From assembly GCA_020073585.1 (NCBI GenBank), contig JAIQEV010000001.1:95311-159310 (forward strand): a stretch of 64,000 nucleotides of DNA, in the 5' to 3' direction. The notes below the pieces were generated by a model. That model saw only the letters and a list, made by a program, of their open reading frames with translations, made no database searches and had not been told where the DNA came from. Below, in pieces: positions 1-64,000 of this stretch. The DNA comes from Terriglobia bacterium. GTDB lineage: Bacteria > Acidobacteriota > Terriglobia > Acidiferrales > UBA7541. The position numbers and the translations under genes are program-made. Position 1 is the first letter of the stretch, and each line of letters begins with the position of its first letter.

Positions 1-62
1 AACTATCGAAAATGGCGGAGGAGAAACGATCTGAGATGAGGGATGAAAAAGAGGAAGAGAAG

Positions 63-84
63 AGCACAGACTGAAGTCTGTGCT
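63..84. repeat. Short inverted repeat AGCACAGACT-GA-AGTCTGTGCT
   Basis: Perfect 10-bp inverted repeat with a 2-nt spacer, intergenic. Confidence 0.7.
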
Positions 85-225
85 ACTGGTGGCGAAGAAG
101 GGAGCGGCCCGGGCGGGTTGGGATGCTAGCGAAGCAGAGGGCAGGCAAAGGCAAGAGGCGAGACCGGGAGCCGGGTTTGCCGGTTAAGAGCGCCGGGACG
201 CAGATGAGAGGCTAGGAGGAAAGCA

Positions 226-718
226 GATTCCTCACTTCGTTCGGAATGACAGGGGCGTAGTGAGACGCTTCGTTCGGAATGACAGGGGTGCGTTGCTGTG
301 CGGCGTGCTGTCGCCCTTGCTGTCCGGATTGAGGATGAGCGGGTCGATGGAATTGGCGGCCATGAGAGGGTAAGAGAAAAGCAGATTCCTCACTTCGTTC
401 GGAATGACAGGGGTGCTTTGCTGTCCGGCGTGCTGTGGCCCTTGCTGTCCGGGTTGAGGATGAGCGGGTCGATGGAATTGGTGGCCATGAGAGGGTAAGA
501 GAAAAGCAGATTCCTCACTTCGTTCGGAATGACAGGGGCGCGTTGCTGTCCGGCGTGCTGTCGCCCTTGCTGTCGGGGTTGAGGATGAGCGGGTCGATGG
601 AATTGGTGGCCAGGAGAGGGTAAGAGAAAAGCGGATTCCTCACTTCGTTCGGAATGACAGGGGTGTAATGAGACACTCCGTTCGGAATGACAGGGGTGTA
701 ATGAGACACTTCGTTCGG
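226..718. repeat. Interspersed/tandem repeat cluster built on 'CCTCACTTCGTTCGGAATGACAGGGG'; 125-bp tandem units (about 256-380, 381-505, 506-630) followed by 33-bp tandem units (about 656-718)
   Basis: The core sequence recurs near 226, 265, 383, 508, 633, 672 and 705. The 125-bp unit containing 'TGCTGTCCGGCGTGCTGT..GATGAGCGGGTCGATGGAATTG' is repeated three times. Confidence 0.85.
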
Positions 719-997
719 TCCCGCAAAACCGTCCGGGATGCAAAAAACGCAAATGACGGGCGTAGGGAAGACGCAGCTTTCCCGGTCCGCACGGGCTGGG
801 CTAACGTCTGGCGCGTCCCGCAACAGCATCCGGGATGCAGAAGGCGCACCTAGGGCGCTGGGCGGAGGCGGGGCATTCGAATGAAGTTGTGCGCGGGATT
901 GCCAGGCGCAGAAAAAACCCGCACCCTTTTCGCGGACGAAAAGGGATGCGGCACCCAGTTCTTGCCAACTCATCAAGGGGCTGCCACCCGCCGAAAG

Positions 998-1022
998 ATG
1001 CCGCCCTGAAGGGCGACGCTAC
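998..1022. repeat. Short hairpin repeat CCGCCCTGAAGGGCGACGCTAC downstream of prmC
   Basis: CGCCC-TGAA-GGGCG stem-loop between the repeat region and the prmC 3' end; could also act as a weak terminator for prmC. Confidence 0.4.
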
Positions 1023-1043
1023 AAAACAAAGAAAAAGCGATGG

Positions 1044-2012
1044 TCAGGAAGTGCGCTCGGCGGCGAGGACGCGGGGGATGCCGGCGAGATCGTTGGTTAC
1101 GGCGACGTTGGTCCAGGCGGGGAAGTCGAAGAGCGGGCGGACGGCGGGCAGGCTGTCATGGCCGAGCTCGAGGACGAGCAGGCCGCCGGGCTTGAGGTGC
1201 GCCGCAGCCTGGGCGATGAGATCGGCGTAGAGTTCGTAGCCCTCTTCGCCGCCGTAGAGCGCCAGTTCGGGTTCGTGTTCGCGCACTTCGCGGGGGAGCG
1301 TGGGGGCTTCGCGGCGTCCGATGTAGGGGGGATTGCTGACGATGAGATCGAGGAAGCGTGACTCGGGGGAAGTGACTGGTGACTGGTGATTGGTGACTGG
1401 CGAGATGTCGAAAGGAGCGGGCACGGCATGCCGTGCCCCTACGGGGGGAAGGGCGTCGAGGAGGTGGCAGGCGAGGAAGTGGATGCGGGCGGCGACGCCG
1501 TGGCGTGTGGCGTTGCGGCGGGCGACGGCGAGGGCTGCCGCGGAAACGTCGGTGGCGAAGATTGTCGCGCCGGGGAGTTCCTTGGCCAGGGTGACGGCGA
1601 GGCAGCCGGAGCCGGTGCCCACGTCGGCGATGAGCAGCCCCGCGCCCTGTGTCTTCGGCGGGCGGGATGCGCGGATCTCGCGCACGGCGAGGCGGTCGAG
1701 GGCCACTTCGACGAGATGTTCGGTTTCCGGGCGGGGGATGAGGACGTCCGGCGTGACCTCGAACTCCAGGCCCCAGAACTCCTGCTTGCCGGTGAGATGC
1801 TGCGTGGGCTCGCCGGCGGCGCGGCGCGCGAGGAGCGCGGCGAAGCGCTGGGCGTCGGGCGGCGCGAGCTCCGCTTCGGGATGGGCGTAGAGCCAGGCGC
1901 GGTCGCGCCCGAGCACGTGCAGGAGCAGCAGTTCCGCGGCGAGGGTGTAGGAAGGCACGTGGGCCTCGCGCAGTTGCGCGATGCCCTGCTTCAGTGCTGT
2001 GCGTACGTCCAT
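1044..2012 (-). CDS. prmC: Peptide chain release factor N5-glutamine methyltransferase (PrmC/HemK)
   Basis: PrmC-like N-terminus, '[13 protein letters not shown]' SAM motif, 'VSNPPYI' catalytic motif; adjacent to prfA. Confidence 0.93.
1372..1399. repeat. Heptanucleotide tandem repeat (GTGACTG)x4, one copy GTGATTG, inside prmC
   Basis: gtgactg gtgactg gtgattg gtgactg. Confidence 0.8.
1419..1438. repeat. 20-bp perfect palindrome GGGCACGGCATGCCGTGCCC inside prmC
   Basis: Direct reading; all 10 pairs complementary. Confidence 0.85.
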
Positions 2013-2035
2013 ACGATGCGTGTTCCCGCCGAAAA

Positions 2036-3127
<1,092 letters not shown>

Positions 3128-3339
3128 GGCAAATCCTTCTGAGTAAAGAAACTCGAAATTCGAAAACCGCGGGAACAAATGAATGGGATGGCTCCGGGAG
3201 CCGGAGTCCGGTGCGGGCGCTAATAGAAGGCGGCGTACATCGAATTCATCTGTATTAATAATAACGTGGATTGGCGTTCCGCGCAAACCGTCCGGCACGG
3301 TTGCTCCGGCGCGCCGCGCTGTACTACGATGCGGCTGGC

Positions 3340-4464
3340 ATGAGCGAAACCGGACAAGAGATCCTGGCGGGCGGCAGCGCGCCCGCAAGCGCAGGCGATC
3401 CCGGGTTTCTGTGGGATTTCTGGTATCCGGCGCTGCGCAGCGAAGCGATCCGCGGGCGGAAGCTGGCCACGGCGATGCTGCTGGAAGTGCCGCTGGTGCT
3501 GGGGCGCACCCGCGAGGGGCGGGCCTTTGCCATGCGCGATGCCTGCCCGCACCGCGGCATCCCGCTCTCCTACGGGCGCTTCGACGGGCAGGCCGTGGAG
3601 TGCAGCTACCACGGCTGGAAATTCGACGGCTGCAGCGCGCGCTGCACGGAGATTCCCTCGCTCAGCAGCCAGGACAAGGTGAAGGTGGAGCGCATCTCCG
3701 CGGGGCACTATCCGTGCGCGGAACGCGACGGCTACGTCTGGGTGTACATGAGCGCGCCCCGGCAGGCCGGGGCGGGGCCGGGCGCGCGGCTGGCGGAGAC
3801 GCTGCCGGCGGCGCCGGAGCTGCCGAAGTTCAGCGAGAAATACAAGATCACCCATCTGGAGTGCGATCTGCCCTCGCACATCGATCACGGCATCATCGGG
3901 CTGATGGACCCGGCGCACGGGCCGTTTGTGCATCAATCGTGGTACTGGCGGAGCCGGCGCAGCATTCACGAGAAGGCCAAGCAGTTCGAGCCCATTCCCA
4001 ACGGCTTCCGGATGAGCAAGCACGAGCCGTCGTCAAACAGCGCGCCGTACAAGATCCTGCGCTATTTTTCGGGGGCCGCGACGACGACCATGATCGATTT
4101 CGTGCTGCCGAACATGCGCTTCGAAGAGATTCGCAGCGGGCGGCTGTGGTTTTCCAGCCGGGCCACGGTGACGCCGGTGCGGCGGGACCTCTGCCGCATC
4201 GATTTCGTGGCGGCGTGGAACGTGTTGCTGCCGGTGACGGTGTTCCGCATGTTTGCGAAGCCGTTTCTGCGCCAGGATCAGTTGACGATGATCCAGCAGG
4301 CCGAGGGCTTGAAGCACGATCCGCGCCTGATGCTGATTGACGACGCGGACCGCCCGGCCAAGTGGTATTTCGCGCTGAAGGCCGGGCTGCTCGAGTCGCG
4401 GCGCAGCGGCGCGCCTATGGTGCATCCGATGAGCGGGCCGGTTACGCTGCACTGGCGCAGCTGA
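3340..4464 (+). CDS. Rieske 2Fe-2S aromatic ring-hydroxylating oxygenase-type protein
   Basis: Rieske motif '[29 protein letters not shown]'; '[17 protein letters not shown]' resembles the mononuclear iron region; start MSETGQEI. Confidence 0.85.
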
Positions 4465-4498
4465 CGGCACGCCGGGGCCCGCCAAGGGCGCGCTTTTT

Positions 4499-5176
4499 CT
4501 AGCGCAGCTTCTCGAGGTCGAATTTCGCGGTGACGTGCTGGCCGTCGGGCGTGACTACTTCCATCTCCACCATTTCGGAGGCCACCTCGGCCGCATCGTA
4601 TTCCAGCCACACCTCCGCGCCGGCCAGTCCGCCCGAGCCGCGCGCGTCGTGCTGATAGACCGGCTCGCCGCGCACGTCGAGCGGAATAAGCGTGGCGTCT
4701 TTTTGGCGCAGCTGGAACTGGAAGTCCTGCCAGAAATCATCGGGGCGCAGCTCGACTCCCTGGCGATCCGCGGCATTCTGCGCGGATTTGCGGGCCATGA
4801 CGAAGGAGTAGGTGGGGGTGAGGTTGAGCCGGACGTGGACGCGGAGGGTATCGCCGCGCCCCTGGTAGGCCTCTTCGGCCTGCTGCGCGCTGTAGCCGAT
4901 GCTGTGCGCGGCGGAGAGCTGCACGACCTGGGCGTAGGGGGTGAGCAGCGTGATTTCGGCGACGTGCGGGCCGGTTTGGGGCATGGGCAGGGGCTTTTTG
5001 TAGGGAGCGAAAAACTCCGCGGTCTTCTGATCGTTGCGCTGCCCGAGGAAATAGGCTTCGCGCACGGAGTGCGAGGAGAGCGGCACTTCGTAGGCGAAGA
5101 GCGCCTGGGCCGCGAGCAGCAGAGCGGTCAGGGCCAGGGCGTTCCGGCGGGCGCCGGGTTTGCGGTGCATGGTCAT
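4499..5176 (-). CDS. Secreted hypothetical protein
   Basis: N-terminal signal-like 'MTMHRKPGARRNALALTALLLAAQALFAYEVPL'; no family recognised. Confidence 0.65.
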   Translation of the reverse strand: MTMHRKPGARRNALALTALLLAAQALFAYEVPLSSHSVREAYFLGQRNDQKTAEFFAPYKKPLPMPQTGPHVAEITLLTPYAQVVQLSAAHSIGYSAQQAEEAYQGRGDTLRVHVRLNLTPTYSFVMARKSAQNAADRQGVELRPDDFWQDFQFQLRQKDATLIPLDVRGEPVYQHDARGSGGLAGAEVWLEYDAAEVASEMVEMEVVTPDGQHVTAKFDLEKLR

Positions 5177-5199
5177 CGTGAAAGCCGGGCCGCCGCGGG

Positions 5200-6771
5200 T
5201 CAGATGCGGCGCTGGATGTTCGGGAAGTCGAGCCATACTTTCACCCCGCAGAAGTGCGAGCCTTCGGTGCAGATGGGCGTGGTGATGCCCGCGCGCAGGT
5301 GGCACGGCGGGCCGATGTAGCGCGCCAGTTCGGGATGCACTTCGCGCAGTTGCGCGATCTCTTCCATGGAGGACTGGTAGATCTCCTCCTGGGCGTTGAA
5401 GCAGGTGCGCATGGTCCACTTGTGGAGGAGATGCAGGAGCGAGCCGCTCTCGACGAGGCGGATGGCCTTGGCGTTGGGCAGCAGGTAGAGGGCGATCTCC
5501 TGGGGCACGCCGCGGTCGATGAGGGCATTCTTGGCGGCCCAGGCCTCGGCCATGGCGCGCTCGTAGACTTCCTTGGCGCGGGCGTTGCCGTGGATGAGCG
5601 CGGGGGTGAGGTAGTCCGGCTCGCGGGTGTCGGTGAGGGTGAGCAGGGGGCGCGAGCCGGGCACCATGCGGTGGCGCTGGTCCTGGCTGTCGGCGGTGTG
5701 GCTGATTTTCTTGGCGAAGGTGTAGGTGGCGTGCTGCAGCGCGCGGAGCATGGGGGCGTGCACGCCGATATCCAAAGTTTCCAGGCGGTAGAGATTGCGC
5801 GCGGGATTGAGCAGGCGATCGATGGCCTCGGCGTCGCTGCACTGCGCTGCGGTGAGGCCCACGACGGCGCGGTAGGAATCGGCCATGACGCGCACGGCGT
5901 TCGGTGAATAGTCCACGAGGCGCGAGATCTTGCCGGCGAGGCGCGCGTCGAATTCGCGGGCAAAGGCTTCGCCGGCGCCGGCGTCCTTGGGAGCGTCGCG
6001 CCACTCCGGGCGCTCATCGAGCGGCTGGATGGCGAAGCGGTCGAAGAACTCGGGATCCACTTCGCGGACGCGCGCCACCATCTCGGCGACGACCAAGCGC
6101 GCTTCGCTGGGCGTGTCCGAGGCGGCATGCATGCGCCACAGGCGGTGCAGGACGATGCCGGAGACGGTGTGCACCAGGGTGGTGAAAGCGGCCACGGGGA
6201 GGACGTAGCGCGCCACCTCGATGGCCCGCTTCTCCGCCGCGCGCTCGACCTTGTGCACGCGCTTGGGGTGGGACATCGCGCTGATATTCCAGATTTCACC
6301 GAGGATGCCGCGCGCGTCGCTGACCAGCAGCGCCGCGATCTGGCGGTAGTAGTCCCAGGCGCGGGCGATGGCCCGCTCGTAGATGCCGCGCGCCGCCTGG
6401 TCGAAGAAGAGCGAGGACGGCGGCACGTAGGCCTGCGGGCGGTCCAGGCGCACGTAGCGCTGGCTCTGCTGCTCGGAGTTGTAGAAGGGATGGGCGTGCA
6501 GGAAGGACCAGACGAACTGGCGGCTGACGTTCTCCAGGCCGAATTCGAAATGGGCGTGCTGGAAGACGGTGTGGTGGCCGCTGTAGAAAGTGGCCGCGCC
6601 GATGTTCACGCGGTGCTTTTCGGTGGTCTCTTCGGGGCCGATCAGGCGCGAAGCGTAGCAGGTGCGCGCGGCGGCGATGGCCGAGTCATAGGGATGGGCG
6701 AAGGCGTTGCGCAGGGTGACGCGCGGCGCCGCCGTTTCCACCAGAGCGCCGGCGCGCAGGCCATCGAACAT
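5200..6771 (-). CDS. thyX: FAD-dependent thymidylate synthase (ThyX)-like, double-length (two ThyX-like halves)
   Basis: N-half 'HAHPFYNSEQQSQRYVRL', C-half 'DSQDQRHRMVPGSRP'; about 520 aa; start is ATG 6771 or a GTG slightly upstream. Confidence 0.8.
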   Translation of the reverse strand: MFDGLRAGALVETAAPRVTLRNAFAHPYDSAIAAARTCYASRLIGPEETTEKHRVNIGAATFYSGHHTVFQHAHFEFGLENVSRQFVWSFLHAHPFYNSEQQSQRYVRLDRPQAYVPPSSLFFDQAARGIYERAIARAWDYYRQIAALLVSDARGILGEIWNISAMSHPKRVHKVERAAEKRAIEVARYVLPVAAFTTLVHTVSGIVLHRLWRMHAASDTPSEARLVVAEMVARVREVDPEFFDRFAIQPLDERPEWRDAPKDAGAGEAFAREFDARLAGKISRLVDYSPNAVRVMADSYRAVVGLTAAQCSDAEAIDRLLNPARNLYRLETLDIGVHAPMLRALQHATYTFAKKISHTADSQDQRHRMVPGSRPLLTLTDTREPDYLTPALIHGNARAKEVYERAMAEAWAAKNALIDRGVPQEIALYLLPNAKAIRLVESGSLLHLLHKWTMRTCFNAQEEIYQSSMEEIAQLREVHPELARYIGPPCHLRAGITTPICTEGSHFCGVKVWLDFPNIQRRI

Positions 6772-6906
6772 GGGGGATTGAGTAGCCACGATGCGCCGCC
6801 ATTCTACACCGAGCGCGCACGCGGAGCACACGGCTGCGCGCGGGCCGGAAGAGAGCCGGCCGGGGTGCGGCCGTAAAGTGCGCGAAAAGGGGAACGCTTC
6901 GGGCGC

Positions 6907-7152
6907 TTACTTCTTGTTGCCGGCCTGGATGGCGGCCTGTGCGGCCTGGGCGCTGGCGTACTTCTTCTGGAAGCGCTCGACGCGGCCCGCGGTGTCCACC
7001 AACTTCTGTTTGCCGGTGAAGAAGGGGTGGCAGTTCGAGCAGATTTCCACCTTCAGCAGGTCGCCCTTCATGGTCGAGCGCGTGGGAAAGGTGTGGCCGC
7101 AAGCGCAGTGCACGGTCACGGGATGGTAATCGGGGTGAATGCCGGGCTTCAT
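6907..7152 (-). CDS. rpmE: 50S ribosomal protein L31
   Basis: [42 protein letters not shown]; zinc-binding CxC/CxxC form. Confidence 0.95.
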
Positions 7153-7388
7153 GGATGCTCCCATTCGTCGCGGCCGGTCTGCACGGCACCCCGGGGGGAC
7201 TCCAGCCGCGTCGCTAGGCCACAAGACAATTGTCAATTGTACGCGAATTCCCGGATTCTGCCAATCCTCGCCCTCAGGGCCCTCAGGGAGGGTTCGCGGC
7301 GAAAGCGCGGGTGGGGACCCCGCTGCTGGGGAAGCACGGCACGGATTTCCGCTTGTGGTGCGCGACTTCTTCGCGTAGCTTCGCGGAT

Positions 7389-7883
7389 ATGCGGGTGGAA
7401 ATCCTGGCGAATGTCGCGGTTCCGCAGGCTGTGCGGCCGGCCGCGGATAACCGCGCGCTGCAGACCTTCCTGGCATCGCTCAATGCCGAAGACTCGCTGT
7501 TTCGCGCCACGCCCTATGCGCTGCAGCCGGCGGCGCCCGCATCGGCGGAGACGCCGACGTTTTCGGGGGGCGTGGCTCTTTCCTTCGCCAACGAGGCTCA
7601 CAACAGGGATCGCGGCCTGTACTACGCGCTATTTGAAAAACTGACCGAACTGCTGAAAGAAGCCGGATCCGCCGAGGCGCTGGAAGTCCGCCTGGGACTA
7701 TGCAGCCAAGCCGAGCCCGGCGCGCCCGCGGCCCGCAATTCCCTGGTGCTGGAGCTCATCGCACGGGGGAGTTCGCGGGAGCAGGCGGAGTTGCGCTGGG
7801 GGCTGGGCATCGTGCATCTCCAGCAGGCGTTGCTGTTTACCTCCCGCCTGCTGCGCCAGCAACTTTCCGCGCGCAACGATTAG
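7389..7883 (+). CDS. Hypothetical protein
   Basis: Open frame starting at [13 protein letters not shown]; convergent with the next gene. Confidence 0.5.
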
Positions 7884-7942
7884 AGGGCAGAACGTTCCGC
7901 AGCGATACCCGGAAAAAGAGGGAAGGGAAGCGCAGGGCTGGG

Positions 7943-9253
7943 TCAGGAGACGAAGCAGCAGCCGACGCGGACGCTGCCTTGGGGGCTGCGCGCGGACCAC
8001 ACGGCGCGCAGGTTCACGCGCACCGGGGGCAGAATCGGCACGTGCAGGATGGCGAAGACGTTGGGGGGCAGCTCTTCGGGGGAATCGAGCTCGAGAGCGA
8101 CGCCGCCAAAACCCAGGTCGAGAACGCGCGCGTGGCGCCCGCCTTGCTCGCCCAGGACGGCATAGGCATTGGTGCCGGCCATGGTCACGCGCTCGCCTTT
8201 GCGCTGCATGCTGTAACTGAACGCGGGAGCCGCCGCTCCGGGGCCTGCGCCCGAAACGCCCGCCGCGGCAACGCCCGGAACCGGAGAACCCGTGGTGTAC
8301 GGCGCTTCCGCCTTCTCCGCCGTTTTCTTCGATTCGATGGAAATGGTTTTCGGGGCCGGCGCAATGCGTTCCGGCGCGGGCCGCTCGGGGACCGCCGCCG
8401 CGGGTTGCGCCGCGGCCTGCGCTGCTTCGGAGCGTGCACCGGGGGTTGCGCCGCGCAGATGGTTGGCATCCTTCAGCCGGTAGAGCCGTTCATCGGCCAC
8501 GCGAATCAGGGCTTCGCCCTGATCGCCGTCCTGCGGACAGGTGGCGATGCCGTGATCCATGCTCACGCTCACGGTCAATTGCAGCGGGCGGATCACCTCC
8601 GCGAAAACGGTCTCGATGCGGCGGCTCAGCGCCAGGGCCTGCGCCGCGTCCGTCTGCGGAAGAATCAAGGCGAATTCATCGCCGCCGATGCGGAAGGCGG
8701 AATCGGAGGAGCGCATGGCTTTGCGCAGGGTGGCGGCCGCGGCGCGCAGCACCTCATCCCCCTTGGGATGGCCGTGCATGTCGTTCACTTCCTTGAAGCG
8801 ATGCAGGTCCAGGATCACCAGCGTCACGGGATGCTCGTAGCGCTTGGCGCGGGTCATCTCTTTTTCCAGCGATTCGTTGAACAGCCGGCGGTTGTAGAGT
8901 CCGGTGAGCGCATCGGTCACGGCGTTGAGCTGCATTTTTTTCAGCTCGTCGTACTCGATGATCACCGGCACGCGGATCAATCCGGCCGTGGAGAGCGCTT
9001 CCATGAGCGCGGTCTTCAACGAAACGGGACGTCCCAGATGTTCGGAGAATTGGCGACGGCTGTTGAGCGCTTCTTCCCAAAGCTGCAGGCACTGGCTTTC
9101 GGGAAGTTCGAGGTGCGTAGTCGTGAGGAAGTAACGCTGCAGAAACTGCCCGCGCGCGGGCAGATCCAGCGATTCCAACGTATCGGCGAGGAGCTCGAGG
9201 TGCGAGTCCTCAATGGTCAGGCGCGGAGCGGCCGCGCCACCGGGGCTGGGCAT
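7943..9253 (-). CDS. GGDEF diguanylate cyclase with C-terminal PilZ domain
   Basis: 'DALTGLYNRRLF...FRIGGDEFALILPQ' GGDEF; C-terminal 'ARVLDLGFGGVALELDSPEELPP' PilZ-like. Confidence 0.9.
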   Translation of the reverse strand: MPSPGGAAAPRLTIEDSHLELLADTLESLDLPARGQFLQRYFLTTTHLELPESQCLQLWEEALNSRRQFSEHLGRPVSLKTALMEALSTAGLIRVPVIIEYDELKKMQLNAVTDALTGLYNRRLFNESLEKEMTRAKRYEHPVTLVILDLHRFKEVNDMHGHPKGDEVLRAAAATLRKAMRSSDSAFRIGGDEFALILPQTDAAQALALSRRIETVFAEVIRPLQLTVSVSMDHGIATCPQDGDQGEALIRVADERLYRLKDANHLRGATPGARSEAAQAAAQPAAAVPERPAPERIAPAPKTISIESKKTAEKAEAPYTTGSPVPGVAAAGVSGAGPGAAAPAFSYSMQRKGERVTMAGTNAYAVLGEQGGRHARVLDLGFGGVALELDSPEELPPNVFAILHVPILPPVRVNLRAVWSARSPQGSVRVGCCFVS

Positions 9254-9524
9254 TAAAGTTTTCCACCTGACATCTACCTTTCCCTGCGGGGACAGGGGGA
9301 GGGCACATCATCGAGCGCTAGTAAAGTGCAAACCAAAGTCCAATCCAAACAGTTTTCCGAGCGACTTTCAAGGTTCTTCGATTTCGCGCCAATCTGCATG
9401 TATGTCTTTAATTATGATGCAGATAGAGCGAAAACGGGGGGATGGTCCGGTCGTGCAGATCACCCGAGCTTTCGCGTTTTGAGAACCGAGTTTCCATTCC
9501 AACCGCACAGAGGAAAAATCTTTT

Positions 9525-9878
9525 CTATCCCAGCGGGCGCAAGAATTCGAGTCCGAAAAGGCGAACATCGCCTGCCGATTCCTGGCGGAGCACGCGTGCC
9601 GAAATCGGGGGAGTTTCACTGGGGACCATGCTGGATGAGACCGGCGAGGGCGCGGGGAAGGTTAACTGCACAGGATGATCCATCTGCAGGACCCGCGTGC
9701 AGGCAATACACGCGCCAGTACCGCTGATATTGAGAGTCTTCGTCAACTCGATGAACTCCATCCCGCCCGCATCCGTGCCGCGCAATAGGACGGGAACCTG
9801 AAGACGAATTCTCTCTGCTCGGCGTCGCTCGCCAGGGGTCAATGCATGCCTTTCACAAGATAAATTTGAATAAAGCAA
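9525..9878 (-). CDS. PilZ domain protein
   Basis: 'ERRRAERIRLQVPVLLRG...TKTLNISGTGACI' PilZ signature. Confidence 0.75.
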   Translation of the reverse strand: MLYSNLSCERHALTPGERRRAERIRLQVPVLLRGTDAGGMEFIELTKTLNISGTGACIACTRVLQMDHPVQLTFPAPSPVSSSMVPSETPPISARVLRQESAGDVRLFGLEFLRPLG

Positions 9879-10195
9879 ATTTTTTCCAGTACCAGGGCGC
9901 TAGTACTAATTCTAGCAGATTTGGTGCCAGAATCGTCATTCTGGAATTATATATAAAACCTGCATATTCATACTGTTACGGTAAGTTAGCGGGGGAGAAT
10001 AGTCGGCCTATGGTACTAATCGCGGAGAGAAGTGTACTTCCTTTCCCTTATTGTGCAAATGGAACGTATTTACCATTGACCTCTATTGCGAGGCTCTGCG
10101 AGGATGAGCACCAAGGAAAAGGGAAAAGAATTACCACTAGGGGTGGCAAAGCTTGAAACGTTCAGTTTTGTGACCGTGAAGCGGCTAACAACGCA

Positions 10196-11419
10196 ATGAC
10201 CTCTCCCCCGACAATACCGGATGAGCGTAGTTCGCAAGCCCTGCCGCTAGGGCTGGTCACTTCGCTTCTGGACACGCTGGAGAAGCCCTTACTCATTCTG
10301 GAGCGGAGCGGGCGCACCGTGTTGGCGACCCTGCAGGCGCGCCAATGTCTGGAAGAGCAAGGGATTGTGGACCTCGCGAGCAAGGATCTTTTTTCGCAAC
10401 TGCTGGGCATCGAACCCAAGGTAATTTTCGAACAGTTCGAGAGCGGCGAGCGGGAAGTGAACCTGCATGTGGCCTGCGGGGAAAAAAGGGCCCGCGCGCG
10501 CATCCAGTGGCTGCCGGAGCCGGATTGGCTGCTGGTGCAGTTCGACCCGCAACCCGAAGCCGCAATGGTGGAAGAAGGTTCCTCGGTGCTGACCATTCAG
10601 GACCTGCTGCAGGAACGCGAAGTGACGTACCGCAACCTGCTGGCGGCCTATCTGCGGCTGCAGGATGTGAACCGGCAGAAGACGGTATTCCTGGGTTCGG
10701 CGGCGCACGAATTGAAGACCCCGCTGGCGGTCATCAAGGGCTATTACGACCTGCTGCTCACCGGGTCACTGGGGCGGCTGAGCGACAAGCAGCGGGAGAT
10801 TCTCGAGGAATCGAAAGAGAGCTGTGAGCGGCTGGTGCGGCTGGTTTCCATGTTCCTCAACTACTCGGCGCTGGAAAGCGGCCGGCTGGTGCTGCAGCTG
10901 CGGGAGAACGACCTGAAGGATTGCCTGGAAGAGCTGGCCAAACGCTGGCAGGAAGCTTTTCAACGCAAGGGTGTGCGCCAGGAAACGCAGATCGATTCCG
11001 CGCTGCCGGCGTTCCGCTTCGACTATCAGAAGGTGCAACAGGCGGCGGGCAACCTGCTGGATAATGCGCTCAAGCACACGCCGCCGGGCGGCTGCGTGAC
11101 GCTGCGGGCCGCGCCGCATTTCTGGGAAAGGCGCCTGGCGACCAGCAAGCCGCTGCAGGAACGGCGGTGCGGGCGCGCGCCGCAGCCGAACAGCGTGCAA
11201 GTCTCGGTGTCGGATACCGGGCCGGGGCTGGCCGCCGAATTTCATCAGGAGATATTCGAAGATTTCGTGCGCGTGGACCGCAACACGTCGGGCATGGGCC
11301 TGGGTCTGGCCATCGCCAAACGGCTGGTGCAAGCGCATCGGGGAAAAATCTGGGTAGACAGCGAAGCGCGCCAGGGCAGTACATTCACCTTTCTCCTGCC
11401 CATGGAGCAGGGCCAGTAA
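10196..11419 (+). CDS. Sensor histidine kinase
   Basis: H-box 'FLGSAAHELKTPLAVIKGYYDLL'; N-box 'NLLDNALKHTPPGG'; G-box 'VSDTGPGLAAEFHQEIFEDF', 'GMGLGLAIAKRLV'. Confidence 0.92.
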   Translation: MTSPPTIPDERSSQALPLGLVTSLLDTLEKPLLILERSGRTVLATLQARQCLEEQGIVDLASKDLFSQLLGIEPKVIFEQFESGEREVNLHVACGEKRARARIQWLPEPDWLLVQFDPQPEAAMVEEGSSVLTIQDLLQEREVTYRNLLAAYLRLQDVNRQKTVFLGSAAHELKTPLAVIKGYYDLLLTGSLGRLSDKQREILEESKESCERLVRLVSMFLNYSALESGRLVLQLRENDLKDCLEELAKRWQEAFQRKGVRQETQIDSALPAFRFDYQKVQQAAGNLLDNALKHTPPGGCVTLRAAPHFWERRLATSKPLQERRCGRAPQPNSVQVSVSDTGPGLAAEFHQEIFEDFVRVDRNTSGMGLGLAIAKRLVQAHRGKIWVDSEARQGSTFTFLLPMEQGQ

Positions 11420-11439
11420 CGAGTTCCCGAGGGGGTATT

Positions 11440-12891
11440 ATGAGCGTTGCAGAAAGAATTCTGGTGGTGGACGACGAGCCAAGCATCCGCAAATACCTGC
11501 AGACCCTGCTGGAGGTGGACGGCTTCCAGGTGGAGACGGTGAGCTCGGGCAAGGAAGCGCTCGAAAAAGTCGGCGCGGGCGAACGGCCGGACTTCGTCAT
11601 TCTCGACGTGCTCATGCCGGAAATGAACGGGATCGAGACGCTCAAGGAGCTGATGCAGGTGGACCACTCCTTGAACGTCATCATGCTCTCCTGCTCCAAC
11701 GAAGTGGGCACCGTGGTGGACGCGATCCGGCTGGGAGCCCACGATTACCTGACCAAGCCCTTCGAGAAAGGCGAACTCGATGCGGCCATGCTCAAGTGCC
11801 GCAAGAAGAAGCAGCTGCACGAGGAGAACCAGGCGCTGCGCGAATATTGCGAACAGCTCACCGAGGACCTCAGCTTCCTGGCCGCCAGCCCGCAGATGGT
11901 GCGCATCCGCCAGCAGATCCTGCAGATCGCCCCGGTGGACGTGCCGGTGTTCATCTGCGGGGAAAGCGGGGTGGGCAAGGAAGTGGTGGCGCGCATGATC
12001 CACCTGCGCTCCAAGCGGCGGAATCAGGCCTTCGTCAAGGTGAATTGCGCGGCGCTGCCGGGAGAGCTTCTGGAATCGGAGTTGTACGGCTACGAGCAGG
12101 GGGCGTTTACCGGCGCGGTGCGCGCCAAACCCGGCAAGTTCGAGCTGGCCAACAAGGGCACCATTTTCCTCGACGAAATTGCGGAGATGAGCACGCACCT
12201 GCAGGCCAAGCTGCTGCACGTTTTGCAGGATCACCAGTATTCGCGGCTGGGCGGGCGCCAGGTAGTGGACATGGATGTGCGCGTGCTGGCCGCGACCAAC
12301 ATGGACGTGCACGAAGCCATGAAGGACGGGCGCTTCCGCGAGGATCTCTATTACCGCCTCAACGTGCTGTCCATCAACGTGCCGCCGCTGCGCGAACGCC
12401 AGACGGAAATTCCCCTGCTCTTCCGGCACTTTCTCCAGAAATACGCCGAGAAATTCGGCAAGACCGCGTCCGAGCCGTCGCCCTACCTGCTGGAAGCGGC
12501 CGCGCGCTATCCGTGGCCGGGCAATCTGCGCGAGCTGGAAAACTTCGTGAAACGCTACGTCATCCTCGATGATGACGAAGGCAGCCTGCGCGAGCTGGTC
12601 GAGATGTCCACGGCGCGGCAGCGCAGCGTGCCGCGCGAGGAAGCACCGCCGCCCCGCGAGCAGGGGCTCAAGGCGCTGGTCCGGGGCCTGAAAGACGAAG
12701 CGGAGATGGAAGCGATTGCCGTCGCCCTGGAAAAGACGCGGTGGTGCCGCAAGGATGCGGCGAAAATGCTGGGAATCAGTTACAAGGCATTGCTCTACAA
12801 GATGCGGCAATTCAATCTGGACACACCGCGGAACCGCCGCGGGTCCACGACGGAAGAAACGCGGCGCGAGCCGGCGATGCGGAACGTATAG
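11440..12891 (+). CDS. NtrC-family response regulator (receiver + sigma-54 AAA+ + Fis-type HTH)
   Basis: 'ILVVDDEPSIRKYL' receiver; 'GESGVGKEV' Walker A; 'GAFTGA' sigma-54 contact loop; C-terminal 'DAAKMLGISYKALLYKM' HTH; 20 nt downstream of the kinase. Confidence 0.95.
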   Translation: MSVAERILVVDDEPSIRKYLQTLLEVDGFQVETVSSGKEALEKVGAGERPDFVILDVLMPEMNGIETLKELMQVDHSLNVIMLSCSNEVGTVVDAIRLGAHDYLTKPFEKGELDAAMLKCRKKKQLHEENQALREYCEQLTEDLSFLAASPQMVRIRQQILQIAPVDVPVFICGESGVGKEVVARMIHLRSKRRNQAFVKVNCAALPGELLESELYGYEQGAFTGAVRAKPGKFELANKGTIFLDEIAEMSTHLQAKLLHVLQDHQYSRLGGRQVVDMDVRVLAATNMDVHEAMKDGRFREDLYYRLNVLSINVPPLRERQTEIPLLFRHFLQKYAEKFGKTASEPSPYLLEAAARYPWPGNLRELENFVKRYVILDDDEGSLRELVEMSTARQRSVPREEAPPPREQGLKALVRGLKDEAEMEAIAVALEKTRWCRKDAAKMLGISYKALLYKMRQFNLDTPRNRRGSTTEETRREPAMRNV

Positions 12892-13379
12892 CCTTCCCAG
12901 TCCGCAGTGTTGCTCCTTTTAGGCACACGGCGATACTTATTTCTTCCCAGCGCCCTTGGGCGTGCGCTACTGTTCCGTCCCGGTACAGGAAATTTAAAGG
13001 TACCTGCTTGCAAGGAAGTTCCCTTCGCTCGCCAGTGAACTGGCCTGAAGCTATATGGACAGGGATTACGGCGCAATTTGCGAAGGGTAAACGCATTAAG
13101 AATCAATGAATTAAATTGGATGTAGTATCTGAAAGTCGAAAGAGCGAAGAATTGGTCTGAAACGTGCACCTTTCTTCTCTTCTGAGGCCTCATGACCTGT
13201 CGCTCCTTCCCTGCATTCATCGCGACACCGAAAGCGGGCCTGATAGCGTGGGGAGCGCAGGAAGCCAGAGGCTGGGGGAAATGCCTCTCGCGGCAGAAGC
13301 AGTTTGCCATCTGAGGGTAACGCTGGCGGAAGCTTTGGGCAGCGGATCCCAGGCATAGTGGCAGGGGGATGGACTGGGG

Positions 13380-13727
13380 ATGGGCCTTATGACTGAACGT
13401 CGCACGGCACGACGCTATGATCTGACTTTGCCGGTGGTCATTCGCATACCAACCGAGCGCAAGGCGGAGACGCAGCGCGGCAAGACGCGGGATATTTCCA
13501 CGCGCGGCCTCTACTTCGTGATTGATCAGGACCTCCAAGCCGGTTCGGAGCTCGATATTACGCTCACCCTCCCGGCTGAGGTCACCCAGGGCTCGGAAGT
13601 GTTTGTGCGCGCCATCGGGAAGGTCGTCCGCGTCGAGCAGCGCCAGGAAGACGGCAATGCGCGCATGGGCGTGGCGGCCGTGATCGAGCGCTATGACATC
13701 ATTCGCGGCGAGGGCGCCAAGAACTGA
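13380..13727 (+). CDS. PilZ domain protein
   Basis: 'ERRTARRYDLTLPVVIRI...GKTRDISTRGLYFVI' PilZ signature. Confidence 0.8.
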   Translation: MGLMTERRTARRYDLTLPVVIRIPTERKAETQRGKTRDISTRGLYFVIDQDLQAGSELDITLTLPAEVTQGSEVFVRAIGKVVRVEQRQEDGNARMGVAAVIERYDIIRGEGAKN

Positions 13728-14130
13728 CCGGTTGGTTCTGCGGTCCATGCCAGCCGGTCCTTCTTCGCGCAGGCAGCGCTCGTTCTCTCCCGAAACGCAG
13801 TGGAATTTCCCCTACGCGCTTGTGGGGCTTGGCCCCGTCTCCGCGGGCGGCCAGGAATCAACTTTGCCGCGCAATACGTGTAAGACAAGCAGGCAGCGAT
13901 GAATTTTCGAGGGTTCTAGTCCTAGGGGATCTACAGTGAAACCGGGTCTCCGTTCGGGGCAAGCCTTTTCTCTTCTGAGAAATTCTTTTCTCTTTAGCCG
14001 CGAATCTTCAACTGACGACCGTAGCTTTATTCCCACCGAGAATTCACCTACTCTTTTTCATTTGTAACTCATAGAAATTGGACTACTTACAGATTATCAA
14101 TTTGGGCGGTAAGGCCATTCTGGCCCGTCT

Positions 14131-14147
14131 TTGGCTTGCCGAATGCA
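14131..14147 (+). promoter_or_regulatory. Candidate sigma-54 promoter TTGGCTTGCCGAATGCA
   Basis: GG-N10-GC spacing, 61 nt upstream of the 14208 start codon; imperfect -24 element. Confidence 0.4.
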
Positions 14148-14207
14148 GCTTAGATGAAAATCGGGTTTGGCCGTACGTCAAGGGCTTAAAGTCCGATATT
14201 CACAACT

Positions 14208-15275
14208 GTGGAAATTGAACCAACATTGGACTCGAACGGCGCGGGAGAAGGGCTGCCCGAAGAAGTTCTGTTTGGCCGAACTGCCAGTATGCAGGAGATC
14301 CGCCAGCGTGTGCTGAAGGTGTGTGCAACGCCTCTTCCTTTGCTGCTGGAAGGCGAAAGCGGAACGGGAAAAGAGACCCTAGCGCGCTTTGTGCATGCCC
14401 GGTCACTCTATCGCGCGGGGCAGTTTGTCAAGGTCAATTGCGCAGCCATTCCCGGTCCCCTGCTGGAGAGCGAGCTCTTCGGCTACCAGCAGGGAGCATT
14501 CACCGGAGCGCTCACTTCAAAACCCGGATGGGTCGAGTCCGCCCATCAGGGAACCCTATTCTTCGATGAGATCGGAGATCTTGCCGGCGCGCTGCAGGCC
14601 AAGTTGCTCCAGCTATTGCAGGATGCCCAGTTCTCCCGGATAGGAGATCAGGAAGAAAGGCACGTGGATGCCCGGGTGATCTGCGCGACCAGCCGGGATT
14701 TGGAGCAGGCCGTGGAGCGGGGGGATTTCCGCACGGACCTGTTTTACCGAATCGCTGTGTTCCATATCCGGCTGCCGGGCCTTCGGGACCGCCGTGCCGA
14801 TGTGCTGGCCCTCGCCGAGTATCTCGTACGCGAATTGAGTGCAAAGTTTCAAAAGGAGGCACCGCCGCTCACGCCGGAGATCAAAGAAGTCCTGCTGGCG
14901 CGCGAATGGCTGGGAAATATACGCGAACTGGAGAACTGGATCGCCCGGTACGTTTTGCTTGGGCCGGAGGGTATTCTCGCCGGGGAAACCAGGATGCTTC
15001 GAAGCCCAAGTCCGAATTACCGGCCTGCGCAGGGTGGAACCATTCCGTTAAAGCATATTGCCAAGGATGCCATTCAGCGCATGGAGCGGGAGGTCATCCT
15101 GCGAGTTCTCCAGGAAAACCGTTGGAATCGGCGGAGGGCAGCCGAAGCCCTGAACATCAGCTACCGCGCGCTCATCTACAAGATTCGCGAAGCAGGCCTA
15201 TCCCAGAAGACCAGCCGTAAGGAAGACCCCGAATTGGGAGAAGGGGCCGAGAACCGCGTCCCGCTCGGGGATTAG
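14208..15275 (+). CDS. Sigma-54-dependent transcriptional activator without receiver domain
   Basis: 'GESGTGKETLARFVH', 'GAFTGALTSKPGWVE', C-terminal 'EALNISYRALIYKIREAG' Fis-like HTH; about 20 aa before the AAA+ domain. Confidence 0.92.
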   Translation: MEIEPTLDSNGAGEGLPEEVLFGRTASMQEIRQRVLKVCATPLPLLLEGESGTGKETLARFVHARSLYRAGQFVKVNCAAIPGPLLESELFGYQQGAFTGALTSKPGWVESAHQGTLFFDEIGDLAGALQAKLLQLLQDAQFSRIGDQEERHVDARVICATSRDLEQAVERGDFRTDLFYRIAVFHIRLPGLRDRRADVLALAEYLVRELSAKFQKEAPPLTPEIKEVLLAREWLGNIRELENWIARYVLLGPEGILAGETRMLRSPSPNYRPAQGGTIPLKHIAKDAIQRMEREVILRVLQENRWNRRRAAEALNISYRALIYKIREAGLSQKTSRKEDPELGEGAENRVPLGD

Positions 15276-15470
15276 GAGCGCGGCCATTGCCTAGTGGTGG
15301 AGTTTCCCTGCCGAGGTCACTTCCGATGCCGGGAACTCGCTTATGAAAGGTTTTTGCCCGAATGAGCAAAATCGTTCCAGGATTCGACCCGGGAGCGAAG
15401 AATGAGAAAGCTCGTGTGTCCTATCTGCTGTTATTTCAGTTAGATATGGGGGTCTCAAGGATTTTCCTCG

Positions 15471-15487
15471 TTGGCGAATGAAATGCA
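15471..15487 (+). promoter_or_regulatory. Weak candidate sigma-54 promoter TTGGCGAATGAAATGCA
   Basis: GG-N10-GC spacing, about 170 nt upstream of the secreted protein at 15655. Confidence 0.25.
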
Positions 15488-15654
15488 TGTTCTAGTACGC
15501 TTCATCGCAGAACCAGGAAATAGGCATTGGGGGCCGGGAAGCAGGAACGGTCCAAGGTCCAGACGAGCAAAGAGCTGTAAATCGCCGGTGCAGCAGTTTT
15601 TCGATGCGGGCGCGAGAGCCGGACACACTTCTGGCAGGAGAGACGCTGGTGAAC

Positions 15655-17598
15655 ATGCGCAAACAAATCTTGGGAGTTGTAGTGCTGTTGCTGTTCGCTT
15701 GCCCGCTCTGGGCGAATTGGGGCGTAGTCCAGCAGAGCCAGGGCTCGCTGGCCAAAAATACTACTAACTCAGCCCAGTTCGCCGGCAGCGTCACTGCAGG
15801 AGACCTGATTCTCGTGCAGATCAACTGGAACGATGCAACCAACTCCGTCGTCTCGGTCACGGATGCGCTCGGCAACACTTTCTCCAGCGCGGTGGGCCCC
15901 GCCCAGCAGTCCAGCGCGGAGAGCACGCAGCTCTTTTATGCGGCCAACGTAGCGGGCGGCACGGACAGGATCACCGTCACGATGTCCGGAACCACCTTGA
16001 TCAACATCTTCATTTACGAGATTACCGGGGCGGCGGCCACGAATCCGCTCGATGTCACAGCCGTGGGCAGCGGAAGTGGCACCTCGGTAACGACCGGCTC
16101 CGTGGCCACCGGGGGGGCGAACGAATTTGTATTCGTGGGAATCGGCAACTCGAGCGCAGCCTGGGACTCGACGGGAGCAGGCTTTAGCGGCCTTCAGGAG
16201 CACGCCTTTGCGTTCAGCGAGTTCGAAACGGCGGCGACAGCGGGGACTGCGGTCAAGGGCGTGTCCACGCTCAGCGCCAGTTCCGCATGGAGCGCGGTGC
16301 TCGCGGCTTTCCATGCCAGCTCCACATCGACCACATCCGGTACGGCCTCGTTGACTTCGATTCAGGTCACTCCCGCAAGTCCGACACTCACCTTCGGGCA
16401 GACGCTGCAATTTACGGCCACCGGTACCTTCAGCGACGCGAGCACGCAGGATCTGACCAGTTCCGTCACTTGGGCGTCAAGCAACACGACTGTGGCCTCG
16501 ATCAATGGCACGGGGGGCGCCACCGCGGCCGGCCACGGAACAACCACGATTACGGCAACTTCCGGATCGATATCCGGCAGTACGCCGCTGACGGTCGAAG
16601 GCACACTGAGTTCTCTCCAGGTAACTCCCACAAGCCCCTCGCTCGCCGCGGGTACCACCCAGCAGTTAACCGCCACGGGGACTTTTACCGACGGCATAGC
16701 CGAGAACCTGACCGCTTCGGTGGGTTGGACCTCATCGAATACCAGCGTCGCGACCGTGAATGCTTCGGGATTGGCAACCGCGGTTGCGCCCGGAAGCGCA
16801 ACGATCACAGCGACCTCCAGTTCCTATACCTCATCGGCCGCCATGACGGTCACTCAGGCGGTGGCTTCAGGTTCCATGGTGCAGACGCCGCTGGTCCAGA
16901 CCAATTACAATTGGGAAAATACGTGGTACGCGCAGCACCCGCCGACGGTTGGGGGAAGTTCCTGCAGTCCGGCACCGTGTATCGCGCAGTCCTTTCTGAA
17001 TCCGAATACCGCCGGCAACCTGATCCTGGTGTGGGTAAGCTGGAACGCCGGAGGCTTCAGTCTCACAAGTCTCACAGACTCCGCGGGCAACACGTACGTG
17101 CACATTCCCGGATTCCCGGTTTCCGGCAACGTCGTAGACGACTTCTGGGTTGCGTACAACATAGCCGGCAGTTCCAACAACAAGATCACCGGGTTGTTTG
17201 GAAGCGGGACGACTGAACCGATTTACATGCAGGTCATGGAATTCTCGGGACTCAAGACTGCCAACGCCCTGGATGTATATTCGACGACGCGCCAGCAAAA
17301 CCAATGTAATGCGCCCTGCACATTGAGCAGCGCCCCTACGCCCACCACTACGCAAGCCTCGGAATTGCTGGTGGCGGTTTACGATGTTGGAGCCGGACTG
17401 CTCACCGCGGGAAACGGCTGGACTCCTGCCGCCACATGCTTCTTTTGCGAAGGGTGGGGCAGCAATGTTTCCGGAGAGGTTCTCATCGAGCAAAAACTGG
17501 TTTCCGCCACGGGTTCGTACACAGCAACCATCACGTCCGCTACTTCCGGCTGGCCTGCCTACACGGCCTACGTGTTCACGTTCAGGCTGGGCCCGTAG
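15655..17598 (+). CDS. Secreted protein with two Ig-like BIG2 domains flanked by two copies of an unassigned beta-rich domain
   Basis: Signal peptide MRKQILGVVVLLLFACPLWA; 'SIQVTPASPTLTFGQTLQFTATGTFSDASTQDLTSSVTWASSN' and a second BIG2-like copy. Confidence 0.8.
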   Translation: MRKQILGVVVLLLFACPLWANWGVVQQSQGSLAKNTTNSAQFAGSVTAGDLILVQINWNDATNSVVSVTDALGNTFSSAVGPAQQSSAESTQLFYAANVAGGTDRITVTMSGTTLINIFIYEITGAAATNPLDVTAVGSGSGTSVTTGSVATGGANEFVFVGIGNSSAAWDSTGAGFSGLQEHAFAFSEFETAATAGTAVKGVSTLSASSAWSAVLAAFHASSTSTTSGTASLTSIQVTPASPTLTFGQTLQFTATGTFSDASTQDLTSSVTWASSNTTVASINGTGGATAAGHGTTTITATSGSISGSTPLTVEGTLSSLQVTPTSPSLAAGTTQQLTATGTFTDGIAENLTASVGWTSSNTSVATVNASGLATAVAPGSATITATSSSYTSSAAMTVTQAVASGSMVQTPLVQTNYNWENTWYAQHPPTVGGSSCSPAPCIAQSFLNPNTAGNLILVWVSWNAGGFSLTSLTDSAGNTYVHIPGFPVSGNVVDDFWVAYNIAGSSNNKITGLFGSGTTEPIYMQVMEFSGLKTANALDVYSTTRQQNQCNAPCTLSSAPTPTTTQASELLVAVYDVGAGLLTAGNGWTPAATCFFCEGWGSNVSGEVLIEQKLVSATGSYTATITSATSGWPAYTAYVFTFRLGP

Positions 17599-17997
17599 GA
17601 GAGGGTTGGGCTCCCCGGGGAGAAGGTCTGAGAGAGGCAATCCGGCCTTGCGGGAAAGGCATATCCGGTTCTTCGGATTTGAACTCCGAGCACAGGTTCC
17701 GGCAATGGGGTGGCTGTTTGCTTGGCGCGGGGCTGCGCCGGGGGGCGTGCAGGCATCACAAAGGCGTCTTAATGCATGGGGCGTGCTCCCTTCAAGACTT
17801 CTGCTGAATGTGCGGGATGGGACACAAGCTGTAAAGCATTTCGGTATATTTCGAAAATGACAATGGGTAGTATGGGGACTTCCGCTGCCGGCGCGAAATC
17901 GTTTACCGTGCCCGGCGTGAACCGGCCGGCTGGAGATGAACAGGAACGCCGGCAGGGCATGAAATTCACCGGGTGACGCACCTCGCGAGGGTTTGAG

Positions 17998-18564
17998 ATG
18001 ATTCTGCTCCGTGTTTATCTTTTGGCGGGTTTGCTGGCCCACAAGGCGCTCTGGGAGGTTTTGAAGCGGAAAGAGCGCGCGGAAGCCAAGCCCGTTCAAT
18101 CCTTCTCCCTGCGCATCGTGAAAGCCGCCAAAGTGGCGTTGCTATTGGGAATCCTTGTGCAGACGGTTTTGCCGTTCGAGGTTTTGAAAATTTCGCCAGA
18201 GCCTTTTTCGCTCCGGGTTGCCGGCGTCATTCTTTATACAGCAGGGCTGTTCACGGCGATGCTGGGCCGGATCCAACTCGGCAAGAATTGGGCGGATATC
18301 GAGACGCCGCAGGTGGAAGGCGAGATCGCGGTAGTTTCCCAGGGCGTGTACCGCTATATCCGGCACCCGATTTATACCGGCGATTTACTGCTCCTGCTAG
18401 GTCTGGAATTGTCGCTGAACTCCTGGTTCGCGCTGGCGCTCGTGGCCCTGATACCGGTTGTGTTCCAGAGGGCAGTTGGCGAAGAGAAGATGCTGGCGAA
18501 GCGGCTGGCGGGTTATGATTCTTACGTCCAGCGGACCAAACGCTTCATTCCCTTCGTAGTGTAG
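17998..18564 (+). CDS. Isoprenylcysteine carboxyl methyltransferase-like membrane protein
   Basis: 'YRYIRHPIYTGDLLLLLGLEL....EEKMLAKRLAGYDSYVQRTKRFIPFV' ICMT/phospholipid methyltransferase C-terminal motif. Confidence 0.8.
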   Translation: MILLRVYLLAGLLAHKALWEVLKRKERAEAKPVQSFSLRIVKAAKVALLLGILVQTVLPFEVLKISPEPFSLRVAGVILYTAGLFTAMLGRIQLGKNWADIETPQVEGEIAVVSQGVYRYIRHPIYTGDLLLLLGLELSLNSWFALALVALIPVVFQRAVGEEKMLAKRLAGYDSYVQRTKRFIPFVV

Positions 18565-18690
18565 CGGGAGAAGGCCGTGCTGCCGGCAGGCAGCGCGGAA
18601 AGGGAAGCGGGATGAAGTTCCGAGGATGACGGATCGCGAGAGGGGACGGTTGTATTCCCGCTCCGGGAAGACGGAAAGCGTGGTGCGCCC

Positions 18691-19641
18691 GTGAAAACAG
18701 TGAGCATTGTCATTCCGGCATACAACGAGGAGCTCGGCGTCCAGGCGGTCATCGCGGATTTGCAGGAAACCCTGCGCCAACAGGGCATAACCGCAGAGAT
18801 CATCGTGGTCGATGACGGCTCGACGGACCGGACCGCAAAGATGGCGGCCACGGCCGGAGCCCGCGTTCTCCGGCACCGCAGCAACCGGGGATATGGCGCG
18901 GCGCTCAAGACCGGCATTGCGGCGGCCTCCCACGAATACATTGTCATCACGGATGCGGACGGCACGTATCCGACCCAATATATTCCCCAGTTGCTGGCGC
19001 AACTGGAACGCGCGGATATGGTGGTGGGCGCGCGGATCGGTCCAAACGTCAAGATTCCTCTCATCCGGCGTCCGGCCAAGATGGTTTTGAATAAGCTTGC
19101 GAACTATCTGACCAACGCAAAAATTCCCGATCTCAATAGCGGCTTGCGGGCGTTTCGGCGGGATATTGTCATGCAGTACTTTCCCATCCTTCCGGATCAG
19201 TTCAGTTTCACCACGACCATCACGATTGCCATGCATTGCGACAAGTACGCGGTCTCCTATCTGCCAATCGACTACAGGCAGCGCAAGGGCAAGTCGAAAA
19301 TCGTGCCCTGGGATGCGGCCAGCTTTTTCGTCCTGATTTTGCGGACCGCCATGCTGTTCCGCCCGATCCGCATCTTTTTGCCGCTGACGCTCGTTTTTTC
19401 GCTCTACGGCGTAACGAAAATGGCGATTGATCTTTCTCACCAGCCGAACATTTCGGCTTCGGCGCAGCTCGCGCTGCTGAGCGCATTGCTGATCTTGCTC
19501 ATCGGAATGCTCGGAGACGCGCTTGCCACGCGCCTGGGCCGCTTAACCCCCAATGCCGTCATCGGTGTTCAGACGGACGACCTGATCTCGGCGGAGAGCG
19601 AAGAATCCGCCGGGCAGAAACCGGCGCCGGGAACGGAATAA
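18691..19641 (+). CDS. Family 2 glycosyltransferase (dolichol-phosphate-sugar synthase-like) with C-terminal TM segments
   Basis: 'SIVIPAYNEELGVQAVI...EIIVVDDGSTDRTA...ADGTYPTQYIPQLL'. Confidence 0.9.
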   Translation: MKTVSIVIPAYNEELGVQAVIADLQETLRQQGITAEIIVVDDGSTDRTAKMAATAGARVLRHRSNRGYGAALKTGIAAASHEYIVITDADGTYPTQYIPQLLAQLERADMVVGARIGPNVKIPLIRRPAKMVLNKLANYLTNAKIPDLNSGLRAFRRDIVMQYFPILPDQFSFTTTITIAMHCDKYAVSYLPIDYRQRKGKSKIVPWDAASFFVLILRTAMLFRPIRIFLPLTLVFSLYGVTKMAIDLSHQPNISASAQLALLSALLILLIGMLGDALATRLGRLTPNAVIGVQTDDLISAESEESAGQKPAPGTE

Positions 19642-19743
19642 GGACTGCGTTCCGGCATAGCAACGGAGACCAATCTGAAGCCGGTCGAAACCAACCTGCC
19701 AAGAGAAGCTCGCCCTGCCGCTCCGGCGGGGGAGCGGCCGCAT

Positions 19744-21150
19744 GTGGTGATCCTCGGCGCGGGCCCGGCGGGACTGGGGGCCGCCTGCCAGCTCACGCGC
19801 GCCGGCATGGCCCGGGTCACGGTGCTGGAGCAGCGCGACATCGTCGGCGGGAATGCCGGGAGCTTCGACATTGACGGGGTGCGCGTCGATTACGGCAGCC
19901 ATCGCCTGCATCCGGCCTGCGATCCGGCCATTCTGCGGGATCTGCAGGAGTTGCTCGGAGACGACCTGCTGCTCCGTCCGCGCCACGGGCGCATTCGCCT
20001 GCGCGGCCGTTGGATTCACTTCCCGCTCAAGCCCGTGGACCTGCTGCTGCATCTTCCCAAGTCGTTTGGATTTGGCGTCGCTGCGGATCTGGCGCGCAAA
20101 TTTGTTCCTCGGCGCGGCCAATCGCCGGAGACGTTTGCGAGCGTGCTGGAGCACTCTCTGGGGCGCACGATCTGCCGGGATTTCTACTTTCCATACGCCC
20201 GCAAGCTGTGGGGGTTGTCTCCGGAACAACTCTCCGTCACGCAGGCACGCCGGCGCGTCTCGGCCAGCTCGCTTTCCAAGATGCTGCGCAAGATTGCCAC
20301 GGCCATCCCGGGGCTCAAGCCCCCCGGTGCGGGCCGCTTCTTCTATCCGAAACTAGGCTTTGGCCAAATCTCCCAGCGGCTTCGGGAGGAGGCGGAAGCG
20401 GGGGGCGCCGAATTCCTCTTTGGCGCACGCCTCACCGCGGTCGAGCGCGAGGGAAACCGCGTGACTGCCGTGTGCTATGAGCGCCATGGCCGGGAGGAGC
20501 GGATCGCCGCACCGCTGGTGTGGTCCACGGTGCCCATCACGGTGCTGGTGAACAGCCTGCGTCCCGAGGCTCCGGCCGAAGTGCGCTCGGCCGCGGGCCA
20601 GGTCGATTTTCGCGGGATGATCCTGATCTATCTGGTGCTGGAGCAAAAGCAATTCACCGAGTACGATGCGCACTACTTCCCCGAAGAGGCGATCCCCATT
20701 TCGCGTCTGTCGGAACCCAAGAATTACAGCGCCACGTCCAATCCCGCGGATTGCACGGTATTGTGCGCGGAATTGCCGGCGGATCCGGGATCGCGGGAGT
20801 GGGCGATGAGTGACGACGAACTCGGGAAAGCCATGTGCTCCTGGCTGGCCCAGGCGGGCCTCCCGGTTCGTGCCCCGGTGCGCAGGGCGCTGACCCGCCG
20901 CCTGCGACAAGCGTACCCGATGTATCGCGCCGGCTATGAAACGCACTTTGCCACGATGGACGCCTGGGTTGGCCAGATAGAGGGTTTACTGACGTTCGGC
21001 CGCCAGGGTCTGTTCGCTCACGACAATACCCATCATGCACTGTACATGGCCTATGCCGCGGTAAAATGCCTGCGCAGCGACGGCACCCTGGATTTGGGAA
21101 GATGGAAGGAATTTCGTCAGGTATTTGAAACGCACATCGTGGAAGATTGA
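19744..21150 (+). CDS. FAD/NAD(P)-binding amine-oxidase/UDP-galactopyranose mutase-like oxidoreductase
   Basis: 'VVILGAGPAGLGAACQLTRAG..VTVLEQRDIVGGNAGSF..YGSHRLHP'; true start is probably somewhat upstream of the GTG at 19744. Confidence 0.8.
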   Translation: MVILGAGPAGLGAACQLTRAGMARVTVLEQRDIVGGNAGSFDIDGVRVDYGSHRLHPACDPAILRDLQELLGDDLLLRPRHGRIRLRGRWIHFPLKPVDLLLHLPKSFGFGVAADLARKFVPRRGQSPETFASVLEHSLGRTICRDFYFPYARKLWGLSPEQLSVTQARRRVSASSLSKMLRKIATAIPGLKPPGAGRFFYPKLGFGQISQRLREEAEAGGAEFLFGARLTAVEREGNRVTAVCYERHGREERIAAPLVWSTVPITVLVNSLRPEAPAEVRSAAGQVDFRGMILIYLVLEQKQFTEYDAHYFPEEAIPISRLSEPKNYSATSNPADCTVLCAELPADPGSREWAMSDDELGKAMCSWLAQAGLPVRAPVRRALTRRLRQAYPMYRAGYETHFATMDAWVGQIEGLLTFGRQGLFAHDNTHHALYMAYAAVKCLRSDGTLDLGRWKEFRQVFETHIVED

Positions 21151-21185
21151 GCTTCCCGACAGGAATAGGGAAGGGAAGCTCCCGC

Positions 21186-22217
21186 TTAGGAGCGCTGCAC
21201 AGGGACCGCAGCGCGATACCACGCGATGAAATGTTTCAACCCCTCCGCAATTTGAGTTTTCGGCTGATAGCCGAGCAGCCGGCCAGCTTTGGAAATATCC
21301 GCCCAGGTCAGCGGCACGTCCCCCGGTTGCAGAGGCAACTGTTCACGGATGGCCCGGCGGCCTGTGGCCCGTTCCAGGTGTTCAATCAGCTCCGCTAGCT
21401 TGACCGGATGGGAATTTCCCAGGTTGAAGACTTCGAAGGGCACACGGGAGGGATCGCCGGGTTCGTAGGCGAGCGCCCCGAGAATCCCGCTCACGATGTC
21501 GTCCACATACGTGTAGTCGCGCCCCATCGAGCCATCGCCGAAGACCGGCAGCGGCTTGCCGGCCTCGATCAAGGCCGTGAATTTATGGATCGCCAGATCC
21601 GGCCGCTGCCGCGGTCCGTACACCGTGAAAAAGCGCAGGCAAATCGTGGAGAGCCGATAGAGATGAGCGTAGGTGTAGCAGAGCAATTCACCGCTGAGCT
21701 TGGTGGCCGCGTACGGGGAAATCGGGCGCAATTCGAAGTGGTCCTCGGAGAACGGAGCCACGCTCGTGGCTCCGTACACGGAGCTCGATGAGCCGAAGAG
21801 AAGCTTGCGAACTTGGAATTCGCGGCACAGTTCCAGGATGTTCGCGGTACCGGCCACGTTCACGCGCTCATACTCCAGAGGCTGTTCGATGGACGGGCGC
21901 ACGCCGGCAAGCGCCGCCAGGTGGATCACCGCCTGCGGGCGCACGCGGTTGAAAAGCTTGTGCATCTGCGCGTAATCGCGAATATCCGCTTCGAAGAATT
22001 CGTACTGGCCCACGCGCCGAATCTCCTCCAGATTCGCCCGCTTCCGGGCCGGCGAGTAAAACTCGTTCAGGTTGTCGACGATGGCCAGGGGCGTCCCGCG
22101 GCGGAGCAATGCCTCCGCCAAATGCGAGCCGATAAATCCGGCCCCGCCGGTCAGCAGCACTTTGTCTGGAGCGAGAGTCACGGTTTCTCCTTGTTTGGCC
22201 GAGTCCGTCATAAACAA
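21186..22217 (-). CDS. NAD-dependent epimerase/dehydratase (UDP-glucuronate 4-epimerase-like)
   Basis: 'VLLTGGAGFIGSHLAEALLRRG', 'SPYAATKLSGELL' YxxxK. Confidence 0.9.
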   Translation of the reverse strand: MFMTDSAKQGETVTLAPDKVLLTGGAGFIGSHLAEALLRRGTPLAIVDNLNEFYSPARKRANLEEIRRVGQYEFFEADIRDYAQMHKLFNRVRPQAVIHLAALAGVRPSIEQPLEYERVNVAGTANILELCREFQVRKLLFGSSSSVYGATSVAPFSEDHFELRPISPYAATKLSGELLCYTYAHLYRLSTICLRFFTVYGPRQRPDLAIHKFTALIEAGKPLPVFGDGSMGRDYTYVDDIVSGILGALAYEPGDPSRVPFEVFNLGNSHPVKLAELIEHLERATGRRAIREQLPLQPGDVPLTWADISKAGRLLGYQPKTQIAEGLKHFIAWYRAAVPVQRS

Positions 22218-22220
22218 GCG

Positions 22221-22874
22221 TCAACGCGGGATGGTTCTGTCCAGCAAAGGCAGAAGCTGGTGGATAAATTCCAGTCCTCCCGCCAGTGCCGCCCCTTCGC
22301 CATCCGCGCCGGCGATGGGAATCACGACGCGCACCAGCGCGCCGTCCGTACGGTTCAGGCGGATGGCATCGGTGACCAGGAAGATCTTGGCCCAGTATTC
22401 ACTCGGGGTGACGCGGCCATGCGCTTGATACCAGTAGAAAACCAAATCCCGGCTCGTTCCCTTGGCGACGATGTACCGGTTGATGGAAATCGCCGAGCCA
22501 TCGGCGCGCGGCACGGAGATGCGGCCGGACTGAATCGGGGCCCATCCGGAGCCTGGAATGCAATTCTTGGGCGAGTGAATCGTGTCGCCGGAGCGCTGCG
22601 AGGGGAAAAAGGCGATAAAGAGGTTTACCGGCGGCTCCGCGGCCGCACTCGCATAGTCCCGCAGCAGGAATTGGCCCGGCCCCAAGACCTCCAGCTCCCC
22701 GGGAGTCAGGGTTAAATCTCTTGCCTGCCAGCTCTTAATTTGCATTGGGAGGGAGGAGAGATCCTGGCGCTCGGGGAGAACTTCGTTACGGTCCCGAGCC
22801 TGCAAGAATGCGGCGGCCGCGGCGAGGATCAGAGCGGCGGGAAGAAAACGCTGCCAGGAGCTTAAGCGGCGCAT
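22221..22874 (-). CDS. epsI: EpsI-family exosortase-associated protein
   Basis: 'HSPKNCIPGSGWAPIQSG' EpsI signature; 1-nt overlap with the exosortase gene. Confidence 0.88.
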   Translation of the reverse strand: MRRLSSWQRFLPAALILAAAAAFLQARDRNEVLPERQDLSSLPMQIKSWQARDLTLTPGELEVLGPGQFLLRDYASAAAEPPVNLFIAFFPSQRSGDTIHSPKNCIPGSGWAPIQSGRISVPRADGSAISINRYIVAKGTSRDLVFYWYQAHGRVTPSEYWAKIFLVTDAIRLNRTDGALVRVVIPIAGADGEGAALAGGLEFIHQLLPLLDRTIPR

Positions 22875-23779
22875 CAGGTGTTCCTCGCCGGCAAGCGGCG
22901 GCCGAGCCAGGACACGGCCGCGTGAAACAGCAGCAAGAGGCTGAAGGAAACGCAGAAAATCAGCAGCCCGGAAAACATGTGGAAGAAACCCTCGGCCTTC
23001 TCGGGACTCCAGTATTCGCCGAGAATTCCGCTGCCCATGATGCGGAATCCATTGGCGAGGACCGCGATGGGAACGGCGGACAGAATCAGCAATGCACGGC
23101 GGACGAGGCGCGGCTCGAACAGATAGGCATAAATGACGGCCAGGGTCAGAAGCGATACGAGAGAGCGCAAGCCGCTGCACGCTTCCACGACGTCGAGCGT
23201 GAGCGAAGGCAGGTGAATCACGTTGCCTTCCCGCAGGACCGGAATCCCCGCCAGCGAAAGCAAGCCGCTGGCGAGTCCCGAAGCCTGAAACTGCAGGGGC
23301 AGGGCAATCTGGTTGAAGATGATGGCGGGGAGGGGAATCATCAGGAAGAGGATCACCCAGGGGAAAAGCCAGGCGCGGAACAAACCCCAACCCCGGAAAT
23401 AAATGACCAAACCCGCAAGCAGAAATAGCAGCGAAGTGCGGGAGAGGAAATTTTCCGCCCCTAATACGCCCAGGACAAGAATGGACAGTGCTCCGAGGAT
23501 GACCAGGAGGCCGGTCCAGCTTCCCTTCGCCGGGGCCTTGGCCAGATGCTCTCTCTCCCTCCAAATGACCCAGGCGCAGAAAAAAGGAATAAAAAAGCCA
23601 TGGGAGTAATTGGGGTCCTGCAACCACTGCGCGACGAGACCAGCAAGGATGCGGTAGTAGAGAAAAACGACCAGAGCCGCAAGAACCGCGAGCTGCAGCA
23701 GCCCGTGCAGGTCCAGGGCGATGCCCCTAGACGCCGCGGGGGCACGACCTTCCATGAGTGGATCCGTCGGCTTGTGCAT
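22874..23779 (-). CDS. xrt: Exosortase (EpsH/Xrt family)
   Basis: Multi-TM; catalytic triad region 'EACSGLRSLVSLL' (Cys), 'VLANGFRIMG' (Arg), 'FHMFSGLLIF' (His). Confidence 0.93.
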   Translation of the reverse strand: MHKPTDPLMEGRAPAASRGIALDLHGLLQLAVLAALVVFLYYRILAGLVAQWLQDPNYSHGFFIPFFCAWVIWREREHLAKAPAKGSWTGLLVILGALSILVLGVLGAENFLSRTSLLFLLAGLVIYFRGWGLFRAWLFPWVILFLMIPLPAIIFNQIALPLQFQASGLASGLLSLAGIPVLREGNVIHLPSLTLDVVEACSGLRSLVSLLTLAVIYAYLFEPRLVRRALLILSAVPIAVLANGFRIMGSGILGEYWSPEKAEGFFHMFSGLLIFCVSFSLLLLFHAAVSWLGRRLPARNT

Positions 23780-23813
23780 GAATCGTGTTAGGGATCAGGT
23801 CCTAGAGATTATT

Positions 23814-23830
23814 GGCAATTCACCTGCCAA
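23814..23830 (-). promoter_or_regulatory. Candidate sigma-54 promoter TTGGCAGGTGAATTGCC upstream of the exosortase operon
   Basis: Reverse complement of ggcaattcacctgccaa; TTGGCA -24, TTGC -12, N10 spacing; 35 nt from the exosortase ATG. Confidence 0.65.
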
Positions 23831-24173
23831 GCCATTCGTTTGGCAATTGGCGGGAGGATATTGTCCATGAGCGATCATGCGAAGAGTCCAAGAAATCAAA
23901 CAACCATAGGCAATTGAATTAGTTAGAGAGAAGTGAGCCGCTCCTAGGCCAGCACTTGTCTAATTCGATTCCCAGGGTCGAAGTCTGCAGGATTTCACCC
24001 TGCGGAGTCTTCCGCGCTTGTGACATATAGTCTCCAAGGAAAATAATTTGCCCAAACGTGGAAGTTGCTTGGGATTCTGTGCCTCCACAAGAGCCAGTGA
24101 CAGGGAGTGGAGCAATTAATTATCTTTAGTAGATTCAATGACTTATACTGAGATTGGCGGTTTTCTTCCGGCC

Positions 24174-25415
24174 CTAGTGCGGCCCACCTGCTCTGGCGGG
24201 CTTAGTCAGTCCAAGCTTACCGCCAAACCACGTCAGAAAGCGCCGTAGAAGCCCCCCAAGCATGTATTCGAAGGGTCTGAGGTCATCCATAGCGAACCAG
24301 GCGGTCTCCTGAACCCCACGGAAGGAGCGCAGCCATTCCAGGAAGCTCAGCTTTCCATCCCGGTGGTAGTCGTGGAAGGAGATCAGGTCACCGTCTTCGA
24401 CCATCCATTTGCGGCCCTCGCAAGGGGGCGCCGAGGGAACCTTCTGTCCGGTCAGGTCCAGGTACATGGCGCGCACCACATCCATGCCATTCGTCGCCAG
24501 GAAGAGGCGGAACGTTGCACCCACCCGGGGATTGATATCGAGGATTTTGTACTGACCGTCGCGGGCATCGTAGCGGTGGCCGATATCCAGAACACCCCGG
24601 TAACCGATGGCCTTCATGAAATCCTTGGTGGTTTTCTCCACCACGTCGTTGCGCCGGCAGATTCCGAGCGAAGTCGCGCCGGTGTAGACGGGGTGCTGCC
24701 GGATCTTTTGGCCCGCAAAACCCAGCAGACAATCCGAGTTTGCATTGAAGTAGCCGTTGAACATCCAGACCGAGTCGTCTCCGCCGGGAATATATTCCTG
24801 AAGCATGAGGCTGGGATGGGCCGGATCTTCGATCCGGTCATATTGTTCCAGCAACTCTTGCGGATTCCGGACGATGACCATGCGCGGCTGGCCACGGCGT
24901 TCCAACGCCGTCCCGTCAATGCCTTTGAGCATGATGGGGAAGTGCGCCGCGTCGCTTTCCAGAAAGTCCAGGACATCGCGCCGCGACTGCGGGAAGGCCG
25001 TCTCGGCGGTGGGGATGCCGTGCTTCTTGCAGAGAAAATACATCTGTTTCTTGTCGCACAGGGCATACACGAGCTCGCGGGAAATATCGGGAAAGAGAAA
25101 CGCATCCCTCAGGGAACCGGCATTCTCGGCGATAAAGGTGCTGGAAATATCGTTGGTGCAGGTCAGGATCGGACGCAGCCCGATCTTGCGGGAAACTCCG
25201 CGCAGAAATTCCACGAGCTCTTCCGCGCAAGCGAGATTCCCGTTCATGATGAATTTTTCGCGGCAATAACGGGAGACCATCCCGGGAGAGCGAAGCTGAT
25301 TTCCGACGCCGTAGACACGGACGCCCAGGCGCCCCAGGCTTCGCACGAGACACAGGGAGCCGTGATGATCCGGCCGGAGAACGACTACGGGGACTGAGGT
25401 GTCAAATGTTTGCAT
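24174..25415 (-). CDS. ATP-grasp domain ligase
   Basis: 'PVVVLRPDHHGSLCLVRSLGRLGVRVYGV', 'HFPIMLKGIDGTAL', 'LMLQEYIPGGDDSVWMFNGYF', 'ILDINPRVGATFRLF' ATP-grasp signatures. Confidence 0.85.
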   Translation of the reverse strand: MQTFDTSVPVVVLRPDHHGSLCLVRSLGRLGVRVYGVGNQLRSPGMVSRYCREKFIMNGNLACAEELVEFLRGVSRKIGLRPILTCTNDISSTFIAENAGSLRDAFLFPDISRELVYALCDKKQMYFLCKKHGIPTAETAFPQSRRDVLDFLESDAAHFPIMLKGIDGTALERRGQPRMVIVRNPQELLEQYDRIEDPAHPSLMLQEYIPGGDDSVWMFNGYFNANSDCLLGFAGQKIRQHPVYTGATSLGICRRNDVVEKTTKDFMKAIGYRGVLDIGHRYDARDGQYKILDINPRVGATFRLFLATNGMDVVRAMYLDLTGQKVPSAPPCEGRKWMVEDGDLISFHDYHRDGKLSFLEWLRSFRGVQETAWFAMDDLRPFEYMLGGLLRRFLTWFGGKLGLTKPARAGGPH

Positions 25416-26199
25416 TCAGCTGCGGCTCGAGGGTTTTCGGCTCCAGGTATCCGCCGGCGGGCTTGTGCAAACTGGGTTCGCCAGGAAGCATCACGACTTC
25501 GTCGCCTCGCAGCTCGAATACCGACGGGAGATCATCCAGGTGCGCAAGGATGAAGTCCAGATCGCGAAGCTGTCCGCTTCTCCGCAGGTACGCCACGCTG
25601 TTGCTGACCAGGAAGGCTTCCACCGGCGCGCTTCTCCAGCGCTCGATGATTTCCGCGGTTTGCTCGTTGGCGGGGGTGTAACCGGCCTGCAGGAGGCCGC
25701 GCGCAATCCATGCGCAGCACAATTGGTCTTCCTCGCGGAATTCGCCCCGCGTGCCTGCTCCGATCAGGGCGACCTGCGGATGATGCTTGATCAGGTGTTC
25801 CAGCTGGGCGGTGAAATTCCGCAGACAGGCCACGTAGCAAGCGGCGCTGCCCATGGCCGCGGTGAGAATCCTGGTGCCCGAACTGGAAAGAAGGACTATG
25901 GGCCGGTGCAGCTCGTCTTCCTGCGCTATCTGGGCCGGACTGTTGGCGATCTCATAGCCATCGGGCAAATCGCCGCCCTGTTCGCCAACCATCAGGGGAT
26001 GATCCAACCTGGCGGCAAGCGCCAGACCGCTTTCCACGGTGGAAACGGGGAAACACTTGCGACCCATGGCCACGGCTGTCACTGCGGTCGTGGTCGCCCG
26101 GATCACATCAATGGCGACGATGGCGCAGACGTCCTTGTAGCGTTCCACGTTTTCGGCGAAGCAATCGATGACAACCGTTCTGGGAACTTGTGAATCCAT
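25402..26199 (-). CDS. comB: 2-phosphosulfolactate phosphatase (ComB)
   Basis: 'VAIDVIRATTTAVTAVAMGRKCFPV', 'GEQGGDLPDGYEIANSP', 'LLSSSGTRIL', 'GAGTRGEFREEDQLCCAWIA' ComB-family motifs; 14-nt overlap with the ATP-grasp gene. Confidence 0.87.
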   Translation of the reverse strand: MDSQVPRTVVIDCFAENVERYKDVCAIVAIDVIRATTTAVTAVAMGRKCFPVSTVESGLALAARLDHPLMVGEQGGDLPDGYEIANSPAQIAQEDELHRPIVLLSSSGTRILTAAMGSAACYVACLRNFTAQLEHLIKHHPQVALIGAGTRGEFREEDQLCCAWIARGLLQAGYTPANEQTAEIIERWRSAPVEAFLVSNSVAYLRRSGQLRDLDFILAHLDDLPSVFELRGDEVVMLPGEPSLHKPAGGYLEPKTLEPQLNANI

Positions 26200-26219
26200 A
26201 TTCGCCTCGAGTCGCCTCT

Positions 26220-27065
26220 TCAGGCCGGACGGCGGGGCCGCAGGTTGTCCTTCGCAAATGCGTCGGAATGCAGGCCGCGCCGGTAGATTTCGACGCGCAG
26301 CACTTCTTCCAGCCGCACGTTGCAAAGATGAACTTCCCGTCCGAAGTGGTCCAGAAGCGCGAACTGACTGGGCTTGTTGGGCGCTTCGAAGATGACCGTT
26401 TTAAAACCAAAGGTATTCGCGAAGCGATCGGCATAAACGGCGTTGAAGTTCCCCTGGTCATCGAACAGACCCACGCCCCGGGCGCTCTCCCGGGCTTCCA
26501 CGACCAATTGCAAAGCTCCGGCATCGAGCCAGCGCTTGCCTTGTTCGATCAACTGGCTGATCACTTCTTCCGTGAAAGCTCCGGTGTGCTTCTTTCCCAA
26601 TTCAAACTGCACCTGGAGTCCCCGCTCGTGCGCCATCTTGACCACATCGGAGGCCTTCAAGGGCATGTCCGTAAAGCCTTCTCCGCACTCAATCCGCGTC
26701 ACCCCGATGTCCGCGCAAAGATCCAGATAGGCGGGAAGCTGACCTTGCGCCACGGCGACCTCAAACGGCCCGCCTCCCGTCACCGTCGGCACGCGATACT
26801 TTTTTGCGGCGGCAATCTTGCGCCGCGTGGCCGCTTCTTTGGCGATGATCCAGCAGGCCATGGAAATTTTCAGAAGCGACATCAAATGGGAACTTTGATC
26901 GAGATGGCTCTCCAGCGTGACCGGGTCATATCCCGGATCGAAGGGGCTGGTCGCCGGAGCAATCTCCGGCACGCCGATCTTCCGCAAATAATCGCTGGTA
27001 TGTACCTTGCCCTCCGGAATTGCCTCGGCTGTTTCGACTACCGTTTCCAAGTTTTTGGCGATCAT
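26220..27065 (-). CDS. comA: Phosphosulfolactate synthase (ComA)
   Basis: 'IGVPEIAPATSPFDPGYDPVTLESHL', 'TVTGGGPFEVAVAQGQLPAYLDLCADIGVTRIECGEGFTDMP', 'VQFELGKKHTGAF'; directly upstream of comB. Confidence 0.87.
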   Translation of the reverse strand: MIAKNLETVVETAEAIPEGKVHTSDYLRKIGVPEIAPATSPFDPGYDPVTLESHLDQSSHLMSLLKISMACWIIAKEAATRRKIAAAKKYRVPTVTGGGPFEVAVAQGQLPAYLDLCADIGVTRIECGEGFTDMPLKASDVVKMAHERGLQVQFELGKKHTGAFTEEVISQLIEQGKRWLDAGALQLVVEARESARGVGLFDDQGNFNAVYADRFANTFGFKTVIFEAPNKPSQFALLDHFGREVHLCNVRLEEVLRVEIYRRGLHSDAFAKDNLRPRRPA

Positions 27066-27150
27066 CTTGTGCGCTCACTTTCTTCTCGCCACGAGTTATG
27101 CAAAGCGGGAATGGCGCCAACTCCACGGAATCTCTTCCAGTTGTAGATTC

Positions 27151-27166
27151 GCACTCTGGGTGCCAA
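27151..27166 (-). promoter_or_regulatory. Candidate sigma-54 promoter TTGGCACCCAGAGTGC upstream of comA
   Basis: Reverse complement of gcactctgggtgccaa; perfect TTGGCAC -24, TGC -12, N10 spacing; about 86 nt from the comA start. Confidence 0.6.
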
Positions 27167-27487
27167 AGTACTGCACATTCCAGGAGCAGACGCGCTTCAG
27201 TCTCCGTTCGCGAGAATCCATGTAACTGATTGCAAATGCAGATACTTAGCAAAGATTACCCAATCTTAATGGGGATGCAGGCCGTCCCTTGGGTATGTGA
27301 ATTCGTTACGAATGGGAAAAGCAGTTCACACGCCATGAACGAACTTTCCTTAGACTTATTTCAATGCACGACCCCGGCAAGGAGCGTCGCGCTCTTCCCG
27401 AAAGCTGAGGCAATTCAGGCCTAAAGTCCCCACAAAGATAGGGATTTCAGCGAGTTAGGTGGCAGTTTCGCGAAGTTGGGGGCACGG

Positions 27488-29242
27488 CTAATTCGGGCGT
27501 GCGGCCGTGGGAGGAGGAAGGAGATAGACGTAATAACCGGTATTGCCGATTGGCTGCCAGGCGCTCGCGGATGTCGCCCTAGGAACCTCATTGGCCACAA
27601 TCGCCCGAACTCCAATCCTGGCGCAAATTGCGTACACATCCGACTGAATTTGAGGACCTGCGGCCCAGAAAGTCCCCACATCGCTGGAAGGAATCTCCGC
27701 GACGATCTTGAGCCGCGCCGTGCGCGCCCAATGATTGTTGTAACCGGCCCCCAGTGACGCAACCTTGTCTCCTTGCTGGAGTCCGAAATGGCGCAGCCCG
27801 TCGGCGATTTGCCACGAGAGGTTAACGGACCGATCTTTCCACTCGTAGATGCGGATCGCCATTTTTTCGGCGACGGAAAGTGAAAGCAGAAGAACCGCCA
27901 CGATAGTCACGCCGGCAAGCAGTTTCTTGGACTGTTCGGAGCGGGGCAAGCGGATCGCAGAAAGCAGCGCGGCCCAAAGCATGAGGAGGAGCCCCGCAAC
28001 GTATCGGGGCTCCACGGTAACCAGCGCATATAAGCCAAAGCCCGCCGCTGCGGGGATCCACAGGTGCCAGTTTTCGCCAAAGCGCCTGACAAAGCTGGAG
28101 CCGCTCAACAAGATGAGAATTAGCGCACACGCGATGAGCCCGCTCTGAGGAAGAAAGAGCGCATCGTAGGAGGCATAGATGCTGGTCATGATCACCCGGA
28201 GCTGCTGCTGGAAATGAAAGTGGGGTGTGAGGCCGTCGTTCCAATAGGAGGGATCGTAGTGCGGCGGATAGGTCCCCGAAACGGGACTGGCGTATTCGTA
28301 GAGAGCAGGGGCGGAATGAATCTTTCTGGTTGTATGCCGGGGAACACCGCCTGCAGGATCCGCGCCTTGCCAGTTGAAAAACGGAGCGCTGCGGTTGACG
28401 ACCCAGGCGTATCCGAGCCGGCCACTTTCGCCGAATGTGAACCGTCCTTTGCTCCGGGAGATGAGAAAGATGAAGGGTGTGGTAACCAAAAGGAACGCTA
28501 GAAGCGCGGCGAGAAGGCGCGTTACCGCTTTCCGGCGATCTCGGAGAGCAAGAAAACTCACTCCCAGAAACACGAAACCCAGCAGGAACATCACCGTTTT
28601 GCCCAAATAGCCGAGTCCGAGAACGAATCCAAAGAAAAAGAACAATCCGATGTTCGCGTTGCCTGCGCGAATGCGGACCAGGATGGCGGCGATCATATAG
28701 ACCAGCGCAGCCACAAGCAGGTCCGGGGTGATTTGGGAAACGACGGTGGCGTTTGCAATGGTCCAGATAAACAAGGCGTAGCCCAGGGCCAGCCAGGCCC
28801 AGCGGGGGAAGGTTTCCGAAGGCGTGTCGGAGGGCGCAGAAGCAGCATGGATGTAGCGTTCGCCCTGCGCACGCCAGAACCTGTCGAAAGCAGCCAAAGC
28901 GATCAGGAAGACCGCGAAATTAATGAGCTGAATCGCGGGGAACTCCCAGAATGCAGAGGGCTTCAGAATGCCCAGGTCGAGAGCCAGCACCCAGGAATAG
29001 AGCGGGCTCCAGTAGGCATTGAGCGCGGCGGACCAGCGCCCATGGAGATAACTGTCGGCGATGTCCAGATAGGAGATCCCGTCCGGATTCATGCTGAAAC
29101 GCGCAGACCACGTCAAAAACGCGGCCACGAAGACAGCCGCGCACCAGGAAAGAAGCCGCACCCGATGCGCGGCCCTATCCTCCGGCTGAGCGCCAGCTTC
29201 AGCCGGCGTTGTGTCGTGATCCTGCGCTGGTCTTTCCGTCAT
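27488..29242 (-). CDS. Multi-TM GT39/ArnT-like membrane glycosyltransferase
   Basis: 'RFSMNPDGISYLDIADSYLHGRWSAALNAYWSPLYSW' GT-C-like N-terminal loop, many hydrophobic segments. Confidence 0.7.
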   Translation of the reverse strand: MTERPAQDHDTTPAEAGAQPEDRAAHRVRLLSWCAAVFVAAFLTWSARFSMNPDGISYLDIADSYLHGRWSAALNAYWSPLYSWVLALDLGILKPSAFWEFPAIQLINFAVFLIALAAFDRFWRAQGERYIHAASAPSDTPSETFPRWAWLALGYALFIWTIANATVVSQITPDLLVAALVYMIAAILVRIRAGNANIGLFFFFGFVLGLGYLGKTVMFLLGFVFLGVSFLALRDRRKAVTRLLAALLAFLLVTTPFIFLISRSKGRFTFGESGRLGYAWVVNRSAPFFNWQGADPAGGVPRHTTRKIHSAPALYEYASPVSGTYPPHYDPSYWNDGLTPHFHFQQQLRVIMTSIYASYDALFLPQSGLIACALILILLSGSSFVRRFGENWHLWIPAAAGFGLYALVTVEPRYVAGLLLMLWAALLSAIRLPRSEQSKKLLAGVTIVAVLLLSLSVAEKMAIRIYEWKDRSVNLSWQIADGLRHFGLQQGDKVASLGAGYNNHWARTARLKIVAEIPSSDVGTFWAAGPQIQSDVYAICARIGVRAIVANEVPRATSASAWQPIGNTGYYVYLLPPPTAARPN

Positions 29243-29422
29243 GCCAACTCCGAGATCGGGTCACCAAAGTTTTGACACACAAAGATGCAGTCCGTCATGT
29301 CCAGCCCAGCATAGAGTCGCCGTGCCTCCGCAAGGCCCCGCGCCATCAGGCACCGGAGGAATCACGGCAAACGATCCGAGTCTAATGGGTTTTCCTGTGA
29401 TTTCCGTCTGGGCATGAGAATT

Positions 29423-30508
29423 TCACGTTCGGCGACCGAGGAACGTACATTCCAATTTCCACAAGAATTCTTCTTTGTCGTGGGGTACGGCGACCCGTTG
29501 CAAAGCTAGCGGGTTGTTCCCGAACTGGACGGGGCCCGCCATCGAGGTCACCGCCGTCTGATACCCGGCCTCTTTTGTGACCTCCACAGTCTGCTCCGTC
29601 CAGTGTGGCTGCAGGATTGGCGAGGGATAGGAGAAGTGCGGCACAGGACTGCCCAGCTCTTCCTCGAGTCTGCGTTTCGATTCAACGCATTCCTTTTGAA
29701 ATTCCGCTATTGCCACTTGAGCGGCATTCGGATGCGTCAACGTATGAGACCCCACGATATGGCCCGAGCGCCGCAGACAGCGAACCTGCTCCCAATTCAT
29801 CATGCGAACATCCCGTGGGCTCAGCGGTTCGACTTCCAGCTCCTCCTCCAGTTTCCTGATGTGTTTCTCTTGAGTCTCGCCCGTGCTGCTGGCACAACGT
29901 CCCGCTGCAATCAGGAAGGCGACTTTTCGCGTCCTGGGTTCCACGAGATCACGTACGCAACCTTCCGTGGAATCTGTCCACGTTTTTTTGGCAGTTTTGC
30001 CAAAAGCATGACGGAGGCGGCAAAACCACGGAGCCCGGACCAGATCCACGGCACTCACCGTCACGTAGAAGGCGGCGGGCACCCCAAGGCTGTTCAGGAT
30101 CGGAGCGGCAAGTTCAGAATTGTCCGCGTAACCATCGTCAAATGTGACGGCAACCGGCCTTCGCGGCAGTCGTTTATCCCCGCGCAAAAAAAGCAAGACG
30201 TCGTCGAGCGTCACGGGATCGAATTTGCGGGCCACGAGCTCCATCTGTTCCGCAAAAACAGCCCTACCGTGAATGATGCCTGAGCCGATCGAATTCTCAT
30301 AGCGCTCCGGTTCATCCTGAATGGAGTGGTACTTCAGGATGACGATCCGCTGGGACGCAAATCTTGCAACGAGACGCAACAAACCATTCTTCGTCAGCGC
30401 GTTCTTGATGTGGTGCTTCAAGCTGGAGTTGCCGTTCACGGGACTCCTAAACCTCCGGCCGGAAAAACACGCCACGGCCCGGTCCTGCGGAGGGCAAAAA
30501 ACGCACAA
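29423..30508 (-). CDS. Polysaccharide deacetylase family protein
   Basis: 'PVAVTFDDGYADNSELAAPILNSLGVPAAFYVT' and 'HIVGSHTLTHPN' NodB-like motifs; start codon uncertain. Confidence 0.85.
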   Translation of the reverse strand: MCVFCPPQDRAVACFSGRRFRSPVNGNSSLKHHIKNALTKNGLLRLVARFASQRIVILKYHSIQDEPERYENSIGSGIIHGRAVFAEQMELVARKFDPVTLDDVLLFLRGDKRLPRRPVAVTFDDGYADNSELAAPILNSLGVPAAFYVTVSAVDLVRAPWFCRLRHAFGKTAKKTWTDSTEGCVRDLVEPRTRKVAFLIAAGRCASSTGETQEKHIRKLEEELEVEPLSPRDVRMMNWEQVRCLRRSGHIVGSHTLTHPNAAQVAIAEFQKECVESKRRLEEELGSPVPHFSYPSPILQPHWTEQTVEVTKEAGYQTAVTSMAGPVQFGNNPLALQRVAVPHDKEEFLWKLECTFLGRRT

Positions 30509-30544
30509 TTCCGGCGCCGCTCCTTATGGTTTTCGGGCTTCTGC

Positions 30545-31888
30545 TCATTCCAGAACCTGCAGCGGCGCGCAAGGATATATGGCAACGTTCAGTTGCTCCC
30601 GGTTTCCCTGTTCCTTGCGGACAATTTCCAGGATGTCCGGCCAACTCGATAGAATGCGCATGCCCCGCACCGCGGACGGCAAGCCGTCCGAATGGGTTGC
30701 GGTCCGATAGAGCCAAATCGGGTTCTTCGGTTTCCCCGGCGCTTGCGGAGAATTATTCTCGCCGCTTGGTTTTGCGTCCGGCTTCGATATGATTCTTGAG
30801 CGAAATCCGCCGGCAATCTTTCCGGCAATCTTTTTCGCCATCTCCGCCGGAGTCATCAAGGAGATGCGGCGGAGCCGGTCGCGCTGCTCATGAAATCGCG
30901 GCATGCGGACGATGGGGTAAACCCCATGGAAGCCCTCGCCTTCGCTGCAAGCCCCCAGTACGATGCGCGAAGCCCCTGGGGCCGCATACCGCAGCGGATA
31001 GATCCCCTTCATATGCACAAAGGTAAGCGACAAGTCGTTCGGATAGGCGTTGGAGATGACCACGTCCGCTGCGCCGGGTTTCGCGGTCCGGAAAGCCTCT
31101 CGGGCGAAGGCCACCTCCTGCTCGTAATAGATCCGGTAATCGCCACTGGTTACACGGACCGGATCCCGGTCGGAATTCACATGGACCGTAATCACCGTCC
31201 GTAATCCGATCATTTGGGCGATTTCATCCAAGTCTCTGCGAAAATCGTTTTGGGGGCCCAGGGCGCCCCATCCGGCACCTTTGTGCCGGCGGTGCAGCTG
31301 CGAGATGACCCGGAGGTCGAGCACGCCCAGCGCGATTTTCGATCCTCCCCCGAATCCGGCGGTGTTGTTGGGATAAACTCCTCCAATCCCCATCACAAAA
31401 TCCGCCGCCAGAACTTCCTTGTTGACGTGAACGGGTGTTCCGAGAGAGGTCTTGCCAATCCGCACTGTGTCTCGATACGGGTCGTGCAGCAGGAGACGGC
31501 ACACGGAGGCCGCCTGCGGGCCGATCTTGCGGAGCATCGCTTCCCGCTGTGGTGCGCCGTGGGATCCGCGGGCCATCAGAATGGTCACGTTGGATGCGGG
31601 GATTCCAGCCGCACTAAATTCTTCCAGCAAAAAAGGCATGACGCGCGCTGCGGGAGTGGGCCGGTTGACGTCATCCACGAGCACCAAAGGGCGAGATTTT
31701 CCCCGGCACAGTTCGCGAATTCTCGGTTGACCGAGAGGCCGTTCCAGGCGCTCAAGAATTTGCCGGTCGTTCAGGGGCGGAGGAGTTTTCGGCCAAAGAA
31801 TGGTCACATTCCATCCCGGGGGAAACTCCAAATGGAGGTTCGCATCCCCATACCATGCTCCCGTCCGGAGATGCTGTTCGATCATCAT
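30545..31888 (-). CDS. LarA-family (lactate racemase domain, DUF2088-like) protein
   Basis: 'RPLVLVDDVNRPTPAARVMPFLLEEFSAAGI', 'MARGSHGAP', 'NTAGFGGGSKIALGVLDLRVISQLHRRH'; start at MMIEQHL. Confidence 0.82.
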   Translation of the reverse strand: MMIEQHLRTGAWYGDANLHLEFPPGWNVTILWPKTPPPLNDRQILERLERPLGQPRIRELCRGKSRPLVLVDDVNRPTPAARVMPFLLEEFSAAGIPASNVTILMARGSHGAPQREAMLRKIGPQAASVCRLLLHDPYRDTVRIGKTSLGTPVHVNKEVLAADFVMGIGGVYPNNTAGFGGGSKIALGVLDLRVISQLHRRHKGAGWGALGPQNDFRRDLDEIAQMIGLRTVITVHVNSDRDPVRVTSGDYRIYYEQEVAFAREAFRTAKPGAADVVISNAYPNDLSLTFVHMKGIYPLRYAAPGASRIVLGACSEGEGFHGVYPIVRMPRFHEQRDRLRRISLMTPAEMAKKIAGKIAGGFRSRIISKPDAKPSGENNSPQAPGKPKNPIWLYRTATHSDGLPSAVRGMRILSSWPDILEIVRKEQGNREQLNVAIYPCAPLQVLE

Positions 31889-31893
31889 GGCGC

Positions 31894-32826
31894 TTATGCT
31901 TGGTTCTCTTGCAAACCGCCGCTCCGAGCATTCTGAGGCCGCTTCCTGGCGAGCACCAGGAATTGCGCACCAGTCGAGCGAAGGACGGGGCAGCGCATAT
32001 CCACGAAGCGCTGCAGAACACGATGTACGGCCACGCCCAGCCACTCCGGCAAGACCTTGCGGTAAAAGAAAGTAAAGGGCCCGAAACCCAGGGTCTCCGT
32101 GCGCACACGCTCGAGTCCCGCACCGGCGAAGAATGCGTCCACTTCGGACAAGGAATGCTGATAGGAACGAACTACGTTCGCCATCGGTGCGGGCTGGCTG
32201 GCGATCCCAAGAATCTTCTTGAGTGTTTGCCGGGTCCAGGCCAGGAAAGGTGACGTGACGGGGTCCAGCAGAAGCGCCAGACGCCATCGGTTGTCTGCGG
32301 TGAGCAGAAGGTATCCCCCCGGCTTCAGGACGCGCGCAAGTTCTGTAATCGCTTGCGCGGGCGACTGCAGCCACGGGATCACTCCGATCGAGAGCACCAG
32401 GCCAAACGCTTCATCTGAAAAAGCCAGATGATAGACGTCTCCCAGATTCGCATTCACACGGCTCCCGACGCCGGCCTCCGCGGCATTTTGGCGGGCGAGT
32501 TCAATCATGGGGGCAGCGGCATCCACCGCTTCTACGAAGTATCCCCGTTTTGCCAGGGCTACCGTCGCCAATCCAGCTCCGCACCCGACCTCCAAGACTT
32601 GTCTGTCCGTTGGCAACTTTAACTTATCTATCCACGCGAGAAACCTCGCCAGTCGCTGCTGGTGGATTTCCCCCCACAAATCCTGGCGGTGATACATAGT
32701 TTGCCAGTTGAGTGCTGAGGACTCGAAGTAAGCGACTGCCTTCTTGTCCTCAAGACTTGCTGAAGGCAACCTTCCCAAGAGTCCCCCTTCACAGCGATTC
32801 ACTGGGCCCTTAACCCCTTCCAGCAT
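31894..32826 (-). CDS. Class I SAM-dependent methyltransferase
   Basis: 'VLEVGCGAGLATVALAKRGYFVEAVDAAAPMIELA', 'VLKPGGYLLLTADN'. Confidence 0.88.
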   Translation of the reverse strand: MLEGVKGPVNRCEGGLLGRLPSASLEDKKAVAYFESSALNWQTMYHRQDLWGEIHQQRLARFLAWIDKLKLPTDRQVLEVGCGAGLATVALAKRGYFVEAVDAAAPMIELARQNAAEAGVGSRVNANLGDVYHLAFSDEAFGLVLSIGVIPWLQSPAQAITELARVLKPGGYLLLTADNRWRLALLLDPVTSPFLAWTRQTLKKILGIASQPAPMANVVRSYQHSLSEVDAFFAGAGLERVRTETLGFGPFTFFYRKVLPEWLGVAVHRVLQRFVDMRCPVLRSTGAQFLVLARKRPQNARSGGLQENQA

Positions 32827-32871
32827 CTATTCGTAGGTGAAAATCGGAAAAGTCGTTCTTTTACTGTACTA

Positions 32872-32887
32872 GCACTTTTTCTGCCAC
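32872..32887 (-). promoter_or_regulatory. Candidate sigma-54 promoter GTGGCAGAAAAAGTGC upstream of the methyltransferase-larA-deacetylase operon
   Basis: Reverse complement of gcactttttctgccac; TGGCA -24, GTGC -12, N10 spacing; 46 nt from the methyltransferase start. Confidence 0.5.
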
Positions 32888-33312
32888 CCCCTAAGCGCTT
32901 TTGAATCATCCAAACCTTGCTTACAAGCTTTCTTGCGGGATAGTGGCCGCTTTCTATTCGGCGACCGAAGCTGCGGCTTAACTCGAACAAACATAAGGAG
33001 CTATATCTCTTGCAGAGGTGAAGACTAGCACCATCTTGCTCGTTGTGCACGGCTTACAATTCGAGAGGAAGCGCTAAGGCCCTCATTTCCTCGCGCCCTG
33101 GAATTGGCATAGTTCCCAGCAATGAAGGGGAAGAGGCATTCTTGGGGTGTGAAAATCTTTTCCCTCTATCTAGCCAAGTGACGTGAATTGGCAGCGGATC
33201 TTCCTCCGAGCAACCCACAGGCAAATCCCCGTTACACTATGCTTCTTCAGTAACTTACGGACAAGATGTAAAAATTTCCCCTTAACCAAACTCACTGTGA
33301 AAGTGCAAAACT

Positions 33313-33328
33313 TTGGTATTCGGAGTGC
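33313..33328 (+). promoter_or_regulatory. Candidate sigma-54 promoter TTGGTATTCGGAGTGC upstream of the second receiver-less activator
   Basis: GG-N10-GC spacing with TTGG and TGC; 48 nt from the TTG start at 33376. Confidence 0.4.
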
Positions 33329-33375
33329 CATATCTTTGCATGATGTAGCAAATCGGTGAACTGGAGTAACAGATT

Positions 33376-34428
33376 TTGTCGGCATCAACGAAATTCGGTT
33401 ATCCCGCGATCTTGAAGGAACCGTTGCCTGATGCGGTGCTTTTTGGCCGAACAACGGCCATGCAGATAGTCCGCAACAAGGTCGAGAAACTCGCTGGTGC
33501 AGACGTGCCTGTCCTGATTCAGGGAGAGAGCGGAACGGGGAAAGAAGTATTGGCCGCGGCGATTCACCGTCGTTCCTGCGGCCAGAATCAACCTTTCATC
33601 AAGATCACCTGTCCCGCGATTCCTGCGGCCCTTCTGGAAAGCGAGCTTTTTGGCTACGAAAAGGGGGCCTTCACCGGAGCGAATGTTGCGAAGCCGGGCC
33701 GGGTAGAACTGGCGCATGGGGGCACCCTGTTTTTGGACGAGATTGCCGAGTTGGATCCGGCCCTGCAAGCCAAATTCTTGCAATTGTTGCAAGACGGCCA
33801 ATTCAGCCGGATTGGCGGTCAGGAAGACAAGACCGTGGAGGTTCACCTGATCTGCGCCACCAATCGGGATCTGGAAACGGAGGTCCAGGCCAAGCGTTTC
33901 CGCCAGGATCTTCTCTATCGGATCAACGTGTTCACGATTCATTTGCCGCCGCTTCGTCAGCGTCTGGAGGATATTCCCGAGCTGGCTGACCATTTGCTGC
34001 GGCTGTACAGCGCCATGTACAGCACCGCGCCCGGTCCCTTGTCCGCGGAACTCCTGCAACTGATGCAGAAGTACCACTGGCCGGGAAACATTCGGGAACT
34101 GGATAATCTGGTGCGGCGCTATGTAATTTTGGGTTCGGAGCAAGTCATCGGAAGCGAACTCCTGACAAGAACCCTCGCGGAGGTGATTCCCGAGGAACCC
34201 GAGGGCGGAGAGATCTCCCTGAAAAAATTGTCACGGCAGGCCGCCCGGGAATTGGAGCGGCGGATCATCCTGAAAGCGCTGGAAAGCAACGGATGGAATC
34301 GCAAACTGGTGGCGCGCAGCCTGAACATCAGCTATCGCGCGCTCCTGTACAAGATCAAGCAGGGTGGGATGCCTCCCAAGCGCAGTTTGCCCTCGAGAGC
34401 GCCGGAGCGGGTCCCGCCGGAAGACTGA
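33376..34428 (+). CDS. Sigma-54-dependent transcriptional activator without receiver domain
   Basis: 'GESGTGKEVLAAAIH', 'YEKGAFTGANVAKPGRVELAHGGTLFLDEIAEL', 'NISYRALLYKIKQGG'; TTG start with upstream GGAG. Confidence 0.92.
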   Translation: MSASTKFGYPAILKEPLPDAVLFGRTTAMQIVRNKVEKLAGADVPVLIQGESGTGKEVLAAAIHRRSCGQNQPFIKITCPAIPAALLESELFGYEKGAFTGANVAKPGRVELAHGGTLFLDEIAELDPALQAKFLQLLQDGQFSRIGGQEDKTVEVHLICATNRDLETEVQAKRFRQDLLYRINVFTIHLPPLRQRLEDIPELADHLLRLYSAMYSTAPGPLSAELLQLMQKYHWPGNIRELDNLVRRYVILGSEQVIGSELLTRTLAEVIPEEPEGGEISLKKLSRQAARELERRIILKALESNGWNRKLVARSLNISYRALLYKIKQGGMPPKRSLPSRAPERVPPED

Positions 34429-34499
34429 AAGGACCTGCGGGTTGTGAGCAAGACAAGATGTCTAATTTCGCCGGATGTTATTCGGGAAGGTGACAGGTA

Positions 34500-36089
34500 A
34501 TGGACGATTTTAACGAAGCGAAGCCGTTTGACACGAAGCTGTATTGGGATATCGCGATCCGCAGGCGCTGGTGGCTGCTGGGGCCGTTATTCGGAATCGG
34601 CTTGATTGCCTTTGGCGTGGCGCTGCTATGGCCCCCGGTCTACCGTTCCGAAGCGCTGATCTTGGTGGAACAGCAGAAGGTTCCGGCCAAGTATGTGACG
34701 CCCAACGTGGTGTCCGACCTCGATAGCCGCCTGCAAAGCATGACCCAGCAGATCATGAGCCGGACGCGTCTGGAAAGCCTGATCAAGCAATTCAACTTGT
34801 ATTCCCGGGAACGCACCCGCTCGACCATGGACGAGATCGTGGACAAGATGCGCGGAGACATCGTGATTCAGGCGGTGCAGCCGGGATACGGAAAAGAAGA
34901 TCAGACCACCGCATTTCGTATCTATTACTCCGCGGAAGACTCGCGGATCGCGCAGCAAGTGAATAACGAGCTGACTTCGCTCTTCATCGAGAAGAGTCTC
35001 GAGGCCCGTGCCCAGCAATCCATCAACACGACCGGTTTTCTCCAGAATCAGCTGGAACAGGCGCGCAAGGATCTAGCGCAGCAGGAAGAACAGTTGCGCC
35101 AGTACAAGATGCGCTACCTGGGAGAGCTTCCTCAGCAGGAACAGAGTAATCTGCAGATTCTGAACAGCCTGGAACTGCAATTGCAATCGGCCACGGACGC
35201 GCTGGGCCGAGCCGAACAGCAGAGAATCTACCTGCAATCGCTGCGTTCGGAGTATCGAGCCATGACGGAATCCGCCGGGAAAGGCGGGCTGACCGGCCCG
35301 TCTCCCACCGAAAGCGTCCCGGATGCCGCGCTGCGGGAGCTGCGCAAGCAGCAGGCCGAGCTCGAGGCAAAGTACACGCCCCAGCACCCGGACGTCGTGC
35401 GGGTCAAAGAGCAGATTGCGCAATGGGAAGAGCTCAAGAAGCGCGCGGAAAAACCCTCACCGGCCTCCGCGGGTCAGCAGACGGAAACGGCGACCGAGAT
35501 CAGCGGCCAACCGGCGCTCGCCGAAGTGGAGAGCCGCCTGAAGGCCATCGAAGCGGAGATCTCGAATAACAAGCAACATGCGGAAAAACTCCGCAAGCAG
35601 ATCGAGGGAGTGCAGGGGCGCCTGAGCCTCACGCCGGTGCGGGAGCAGCAGCTTGCCGAGGTCACGCGGAATTATCAGAACTCGCGCCAATACTACCAAT
35701 CCTTGCTGGAAAAGGAGCTGGAGTCGGAGCTGGCCACCAACCTGGAAAAACGCCAGGAAGGCGAGCAGTTCCGGATCATTGATCCCCCCAGCCTGCCCGA
35801 TAAGCCGTACAAGCCCAACCGCCCGATGATCATCCTCGGGGGCTGGCTCATCGGATTCTGCGCTGGTGCGGGCCTGCTGGCCTTGCGGGAATTCATGGAC
35901 GGTTCCCTGCGCGGCGAAAAAGATCTGCAAGCGCAAACGTCACTGCCTATCTTGGTCCGCATCCCGGTCATGTACTCGGCGTGGCAGCGGAAGTCCGGGA
36001 GGATGCGCTTGGTGATGGAAGTAGCCATTTTGGCCTTGTTGACGGTGGTTTCCTTGGGAGTTGCGATTTATACGTATCGGTTGAGTTGA
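34500..36089 (+). CDS. Wzz/GumC-type polysaccharide chain-length determinant protein
   Basis: TM-flanked coiled-coil protein; 'YWDIAIRRRWWLLGPLFGIGLIAFGVALLWPPVYRSEALILVEQQ', 'PSLPDKPYKPNRPMIILGGWLIGF'. Confidence 0.9.
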   Translation: MDDFNEAKPFDTKLYWDIAIRRRWWLLGPLFGIGLIAFGVALLWPPVYRSEALILVEQQKVPAKYVTPNVVSDLDSRLQSMTQQIMSRTRLESLIKQFNLYSRERTRSTMDEIVDKMRGDIVIQAVQPGYGKEDQTTAFRIYYSAEDSRIAQQVNNELTSLFIEKSLEARAQQSINTTGFLQNQLEQARKDLAQQEEQLRQYKMRYLGELPQQEQSNLQILNSLELQLQSATDALGRAEQQRIYLQSLRSEYRAMTESAGKGGLTGPSPTESVPDAALRELRKQQAELEAKYTPQHPDVVRVKEQIAQWEELKKRAEKPSPASAGQQTETATEISGQPALAEVESRLKAIEAEISNNKQHAEKLRKQIEGVQGRLSLTPVREQQLAEVTRNYQNSRQYYQSLLEKELESELATNLEKRQEGEQFRIIDPPSLPDKPYKPNRPMIILGGWLIGFCAGAGLLALREFMDGSLRGEKDLQAQTSLPILVRIPVMYSAWQRKSGRMRLVMEVAILALLTVVSLGVAIYTYRLS

Positions 36090-36172
36090 GCTGGGACGAT
36101 CGTTTGCAAAGGATCACCAGGCGGGAATGCGGCGGTTCTCGGGACAATTTCCGCTCGTGATGAGGAGAAAAA

Positions 36173-37054
36173 GTGAGCCGGATATTTGACGCACTGCGCA
36201 GGTCGGAGCAAGAGAAGAGCGGGAAAGGCTCGTCCACGCCCTGGACAAAGAGCCTTTCGGCAGAACAGCCGAGGGTGTCCCTGGACAACCTTCCTGCCGG
36301 ATTCGAAGGTGTCCAGCGGGTGGCCCTGCGCATCCCGCCGGAGAAGCACATCGTAACCTGTGGTGACAATCTGAGTCCGGGAGCGGAACGCTTCCGAGTC
36401 TTGCGCCATCGTCTGCAGAGGATCCGGGCAGATCGCCCACTCAACAAGCTACTGGTCTCGAGTGCCGTTCCCCGAGAGGGGAAGACCCTGGTGGCCATCA
36501 ATCTGGCGTTCAGCCTGGCGCGAACCTCGCGGCGGGTCCTGCTGATCGACGCGGATTTGCGGCATCCCAGCGTTCACGAAGTTCTTGGGATCCAGGCCAT
36601 GCCCGGCCTGGCTGAAGTTCTGCATTGCGAAATCGATGCGCGAAGTGCGATTCGGTGCCTGGACCCGGGGAATCTTTATTACCTGCCCGCGGGCCGTCCG
36701 CCGGCGAACCCGGGTGAATTGCTGCAGGAACCTCTGTTGGGGGAATTGATGAAGGAGGGGCTTAACGCGTTTGACTGGGTGGTGGTGGACTCCGCGCCGA
36801 TTACGCTTTTTGCGGACACGCCGCATCTGGCCGGGCACGTTGACGGCACGGTGTTGGTGACGCGCGTGGGGGTCACGCCAGCCGACGCGGTGCAGTCCGC
36901 ACTGACCGCAATCGAGGGAAACTTCGTTGCCGGAGTGGTGCTGAACGGTGGTTCCAACCCCAGCAATGGGCACTACGATAACTACTATGGCGATGCTGCC
37001 GATCGGAATATCTATTTCCAGTCCGAACCGGAAGCGGGAAACGAGAAGAGTTGA
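36173..37054 (+). CDS. CpsD/CapB-type bacterial tyrosine kinase
   Basis: 'LLVSSAVPREGKTLVAINLAFSLARTSRRVLLIDADLRHPS' Walker A/A'; C-terminal tyrosine cluster 'GHYDNYYGDAADRNIYF'. Confidence 0.9.
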   Translation: MSRIFDALRRSEQEKSGKGSSTPWTKSLSAEQPRVSLDNLPAGFEGVQRVALRIPPEKHIVTCGDNLSPGAERFRVLRHRLQRIRADRPLNKLLVSSAVPREGKTLVAINLAFSLARTSRRVLLIDADLRHPSVHEVLGIQAMPGLAEVLHCEIDARSAIRCLDPGNLYYLPAGRPPANPGELLQEPLLGELMKEGLNAFDWVVVDSAPITLFADTPHLAGHVDGTVLVTRVGVTPADAVQSALTAIEGNFVAGVVLNGGSNPSNGHYDNYYGDAADRNIYFQSEPEAGNEKS

Positions 37055-37058
37055 CGGC

Positions 37059-38450
37059 GTGGTTAAAATATTCGATGCCTACGTCCCGTTGCGCACGCTG
37101 CTCCTGGCAGTGTCGGAAACGATGCTTGTTTTCTGCGCGATGGTGGCGGCGGTTTTCCTGCGATTCGGCGTCGATGCCGAGCTGACGCTCAGCTATCAGC
37201 AGGGATTCCTGAAAGTGGCGATCGTTTGCGCCTTGCTCATCATGAGCCTTTACTATTTCGACCTTTACGATTCCCTCGTGCTCAGCAACCCCCGCGAGGT
37301 TTTGTCGCGCTTGATCGTTGTGCTGGGGGTGGTGTGCCTGCTCACGGCGTTTCTGTATTACATCTTTCCGCCGCTGCAGCTGGGGCGCGGAATTTTCATG
37401 ATTGGAATGGTTCTCGTCGGCATTTCCCTGACGGCCTCGCGCGAACTCTTTTTCGCCCTGAATCGCTCCTCCCGCTTTGCCGATTCGACGATCCTGCTGG
37501 GGGATGGCCCGCTGGCCCGGTCGCTGGCCGCGGAAATCACCCCTCGTCACGAACTGGGGATGCGTCTGGTCGGCTACATCGGAATGTCGTCGCACGCGGC
37601 TCCCGGCCTGAATGGGCTGCCGCTGCTCGGAAAGCCGGAGGATCTCGGCACGCTGATCGCCGAGAAACACATTAAACGGATCATTGTCGCGCTGCAGGAC
37701 CGCCGCAGCACGATGCCGGTGCGGGAACTGCTGGCTCTGCGCTTGAAAGGATTTCAGGTCCAGGACGGAGGCAGTCTGCTCGAAAGAATCTCGGGGAAAA
37801 TCGAGGTCGATCAACTGCACCCCAGCTGGCTGATCTTCTCCAGCGGATTTCGGCTGCAGCCATCCGTTCTCCTGGTGCAGCGGTTAATGGCGATTGTCGT
37901 TTCTCTGGTCCTCTTGCTGGCCGTGTTGCCGCTGGTTCCCATCATCGCCCTGTTGATCAAACTCACTTCCCGAGGGCCGGTGTTCTACCGCCAGAAGCGC
38001 GTGGGGAAGAACGGCAGCGTGTTTTATTGCTACAAATTCCGGACGATGCGGGCCGACGCCGAGGCGGACACCGGTCCGACGTGGGCCAGCGACAGCGATC
38101 CGCGCATTACGCCCGTGGGGCGTTTTCTGCGCGTCGCGCGTCTCGATGAAATCCCTCAGCTCTGGAACGTGTTTCGCGGGGACATGAATTTCGTGGGTCC
38201 TCGCCCCGAACGGCCGGAATTCGATGCTTCGCTCAAGCAGGGAATCCCGTACTACTACTTGCGCCAGATTGTTCGCCCTGGGATTACCGGGTGGGCGCAG
38301 ATCAATTGCGGTTATGGTGCGTCGTTGGAGCAGTCCAAGGAAAAGATGCGCTACGACCTCTATTACATCAAGAACATGTCGCTGGCCCTCGACCTGCTGA
38401 TTGTCTTTCAAACGGTCAAGACCGTGCTTTTCGGGCGAGGCGCAAGGTGA
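37059..38450 (+). CDS. Exopolysaccharide polyprenyl glycosylphosphotransferase (exosortase-system EpsB2-like)
   Basis: 'KLTSRGPVFYRQKRVGKNGSVFYCYKFRTMRADAEADTGPTWA', 'RLDEIPQLWNVFRGDMNFVGPRPERPEF'; GTG start at 37059. Confidence 0.92.
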   Translation: MVKIFDAYVPLRTLLLAVSETMLVFCAMVAAVFLRFGVDAELTLSYQQGFLKVAIVCALLIMSLYYFDLYDSLVLSNPREVLSRLIVVLGVVCLLTAFLYYIFPPLQLGRGIFMIGMVLVGISLTASRELFFALNRSSRFADSTILLGDGPLARSLAAEITPRHELGMRLVGYIGMSSHAAPGLNGLPLLGKPEDLGTLIAEKHIKRIIVALQDRRSTMPVRELLALRLKGFQVQDGGSLLERISGKIEVDQLHPSWLIFSSGFRLQPSVLLVQRLMAIVVSLVLLLAVLPLVPIIALLIKLTSRGPVFYRQKRVGKNGSVFYCYKFRTMRADAEADTGPTWASDSDPRITPVGRFLRVARLDEIPQLWNVFRGDMNFVGPRPERPEFDASLKQGIPYYYLRQIVRPGITGWAQINCGYGASLEQSKEKMRYDLYYIKNMSLALDLLIVFQTVKTVLFGRGAR

Positions 38451-38559
38451 GCGGGGACTGTTCGGTGAGCCGTTTCGCGAAAACCATTTTGCGTACGATT
38501 CGCGCAGTTCTATGACGGATTTGATCTCTGCGTGACGCCGTGGTTGCCGGGAAGGACAG

Positions 38560-39762
38560 ATGAATTTTCACCCCATCTTTTTGTTGTTCGTCGCAGCGGT
38601 GGCCGCTCTGGCCCTGGCCGGAACGTGTTATGTCCTGCTCCTGGCGCTGGTGGGTTCCTTCTCGCCGTCTCCGAACACGTGCTCTGCGGGGAGGCGGCTG
38701 TCTGGAACACGCTTTCTCGTTTTGATTCCCGCACACAACGAAGAAGAAGGGATCCGTCCGACCCTGGAGAGTTTGCGCGGACAGGATTATCCGGAAAATT
38801 TGCGGCGCGTCATCGTGATTGCCGACAACTGCCAGGATCGCACCGCCGCCGTGGTCCGGCAGGAAGGCTTCGAATGCTGGGAGCGCACGGAGCCGGACGC
38901 TCCGGGTAAGGGCAGGGCGCTGCGCTGGGCCCTCGATCGTTTGCGGGAGGATGCTTTCGATGCAGCGGTGTTTATTGACGCGGACACCCGCTGCTGTCCG
39001 GGCTTTCTTGAGGCGCTGGACGGAGAGATCCAGACAGGAGCTTCTGCCCTGCAGGGACAGTACGAGTTCGAACTCGCCGATTCTTCCTATTTTTCACTCC
39101 TCACCTTCGCCAGCAAGCGCGCCGAAAATAATCTGTTCTGGCGGGCGAGGCAGCGTTTTGGGTGGATGGGTTTCATCCTGGGCAACGGATTTTGCCTGAA
39201 GCGGGAAATCATCGAGATGCTGCCCTGGTCCGCATACTCCATTGTCGAGGACGTGGAATACTCGGTGCAGCTTGCGATGCGCGGCATTCGCGTGCAGTTC
39301 CTGGAATCGGCGCAAGTGGTGTCCCGCACAACCCGCCGGGCAGCCGACGCACTGCCCCAGCGGCTGCGCTGGGCCTCGGGCACCTTTCAAGTGATGGCCA
39401 AGTACATTCCGCAGCTGCTCCGAGCCAGCCTCACGCGGCGGTCGTTGCGTTTGGCGGAGATGGCGCTGGCGCTGGTCCTGACCAGCCGGTTCTTCCTTCT
39501 TTACCTGCTCCTGGTGGCCGCGGGAGGCTCAATTCTTCTGGGCACGGCTGGCGCAGGCCTGCTCCTGCGCATCGCAGTCATCACGGACTTCCTCCTGCTC
39601 TCCGTCTATGCGGGGCTGGTCCTGTCTCAGATTCCCCGTGTGCAAGGCGGCCGTTTGCGGGCCTTCGTCACGCTGCCGTTCTATGTGTGCTGGATGGCAC
39701 TGGTGCACGCCGGTGCCGCGCTGGGAATCCGGCGCAACATCTGGGGCAGAACAACCCGATAA
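38560..39762 (+). CDS. Family 2 glycosyltransferase, membrane-associated
   Basis: 'FLVLIPAHNEEEGIRPTLESLRGQDYP..VIVIADNCQDRTA', 'FIDADTRCCPGFLEAL', 'QRLRWASGTF' QxxRW. Confidence 0.92.
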   Translation: MNFHPIFLLFVAAVAALALAGTCYVLLLALVGSFSPSPNTCSAGRRLSGTRFLVLIPAHNEEEGIRPTLESLRGQDYPENLRRVIVIADNCQDRTAAVVRQEGFECWERTEPDAPGKGRALRWALDRLREDAFDAAVFIDADTRCCPGFLEALDGEIQTGASALQGQYEFELADSSYFSLLTFASKRAENNLFWRARQRFGWMGFILGNGFCLKREIIEMLPWSAYSIVEDVEYSVQLAMRGIRVQFLESAQVVSRTTRRAADALPQRLRWASGTFQVMAKYIPQLLRASLTRRSLRLAEMALALVLTSRFFLLYLLLVAAGGSILLGTAGAGLLLRIAVITDFLLLSVYAGLVLSQIPRVQGGRLRAFVTLPFYVCWMALVHAGAALGIRRNIWGRTTR

Positions 39763-39774
39763 TGGAAATCCTCG

Positions 39775-42700
39775 ATGGCCGCTAACCCAATTCGGATCCT
39801 GCACCTCATCGCCAGCAATTTTGTCGGCGGGCCCGAGAAACAGATTCTGCACCATGCCGTGGATGTTCGCGAGGCGGGCTGCGAAGTGTGGGTGGGTTCG
39901 TTCCGGGACCAGCCGGAAAAGGCGGAGATTCTCGTAAGCGCTCAGGAGCGCGGGCTCCCCACCTACGAATCTCGCTCTTCCGGCCGCTTCGACCCGCGCG
40001 CCGTTCGCGAATTGGCCTCTTTCCTCAAGCGCGAACGCATTCAATTGCTGTGCACGCACGGCTTCAAGGCCAATACCATTGGCGTGCTTGCCAAGAAGCT
40101 GACGGGCGTTCCGCAGATCGCCTTCTGCCGGGGTTGGACGGCGGAAACGCCGCGCGTCCGGGCGTATGAGTTCCTCGAACGCTGTTTGCTTCCTTTTGCG
40201 AACCGCGTTGTGTGCGTCTCGGAGGCGCAAGCAAAGCTTCTGGCTCGAAATCGCCGGTTCCGGCCGCGTCTTGCCGTGGTCCAGAACGCCATGCTGGAAA
40301 CCGCGAGCGCCGCGTCCGTTGCTGATCGCGCGGCGCTGAAAGCGCAACTCGGCTTCTCTCCGCAAACCCGCTTGATCGGCGCCATCGGCCGGCTCAGCGT
40401 TGAAAAGGGACAACGGTATCTCGTCGAGGCGGCGGCGGAACTCGCGCGCGATTTCCACGACCTGAAAATCGTCCTTCTGGGAGAAGGCCGCGAGCGCGCG
40501 GCCCTCGCGGCGCAAATCAAGCAGCTCGGTCTGGACGGGGTCGTGCTCCTGCCGGGCTTTCAGAAGAATATTGCGCTTTGGATGCAGGCTCTCGATGTCC
40601 TGGTGAATTGTTCGCTGACGGAAGGGCTTCCCAACGTGATTCTGGAGGCCCTCGCGGCGGAGACTCCGGTCGTGGCCACGGCTGTTGGGGGCGTGCCGGA
40701 ACTGATTCGCGACCGGGAAACCGGCCTCCTGGTGCCGGCGGCGAATCCCGCCGCGCTGGCCCGCGCCCTGGCCATGGTCTTGCGCGATACCCAGCTCGCT
40801 GACGCCTTGCGCCGGAGTGGCCGCGCATGGGTGCAGACGCGCTTCTCGCCTGCTCGACAGCGGGAATCCCTGCTGGCGATCTACCGGCAATGCCTCGGTC
40901 TTCGGCCTGTCTCCTCGGCGCCGTCGGAGCAGAACGAGATACAGGAGCGCGCAGCGCTCCCTGCGGAGTCACTTCCGTTCATCTCCGTGGTTCTCCCGGT
41001 GCGCAATGAGGAGGCACATCTGGGCGCCGTGCTCGATAGTCTGCTCGCGCAGGAGTATCCGCGGGACCGCTACGAAATCTTGGTCGTGGATGGCAACTCG
41101 ACCGACGGCACCGCGCGTGTCGTGGAAGAGGCCGCAAAGGCCTCGGCCGTGCGTATTCGACTGCTCCCCAACCCGCGCCAAATATCGGGTGCCGGGCGTA
41201 ACGTGGGCGTGCGGAACAGCGTAGGTGAGCTGATTGTCTTCATCGACGGCCACTGCTGGATACCCAGCCGCGAACTCCTGCTGAATACGGCCCGCCTATT
41301 CGAGACCACAGGCGCCGCCTGCCTTTGCCGGCCGCAGCCTCTCACGGCGCCCGGCAGCACCTGGTTCCAGAAAGTCGTGGCTGACGTGCGCGCGACGGCG
41401 ATCGGCCATGGCCTCGACTCGGCTATCTATTCCACGGAGCTCGAGGATTACGTCAATCCGACCAGCTCCGGTGCAAGCTACCGCCGCTCGGTTTTCGACC
41501 ACGTGGGTTTCTACGACGAACGGCTCGACGCCTGCGAGGACGTGGAGCTTAACTACCGGGTGTTCCGTGCCGGCCTGCGCTCGTACACCAGTCCGCGTCT
41601 GACCGTGCAATACGCGCCGCGGAAGACGTTTTCGGGGCTCTGGAAGCAGATGGTTCGCTACGGCAAGGGACGCTATCGCTTCGCCGGAATCCATCCGGAA
41701 GCATTTTCCTTCGCGCAGGCCGTGCCCGCTGCGTTCTTGTTGTGGCTGGCGCTGGGCGGGGCAGGCGCTCTCGTCTCGCGGCCCTTGGCAACGTTCTTTT
41801 TGGCAACCCTGGCTGTCTACGCCGGGATTGTGGCCGCTTCCTCCGTTTGGCTTGGGATTCGGCAGGGCTGGCGCCACATGGTTACGGCGCCCGCCGTCTA
41901 CCTGACGATTCATCTTGGACTCGGGGCCGGTTTTCTGACGGAAGCTGCCCGGTCGATCCGGCAGCGATTTTCTTTCCGGCGTGCGACGCAGGAAGTGTCC
42001 AGCGCTAGCGCAGAGGGGGCTTCGTTTCCACGGGTCCGGATTCTGCGCGAGTCCGGGCAGGACGCGCCATCCGGCAACCACGGAACGCACCGCAGCAAGA
42101 CCACACCGATGAACGCCTTCAGCGTGGACGTGGAGGACTATTTCCATACCGAGGCGATGAGCGGCGTGGTGTCGCGTGAAGCGTGGGAGCAGATGCCTTC
42201 ACGAGTGGAAAACAATACCCATCGCTTGTTCGAATTGCTGGCCAAGCACGATGTGCGCGGCACCTTCTTCTTCCTGGGCTGGGTCGCGGAGCGTTTTCCG
42301 GGTCTTGTGCGCGAGGCGGTACAACTGGGCCATGAAGTGGGTTGCCACAGTTATTGGCATCGCCCGGTCTATCGCCTCTCGCCGGCTGAGTTTCGTGCCG
42401 ATACGCGGCAAGCGCTGAAGGCCATCGAAGATGCGGGAGGCGTTGGTGTGCGCGGATATCGCGCGCCGAGCTTTTCCATGGTGCCGGGCACCGAGTGGGC
42501 GGCCGAGATTCTCGTCGAACTGGGCTTCTACTACGACTCCAGCGTTCACCCGATTCGCCACGATCTGTATAGCAACGCTTCCGCGCCGCGCATTCCGCAC
42601 CGCGTCCATGGCGGCGCGATTCTGGAACTGCCCATCGCCACCATGCGGGTGGCGGGCAATAATCTTCCCGTCGGTGGCGGCGGCTACTTCCGGATTCTTC

Positions 42701-43047
42701 CGTACGCCTATACGCGCTGGGGCTTGTCCCGCTTGAACGGGCGGGAATCTCAGCCCGGTGTCGTGTATCTGCATCCGTGGGAGATCGACCCGGAACAGCC
42801 GCGGCTCGCCGCGGGTTTCAAGTCCCGTTTCCGCCAGTACACCGGCCTGGCCGGTGCCGAGCACAAGCTCGATCGCCTGCTGCAGCGATTTTCCTTCGCG
42901 CCGATTTCCACGGTGTTCCGGCGTGAATTGTGCGAGGCGCTCGCGCCTGGCGGGAACAGCCGCGAGGAAAAAGCGGCGTTGGCGGGGAAGCCGAGTCCGG
43001 AACCTGCCGGGGTTCTAGGCTCCACGGATTCCAGGGGAGACGATTGA
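39775..43047 (+). CDS. Fusion: GT4 glycosyltransferase + GT2 glycosyltransferase + exosortase-system-type polysaccharide deacetylase (1090 aa)
   Basis: GT4 'ALDVLVNCSLTEGLPNVILEALAAETPVVATAVGGVPELI'; GT2 'ISVVLPVRNEEAHLGAVLDSLLAQEYPRDRYEILVVDGNSTDGTA'; deacetylase 'MNAFSVDVEDYFHTEAMSGVVSREAWEQMPSRVENNTHRLFELLAKHDVRGTFFFLGWVAERFPGLVREAVQLGHEVGCHSYWH'; one uninterrupted frame. Confidence 0.9.
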   Translation: MAANPIRILHLIASNFVGGPEKQILHHAVDVREAGCEVWVGSFRDQPEKAEILVSAQERGLPTYESRSSGRFDPRAVRELASFLKRERIQLLCTHGFKANTIGVLAKKLTGVPQIAFCRGWTAETPRVRAYEFLERCLLPFANRVVCVSEAQAKLLARNRRFRPRLAVVQNAMLETASAASVADRAALKAQLGFSPQTRLIGAIGRLSVEKGQRYLVEAAAELARDFHDLKIVLLGEGRERAALAAQIKQLGLDGVVLLPGFQKNIALWMQALDVLVNCSLTEGLPNVILEALAAETPVVATAVGGVPELIRDRETGLLVPAANPAALARALAMVLRDTQLADALRRSGRAWVQTRFSPARQRESLLAIYRQCLGLRPVSSAPSEQNEIQERAALPAESLPFISVVLPVRNEEAHLGAVLDSLLAQEYPRDRYEILVVDGNSTDGTARVVEEAAKASAVRIRLLPNPRQISGAGRNVGVRNSVGELIVFIDGHCWIPSRELLLNTARLFETTGAACLCRPQPLTAPGSTWFQKVVADVRATAIGHGLDSAIYSTELEDYVNPTSSGASYRRSVFDHVGFYDERLDACEDVELNYRVFRAGLRSYTSPRLTVQYAPRKTFSGLWKQMVRYGKGRYRFAGIHPEAFSFAQAVPAAFLLWLALGGAGALVSRPLATFFLATLAVYAGIVAASSVWLGIRQGWRHMVTAPAVYLTIHLGLGAGFLTEAARSIRQRFSFRRATQEVSSASAEGASFPRVRILRESGQDAPSGNHGTHRSKTTPMNAFSVDVEDYFHTEAMSGVVSREAWEQMPSRVENNTHRLFELLAKHDVRGTFFFLGWVAERFPGLVREAVQLGHEVGCHSYWHRPVYRLSPAEFRADTRQALKAIEDAGGVGVRGYRAPSFSMVPGTEWAAEILVELGFYYDSSVHPIRHDLYSNASAPRIPHRVHGGAILELPIATMRVAGNNLPVGGGGYFRILPYAYTRWGLSRLNGRESQPGVVYLHPWEIDPEQPRLAAGFKSRFRQYTGLAGAEHKLDRLLQRFSFAPISTVFRRELCEALAPGGNSREEKAALAGKPSPEPAGVLGSTDSRGDD

Positions 43048-44351
43048 TGTTCATCATCCTCGCATGTGCGATGGTGGTTCTGGCCGGGTGGGCGTTCCTC
43101 AACCCTTTTGTGGGATTGATCACGCTTCTCGGGATCAACATCATCCAGCCCGGTGAGTTGTATCCGAATCTTTTTGGTCCCCTGCACGTCGAGCGCGTCT
43201 TCGTCATTCTTGTCTTCCTCTCGTTTCTCATTCATCACCGCCGGGCCGTTTTTCCGCCGCCGACCAAGGGGTTGCTGTTTTTCTGGGGCACGCTGCTCGC
43301 GACCGTGCCGCTGGCTTTCTGGCGGGGCGGGGCGCTGATGACTTGCGTGCTCTTCGGCCGCATCGTCATCTATTATTTCCTGATCGCAAACCTGGTGAAC
43401 ACACAGCGGCGTTTCCGCGTCGTCCTCCTCTCCCTTTCGGTGTTTGTCGGCTGGCTGGCCGCTTCGAGTGCATTTCTCTATTACCAGGGCCAATTCAAAT
43501 TCACCATGGGCATTGAGCGCGCGGTCGGCTTGACCACCCAGTCCAATGACGCCAACGCCCTGGCGATTACTCTGCTTTCCACTTTGCCGTTGATGCTGCT
43601 TTTGTGGTTCAAAGGCAGCGGGAAGACCCGCTGGATTGCCCTGGGCCTGACCTTCCTCAGCCTCTGGACCCTCATTCTGACCGGTTCTCGCGCCGCCTTT
43701 TTCGGGCTGCTCTTGGTGACCATACTCTTTGCGCTCACGCGCAGGCTCCGAATCGTTTATGCGCTGGCCATTGTGTTCCTCGCCGTGCCTGTCTGGCTGC
43801 TCATCCCCGCACAGTACAAGGCACGTTACGAATCTGTAACCAACTTGAAGCAGGACGATTCCTACGAGGGCCGCGTCCGCGCCTGGGAGGCCGCGTGGGC
43901 AATGTTCAAGGGCAACCCATTGACGGGTGTTGGAGCGGGAATGTTCTCGGAAGCGCGTGGCGCAACGTCCGGGCACTGGCTGAACGTTCACTCGCTGTAC
44001 ATGCAGCTCCTTTCGGAAACGGGCATTATCGGGACGGTCGGGTTCGCCGTCTTTGTGGGCTCCATCTTCCGGCAGAATCAGCGGCTCCGGCGGCAGTTCG
44101 GCCGCCTGGCCGATCGTTCGACGTGGCTCCGCTTCTATCCCGTGGCCTGTAATTTCAGCCTGATCGCTCTCTTGATTACCGGCTATTCTTCGCACAGCTT
44201 GTTTCGCGAAACGTGGTACCTCTTGGCCGGCTTGAGCGCCGCGGCCGGATCGGTGGCTGCTAAAGAGCTGCGGGCCGCGGATCGCCGGCAGGCGGACAAG
44301 GCTGCCGTGGATGCTGGAAGTCCAGCCGAACTCGCGGGTGTTCGGGCATGA
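43047..44351 (+). CDS. O-antigen ligase/polymerase (Wzy_C-like) membrane protein
   Basis: Multi-TM; 'GVGAGMFSEARGATSGHWLNVHSLYMQLLSETGIIGTVGF'; 1-nt overlap with the upstream stop. Confidence 0.85.
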   Translation: MFIILACAMVVLAGWAFLNPFVGLITLLGINIIQPGELYPNLFGPLHVERVFVILVFLSFLIHHRRAVFPPPTKGLLFFWGTLLATVPLAFWRGGALMTCVLFGRIVIYYFLIANLVNTQRRFRVVLLSLSVFVGWLAASSAFLYYQGQFKFTMGIERAVGLTTQSNDANALAITLLSTLPLMLLLWFKGSGKTRWIALGLTFLSLWTLILTGSRAAFFGLLLVTILFALTRRLRIVYALAIVFLAVPVWLLIPAQYKARYESVTNLKQDDSYEGRVRAWEAAWAMFKGNPLTGVGAGMFSEARGATSGHWLNVHSLYMQLLSETGIIGTVGFAVFVGSIFRQNQRLRRQFGRLADRSTWLRFYPVACNFSLIALLITGYSSHSLFRETWYLLAGLSAAAGSVAAKELRAADRRQADKAAVDAGSPAELAGVRA

Positions 44352-45823
44352 ACAACATCCCCATGCCGCCGGGATCGTCCGGAGCAGCCCGGCAAACTCC
44401 GAACGGTTTCTCGGAAGACGCCCGTTCTTTGCGCTCTATGGCCTCGGAACTCCTTCGGCGGGCGGTTTTTCCGGTTTATCAGCGCCGCCAGACACCTTCG
44501 GCGTTCCGCTATCTGCGCGAACTGCGAGGTCTGGAGTTTGCTTTGCCCGAAGCCATCCAGAAGCTGCAGTGGGAGCGCCTCACCCGGCTTTTGCGCCACG
44601 CCACGGTGCAAGTCCCTTATTACCGGGACTGTTTCGGCAGCCGGCGGATCGCGGTGGATGAAATCCGTTCAACGCGGGACTTTGCGCGTATACCGATTCT
44701 CTCCAAGACGGCATTGCAGGAACATTCGGCTGCGCTATTAGCGGAAACGGGCGACACGCGGAGCCGCCAGAAAAACGCCAGCGGCGGTTCCACGGGCAAG
44801 CCCGTCCAGTTTTATCAGGACCGCTTCTATTGGGAATACGCGCGCGCCAGCCAGTGGTTCGTCGAGAGTTGGTGGGGTATCCGTCCGGGAGAGCGCACGG
44901 CTTCCATCTGGGGCTGCGATCGTGACCTGCCCCTGCAGAGCTGGAAAGAGCGGCTGTCGCAGGAGATCTGCCAGGTACGGACATGCAACGCCTTCGCGAT
45001 CACCGAGCAGCGCTTGGAGGATTTCGCCAGGATGCTTATGACCTGGCGCCCGCGGTTCGTGACCGGATATGCTTCGGCACTGGAACTCTTCGCAAGATTT
45101 CTTCTTTCCCGGCCGCACTTGCGGATCCGTCCGTTGGCCGTCAAGTCAACCGCCGAAGTTTTGACGGCGGAGCAGCGCTCCCTTCTCGAGACGGTTTTTG
45201 CATGTCCGGTCTACAACTTCTATGGATCTCGGGAAGTGAACAATCTTGCGGCGGAATGCCCCGCTCACCGCGGGTTGCATGTCAATTCCCTGGGCCGCTA
45301 CATCGAGATCGTGGATGAAGAGGGTGCTCCCGTGCCGCCCGGCGTCCCGGGACGCATTCTGGTCACCGACCTCACCAATTTTGCGATGCCCTTCATTCGC
45401 TACGAGATTGAGGACGTGGGAAGCTGGGCGGGGGAGTCTTGTCCCTGCGGCCGTCCCTTTCCGCTGCTTGCGGAAGTTCTTGGCCGGTCGAGTGATTTCA
45501 TTGCGACTCCCGGCGGGAAGATTATCCACGGCGAATACTTCACACATTTGTTCTACGACTTCCCGCAGGTGAGCCGGTTCCAAGTGAATCAAACCGCCTT
45601 GCGGGAGATTCGCGTGGATATTGTCCTGCAACCGGGGGTTGCCGATTTTCCGCTGGATCTGCTTCGCCGCCGGATCGGCGAAGTGCTTGGCCCCGAAGTG
45701 AATTGCGAGGTCGGAATCGTGGAGGATATCGCGCGTACGGCCAGCGGAAAGCACCGTTTCACCATTTCGTCGGTGAGCATGCCTTGGGGCTCGCAGCGAG
45801 CCAGTCAACTTCCTCGGAAATAA
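44348..45823 (+). CDS. CapK/phenylacetate-CoA ligase-like protein 1
   Basis: 'NASGGSTGKPVQFYQD' adenylation P-loop, 'NFYGSREVNNLAAECPAHRGLHVN', 'ILVTDLTNFAMPFIRYEIEDVG'. Confidence 0.87.
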   Translation: MNNIPMPPGSSGAARQTPNGFSEDARSLRSMASELLRRAVFPVYQRRQTPSAFRYLRELRGLEFALPEAIQKLQWERLTRLLRHATVQVPYYRDCFGSRRIAVDEIRSTRDFARIPILSKTALQEHSAALLAETGDTRSRQKNASGGSTGKPVQFYQDRFYWEYARASQWFVESWWGIRPGERTASIWGCDRDLPLQSWKERLSQEICQVRTCNAFAITEQRLEDFARMLMTWRPRFVTGYASALELFARFLLSRPHLRIRPLAVKSTAEVLTAEQRSLLETVFACPVYNFYGSREVNNLAAECPAHRGLHVNSLGRYIEIVDEEGAPVPPGVPGRILVTDLTNFAMPFIRYEIEDVGSWAGESCPCGRPFPLLAEVLGRSSDFIATPGGKIIHGEYFTHLFYDFPQVSRFQVNQTALREIRVDIVLQPGVADFPLDLLRRRIGEVLGPEVNCEVGIVEDIARTASGKHRFTISSVSMPWGSQRASQLPRK

Positions 45824-45827
45824 CCGG

Positions 45828-47258
45828 ATGAGCCCGATTATGCCAACTCCTGTGAACAAGCCGCGGTTGATCAATTCTTTCTATACCCGTGTTGTCTATC
45901 CTCTTCTGCAATCTTCCTCCTATCGCGGTTTGCCTCGGCTTTTGAAGCAAAACGGCGAGCGCGAGCGCCTGTCGCTAGAGGAAAATCGGCGGCAACAATG
46001 GGACTCATTGCTTCATCTCCTCCAACACGCCTACGATTCGACTCCCTTTTACCGGCGACGTTTTGAGGAAGCGGGCCTCCAGCCTCGGGACATTGCTTCG
46101 CCGGCCGACCTGCGGAAGCTTCCTCCCTTGACGCGCGACGATCTCCGCCTTCACCAGGACGAACTCTGGTCGCGCCGCTACCAACGGAATGATCTCCTCT
46201 CTGCCGCCACGGGCGGCACCACGGACACGCCCATTCCCCTGTTGCGCGCCCCCGAGGCCATTCCCAGGAAAGCGGCTGTCCATTCCCGCTTCAATAGCTG
46301 GGCGGGAATGTGGCCCGGGGACAAAGTGTTCTATCTGTGGGGCGCGCGGGTGGATTATCCCGAGAACCCCAGTTGGCGCTGGCGGCTCTACGACCGCTAC
46401 CTGATGCGGCGAATTTGGGCGCCGACATCGATGTTCAACGAGCAGGTGTTGGAATCGTACCGGCAGACGCTCAATCGCTTCCGTCCGCGAATTCTCTACG
46501 GGTATCCCACGCCGATCGCGCTGTTTTGTGAGTTCCTGCGCGATTCTGGCCGTCCGTTCCATCGTCCCGCCAGCGTGATTTCCACGGCGGAGCCTCTGTT
46601 GCCTCAGCACCGGCAGGTGATCGAACAAACGTTGGGATGTTCCGTGTACGAGCTGTATGGCAGCCGCGAATTCGGAATGATTGCTGCGGAATGCGAGTGC
46701 CACCAGGGTCTGCACCTGAACCCCAGCGCCGCTTACCTTGAACTTCTGCCGGTGGAAGGTGCGGAACTGGACGGCTTGCACGAAGTTCTGGTAACCGATC
46801 TGCTGAATGAGGGTATGCCGCTGATCCGTTACAAGATCAACGATTGCACCCGAGTGGGGCCCGAAGAGTGTCCCTGCGGACGGGGTTATCCGCTGATTCA
46901 GCAGATCACCGGGCGCACCATGGACAACTTTTACCTGCCGAATGGGGATGTGGTTCCCGGCATCTCTCTGCAGAACCGGGTCATTAAAGTTTGCCCGGGA
47001 GTAAAGAAGATCCAGGTCATCCAGGACACCCTGAGTGAATTCCGGGTGCGTTTTGTTCCCGGAGACTCCTTCTCGCCGGACGACCTCAAACCCCTGCAAC
47101 ACAAACTCGATGAATACTTCGGGAATTCCGTCCGGTGGAGGTTCGAAAAGGTGGACGACATCGAGCGGGAACGCTCGGGAAAAACGCGATTCTGCATTTC
47201 TCACGTGCCACGCCCGCTGCCTTCGTCTCGCACCGGACCGAACGCGGAGACGCGATGA
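45828..47258 (+). CDS. CapK/phenylacetate-CoA ligase-like protein 2 (degenerate P-loop)
   Basis: 'SAATGGTTDTPIPLL', 'ELYGSREFGMIAAECECHQGLHLN', 'VLVTDLLNEGMPLIRYKINDCT'; tandem paralogue of 44348-45823. Confidence 0.85.
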   Translation: MSPIMPTPVNKPRLINSFYTRVVYPLLQSSSYRGLPRLLKQNGERERLSLEENRRQQWDSLLHLLQHAYDSTPFYRRRFEEAGLQPRDIASPADLRKLPPLTRDDLRLHQDELWSRRYQRNDLLSAATGGTTDTPIPLLRAPEAIPRKAAVHSRFNSWAGMWPGDKVFYLWGARVDYPENPSWRWRLYDRYLMRRIWAPTSMFNEQVLESYRQTLNRFRPRILYGYPTPIALFCEFLRDSGRPFHRPASVISTAEPLLPQHRQVIEQTLGCSVYELYGSREFGMIAAECECHQGLHLNPSAAYLELLPVEGAELDGLHEVLVTDLLNEGMPLIRYKINDCTRVGPEECPCGRGYPLIQQITGRTMDNFYLPNGDVVPGISLQNRVIKVCPGVKKIQVIQDTLSEFRVRFVPGDSFSPDDLKPLQHKLDEYFGNSVRWRFEKVDDIERERSGKTRFCISHVPRPLPSSRTGPNAETR

Positions 47259-48511
47259 TTGCGCAGCGACCCATGACATTCCCGCGCCCCGGTTTCCAGG
47301 CTGTTTCCTGGCGCCGCGGCCGCCTGCGCTCCTGGGTGCTGCTCCTGAGGGCCATGACGGTAGGTTCTTTTACACTGCCGCTTTGGAGCCGGCTCGGGAA
47401 CCTCCCGGTCCGGGAAAAAACGGAAGAGACACGGAAGGAAGTGGCGGACCGTGCCGGAAGAGCGCCGGATTTTCTTACCTTTGCTTTTCATGCCCTTCCC
47501 GCCGAACTGCAGAGCCGCACGGTCATTCTGCCGTTCCGCAAGGATGTGTGGTGGGAGAAAGTTCTGCGATCCTTTCGGTTGCCGGGTCTCGCGGACCGAA
47601 GCCAGGCTTTGCGGCGGGCTTGGGCCCTGTTTCGCAAGGCGCCCGGCTTTGACGTCGTCATCACCACCGGGACACTGGATGGATTGACCTTCGCTTACTT
47701 GCAGAAATTGCGGGGGAGCCAGCGTCCGGTCCATGTGATGTACGATTGCCTCTGGTATGGCGGTAGCCGGTTGAAGCGCGCCTGGATGCGCTCCTGCCTG
47801 CGCCAGGTCGATCGTTGTGTTGTCTGGGCCTCGGTGGAGCAGGCTCGTTACGCGAGCGCATACGGTGTCGCCCCCGGGAAATTCGTCTTCATTCCGCACC
47901 ACCACTCTTTGTTGCGCTACCACTTCGAGATTGGAGACGCCGGATATGTGTTCACCGGCGGAAACGCGGATCGCGATTACCAATTCTTTTTTGAGGCCGT
48001 GCGGGACCTGTCCGTCTCTTGCCTGCTGGCCACCAACCGCCCGCGGCTTCTGGCGGACCTGCAGGTGCCCGCGAACGTGCGCCTTGTGAGTGCCACGCAC
48101 AGCGAGTTTCGGCAGTTGATGGCGCGGGCGCGGATTGTGGTCATGCCCATGCGCGCGACCCTGCTGCATGCCGGCGCGCAGCAATCCATCTTGAATGCCA
48201 TGTATATGGGCAAGCCGGTGGTCCTGACGGATCCTGAAGGCGGTGCGGATTACATCCAGCAGGGAAAGACCGGGCTGCTGGTTCCTTACGGAGATGTTCC
48301 TGCCTTGCGCGAGGCCATTGCGCGTCTCTGGCAGGAGCCCGGGGAAGCACGCGCCATTGGCGAGCGAGCCCGCGAAGCGGCAGCACCCCTCACCACCGAA
48401 CGGTGTAACACGGAGATCTGGAAACTGGCCATGCGACTTCTCACTCCAGGGGCGGACCCGGAGCTGGGTACGCCAGTAATTCGCAATGGAGATTCACAAA
48501 CGCCGGGCTAA
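47255..48511 (+). CDS. Glycosyltransferase (GT4-like)
   Basis: 'QSILNAMYMGKPVVLTDPEGGADYIQQGKTGLLVPYGDVPALREAI'; ATGA overlap with the upstream gene. Confidence 0.8.
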   Translation: MIAQRPMTFPRPGFQAVSWRRGRLRSWVLLLRAMTVGSFTLPLWSRLGNLPVREKTEETRKEVADRAGRAPDFLTFAFHALPAELQSRTVILPFRKDVWWEKVLRSFRLPGLADRSQALRRAWALFRKAPGFDVVITTGTLDGLTFAYLQKLRGSQRPVHVMYDCLWYGGSRLKRAWMRSCLRQVDRCVVWASVEQARYASAYGVAPGKFVFIPHHHSLLRYHFEIGDAGYVFTGGNADRDYQFFFEAVRDLSVSCLLATNRPRLLADLQVPANVRLVSATHSEFRQLMARARIVVMPMRATLLHAGAQQSILNAMYMGKPVVLTDPEGGADYIQQGKTGLLVPYGDVPALREAIARLWQEPGEARAIGERAREAAAPLTTERCNTEIWKLAMRLLTPGADPELGTPVIRNGDSQTPG

Positions 48512-48632
48512 GTGACATTTCGCCGCGCCAATTTCCAGAAGCATCCCGCACTTTACCTTTTGGGTGCGTGAACGGGTTGAAAAAGGCGAGTCTGTTTCCG
48601 TCTGCGCAAGAATCAGGGGTCCGCAGGAGAAT

Positions 48633-50237
48633 ATGGTTACCTCGGGAGTCGAAACGACACACAAAATGGGTAAATCTCCGGTTTCTGCATCGTGGATTAC
48701 GCGCAGCGTGCTCAGTAACTGGTTCGGCCTTGCGGCCAACCTCGCTATCAGCTTCTTCTTGGCTCCGTTTGTCGTGCATCGGCTGGGCAACAGCGCTTAC
48801 GGCATCTGGGCGCTCATGTTGCAACTCACCGGTTACATGGGTGTCGTAGACGTCGGTCTGCGCTCGGCGCTGGTCCGGTTTGTTTCCCGGCTCAAGGCGC
48901 AAAACGACCAAGCTGGCCTCAACGAATTGCTGAGCACGACTTTGCAGCTCTACGCGGGGTTTGCCCTTCTTTGCTTTGCAGGCGGATCATTTTTGGCGGT
49001 TTTCGTTCTTCCGCACTTGCACGTTCCTCCCCATCTGCTGCCTGAGGCGCGCACCACTCTCTTCATCGCCGCCGCGATTCTGGCGTCGGATTTCCTCTTC
49101 GCGACTTTCCAGGGAAGTCTGGCGGGTCTTTCCCGTTGGGATCTCCGCAACCTGATCTCCACCGGTGTTCTGATCCTGCGGGCGAGCCTGATCATTACCG
49201 TTCTTCGCGCGGGGCACGGACTCATTGCGCTCGCGCTCGTACAACTCTCCGCATCCCTCGTCGGTCACGGGATCGAGATCTATTTCCTACGGCGGCTCTT
49301 GCCCGGCCTGAGGTTTTCCTGGCAGTCGCTGCGGAACAAGTTCCTGCGCCCGATTTTTAGTCACAGTGCCAATTCCATGCTCATCAGCTTGGGTGTGGGC
49401 ATTAACTACCAGGTTGACGCCATCGTGATCGCCGCATTTCTCCACGTGCAGGAAGTCACCTTTTATGTCATCGGTTTCAACCTGATCAAGTATTTGCGGG
49501 ATTTGATCAATGCCAGCACCATGATCGTCGCGCCTCTCGCCAGCCACCTGGATGCCCAGGGAGACTCGCATAAAGTGAGCCTGTTGCTCACCCGCGGCAG
49601 TAAGTATGTCCTTCTGCTTGCCTATCTGGGTTGCGCCAGCTTGCTCTGCCTCGGTACCGACTTCATCCGCTTGTGGATGGGAGAGGAATATGCCCTGCGC
49701 TCCGGCAAGGTCGTCACGATTCTCGCACTCGGCCTGTTCTTCTCCCTCTCGGAGAACATCATTGCGCACCTCTTGTACGGTCTGGGCAAGCATCGGCTCA
49801 ATGTATGGTGCACGGGGGCCGAAGCAATAGTAAATCTGAGTGCCAGCATATTCCTGGTTCGTCACTTCGGGATTTACGGTGTGGCAGCGGGTACTACGGT
49901 GGCTTCTCTGGTGGTGCGGGGATGGTTTTTCCCGCATGTGGCGCTCAAAGTCTTCCATGTGCGCTGGAAGGAATTCCTTCGTGATTCGGTGCTCCCCACG
50001 ATTTTGCCCACGGTGACTTTTGCCGCCGGGACCCTTGCGACGCGGCACTTCCTTCCCGTGCGCCATTACGGGACCCTGCTTCTAGCCGCACTGGGAGGCC
50101 TCCTCGTCTATTTGCCTGTCCTCTGGAAGTTCGGGCTGAATGCCGCTGAGCGCTGGCAGTTTCGGGAGCACCTGGCGGCTTTCTTGCGCCGGGATTCCCG
50201 GATGCGCTCTTTTGCGGACGCCATTCAGCCGGATTGA
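48633..50237 (+). CDS. Polysaccharide flippase (Wzx/MATE-like)
   Basis: Multi-TM; 'SWITRSVLSNWFGLAANLAISFFLAPFVVHRLGNSAYGIWAL' N-terminus; GCAGGAG ribosome-binding site before the ATG. Confidence 0.87.
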   Translation: MVTSGVETTHKMGKSPVSASWITRSVLSNWFGLAANLAISFFLAPFVVHRLGNSAYGIWALMLQLTGYMGVVDVGLRSALVRFVSRLKAQNDQAGLNELLSTTLQLYAGFALLCFAGGSFLAVFVLPHLHVPPHLLPEARTTLFIAAAILASDFLFATFQGSLAGLSRWDLRNLISTGVLILRASLIITVLRAGHGLIALALVQLSASLVGHGIEIYFLRRLLPGLRFSWQSLRNKFLRPIFSHSANSMLISLGVGINYQVDAIVIAAFLHVQEVTFYVIGFNLIKYLRDLINASTMIVAPLASHLDAQGDSHKVSLLLTRGSKYVLLLAYLGCASLLCLGTDFIRLWMGEEYALRSGKVVTILALGLFFSLSENIIAHLLYGLGKHRLNVWCTGAEAIVNLSASIFLVRHFGIYGVAAGTTVASLVVRGWFFPHVALKVFHVRWKEFLRDSVLPTILPTVTFAAGTLATRHFLPVRHYGTLLLAALGGLLVYLPVLWKFGLNAAERWQFREHLAAFLRRDSRMRSFADAIQPD

Positions 50238-50262
50238 AAAGAGTGCTGGAGAAGAATCTCTG

Positions 50263-51207
50263 ATGCCAAAAGTGAGCGTGATTATCCCCGTTTACAACGG
50301 GGGAAAATACATCGCCGCGACGCTCGAAACTGTGTTTGCACAGACGTTTCGGGATTTCGAAGTGATCGTCATTAATGACGGTTCTTCTGACGGCACAGAG
50401 CAAGTCCTCAGCCCATACCGCGGCCGCATCGTTTATCTGCTCAACGATCACGGGGGACCAGCATTGAGCCGCAATCGCGGCCTGGATGCAGCCTCTGGAA
50501 CCCATATCGCTTTTCTCGACGCCGATGATCTTTGGCATCCGGAAAAGCTAGAAAAACAAGTGGCCTGTGCCGAGGCCCACCCCGAATACGGGATTATCAC
50601 CACCGATGCCGCTGTATTTGACGGGACGGGAATCCTGGCAACTTCTTCCAAGGCCGGCAAGCACATCCCCAGCGGATTCGTGCTGGAGCACCTGCTTTTC
50701 GATAATTGGATTGGGACTTCCTGTGCCATGGTCCGCCGCGAGTGCTTCGAAAAGGTCGGAAAATTCGACGAAGAGCGGTTCGTCTGGGGTGAGGACTGGA
50801 TCATGTGGATGCGGATCGCTGCGCATTATCCCGTCTATTTTCTCGACGAGGTATTGGTGCAGTACCGGGTGCATCCGCAAGGCTACAGCCGGGCCAATCT
50901 GGAGAAGCACTTCCAGGATCTTTTGTATGATTTGGATAAGCTGGAGAGGTTCATTCCCAAACTTTCTGCCCGCCCGGAACTGGTGCGGGAAGCCAGATTT
51001 CGCCTTTGCCTGCGCAGCGGCTGGGATGATTTACAAAGCCTGGAAGTGGACCGGGCGCGAGATAAATTGCGCCGCGCGGTGCGCTATAAGCCGCAGAGCG
51101 TGAAAGCCTGGGCGCTTCTGGGAAGCGCCTGCGTGCCGCCGGCTATTCTGCGGGCGGTTAAATACACGCTGAAGTCCGCGCGTCGCATGTTCCGGAATCA
51201 TTCTTAG
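50263..51207 (+). CDS. Family 2 glycosyltransferase
   Basis: 'VSVIIPVYNGGKYIAATLETVFAQTFRDFEVIVINDGSSDGTEQVL', 'IAFLDADDLWHPEKL'. Confidence 0.93.
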   Translation: MPKVSVIIPVYNGGKYIAATLETVFAQTFRDFEVIVINDGSSDGTEQVLSPYRGRIVYLLNDHGGPALSRNRGLDAASGTHIAFLDADDLWHPEKLEKQVACAEAHPEYGIITTDAAVFDGTGILATSSKAGKHIPSGFVLEHLLFDNWIGTSCAMVRRECFEKVGKFDEERFVWGEDWIMWMRIAAHYPVYFLDEVLVQYRVHPQGYSRANLEKHFQDLLYDLDKLERFIPKLSARPELVREARFRLCLRSGWDDLQSLEVDRARDKLRRAVRYKPQSVKAWALLGSACVPPAILRAVKYTLKSARRMFRNHS

Positions 51208-51243
51208 AATTCGCAATCCGCCGTATAGGGTGAGGGAGGACCA

Positions 51244-53142
51244 GTGGTGAAGCCGATTCAGCGTTTGGGCCGGTTCCTCAAGAAACCTTGGCGCGAACAC
51301 GCTAGCCCGGAACTCCTTAAGTCCATCGCGCCCGCAGACGTCGCCGTGCTCCTTGCCCTTCTGGTATTTGGGCTCATGCTTCTTGGGTTTTACCTGCGGG
51401 TCGAGAGTTTTCAAGAAGACAGTTCGTACTACATGGGTTTGGCTGACTCCCTGATCGCAAAAGGACGTTTTGAATTCGATTTCAAGCCGCACACCCAGCA
51501 TCCGCCCGGCTTTCCCATGATCCTGGCGCTCGTCTCCCTCGTTTTTGGCGGGACGTATCCGGTGTTTGCACATACCGCGGCGATCTGCGGGAGTCTGGCT
51601 CTTTTCCTGGCCTATTTTCTTCTGCGCCGCAAGGATGGGCGCATGGTGGCGGCCGCGGCGTGTCTGCTGCTCGGCTCGTCGCCTTTCTTCTTTGAGTTCG
51701 GCACGCAGAGTTTTCTCTCCGAGCTGCCCTTTTTCCTCACCACGATGCTGGCCCTCCTTCTTGCAAGCCGTTTTCAGACGCTGAAGAACTGGCCGGCGCG
51801 AACTCTTTCCTGGCTTCTTCTGGTTTTTTGCGTGCTCCTTTCCTTGCTGATCCGTTCTGCCGGATTAGCCCTATTGGGCGGGATTGGTTTGTGGCTTGCA
51901 TACTCCCTGATCGCCGACAGGCGAGAAGCGCGGCTCCGTCTGAAGACCTTTGCGCCTGTTTTGATCCTCGGGCTCGGTCTCCAGATGCTATGGGCAGGCT
52001 GGGTCAAGAAAGTCGAGGTGCAGGACTGGCCCGGCCAATACATGAACACCTACGCGAACCAAATGCGGATGAAGAACCCCCGTTATCCGGAGCAGGGAAT
52101 CGCGTCCCCCGGCGATATTCTTCACCGCGCTGCTGAAAATCTTGCCCTCCACGGGGCGCACTTTTCCGAGTTGCTCACCCGGGCGAACTGGATTGCCCCG
52201 CTCTGGTATTCGCCGGCGGTTTTGCTTCCGATTATCCTGCTTGGGCTGGGCTGCGGCGTTTCCGTGTTTCGAGACCGAGGCGATTTCTTGGCCTGGTATT
52301 TCCTTTGTTACGTGGGCATCTTCTTGTTCTGGCCCTTTGATCCCGGTCCCCGGGCTATCCTGCCGGTCTTCCCCCTGGCATTTCTCTATTTTTGGCGTGG
52401 TGCGGCGTGGTTCGCGAAGATGGCGTCGCAGCGGCCTCGGGCAGCGTTCGGATCGGGCTTTCTCTTTTCGATCATTCTTTGCGCGTTTTCGTGGTTCTGG
52501 ATCCGTTCGCACGGTAGCGCAATAGGATCGCAGGCAAAACTCTCCCTGGTCTTTTGGCTCCTGCTCGCTGCCGCCTGCGGCCTGTTTCTGTGGCCCCGCT
52601 CCGGGGCGCTTCTCGAGCGGATCCGCGCCTCGGCATGGTCATCCCGGCCGATGGTGTCCGTCTGGGGAGAGCCCTTGACCGTCCCGCTTCTCGGGGGCCT
52701 GGCTGGGTTGCTGGCTCTGGTGGCGCTGGGGCTCTTCTTGCAGCTCGGCATGGGCATGGCCAACTTGTCGCCAGACCCATCCAAATTCCTTCACTATCCC
52801 TCGGTGGACGCCGCGCAATGGATCGCGCGGAACGCTCTTCCTACCGATGTCGTGATGGCGGGACAAGAAGCCATCGTGCACAGGATCTCTGGCAGAAGAG
52901 TCATCCTGTTTCCGGTCAGCAGCAACTCGCAAATGATCATGGACGTGCTGCGCAATCGAGATGTCCGCTACTTAATCGTCCTCCAGGACACGAATAAGCA
53001 CCCCTTTTTCTTCCCCACCGAGGATCAGCGCTGGCGATCCCTATCCGCCGCCTATCCAGAGGCCTTCGGCCTGGTTCGCCACGGGCCGGGATATGAGATT
53101 TACCAGGTCGCGGGGGAGCCTCACGCCAAGGCAGCCAACTAG
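51244..53142 (+). CDS. Multi-TM GT39/PMT-like membrane glycosyltransferase
   Basis: 'VESFQEDSSYYMGLADSLIAKGRFEFDFKPHTQHPPGFPMIL' GT-C-like; many TM segments. Confidence 0.72.
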   Translation: MVKPIQRLGRFLKKPWREHASPELLKSIAPADVAVLLALLVFGLMLLGFYLRVESFQEDSSYYMGLADSLIAKGRFEFDFKPHTQHPPGFPMILALVSLVFGGTYPVFAHTAAICGSLALFLAYFLLRRKDGRMVAAAACLLLGSSPFFFEFGTQSFLSELPFFLTTMLALLLASRFQTLKNWPARTLSWLLLVFCVLLSLLIRSAGLALLGGIGLWLAYSLIADRREARLRLKTFAPVLILGLGLQMLWAGWVKKVEVQDWPGQYMNTYANQMRMKNPRYPEQGIASPGDILHRAAENLALHGAHFSELLTRANWIAPLWYSPAVLLPIILLGLGCGVSVFRDRGDFLAWYFLCYVGIFLFWPFDPGPRAILPVFPLAFLYFWRGAAWFAKMASQRPRAAFGSGFLFSIILCAFSWFWIRSHGSAIGSQAKLSLVFWLLLAAACGLFLWPRSGALLERIRASAWSSRPMVSVWGEPLTVPLLGGLAGLLALVALGLFLQLGMGMANLSPDPSKFLHYPSVDAAQWIARNALPTDVVMAGQEAIVHRISGRRVILFPVSSNSQMIMDVLRNRDVRYLIVLQDTNKHPFFFPTEDQRWRSLSAAYPEAFGLVRHGPGYEIYQVAGEPHAKAAN

Positions 53143-53220
53143 GCGGGTGTCTTGCGCTCGGCGAATCAGCAGCGGGCGAGGAGTCTTGCAAGTTTCCCGT
53201 TACTCTCCAGCGAAAAAGGA

Positions 53221-53244
53221 AAAGCCGCCCCGAAGGGCGGCTTT
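53221..53244 (+). terminator. Probable rho-independent terminator at the end of the EPS cluster
   Basis: AAAGCCGCCC-CGAA-GGGCGGCTTT perfect 10-bp stem, 79 nt after the last EPS gene; also usable by the minus-strand gene. Confidence 0.7.
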
Positions 53245-53335
53245 CCGGTTTGCCAAATTGACCTGATTCTCTAACTGGGCCTAAACGCCGGGACTTTCCG
53301 CGGCGTGAACCCCGGCCCCCGGCTATGCTCCTGCG

Positions 53336-55786
53336 TCACTTGCAGGAGACCGTCTGGCTGGTGGTCTGAGTGACATTCGCCGTGAAGGGCGTCACGGTGC
53401 AGCCCGTGGCAGTGACCGAGACCGCGTGCGGCGTATGCATCTCCTTGGTCACGCCGCTCGTGCTGTTGAACATTTTGAATTCGTTCAGCACCACGGAGAT
53501 CTGCCCGTTGGCATCCGTCGTCCCGCTGAACACCTGCTGGTTCAGTGCATCTTTGATCGAGACTGCGGCCCCTGGAAGAGCGGCCCCGGCGCTGTTCTGC
53601 ACTGTCAATGTGTACGTCCAGTCGATGAAGTACTCGGCATAGGCGTGCGTCGAGTCAATCGCCGTCATGTCGGTCAAGTCTTTTGCCGCTCCGCCGGTGA
53701 AGGTCGTATCGATGAAATGAACGTTGTAGACCGGACCGTTCGGACGCCAATTGTAGAAGTGGAAGGTAGTGTACGGCACGCTGCCGCCGCGCGGGTTGTT
53801 TCCCTTGCCGAGCGTGCATTGCGTGCAGGTGAACCCGCCCGTGAGCCCCAGGTCCTCAAAAGTGACGGTGGCATTGTCGCCCACGAAGGTATCGCGCAGG
53901 GAAGTGAAGGTAGCCGTGACACCATTGGATTCGATGCTGAGCGCCCCTCCCTTCAGGACATTCCCCTGCGCATCGTAACCATCGGCGCCGGGATCGTTTT
54001 GCTGCGTATAGGTACTGTCGTGAGACACGTTGCCGACATTGAAAGTGCTGAGACGCAGAGCGCTCGCCGCGCACTTTGTCCCGTTGGCATTGAGGGCCGC
54101 TCGCGCTAAGACGACGTTGTTGTAGACCGTGTTATTGGAGGAGTTGTCGTCAAACTGGATCCCGTAGGTTCCAAAGGCAAACGAACCGCAGCCGGTGCAT
54201 GGGGGTGTGCCGTTATCCCCGCAGTTCATGCCCGCCTCGACGACGTTAACAGTGTTGTCGTGGATCAATTGGGCGAAACCGCGAATGTTCGACGAACCGG
54301 CCGTGCAAGGGCTGCTGAAACACGAGCCGCTGGAGAAGATTCCCCGGCCGGAAACGGGATGTACGTTGTTGTTGTTCACTTCGATATGGTCGCCGTAGGC
54401 CACGATGCCGAAGTCGTTCGACCATTGGCCGACAAAGGAGACGTCGTTGCTGAAGACTTTCGATTGCGGCGTGGGAACGAAGATCCCGCCCTGCGGTGCG
54501 CCAGTGATCGTCTGATTGTTGATCGTGGCTCCGGGAGTTCCCGTGATGTTTTCCAGCTTGATGGCCATGCCGTTGAACGCCGAGCGGTTGATGGAGCCAC
54601 CGGTGTTGTCGATGATCTTGTTGTTGTACAGCACGTTTCCGTTCCCGCCATTGGAGTATCGGATCTTGACCGGAATCGTGTTCACGCCGCTGATGGTGAT
54701 GGTCATGTCGTGCATAACGATGCCCGTCTTGGCGGAGTCATAGCGGACGGCATTCGAGTCCGAAGCGGTGACGCCGGAGGCCATGGTGATCGAGCCGCCG
54801 TACACCGTGAAATTATCGAACGGCCCGGTCGAACCGGCGGGGCACGCAACGTCAGCGAGGGCATTGCAGGCCAGGATACCGAAGACTTGGGAGCCTCCCG
54901 AGGAGGTTCCGTAGGTGGCCGTATGGCCGTTCAGGTTCAGCGTGATGCTGTCTGCCTGAATCGTAAAGCAGGTTCCGGACGAAGAAACGTCATTCTGGAG
55001 CACATAGGTCGTACCCGTATTGGCCAGCACCCCGCATGCTGTCACGGGTGTCCCCGAAGTGGCCGTGCCGATGGCCACGGTAAACGCCTTGCTCGCGGTT
55101 TGTGGCGCCGCGGTGGAATCCTTCACCTGTACCGTGAAAGGGAAGCTCCCGGCCTGGCTCGGCGTCCCGGAGATCTGCCCCGTGGACGCATTCAGCGTCA
55201 GTCCTGGCGGCAGGGAACCCGAACTCACCGACCAGCTATAAGGGGTCGTGCCCCCGCTGGCCGCCAGCGCTGCGGAATAGGGAACACTCGCCTGCCCATT
55301 GGGCAACGACGAAGTAGTGATGGACAGCGGCGTCGGTCCCGGCGCTGCCGCAATGGTCAGGGACAGCGCTTTGGTCGCGGTCTGTGCGGGGGAACTGGAA
55401 TCCGCAATCTGTACGCTGAATGAAGAGGTGCCAGACTGGGTGGGCGTCCCGGAGATCTGCCCCGTGGATGCAGTCAGCGTCAGTCCCGCCGGCAAGGAAC
55501 CCGAACTCACCGACCAACTATAAGGGGTGGTGCCCCCGCTCGCCGCCAGCGTGGCGGAATAAGTCGAACTGACCTGCCCGCTCGGCAAGGACGACGTGGT
55601 GATGGATACCGGCGTGGGCCCGGGCGCGGGGCTTGGTGAGGTCGTCGTGCTGGACTTCACCAATCCCGAGCAGCCCGCCTGCCCCAGAATGACCGCGAAA
55701 ATGAGTGCGAAATAGATTGTAAATAAGACCGCTTTAGACGGCCGAATTCCTCGGCCCCAGAATCCGGAATTACCCTCGATGTGCAT
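53336..55786 (-). CDS. Putative lipoprotein with two He_PIG-like Ig domains and a right-handed beta-helix (NosD-like) region
   Basis: Lipobox-like '[11 protein letters not shown]'; twin '[55 protein letters not shown]'; Asn-rich beta-helix repeats; start MHIEGN with GGGGAGAAAG upstream. Confidence 0.8.
55070..55620. repeat. Two near-identical tandem He_PIG-like domain-encoding units (about 280 bp each)
   Basis: Repeated 'GGACGCCCAGTCTG/GTCCCGGAGATCTGCCCCGTGGA..CCGAACTCACCGACCA(A/G)CTATAAGGGG' on the plus strand. Confidence 0.7.
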
Positions 55787-55972
55787 GACTTTCTCCCCAC
55801 GCACATTGTCGGGTGCGGCATGGGCCTCCACAACTGGACTGCCGGACAGATTTAGGGATAGACGCGGGACTGTACTTCGGGCAAAGGCCAGTCCTGAATA
55901 GGAGCGGCGCGACACACGCCGGCAAATCCCCTGCCATCCGCGCGCCGCATGGGTCGTTCGGGAAGGGAATCG

Positions 55973-57871
55973 TCATTTGCTAGGGACTTTTTCGTCGAGC
56001 TTGCACTGCAGTTGCACGGTTTGGGTGATGGTCTGGGTGACTTTCACCGGGTACGGCGCAGGAGCCCCCGTGCACCCCGCCGCTGTGACCGAAATCGTGT
56101 GCGGCGTGTTGACCTGCCGAATCACTGCGGAGCTGGTGTTGTGCATGTGCAGCTCGTTCAACACCGCCGAAACCCGCCCATTGGCGTCCGTGGTCCCGGT
56201 GAAGGCCGGTTCGCCCCGCGCATCCCTTATCGTTACGCTGGCTCCCGCAACGGGGCGCGCCAGCGTGTTCTGCACGGTCAAGGTGTAGGTCCAGTCGATG
56301 AAGTATTCCGCGGAAAGCCGGTTGGGCCCGATTGCCTGCATGTCGGTCGAGTCCTTGGCCGCACCTCCTGTAAAGGTCGTGTCCACAAAATGCAGCCCCG
56401 CCGCCGGATGGCCGCCATTAAAGAAAGAGAAGGTGACATAGTTCGAAGCGGGATTGCTCCCCTTCCCTAACGTGCACTGCAAGCAAGTAAACCCGCCCGC
56501 CGCCCCCAGCCAATCCACCCACACCGTCGCCGTATCCCCGATGAACGTATCGTGCGTGGAGCTGAAATGGTTTGGAAGCACCGCAAACCCCAGCCCCACC
56601 GCCTTGCCGGTACCGGAACCGATCCGTGAGGCTATATAGGTGTTGTCATGGGAACTGTTCCCGGGTCCGGTGTCTGTCAGTCGCAGCGCTTGCGCGTCGC
56701 ACTGCTCGGCTTTCGCCGTCACCGTGTTGTTATAGGCCTGCCCGTTGGACGGGTTGTCGTCAAACTGAATCCCAAAAGCCCCTGCGGGCTCGCAGGCGTT
56801 GCAGCCTGTCCCGCCCGGACTGTAGTCGCAGTTCTGTGGTAGCTCGATGACGGTAATCTTGTTGTCGTGGGCCACCGCCCCATTGGAGCCCATGCCATGC
56901 CCGTTCACGCTCACGGCGCCGCCGCCAATCTGAATCCCCCGCCCGGAGACCGGGCTGATCACGTTGTTAAAGGCCGCATCGTTGTTCCCCCACTCGTAGA
57001 TGGCGAAATCGTTCGAGTAGCGGCCATTCTGGCGGATCGTGTTGTTGTAGAACTGCGTCCCGGGAGAGGCCGAGAAGATGCCTCCTTGGGCGCCGCCCAC
57101 AATCGTGTTGTCGTGAATGGTTTGGCCATTCCGGGCGCCCTGGCTGTTCGTGAATTTGATCGCGGCTCCCTGAATCTGGTGCCGGTTGTAAATCACCGTC
57201 ACGTTGTTCTGGAAGGTGTTTTTGAAGATCAGCGAATCCGCTCCCGCAAAGGTCGTGAAAATGGGGATTGAGGAAATGGCGCTGACCGTAAACGTCACGT
57301 CATGGACCGTGAGTTGGTTCGTCCCGTTGATCTGTCCGATGCGGATGCCATGCGAATACGCGGGCGCGGCGCTCCCCTGCGTGATGCTGCCATTTTCTAC
57401 GGTCAAATGATCCGCCGTTCCTCCGCAGGGATTGCCGGCCACGCTGGTATCCCAGCAAGCTTCCGCCAGAATTCCGTAGCGCGGTTGATTGCCGGGGGCC
57501 GTGGCGTAGGTGATGGTATGGCCGTTCAGGTTGAGCGTGATGTTGTTTGCCTGGACACTGAAACACGTGCCGGGGGAGGAGACATCCTGCTGCAAAATGT
57601 AGGTCGTGCCCCCACTGGCGAGAATCCCGCACGATTTCAGGGCGTGCCCGTTCGGCCCCGCGCCGGCTTCCGCACCCCGCATTTCGTCGGGAATGGCGCG
57701 TGTGGAAGCTTCCGCCGTGGTCTCGAAAATGGAATGCTGCGGCGCCGAAAAGCGCTGCAAAATCGCGCCGGGACGGCGCAGATATGAGCGGCCGGTGCGC
57801 CCCATCACCCCCAAAAGGGCGATCGGAACCAAAACAAGAACTGCAATTCGATAGCGAGGAATTGCTTTCAA
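55973..57871 (-). CDS. Secreted right-handed beta-helix protein, paralogue of 53336-55786 without the Ig domains
   Basis: '[39 protein letters not shown]' and '[41 protein letters not shown]' shared with the upstream paralogue; TTG start. Confidence 0.8.
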   Translation of the reverse strand: MKAIPRYRIAVLVLVPIALLGVMGRTGRSYLRRPGAILQRFSAPQHSIFETTAEASTRAIPDEMRGAEAGAGPNGHALKSCGILASGGTTYILQQDVSSPGTCFSVQANNITLNLNGHTITYATAPGNQPRYGILAEACWDTSVAGNPCGGTADHLTVENGSITQGSAAPAYSHGIRIGQINGTNQLTVHDVTFTVSAISSIPIFTTFAGADSLIFKNTFQNNVTVIYNRHQIQGAAIKFTNSQGARNGQTIHDNTIVGGAQGGIFSASPGTQFYNNTIRQNGRYSNDFAIYEWGNNDAAFNNVISPVSGRGIQIGGGAVSVNGHGMGSNGAVAHDNKITVIELPQNCDYSPGGTGCNACEPAGAFGIQFDDNPSNGQAYNNTVTAKAEQCDAQALRLTDTGPGNSSHDNTYIASRIGSGTGKAVGLGFAVLPNHFSSTHDTFIGDTATVWVDWLGAAGGFTCLQCTLGKGSNPASNYVTFSFFNGGHPAAGLHFVDTTFTGGAAKDSTDMQAIGPNRLSAEYFIDWTYTLTVQNTLARPVAGASVTIRDARGEPAFTGTTDANGRVSAVLNELHMHNTSSAVIRQVNTPHTISVTAAGCTGAPAPYPVKVTQTITQTVQLQCKLDEKVPSK

Positions 57872-58329
57872 TGGCTCCTAACCGCGATCCCGGGGCATGG
57901 AGTTCGGCCCGATGCTAACACCTTGAAGCTTTCTCCTCAAGGTTTGGACCGCGTCGAGAGGGAGAGCGCCTCCTCGAAACTCAGGCGTCTGCCGGAAGGC
58001 GGACAATGTCGTTGGGAATGGCTTCGGAGATGCCGCCTTGCGCCCGAGATGAGCAATTCCGTTCATAAATGTTGAAATCCGCTGGCTTGGGCGCCGGATG
58101 CAATCGTTCCGGCCGCTGTTGCCGCCAACCAAAAATCCACATAACTACTTTAGATTGTTAAGCTTAATGGAGCAATCGGGAGTTTTCTCCTCCCTCGCCG
58201 TCTGGCATGCGGCTTGCTACTCCATCATCTTTGGTCTGGTGACCCAGGCAAGTTTTGGATGGATTGTCCATACATCCTCGTTAGCGGGCGTCACCAGTGA
58301 TCATCGGAAATTTCACCTCGGAGGGGGCC

Positions 58330-61300
58330 GTGAACTTCGTGCGACGCCATGCCGTCCTTGCTTACCTATGCGGATTGCTGCTGCTGGCCTTAGGGATCAG
58401 CTCGGCCAGCCAGCTGCCGAAGACGACGGCCGCAAGCGAACACAAGCGCCAATCTTCCGTGCGTGCCCAATCCAAGCCCGCGATTCCCCCGCATCTGGAT
58501 GGCACGTACAGCAAGCTCCCCCTCAGTTTTGAAGCCAATCAGGGACAGACCGATAAGCGAGTGAAATTTGTCTCCCGGGGTCAGGGCTATTCCCTCTTTT
58601 TGACTTCCAACGAGGCTGTGCTGGCGCTGAAAAAGCCGGGAACTGCCGGCCGCCTATCACCGCGAGCCGCGAACCAAGGATCTGTCGTCTCGGACGTCGA
58701 GTCTTCTCCTGCGGTGGTGCGCATGCAACTGTTGGGCGCGAATGCGGATGCGCAGATCCGCGGGTTGGAGGAGCTCTCCGGCAAGAGCAATTACTTCATC
58801 GGCAGCGATTCCAAGAACTGGCGCACCGATGTCCCCAACTACGCCCAGGTGAAGTATGAGGCTATTTATCCGGGCGTGGATCTCGTTTACTACGGAAATC
58901 AGCGCCAGCTCGAATATGACTTCATTGTTGCTCCCGGCAGCGATCCCCAGGCCATTACCTTAGGGTTTGCAGGGGAGGGGTTTGTCCCGGCCCAGGGGCC
59001 GCGGGCAGCAGCGCCCCTGCGCATTGATGAGCAGGGCGACCTGATTCTTGGTGGCGACGCGGGCGAGGTCCGGCTCCACAAGCCTATCGTGTACCAGGCT
59101 GCGGACGGCGATCCCCGAGCGAAAGCCGGGAATCGCAAGTCTCTGGAGGGCCATTACGTCCTCACCGCCGACAACCGCGTAACCTTTGCAATCCCCTCCT
59201 ACGATAAGACCAAGCCCCTCATCATCGATCCGGTTCTCACCTATGCGACCTATCTCGGCGGCACCGGGAACGATATCGGCATGGATATCACCCTGGACGC
59301 GGCGGGCAACGCTTATGTGGTTGGCACCACTACATCGCTTCTCTTCCCCACGACCGCCGGTACCTACCAATCGGTTCTTCGCGACGGACCTTGCGTCAAC
59401 ACGGTTTGCGGGGATGCCTTCGTCACCAAAATTGCCCCCACCGGCTCGGCGCTGGTCTTTTCCACTTATCTGGGCGGCAGTGGCCAGGACTATGCCCGCA
59501 GCATCGCCGTGGATGCCTCCGGGAACAGCTACGTGACGGGCGCCACCAATTCCCCCGATTTCCCCATGGCCAGCGCCATCCAGCCTGCCTATGGCGGAGG
59601 ATCCTCGGATGCTTTCGTGACGGCCATTGGCGCCGCCGGCAACACCCTGCTCTATTCCACCTACTTGGGCGGGAGCGATGCCGACCAGGGAATGGGCATT
59701 GCCGTTGACTCCACAGGCGAAGCGCATGTGGTGGGTTCCACGCTCTCCGCCAACTTTGCTCCTGCCAGCGCCCTCGGCGCCTGCCGCGGGGGCGGAATTT
59801 CGGACGCCTTCGTCTCCAAACTGAATTCCACCGGCACGGGATTCGTCTACTCCACATGCTTCGGGGGCAGCGGGTCCGATCAGGCCTACAGCGTCGCCTT
59901 GAATTCGACGGGTTACGCCTACATCGCCGGGTCTACATCCTCGTCCAATTTCCCCACGACGACGAGGGCGTATCAGAGCACTTTGCGCGGCGCGCAAAAT
60001 GCCTTTATCACCGTGGTCAATCCGACCGGAACCTCGCCGTTCTACTACTCCAGTTACTTCGGCGGCACGGGGAGCGACGATGCCCGGGCCATCGTTCTGG
60101 ACCCCAACAATTATGCCTACATAACAGGGGCCACCACCTCCGCCGATTTCCCGGTTTCCGCCGGGGTCTTCCAGTCCACCTACCATGGCGGCGGAGATGC
60201 CTATGTCGCCAAGCTGAATTTAACGGCCTCTGGCAAGTATTGCCTCGTCTACTCCACCTACCTTGGCGGCAGCGGGAACGAAGTTGGCCTGGGCGTTGCC
60301 GTGGACACGGCCCGCAACGTGTACGTGACCGGTGTCACCTCTTCCTTGGATTTTCCGCTGCTCAACGCCGTGCAGCCCGCTTACGGCGGCGGCTCTTCGG
60401 ACAGCTTCGTCGTCGAGCTGAATTATGTGGCTGCTTCCGCCATCTATTCGACCTACCTGGGAGGCAGCGGCGCTGAGGACAGCGGCCTGTGGGGAAACAT
60501 CGCGGTAGATAAATATGGCAACACGTACGTCGTGGGCGTCACCGATTCCGTCAACTTCCCCACGATAGCGGGAAGCGCCTTTCAGCCCGCAAACGCCGGG
60601 GGCTCGGACGCTTTCGTCGCTAAGATTGGTCTTTTCACCCCCACCGTGCCCGGCCTGCCGCTGCTTTGGCCGCTGCCGACGCTGGATGACCGCAGCATCC
60701 TGCAGCAAACCTACGCGGAGTACAATCGCGCCGTGGCCAATGCCTATCATGCGGGCATGGACCTCATGGCCCCCGCGGGCACTCCGATTGGCGCCGCCGC
60801 CGATGGCAACGTGGTGATGATGCAATTGAATCCCCCCCAGGGCAGCATCTGCTATGACCACGGATACGGGAACGTGGTCATCGTTCAACACACTCTTCCG
60901 AACGGGCAGACGGCGGATACGCACTACGCGCATATGCTCTCCATCGACCCGACCCTGCAGGCTCTTTGCGGCACCCCGGACTCGAGCTATCGCATCACTT
61001 GCAGCTCTCCCATCCCGGTCAAGGCTCAGCAAACCCTCGGCCAGGTTGGGCATACGGCTTGCGGCTACAGCGATACGAGCATCCTCGATACCCATCTGCA
61101 CTTTGAGTTTAAGAGTTTTCCCACCCTGGGAGCTCACGGGAACGATTCCGGCCCGTATCCCTACTCCTACGAGCCGCCCGAATCCTACGGCTGGTACAAT
61201 CCGCTCCGAAATCTGCACTCCTATACCGCTTTTTCGACCGCAATTCCGGTCGTCGTTTCCGCCAGCGCCCCCGTAAATCTCTTGACCGGTCCCGGCGGTT

Positions 61301-64000
61301 CCGGCACTACGGCTTATCGCGCGATCATGCAGGTGAATCCCGGCGACACCTTTGACGCCTTCGGGCTCAGTCCGGCGACCACGACTCCCGCATGTTCTTC
61401 CGGCTGGTACGAGGTTGCCAAGCTGGATGGAACCATGCCCTTCGACACCCTCAAGCCCGGACAGATACCCACGGGATGGCTCTGCGCGAATTATGTTTCT
61501 CCCATGGTTGCGCCCGGACCTATCCTCTCGGCCTCGCCCGCTACTCTCTCCTTCAGCGCCACGGCTGGCAGCGGCGTGAACCCCTCGCCGGCCACGGTCA
61601 ACGTGGCGAATATCGGTTCGGGCACGCTCAGTTTCACCGCCACCAGCGACTCGGCCTGGCTCTCCGTCACCCCCACAAGCGGAGCGGCGCCAAGCAGTCT
61701 GCAGGTCTCGGCCACGCTGGGAACTCTCGCCGCCGGCACGTACACCGGCCATATCACCGTGACGGCCCCGGGAGCTCAAGGCTCCCCCACCAGCGTCACG
61801 GTCACCTTTGTGGTGGCTTCGGCGACGCCGGTATTGTCCGTTTCACCGGCGACGCTCTCCTTCAGCGCCACGCAGGGCAGTGGTGTGAGCCCAGCTGCAG
61901 CCACGGTGAATGTGGCGAACATCGGAGCAGGCACGCTGAGCTTCACGGCAGCGAGCGATTCGGCCTGGCTCGCGGTCACGCCCGCAAGCGGCACGGCGCC
62001 GGCCAGCCTGCAGGTCTCGGCCACGCTGGGGACTCTTCTGGCCGGCACCTATACGGGGCACATCACCATCACGGCTGCGGGCGCGACGGGCTCCCCGGCA
62101 ACCGTCACCGTGACTTTTGTGGTGGGACCGCCGCCAACCTTGTCCGTTTCGCCGGCGACGCTGTCGTTCAGCGCCACGCAGGGCAGTGGCGTGAGTCCTG
62201 CTCCGGCCACGGTGAATGTGACGAACACCGGATCCGGCACGCTGAGCTTCACGGCGGCGAGCGATTCGAGCTGGCTCGCGGTTACGCCCGCAAGCGGCAC
62301 GGCGCCGGCCGGCCTGCAGGTTTCGGCCACCCTGGGGGCTCTTGTGGCCGGCACCTACACCGGGCACATCACGATCACCGCTGCGGGCGCGGTGGGCTCC
62401 CCGGCAACCGTTACGGTCACCTTTGTGGTGGCCGCGCCGTTGCCGGTTTTGTCTGTTTCGCCGGCCACGCTCTCCTTCAGTGCCGCGCAGGGCAGTGGCG
62501 TGAGCCCCGCTCCGGCCACGGTGAACGTAGCCAATACTGGCACGGGCACACTCAGCTTCACGGCGGCGAGCGATTCGGCTTGGCTCGCGGTCACGCCCGC
62601 GAGCGGCACGGCGCCGGCCAGCCTGCAGGTCTCGGCCACGCTGGGGACTCTCGTGGCCGGCACCTACACCGGGCACATCACCATCACCGCTGCGGGCGCA
62701 GTAGGCTCCCCGGCAACCGTCACTGTGACTTTTGCGGTGGCGCCACCGCCGGCGCCGGGCGGATTCTTCATCCGCGGCAACACCAGGCTGCAATCCACTG
62801 CCCAGACCACCATTGCGCAGGGATGGCCCGCGGGCGGGCAGCCGCAGCAGGGCGACTTGCTCGTCGCTTATGTGTGGTGGAACTCCTCCAGCGTGGCCAT
62901 TTCGACCTTTGCCGACAATTGCGGCAATACCTGGCTAGCGACACCCGCGCAGGCCGATTCCGTGGATAACGCGCAGGCACAGCTATTTTACGTGGCGGGG
63001 TCGAAGTCCTGCGGATCTTCACCCTACATCACGGTGACCTTCGCCTCGGCGGTTTCGAGCCGCATGCTCCTGGGCGACTGGTCCGGTGTGGGGGTCGGCG
63101 CCGCGTATTACGATGCCGGTGCCACCAATTTCCAGGCCTCCACCACCCTGCCTTCCTCCTCTGTAGCCACCAGCAACGCCAACGACCTCATCATTCAGGT
63201 CGCCGCGGGCAATAACTCCGCCGACAAGTTCACCTCCGGCAGCGGTTTCACGAACCGCGCCGCGGCGAATGGCTTGGTGCTGGCAGACAAAACCGTCTCG
63301 GCAGCGCAAAGCTACGCGACCGATCTCACCAGCAGCAACGCCGATAACCTGCTCAGCGGGATTTTCGCCTTCGAGCTGACTACCGCGGCGGCGTTCCCTC
63401 TGCAGAGCGGCAACAACGCCCTTACGGCCACGACCATCAGTTGTAGTTACCCGCAGAGTGTGAAGGCCGGCGATCTCTTGGCGGCCTATATACAGTGGCC
63501 TGCCGGTAGCAGCGTGACCCTGTCCCTTTCCGACAACGTCAACGGCGCCTGGCTGGCCGCGGGCGGCCAGGCCTATGAGACGGCCGGGCCGCATTCCTCG
63601 CAGATGTTCTATCTGCCGAACTCCGCGGCGGGAACCATTACCGTCACGGCCACGCCATCGAATGGCGTCTCGCAATCGCTTTATATCGAGTGCACCGAGC
63701 TGACCGGCATGGCGACATCCAACGTGCTGGACGGCACGCCGGCGACGGCTGCGAACAGTTCGACCACCGTCACCACCCTGAAGGTGGGACCGGTGGTGAC
63801 CACCAACCCCAATGACGTCTTAATCCTGGGGTGCGCTACGAATGCCGGGAATAAGTTCACCCCGGATACGGGCTTCATCAATGTGCAGCAACTGAACCGT
63901 GACGTGATCGAAGCCGAGGCTGTCGGCGCGGCAGGCAGCTATACCCAGGCCTGTCGCGGTGGCGGCGCATATTACACCGGCTCACTGGCGGCCTTCCGAC
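58330..64000 (+). CDS. Very large secreted protein, incomplete at 3' end: N-terminal domain + SBBP beta-propeller repeats + M23 metallopeptidase-like domain + four BACON-like repeats + C-terminal beta-rich domains
   Basis: GTG start with GGAGGGGG upstream; signal 'MNFVRRHAVLAYLCGLLLLALGISSASQ'; at least 7 'YSTYLGGSG..D' SBBP repeats; 'HAGMD' and 'HLHFEF' (HxxxD, HxH); repeated 'SPATLSFSATQGSGVSPA'; frame 1 stays open to the window end in the stretches I translated. Not in the ORF track. Confidence 0.87.
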   Translation, partial: MNFVRRHAVLAYLCGLLLLALGISSASQLPKTTAASEHKRQSSVRAQSKPAIPPHLDGTYSKLPLSFEANQGQTDKRVKFVSRGQGYSLFLTSNEAVLALKKPGTAGRLSPRAANQGSVVSDVESSPAVVRMQLLGANADAQIRGLEELSGKSNYFIGSDSKNWRTDVPNYAQVKYEAIYPGVDLVYYGNQRQLEYDFIVAPGSDPQAITLGFAGEGFVPAQGPRAAAPLRIDEQGDLILGGDAGEVRLHKPIVYQAADGDPRAKAGNRKSLEGHYVLTADNRVTFAIPSYDKTKPLIIDPVLTYATYLGGTGNDIGMDITLDAAGNAYVVGTTTSLLFPTTAGTYQSVLRDGPCVNTVCGDAFVTKIAPTGSALVFSTYLGGSGQDYARSIAVDASGNSYVTGATNSPDFPMASAIQPAYGGGSSDAFVTAIGAAGNTLLYSTYLGGSDADQGMGIAVDSTGEAHVVGSTLSANFAPASALGACRGGGISDAFVSKLNSTGTGFVYSTCFGGSGSDQAYSVALNSTGYAYIAGSTSSSNFPTTTRAYQSTLRGAQNAFITVVNPTGTSPFYYSSYFGGTGSDDARAIVLDPNNYAYITGATTSADFPVSAGVFQSTYHGGGDAYVAKLNLTASGKYCLVYSTYLGGSGNEVGLGVAVDTARNVYVTGVTSSLDFPLLNAVQPAYGGGSSDSFVVELNYVAASAIYSTYLGGSGAEDSGLWGNIAVDKYGNTYVVGVTDSVNFPTIAGSAFQPANAGGSDAFVAKIGLFTPTVPGLPLLWPLPTLDDRSILQQTYAEYNRAVANAYHAGMDLMAPAGTPIGAAADGNVVMMQLNPPQGSICYDHGYGNVVIVQHTLPNGQTADTHYAHMLSIDPTLQALCGTPDSSYRITCSSPIPVKAQQTLGQVGHTACGYSDTSILDTHLHFEFKSFPTLGAHGNDSGPYPYSYEPPESYGWYNPLRNLHSYTAFSTAIPVVVSASAPVNLLTGPGGSGTTAYRAIMQVNPGDTFDAFGLSPATTTPACSSGWYEVAKLDGTMPFDTLKPGQIPTGWLCANYVSPMVAPGPILSASPATLSFSATAGSGVNPSPATVNVANIGSGTLSFTATSDSAWLSVTPTSGAAPSSLQVSATLGTLAAGTYTGHITVTAPGAQGSPTSVTVTFVVASATPVLSVSPATLSFSATQGSGVSPAAATVNVANIGAGTLSFTAASDSAWLAVTPASGTAPASLQVSATLGTLLAGTYTGHITITAAGATGSPATVTVTFVVGPPPTLSVSPATLSFSATQGSGVSPAPATVNVTNTGSGTLSFTAASDSSWLAVTPASGTAPAGLQVSATLGALVAGTYTGHITITAAGAVGSPATVTVTFVVAAPLPVLSVSPATLSFSAAQGSGVSPAPATVNVANTGTGTLSFTAASDSAWLAVTPASGTAPASLQVSATLGTLVAGTYTGHITITAAGAVGSPATVTVTFAVAPPPAPGGFFIRGNTRLQSTAQTTIAQGWPAGGQPQQGDLLVAYVWWNSSSVAISTFADNCGNTWLATPAQADSVDNAQAQLFYVAGSKSCGSSPYITVTFASAVSSRMLLGDWSGVGVGAAYYDAGATNFQASTTLPSSSVATSNANDLIIQVAAGNNSADKFTSGSGFTNRAAANGLVLADKTVSAAQSYATDLTSSNADNLLSGIFAFELTTAAAFPLQSGNNALTATTISCSYPQSVKAGDLLAAYIQWPAGSSVTLSLSDNVNGAWLAAGGQAYETAGPHSSQMFYLPNSAAGTITVTATPSNGVSQSLYIECTELTGMATSNVLDGTPATAANSSTTVTTLKVGPVVTTNPNDVLILGCATNAGNKFTPDTGFINVQQLNRDVIEAEAVGAAGSYTQACRGGGAYYTGSLAAFR
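61525..62757 (+). repeat. Four tandem 306-309-bp units encoding BACON-like domains
   Basis: Unit starts at 61525, 61834, 62140 and 62449; strong nucleotide identity between units. Confidence 0.85.

Follow-up and report, generated by a model that had tools for sequence, protein, structure and literature searches.

Coenzyme M biosynthesis (ComA-ComB-ComC-ComDE), sulfolactate formation in Bacillus spores, and the acylation of surface glycans with hydroxy acids are among the described systems closest to the genes examined here. Many bacteria degrade the organosulfonate sulfolactate, a 2-hydroxyacid for which, to our knowledge, few biosynthetic sources are known. It is formed in Bacillus spores, where YitC is a ComA homologue. 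Elsewhere, hydroxy acids are found as N-acyl substituents of O-antigen amino sugars, as with 2,4-dihydroxybutyrate on perosamine in Vibrio cholerae O1.

The locus described here shares with coenzyme M biosynthesis its first two enzymes and their conserved catalytic positions. However, it contains neither ComC nor ComDE, its ComA belongs to a separate clade, and the pathway appears to be diverted to an ATP-grasp ligase within polysaccharide loci. Its expected product, sulfolactate, is that of the Bacillus spore system, although the module is not linked to sporulation and comes with a dedicated ligase and glycan genes. With O-antigen N-acylation it would have in common the proposed logic of a 2-hydroxyacid amide on the amino sugar of a surface glycan, but here the hydroxyacid would be sulfonated, its activation is proposed to fall to an ATP-grasp ligase, and the acceptor is putative. 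Narrowly, we favour the view that comA, comB and the ATP-grasp gene form the core of a patchily distributed module in which (R)-3-sulfolactate would be made and its carboxylate coupled to a polysaccharide precursor.

Many of the loci also resemble the XrtA/PEP-CTERM exopolysaccharide loci (PMC1569441) in carrying EpsB_2 (TIGR03013), FemAB-XrtA (TIGR03019) and a DUF3473 deacetylase, and the window has an exosortase and EpsI as well; unlike those described loci, the loci reported here often have no exosortase within 10 kb. No sulfolactate module for XrtA/PEP-CTERM loci was found in the open-access literature, nor did open-access full texts describe sulfolactate in connection with polysaccharide, exopolysaccharide, ATP-grasp or LarA. 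This agrees with the initial annotation of the sequence, which knew of no exopolysaccharide system of such design. A Bradyrhizobium mutagenesis paper that names both sulfolactate and exopolysaccharide concerns a transporter and not this locus. The enzyme families are known; what appears to be undescribed is their combination and its tie to polysaccharide loci.

The trio and its surroundings in the window

The window, that is the whole 64,000-nucleotide stretch of acidobacterial genome analysed here, contains a ComA, a ComB and an ATP-grasp gene packed on one strand (Table 1), with 20 nt between comA and comB and an overlap of 14 nt between comB and the ATP-grasp gene. These coordinates and spacings bear out the initial annotation. 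ComB starts at an ATG; the longer TTG open reading frame would overlap comA. The ComA and ComB identities proposed at that stage also hold, with conserved catalytic positions in ComA and scores in Pfam profile searches of 161.9 bits for ComA against PF02679 (cut-off 25.2) and 120.8 bits for ComB against PF04029 (cut-off 26.4). ComB is homologous to 1VR0, a structure solved with (2R)-3-sulfolactic acid bound. Against the archaeal equivalog model TIGR03849 ComA reached 158.6 bits, under the cut-off of 280, and ComB likewise lies under the NCBIfam equivalog cut-offs; both proteins thus belong to their families but fall beyond the archaeal core that has been characterised.

The ATP-grasp assignment holds at the level of fold. 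The protein is weakly recognised by profiles, its PRK12767-like match (45.7 bits) falling under curated cut-offs, whereas an AlphaFold2 model built from 45 relatives has an ATP-grasp fold with a mean pLDDT of 94. The fold neighbours of this model include PurK, biotin carboxylase and L-amino acid ligase, and the conserved nucleotide/metal residues K122, K164, D293, N295 and R297 are invariant in the 45 sequences.

Table 1. Features of the trio and of the surrounding polysaccharide locus, in positions of the window
Feature	Position	Strand	Basis
NAD-dependent sugar epimerase/dehydratase	21186-22217	-	PF01370 205 bits
EpsI / DUF3485 exosortase partner	22221-22880	-	PF11984 180 bits
Exosortase (EpsH family)	22874-23779	-	PF09721 250 bits
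ATP-grasp ligase, proposed sulfolactate-amine ligase	24174-25415	-	AlphaFold2 fold, locus linkage
ComB, predicted 2-phosphosulfolactate phosphatase	25402-26199	-	PF04029, homology to 1VR0
ComA, predicted (2R)-phospho-3-sulfolactate synthase, polysaccharide-linked clade	26220-27065	-	PF02679, invariant catalytic positions, clade support
584-aa multispan membrane protein, perhaps PMT-kind glycosyltransferase	27488-29242	-	Hydrophobic repeats in translation; membership by position only
Polysaccharide deacetylase (NodB type)	29423-30508	-	PF01522 72.5 bits
LarA-like nickel-pincer-nucleotide enzyme, proposed to act on sulfolactate	30545 to ~31850 (start approximate)	-	PF09861
SAM-dependent methyltransferase of module	31894-32826	-	Methyltransf_11
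Sigma-54-dependent regulator (AAA part)	33376-34428	+	NifA, NtrC, PEP_resp_reg model matches under cut-offs
Wzz/GNVR chain-length protein	34500-36089	+	PF13807, PF02706
Polyprenyl glycosylphosphotransferase (priming transferase)	36948-38450	+	PF02397 226 bits
GT4, GT2, polysaccharide deacetylase (DUF3473) in one frame	39775-43047	+	
Wzy-type polymerase/ligase	42930-44351	+	PF04932 80.8 bits
Two PaaK/CapK-like adenylate-forming enzymes	44348-45823, 45828-47258	+	Mutually homologous
Wzx-type flippase	48564-50237	+	PF01943 47.7 bits

That the trio sits in an exosortase/polysaccharide locus, as had been noted from the start, is borne out by Pfam matches of the flanking genes. The window holds the gene set of an XrtA/PEP-CTERM locus (exosortase, EpsI, priming transferase, Wzz and Wzy). 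A search of the genome for PEP-CTERM target proteins gave a single match over cut-off. Exosortase and EpsI are two separate genes, a 468-aa open reading frame here being EpsI plus out-of-frame sequence. The 584-aa membrane protein had no Pfam or NCBIfam match. The PaaK/CapK-like protein at 45828-47258 is homologous to phenylacetate-CoA ligase structures; such adenylating enzymes, initially considered as possible participants in the attachment, occur in the window and in three Nitrospira-type loci but are not a general partner of the module. A sigma-54 promoter tie between the regulator and the operon was also rejected, with 30 matches to the -24/-12 element against 33 expected from shuffles.

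A ComA clade linked to polysaccharide genes

Two short ComA peptides served as queries against 84,980 species genomes, and neighbouring genes played no part in the selection. The scan returned 61 loci, and 59 were usable after two contig-end fragments of one genome (G018) had been left out. The carriers, most of them metagenome bins, span about ten phyla (Acidobacteriota, Ignavibacteriota, Pseudomonadota, Chloroflexota, Actinomycetota, Nitrospirota, Gemmatimonadota, Myxococcota, Thermodesulfobacteriota and Zixibacteria), and one further carrier is a short contig binned as Bathyarchaeota. Distribution of the module is patchy: in the genus of the window, this ComA was present in only two of the 35 sampled congeners, one of them (G018) carrying it as contig-end fragments. 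A search for plasmid carriage of the module gave no match.

The ComAs of these loci form a single clade (support 100/99), set apart both from M. jannaschii ComA and from the other ComA types present in the same phylum. The tree took in 58 ComAs from the survey loci; the row L010_eps is a mislabelled copy from outside the clade. Residues corresponding to K43, E79, E103, E133, K137, E168, R170, E205, K209, E237, R240 and R241 of M. jannaschii ComA are invariant in 57-58 of the 58 members, and these catalytic positions are kept more strictly in the clade than in other acidobacterial ComA homologues. Relative to M. jannaschii ComA, S105 is replaced throughout the clade by Gly and G47 by Ala, while H138 and Y239 are clade-specific relative to other ComAs.

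ComA was the sole criterion for choosing the loci, yet all 59 have comB no more than 3.5 kb from comA, and 53 have the ATP-grasp gene no more than 4.5 kb away; several of the exceptions are short contigs. A chance arrangement of the trio is excluded by its conservation across phyla. A profile of the ATP-grasp ligase, run against 396 genomes of the phylum and 61 closer relatives, reached 628-632 bits in three genomes only, each time beside this ComA, and the next-best match anywhere in these genomes scored 242 bits. In G018, where the ComA fragments lie at two contig ends, no 600-bit ligase was found by this profile, most likely reflecting an assembly gap.

Polysaccharide genes accompany the clade. 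At least one was present in 47 of the 59 loci but in only two of 20 random 20-kb regions from related genomes; at least three were present in 28 loci against one random region, and their density was 3.39 versus 0.25 per 20 kb, a contrast that is somewhat flattering because the neighbour profiles were built from the recurrent genes of these same loci. A stronger control comes from within the family: in the same phylum, 16 loci with ComAs of other types hold none of these polysaccharide genes. Nor did these 16 loci show an ATP-grasp gene of this kind or a comB that the module's profile recognised. The linkage of comA, comB and the ATP-grasp gene to polysaccharide genes is thus supported as specific to this ComA clade. 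Twelve of the 59 loci, several of them on short contigs, have no polysaccharide gene by these profiles.

Recurrent neighbours include FemAB-XrtA, EpsB_2, a DUF3473 deacetylase, a DegT aminotransferase, Wzy and Wzx, and XrtA-specific equivalogs were matched in other survey loci. The tie of comA-comB to exosortase and exopolysaccharide genes that had been proposed from the window was consequently upheld in part: linkage to polysaccharide genes recurs across the phyla, but only four loci besides that of the window have an exosortase within 10 kb, and exosortase was dismissed as an obligate partner. The link is therefore to polysaccharide loci in general, often with marker genes of the XrtA type.

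Proposed pathway and alternative readings

In the proposed pathway, ComA would condense PEP and sulfite to phosphosulfolactate, which ComB would dephosphorylate to (R)-3-sulfolactate. In some lineages the LarA-like nickel enzyme could then act on the C2 hydroxyl of sulfolactate, possibly isomerising it. The ATP-grasp ligase would activate the sulfolactate carboxylate with ATP, most likely as an acyl phosphate, and couple it to an amine. This would give an amide (or ester) bond to a polysaccharide precursor, for which an amino sugar or amino-acid substituent is the most plausible candidate. The methyltransferase could finish the decoration or a neighbouring sugar, and the end product would be a secreted polysaccharide with a sulfonated hydroxy-acid decoration.

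The steps of this scheme differ in strength. From homology and active-site conservation, ComA and ComB very probably make sulfolactate, and sulfolactate is the probable, if less secure, substrate of the ligase. Whether it becomes attached to a polysaccharide we regard as evenly balanced. The recurrence of deacetylases, DegT aminotransferases and FemAB-like transferases in the loci favours amino sugars as acceptors. An amino-sugar amide specifically is put forward only tentatively, the deacetylases and aminotransferases that are its sole basis being common in polysaccharide loci anyway; other possible acceptors are an amino acid and a free small molecule. We infer sulfite as nucleophile, sulfolactate as ligase substrate, the nature of the acceptor, and the roles of the LarA-like enzyme and methyltransferase.

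Several other readings of the same genes have to be weighed against this one. Because the ATP-grasp superfamily often makes dipeptides, and the model here has L-amino acid ligase as one of its fold neighbours, the product could be a small sulfolactyl-amino acid or peptide (an osmolyte, signal or protectant) with no place on a polysaccharide, the envelope genes merely clustering with it. The resemblance of the second ATP-grasp found in 13 loci to cyanophycin synthetase and N-acetylglutaminylglutamine synthetase, and the 12 loci that have no polysaccharide gene, point in the same direction. This reading nevertheless appears unlikely in view of the strong, clade-specific enrichment of polysaccharide genes, which extends to whole Wzx/Wzy/XrtA loci, and of the related ATP-grasps outside the clade, which lie near polysaccharide genes in nine of 14 cases. 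The fixed replacements S105G and G47A imply that the nucleophile could differ, and together with the clade-specific H138 and Y239 they suggest that a compound other than sulfite might be used, so that ComB would dephosphorylate, and the ligase couple, some other 3-substituted lactate. We consider this distinctly unlikely, given that the acidic and basic core shared with M. jannaschii ComA is invariant, including K137, R170, K209 and R240, and that the partner enzyme is ComB.

If ComA and ComB do produce sulfolactate, it need not be bound for a glycan. ComA homologues accompany the build-up of sulfolactate in Bacillus spores, and a free storage or protective metabolite of that kind, or a sink for sulfite, could be envisaged here; we judge this improbable, since it would explain neither the polysaccharide context nor why a ligase is almost always present, and since other ComA loci of the same phylum have neither ligase nor polysaccharide genes. 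Coenzyme M synthesis, with which the module shares its first two enzymes, is rejected as highly improbable: no ComC-type dehydrogenase and no ComDE above cut-off were found in the genome, which is 96.7% complete, and the conserved partner is a ligase. The initial annotation had seen no comC or comDE in the window, and the genome-wide search was likewise negative.

Sulfolactate coupled to polysaccharide, the reading that we prefer, would if true add a new source of sulfolactate and a new anionic glycan decoration, spread over about ten phyla that include many lineages of soil and sediment. The broadest form of this proposal, a widespread class of exopolysaccharides with amide-linked 3-sulfolactate from a dedicated ComA-ComB-ATP-grasp module, supplemented in some lineages by an altered-site nickel-pincer enzyme acting on sulfolactate, is conceivable but falls somewhat short of an even chance. 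If true, it would mean that glycans can be sulfonated instead of sulfated by such a route, and that soils and sediments contain a sizeable pool of C3 sulfonate that has gone unrecognised. An available strain for testing the module is Bradyrhizobium elkanii WSM2783, a strain-named carrier of our survey, in which comA, comB, the ligase gene and the methyltransferase gene are all present.

Accessory enzymes and module types

Upstream of the trio and on the same strand lie a LarA-family gene and an orthologous SAM methyltransferase gene, both missed in the initial annotation. The LarA superfamily comprises nickel-pincer nucleotide enzymes that isomerise 2-hydroxyacids (PMC7583248, PMC11770544). 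The window protein matches PF09861 with 123 bits, and the genome encodes a LarC homologue (506 bits) for cofactor synthesis. LarA is present in 10 of 60 loci, the window counted, and in both of the module types described below. Among 61 genomes, the closest relative of the window copy (57% identity, 511 bits; the next scores 147) is also the only close one; its immediate downstream neighbour, at a contig end of G018, is a ComA fragment. The order methyltransferase-larA-comA is repeated in loci L021 and L024 and, by position, on the G018 contig. About half of the loci have a methyltransferase orthologue (33-48% identical), which commonly sits immediately upstream of comA or larA.

These LarA-like proteins keep the first catalytic histidine, H108, and the cofactor residues K184 and H200 (L. 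plantarum numbering) in the sequences that cover them. The position of H174 is Gln or Asn, with a His one position later in eight of nine aligned copies; the window copy has Asn-Asn at H174 and the next position. A plain sulfolactate racemase was accordingly rejected, the second histidine being missing or shifted, and since the canonical residue is absent a racemase role is doubtful for these enzymes in general and most of all for the window copy. LarA homologues with Asn at H174 have known structures but no known reaction (PMC12611868). The copies reported here share with this single-catalytic-histidine group the change of His174 to Asn or Gln and the retained cofactor residues, but most carry a histidine one position later, they are only weakly similar to the solved Asn-type enzymes, and their context is polysaccharide synthesis rather than glycolysis (PMC12611868). 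For this uncharacterised type of LarA, the module offers a candidate substrate as well as a candidate pathway. A mandelate-racemase-family gene was considered as a replacement racemase and rejected, its best models being sugar-acid dehydratases; it occurs in loci that have no LarA, mostly proteobacterial, and the lack of overlap between the 10 LarA loci and the seven such loci is not significant at these numbers.

Finally, the loci fall into two types. One, comprising Acidobacteriota, Ignavibacteriota, alphaproteobacterial and several Chloroflexota loci, carries the orthologous methyltransferase. The other, an alternative module type missed in the initial annotation, is found in Nitrospira, Zixibacteria and deltaproteobacterial loci and has a second, cyanophycin-synthetase-like ATP-grasp and a distinct GT4, often together with FemAB-XrtA (TIGR03019, 339 bits). 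The methyltransferase is present in 29 loci and the second ATP-grasp in 13, and the two occur together in one locus only.

LarA-like proteins and the loci that lack LarA

In eight loci of the module's ComA clade (L021, L024, L042, L053, L054, L055, L063 and L069), the LarA-like protein, a relative of the nickel-pincer-nucleotide enzymes, carries Gln or Asn at the second catalytic histidine and His at the next residue, within motifs such as YPQHTTGF and YPNHTAGF. The copy in the window has Asn-Asn at these two positions. LarA-like proteins with Gln or Asn in place of this histidine possibly form a distinct LarA subfamily.

Seven of the clade loci without LarA (L022, L027, L028, L029, L032, L033 and L039) carry a mandelate-racemase/enolase-superfamily gene that is galactonate-dehydratase-like, usually with the ATP-grasp gene immediately 5' of it.

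Other ComA types and the ATP-grasp sister group

Loci encoding other ComA types in Acidobacteriota (L118-L132) contain neither the module's comB nor its ligase; they lie outside polysaccharide loci. Beyond the clade, a broader ATP-grasp sister group (L153-L166) scores ~150-240 bits against the module's ATP-grasp profile, with polysaccharide genes close by in 9 of the 14 loci examined.

Neighbouring protein family and long reading frame

A family of ~465-aa proteins repeatedly adjoins the module (clade loci L014, L020, L026, L029 and L031); the one member searched gave no Pfam, NCBIfam or PDB sequence matches. The 1090-aa polysaccharide frame is either a true fusion or two to three joined genes.

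Coordinates of features discussed in the text
Feature	Location	Strand	Remark
LarA-like copy	window 30545 to about 31850 (start of the gene approximate)	-	
~465-aa family, example member	L026:12932-14329		
GT4 + GT2 + DUF3473 polysaccharide deacetylase	window 39775-43047		single 1090-aa frame
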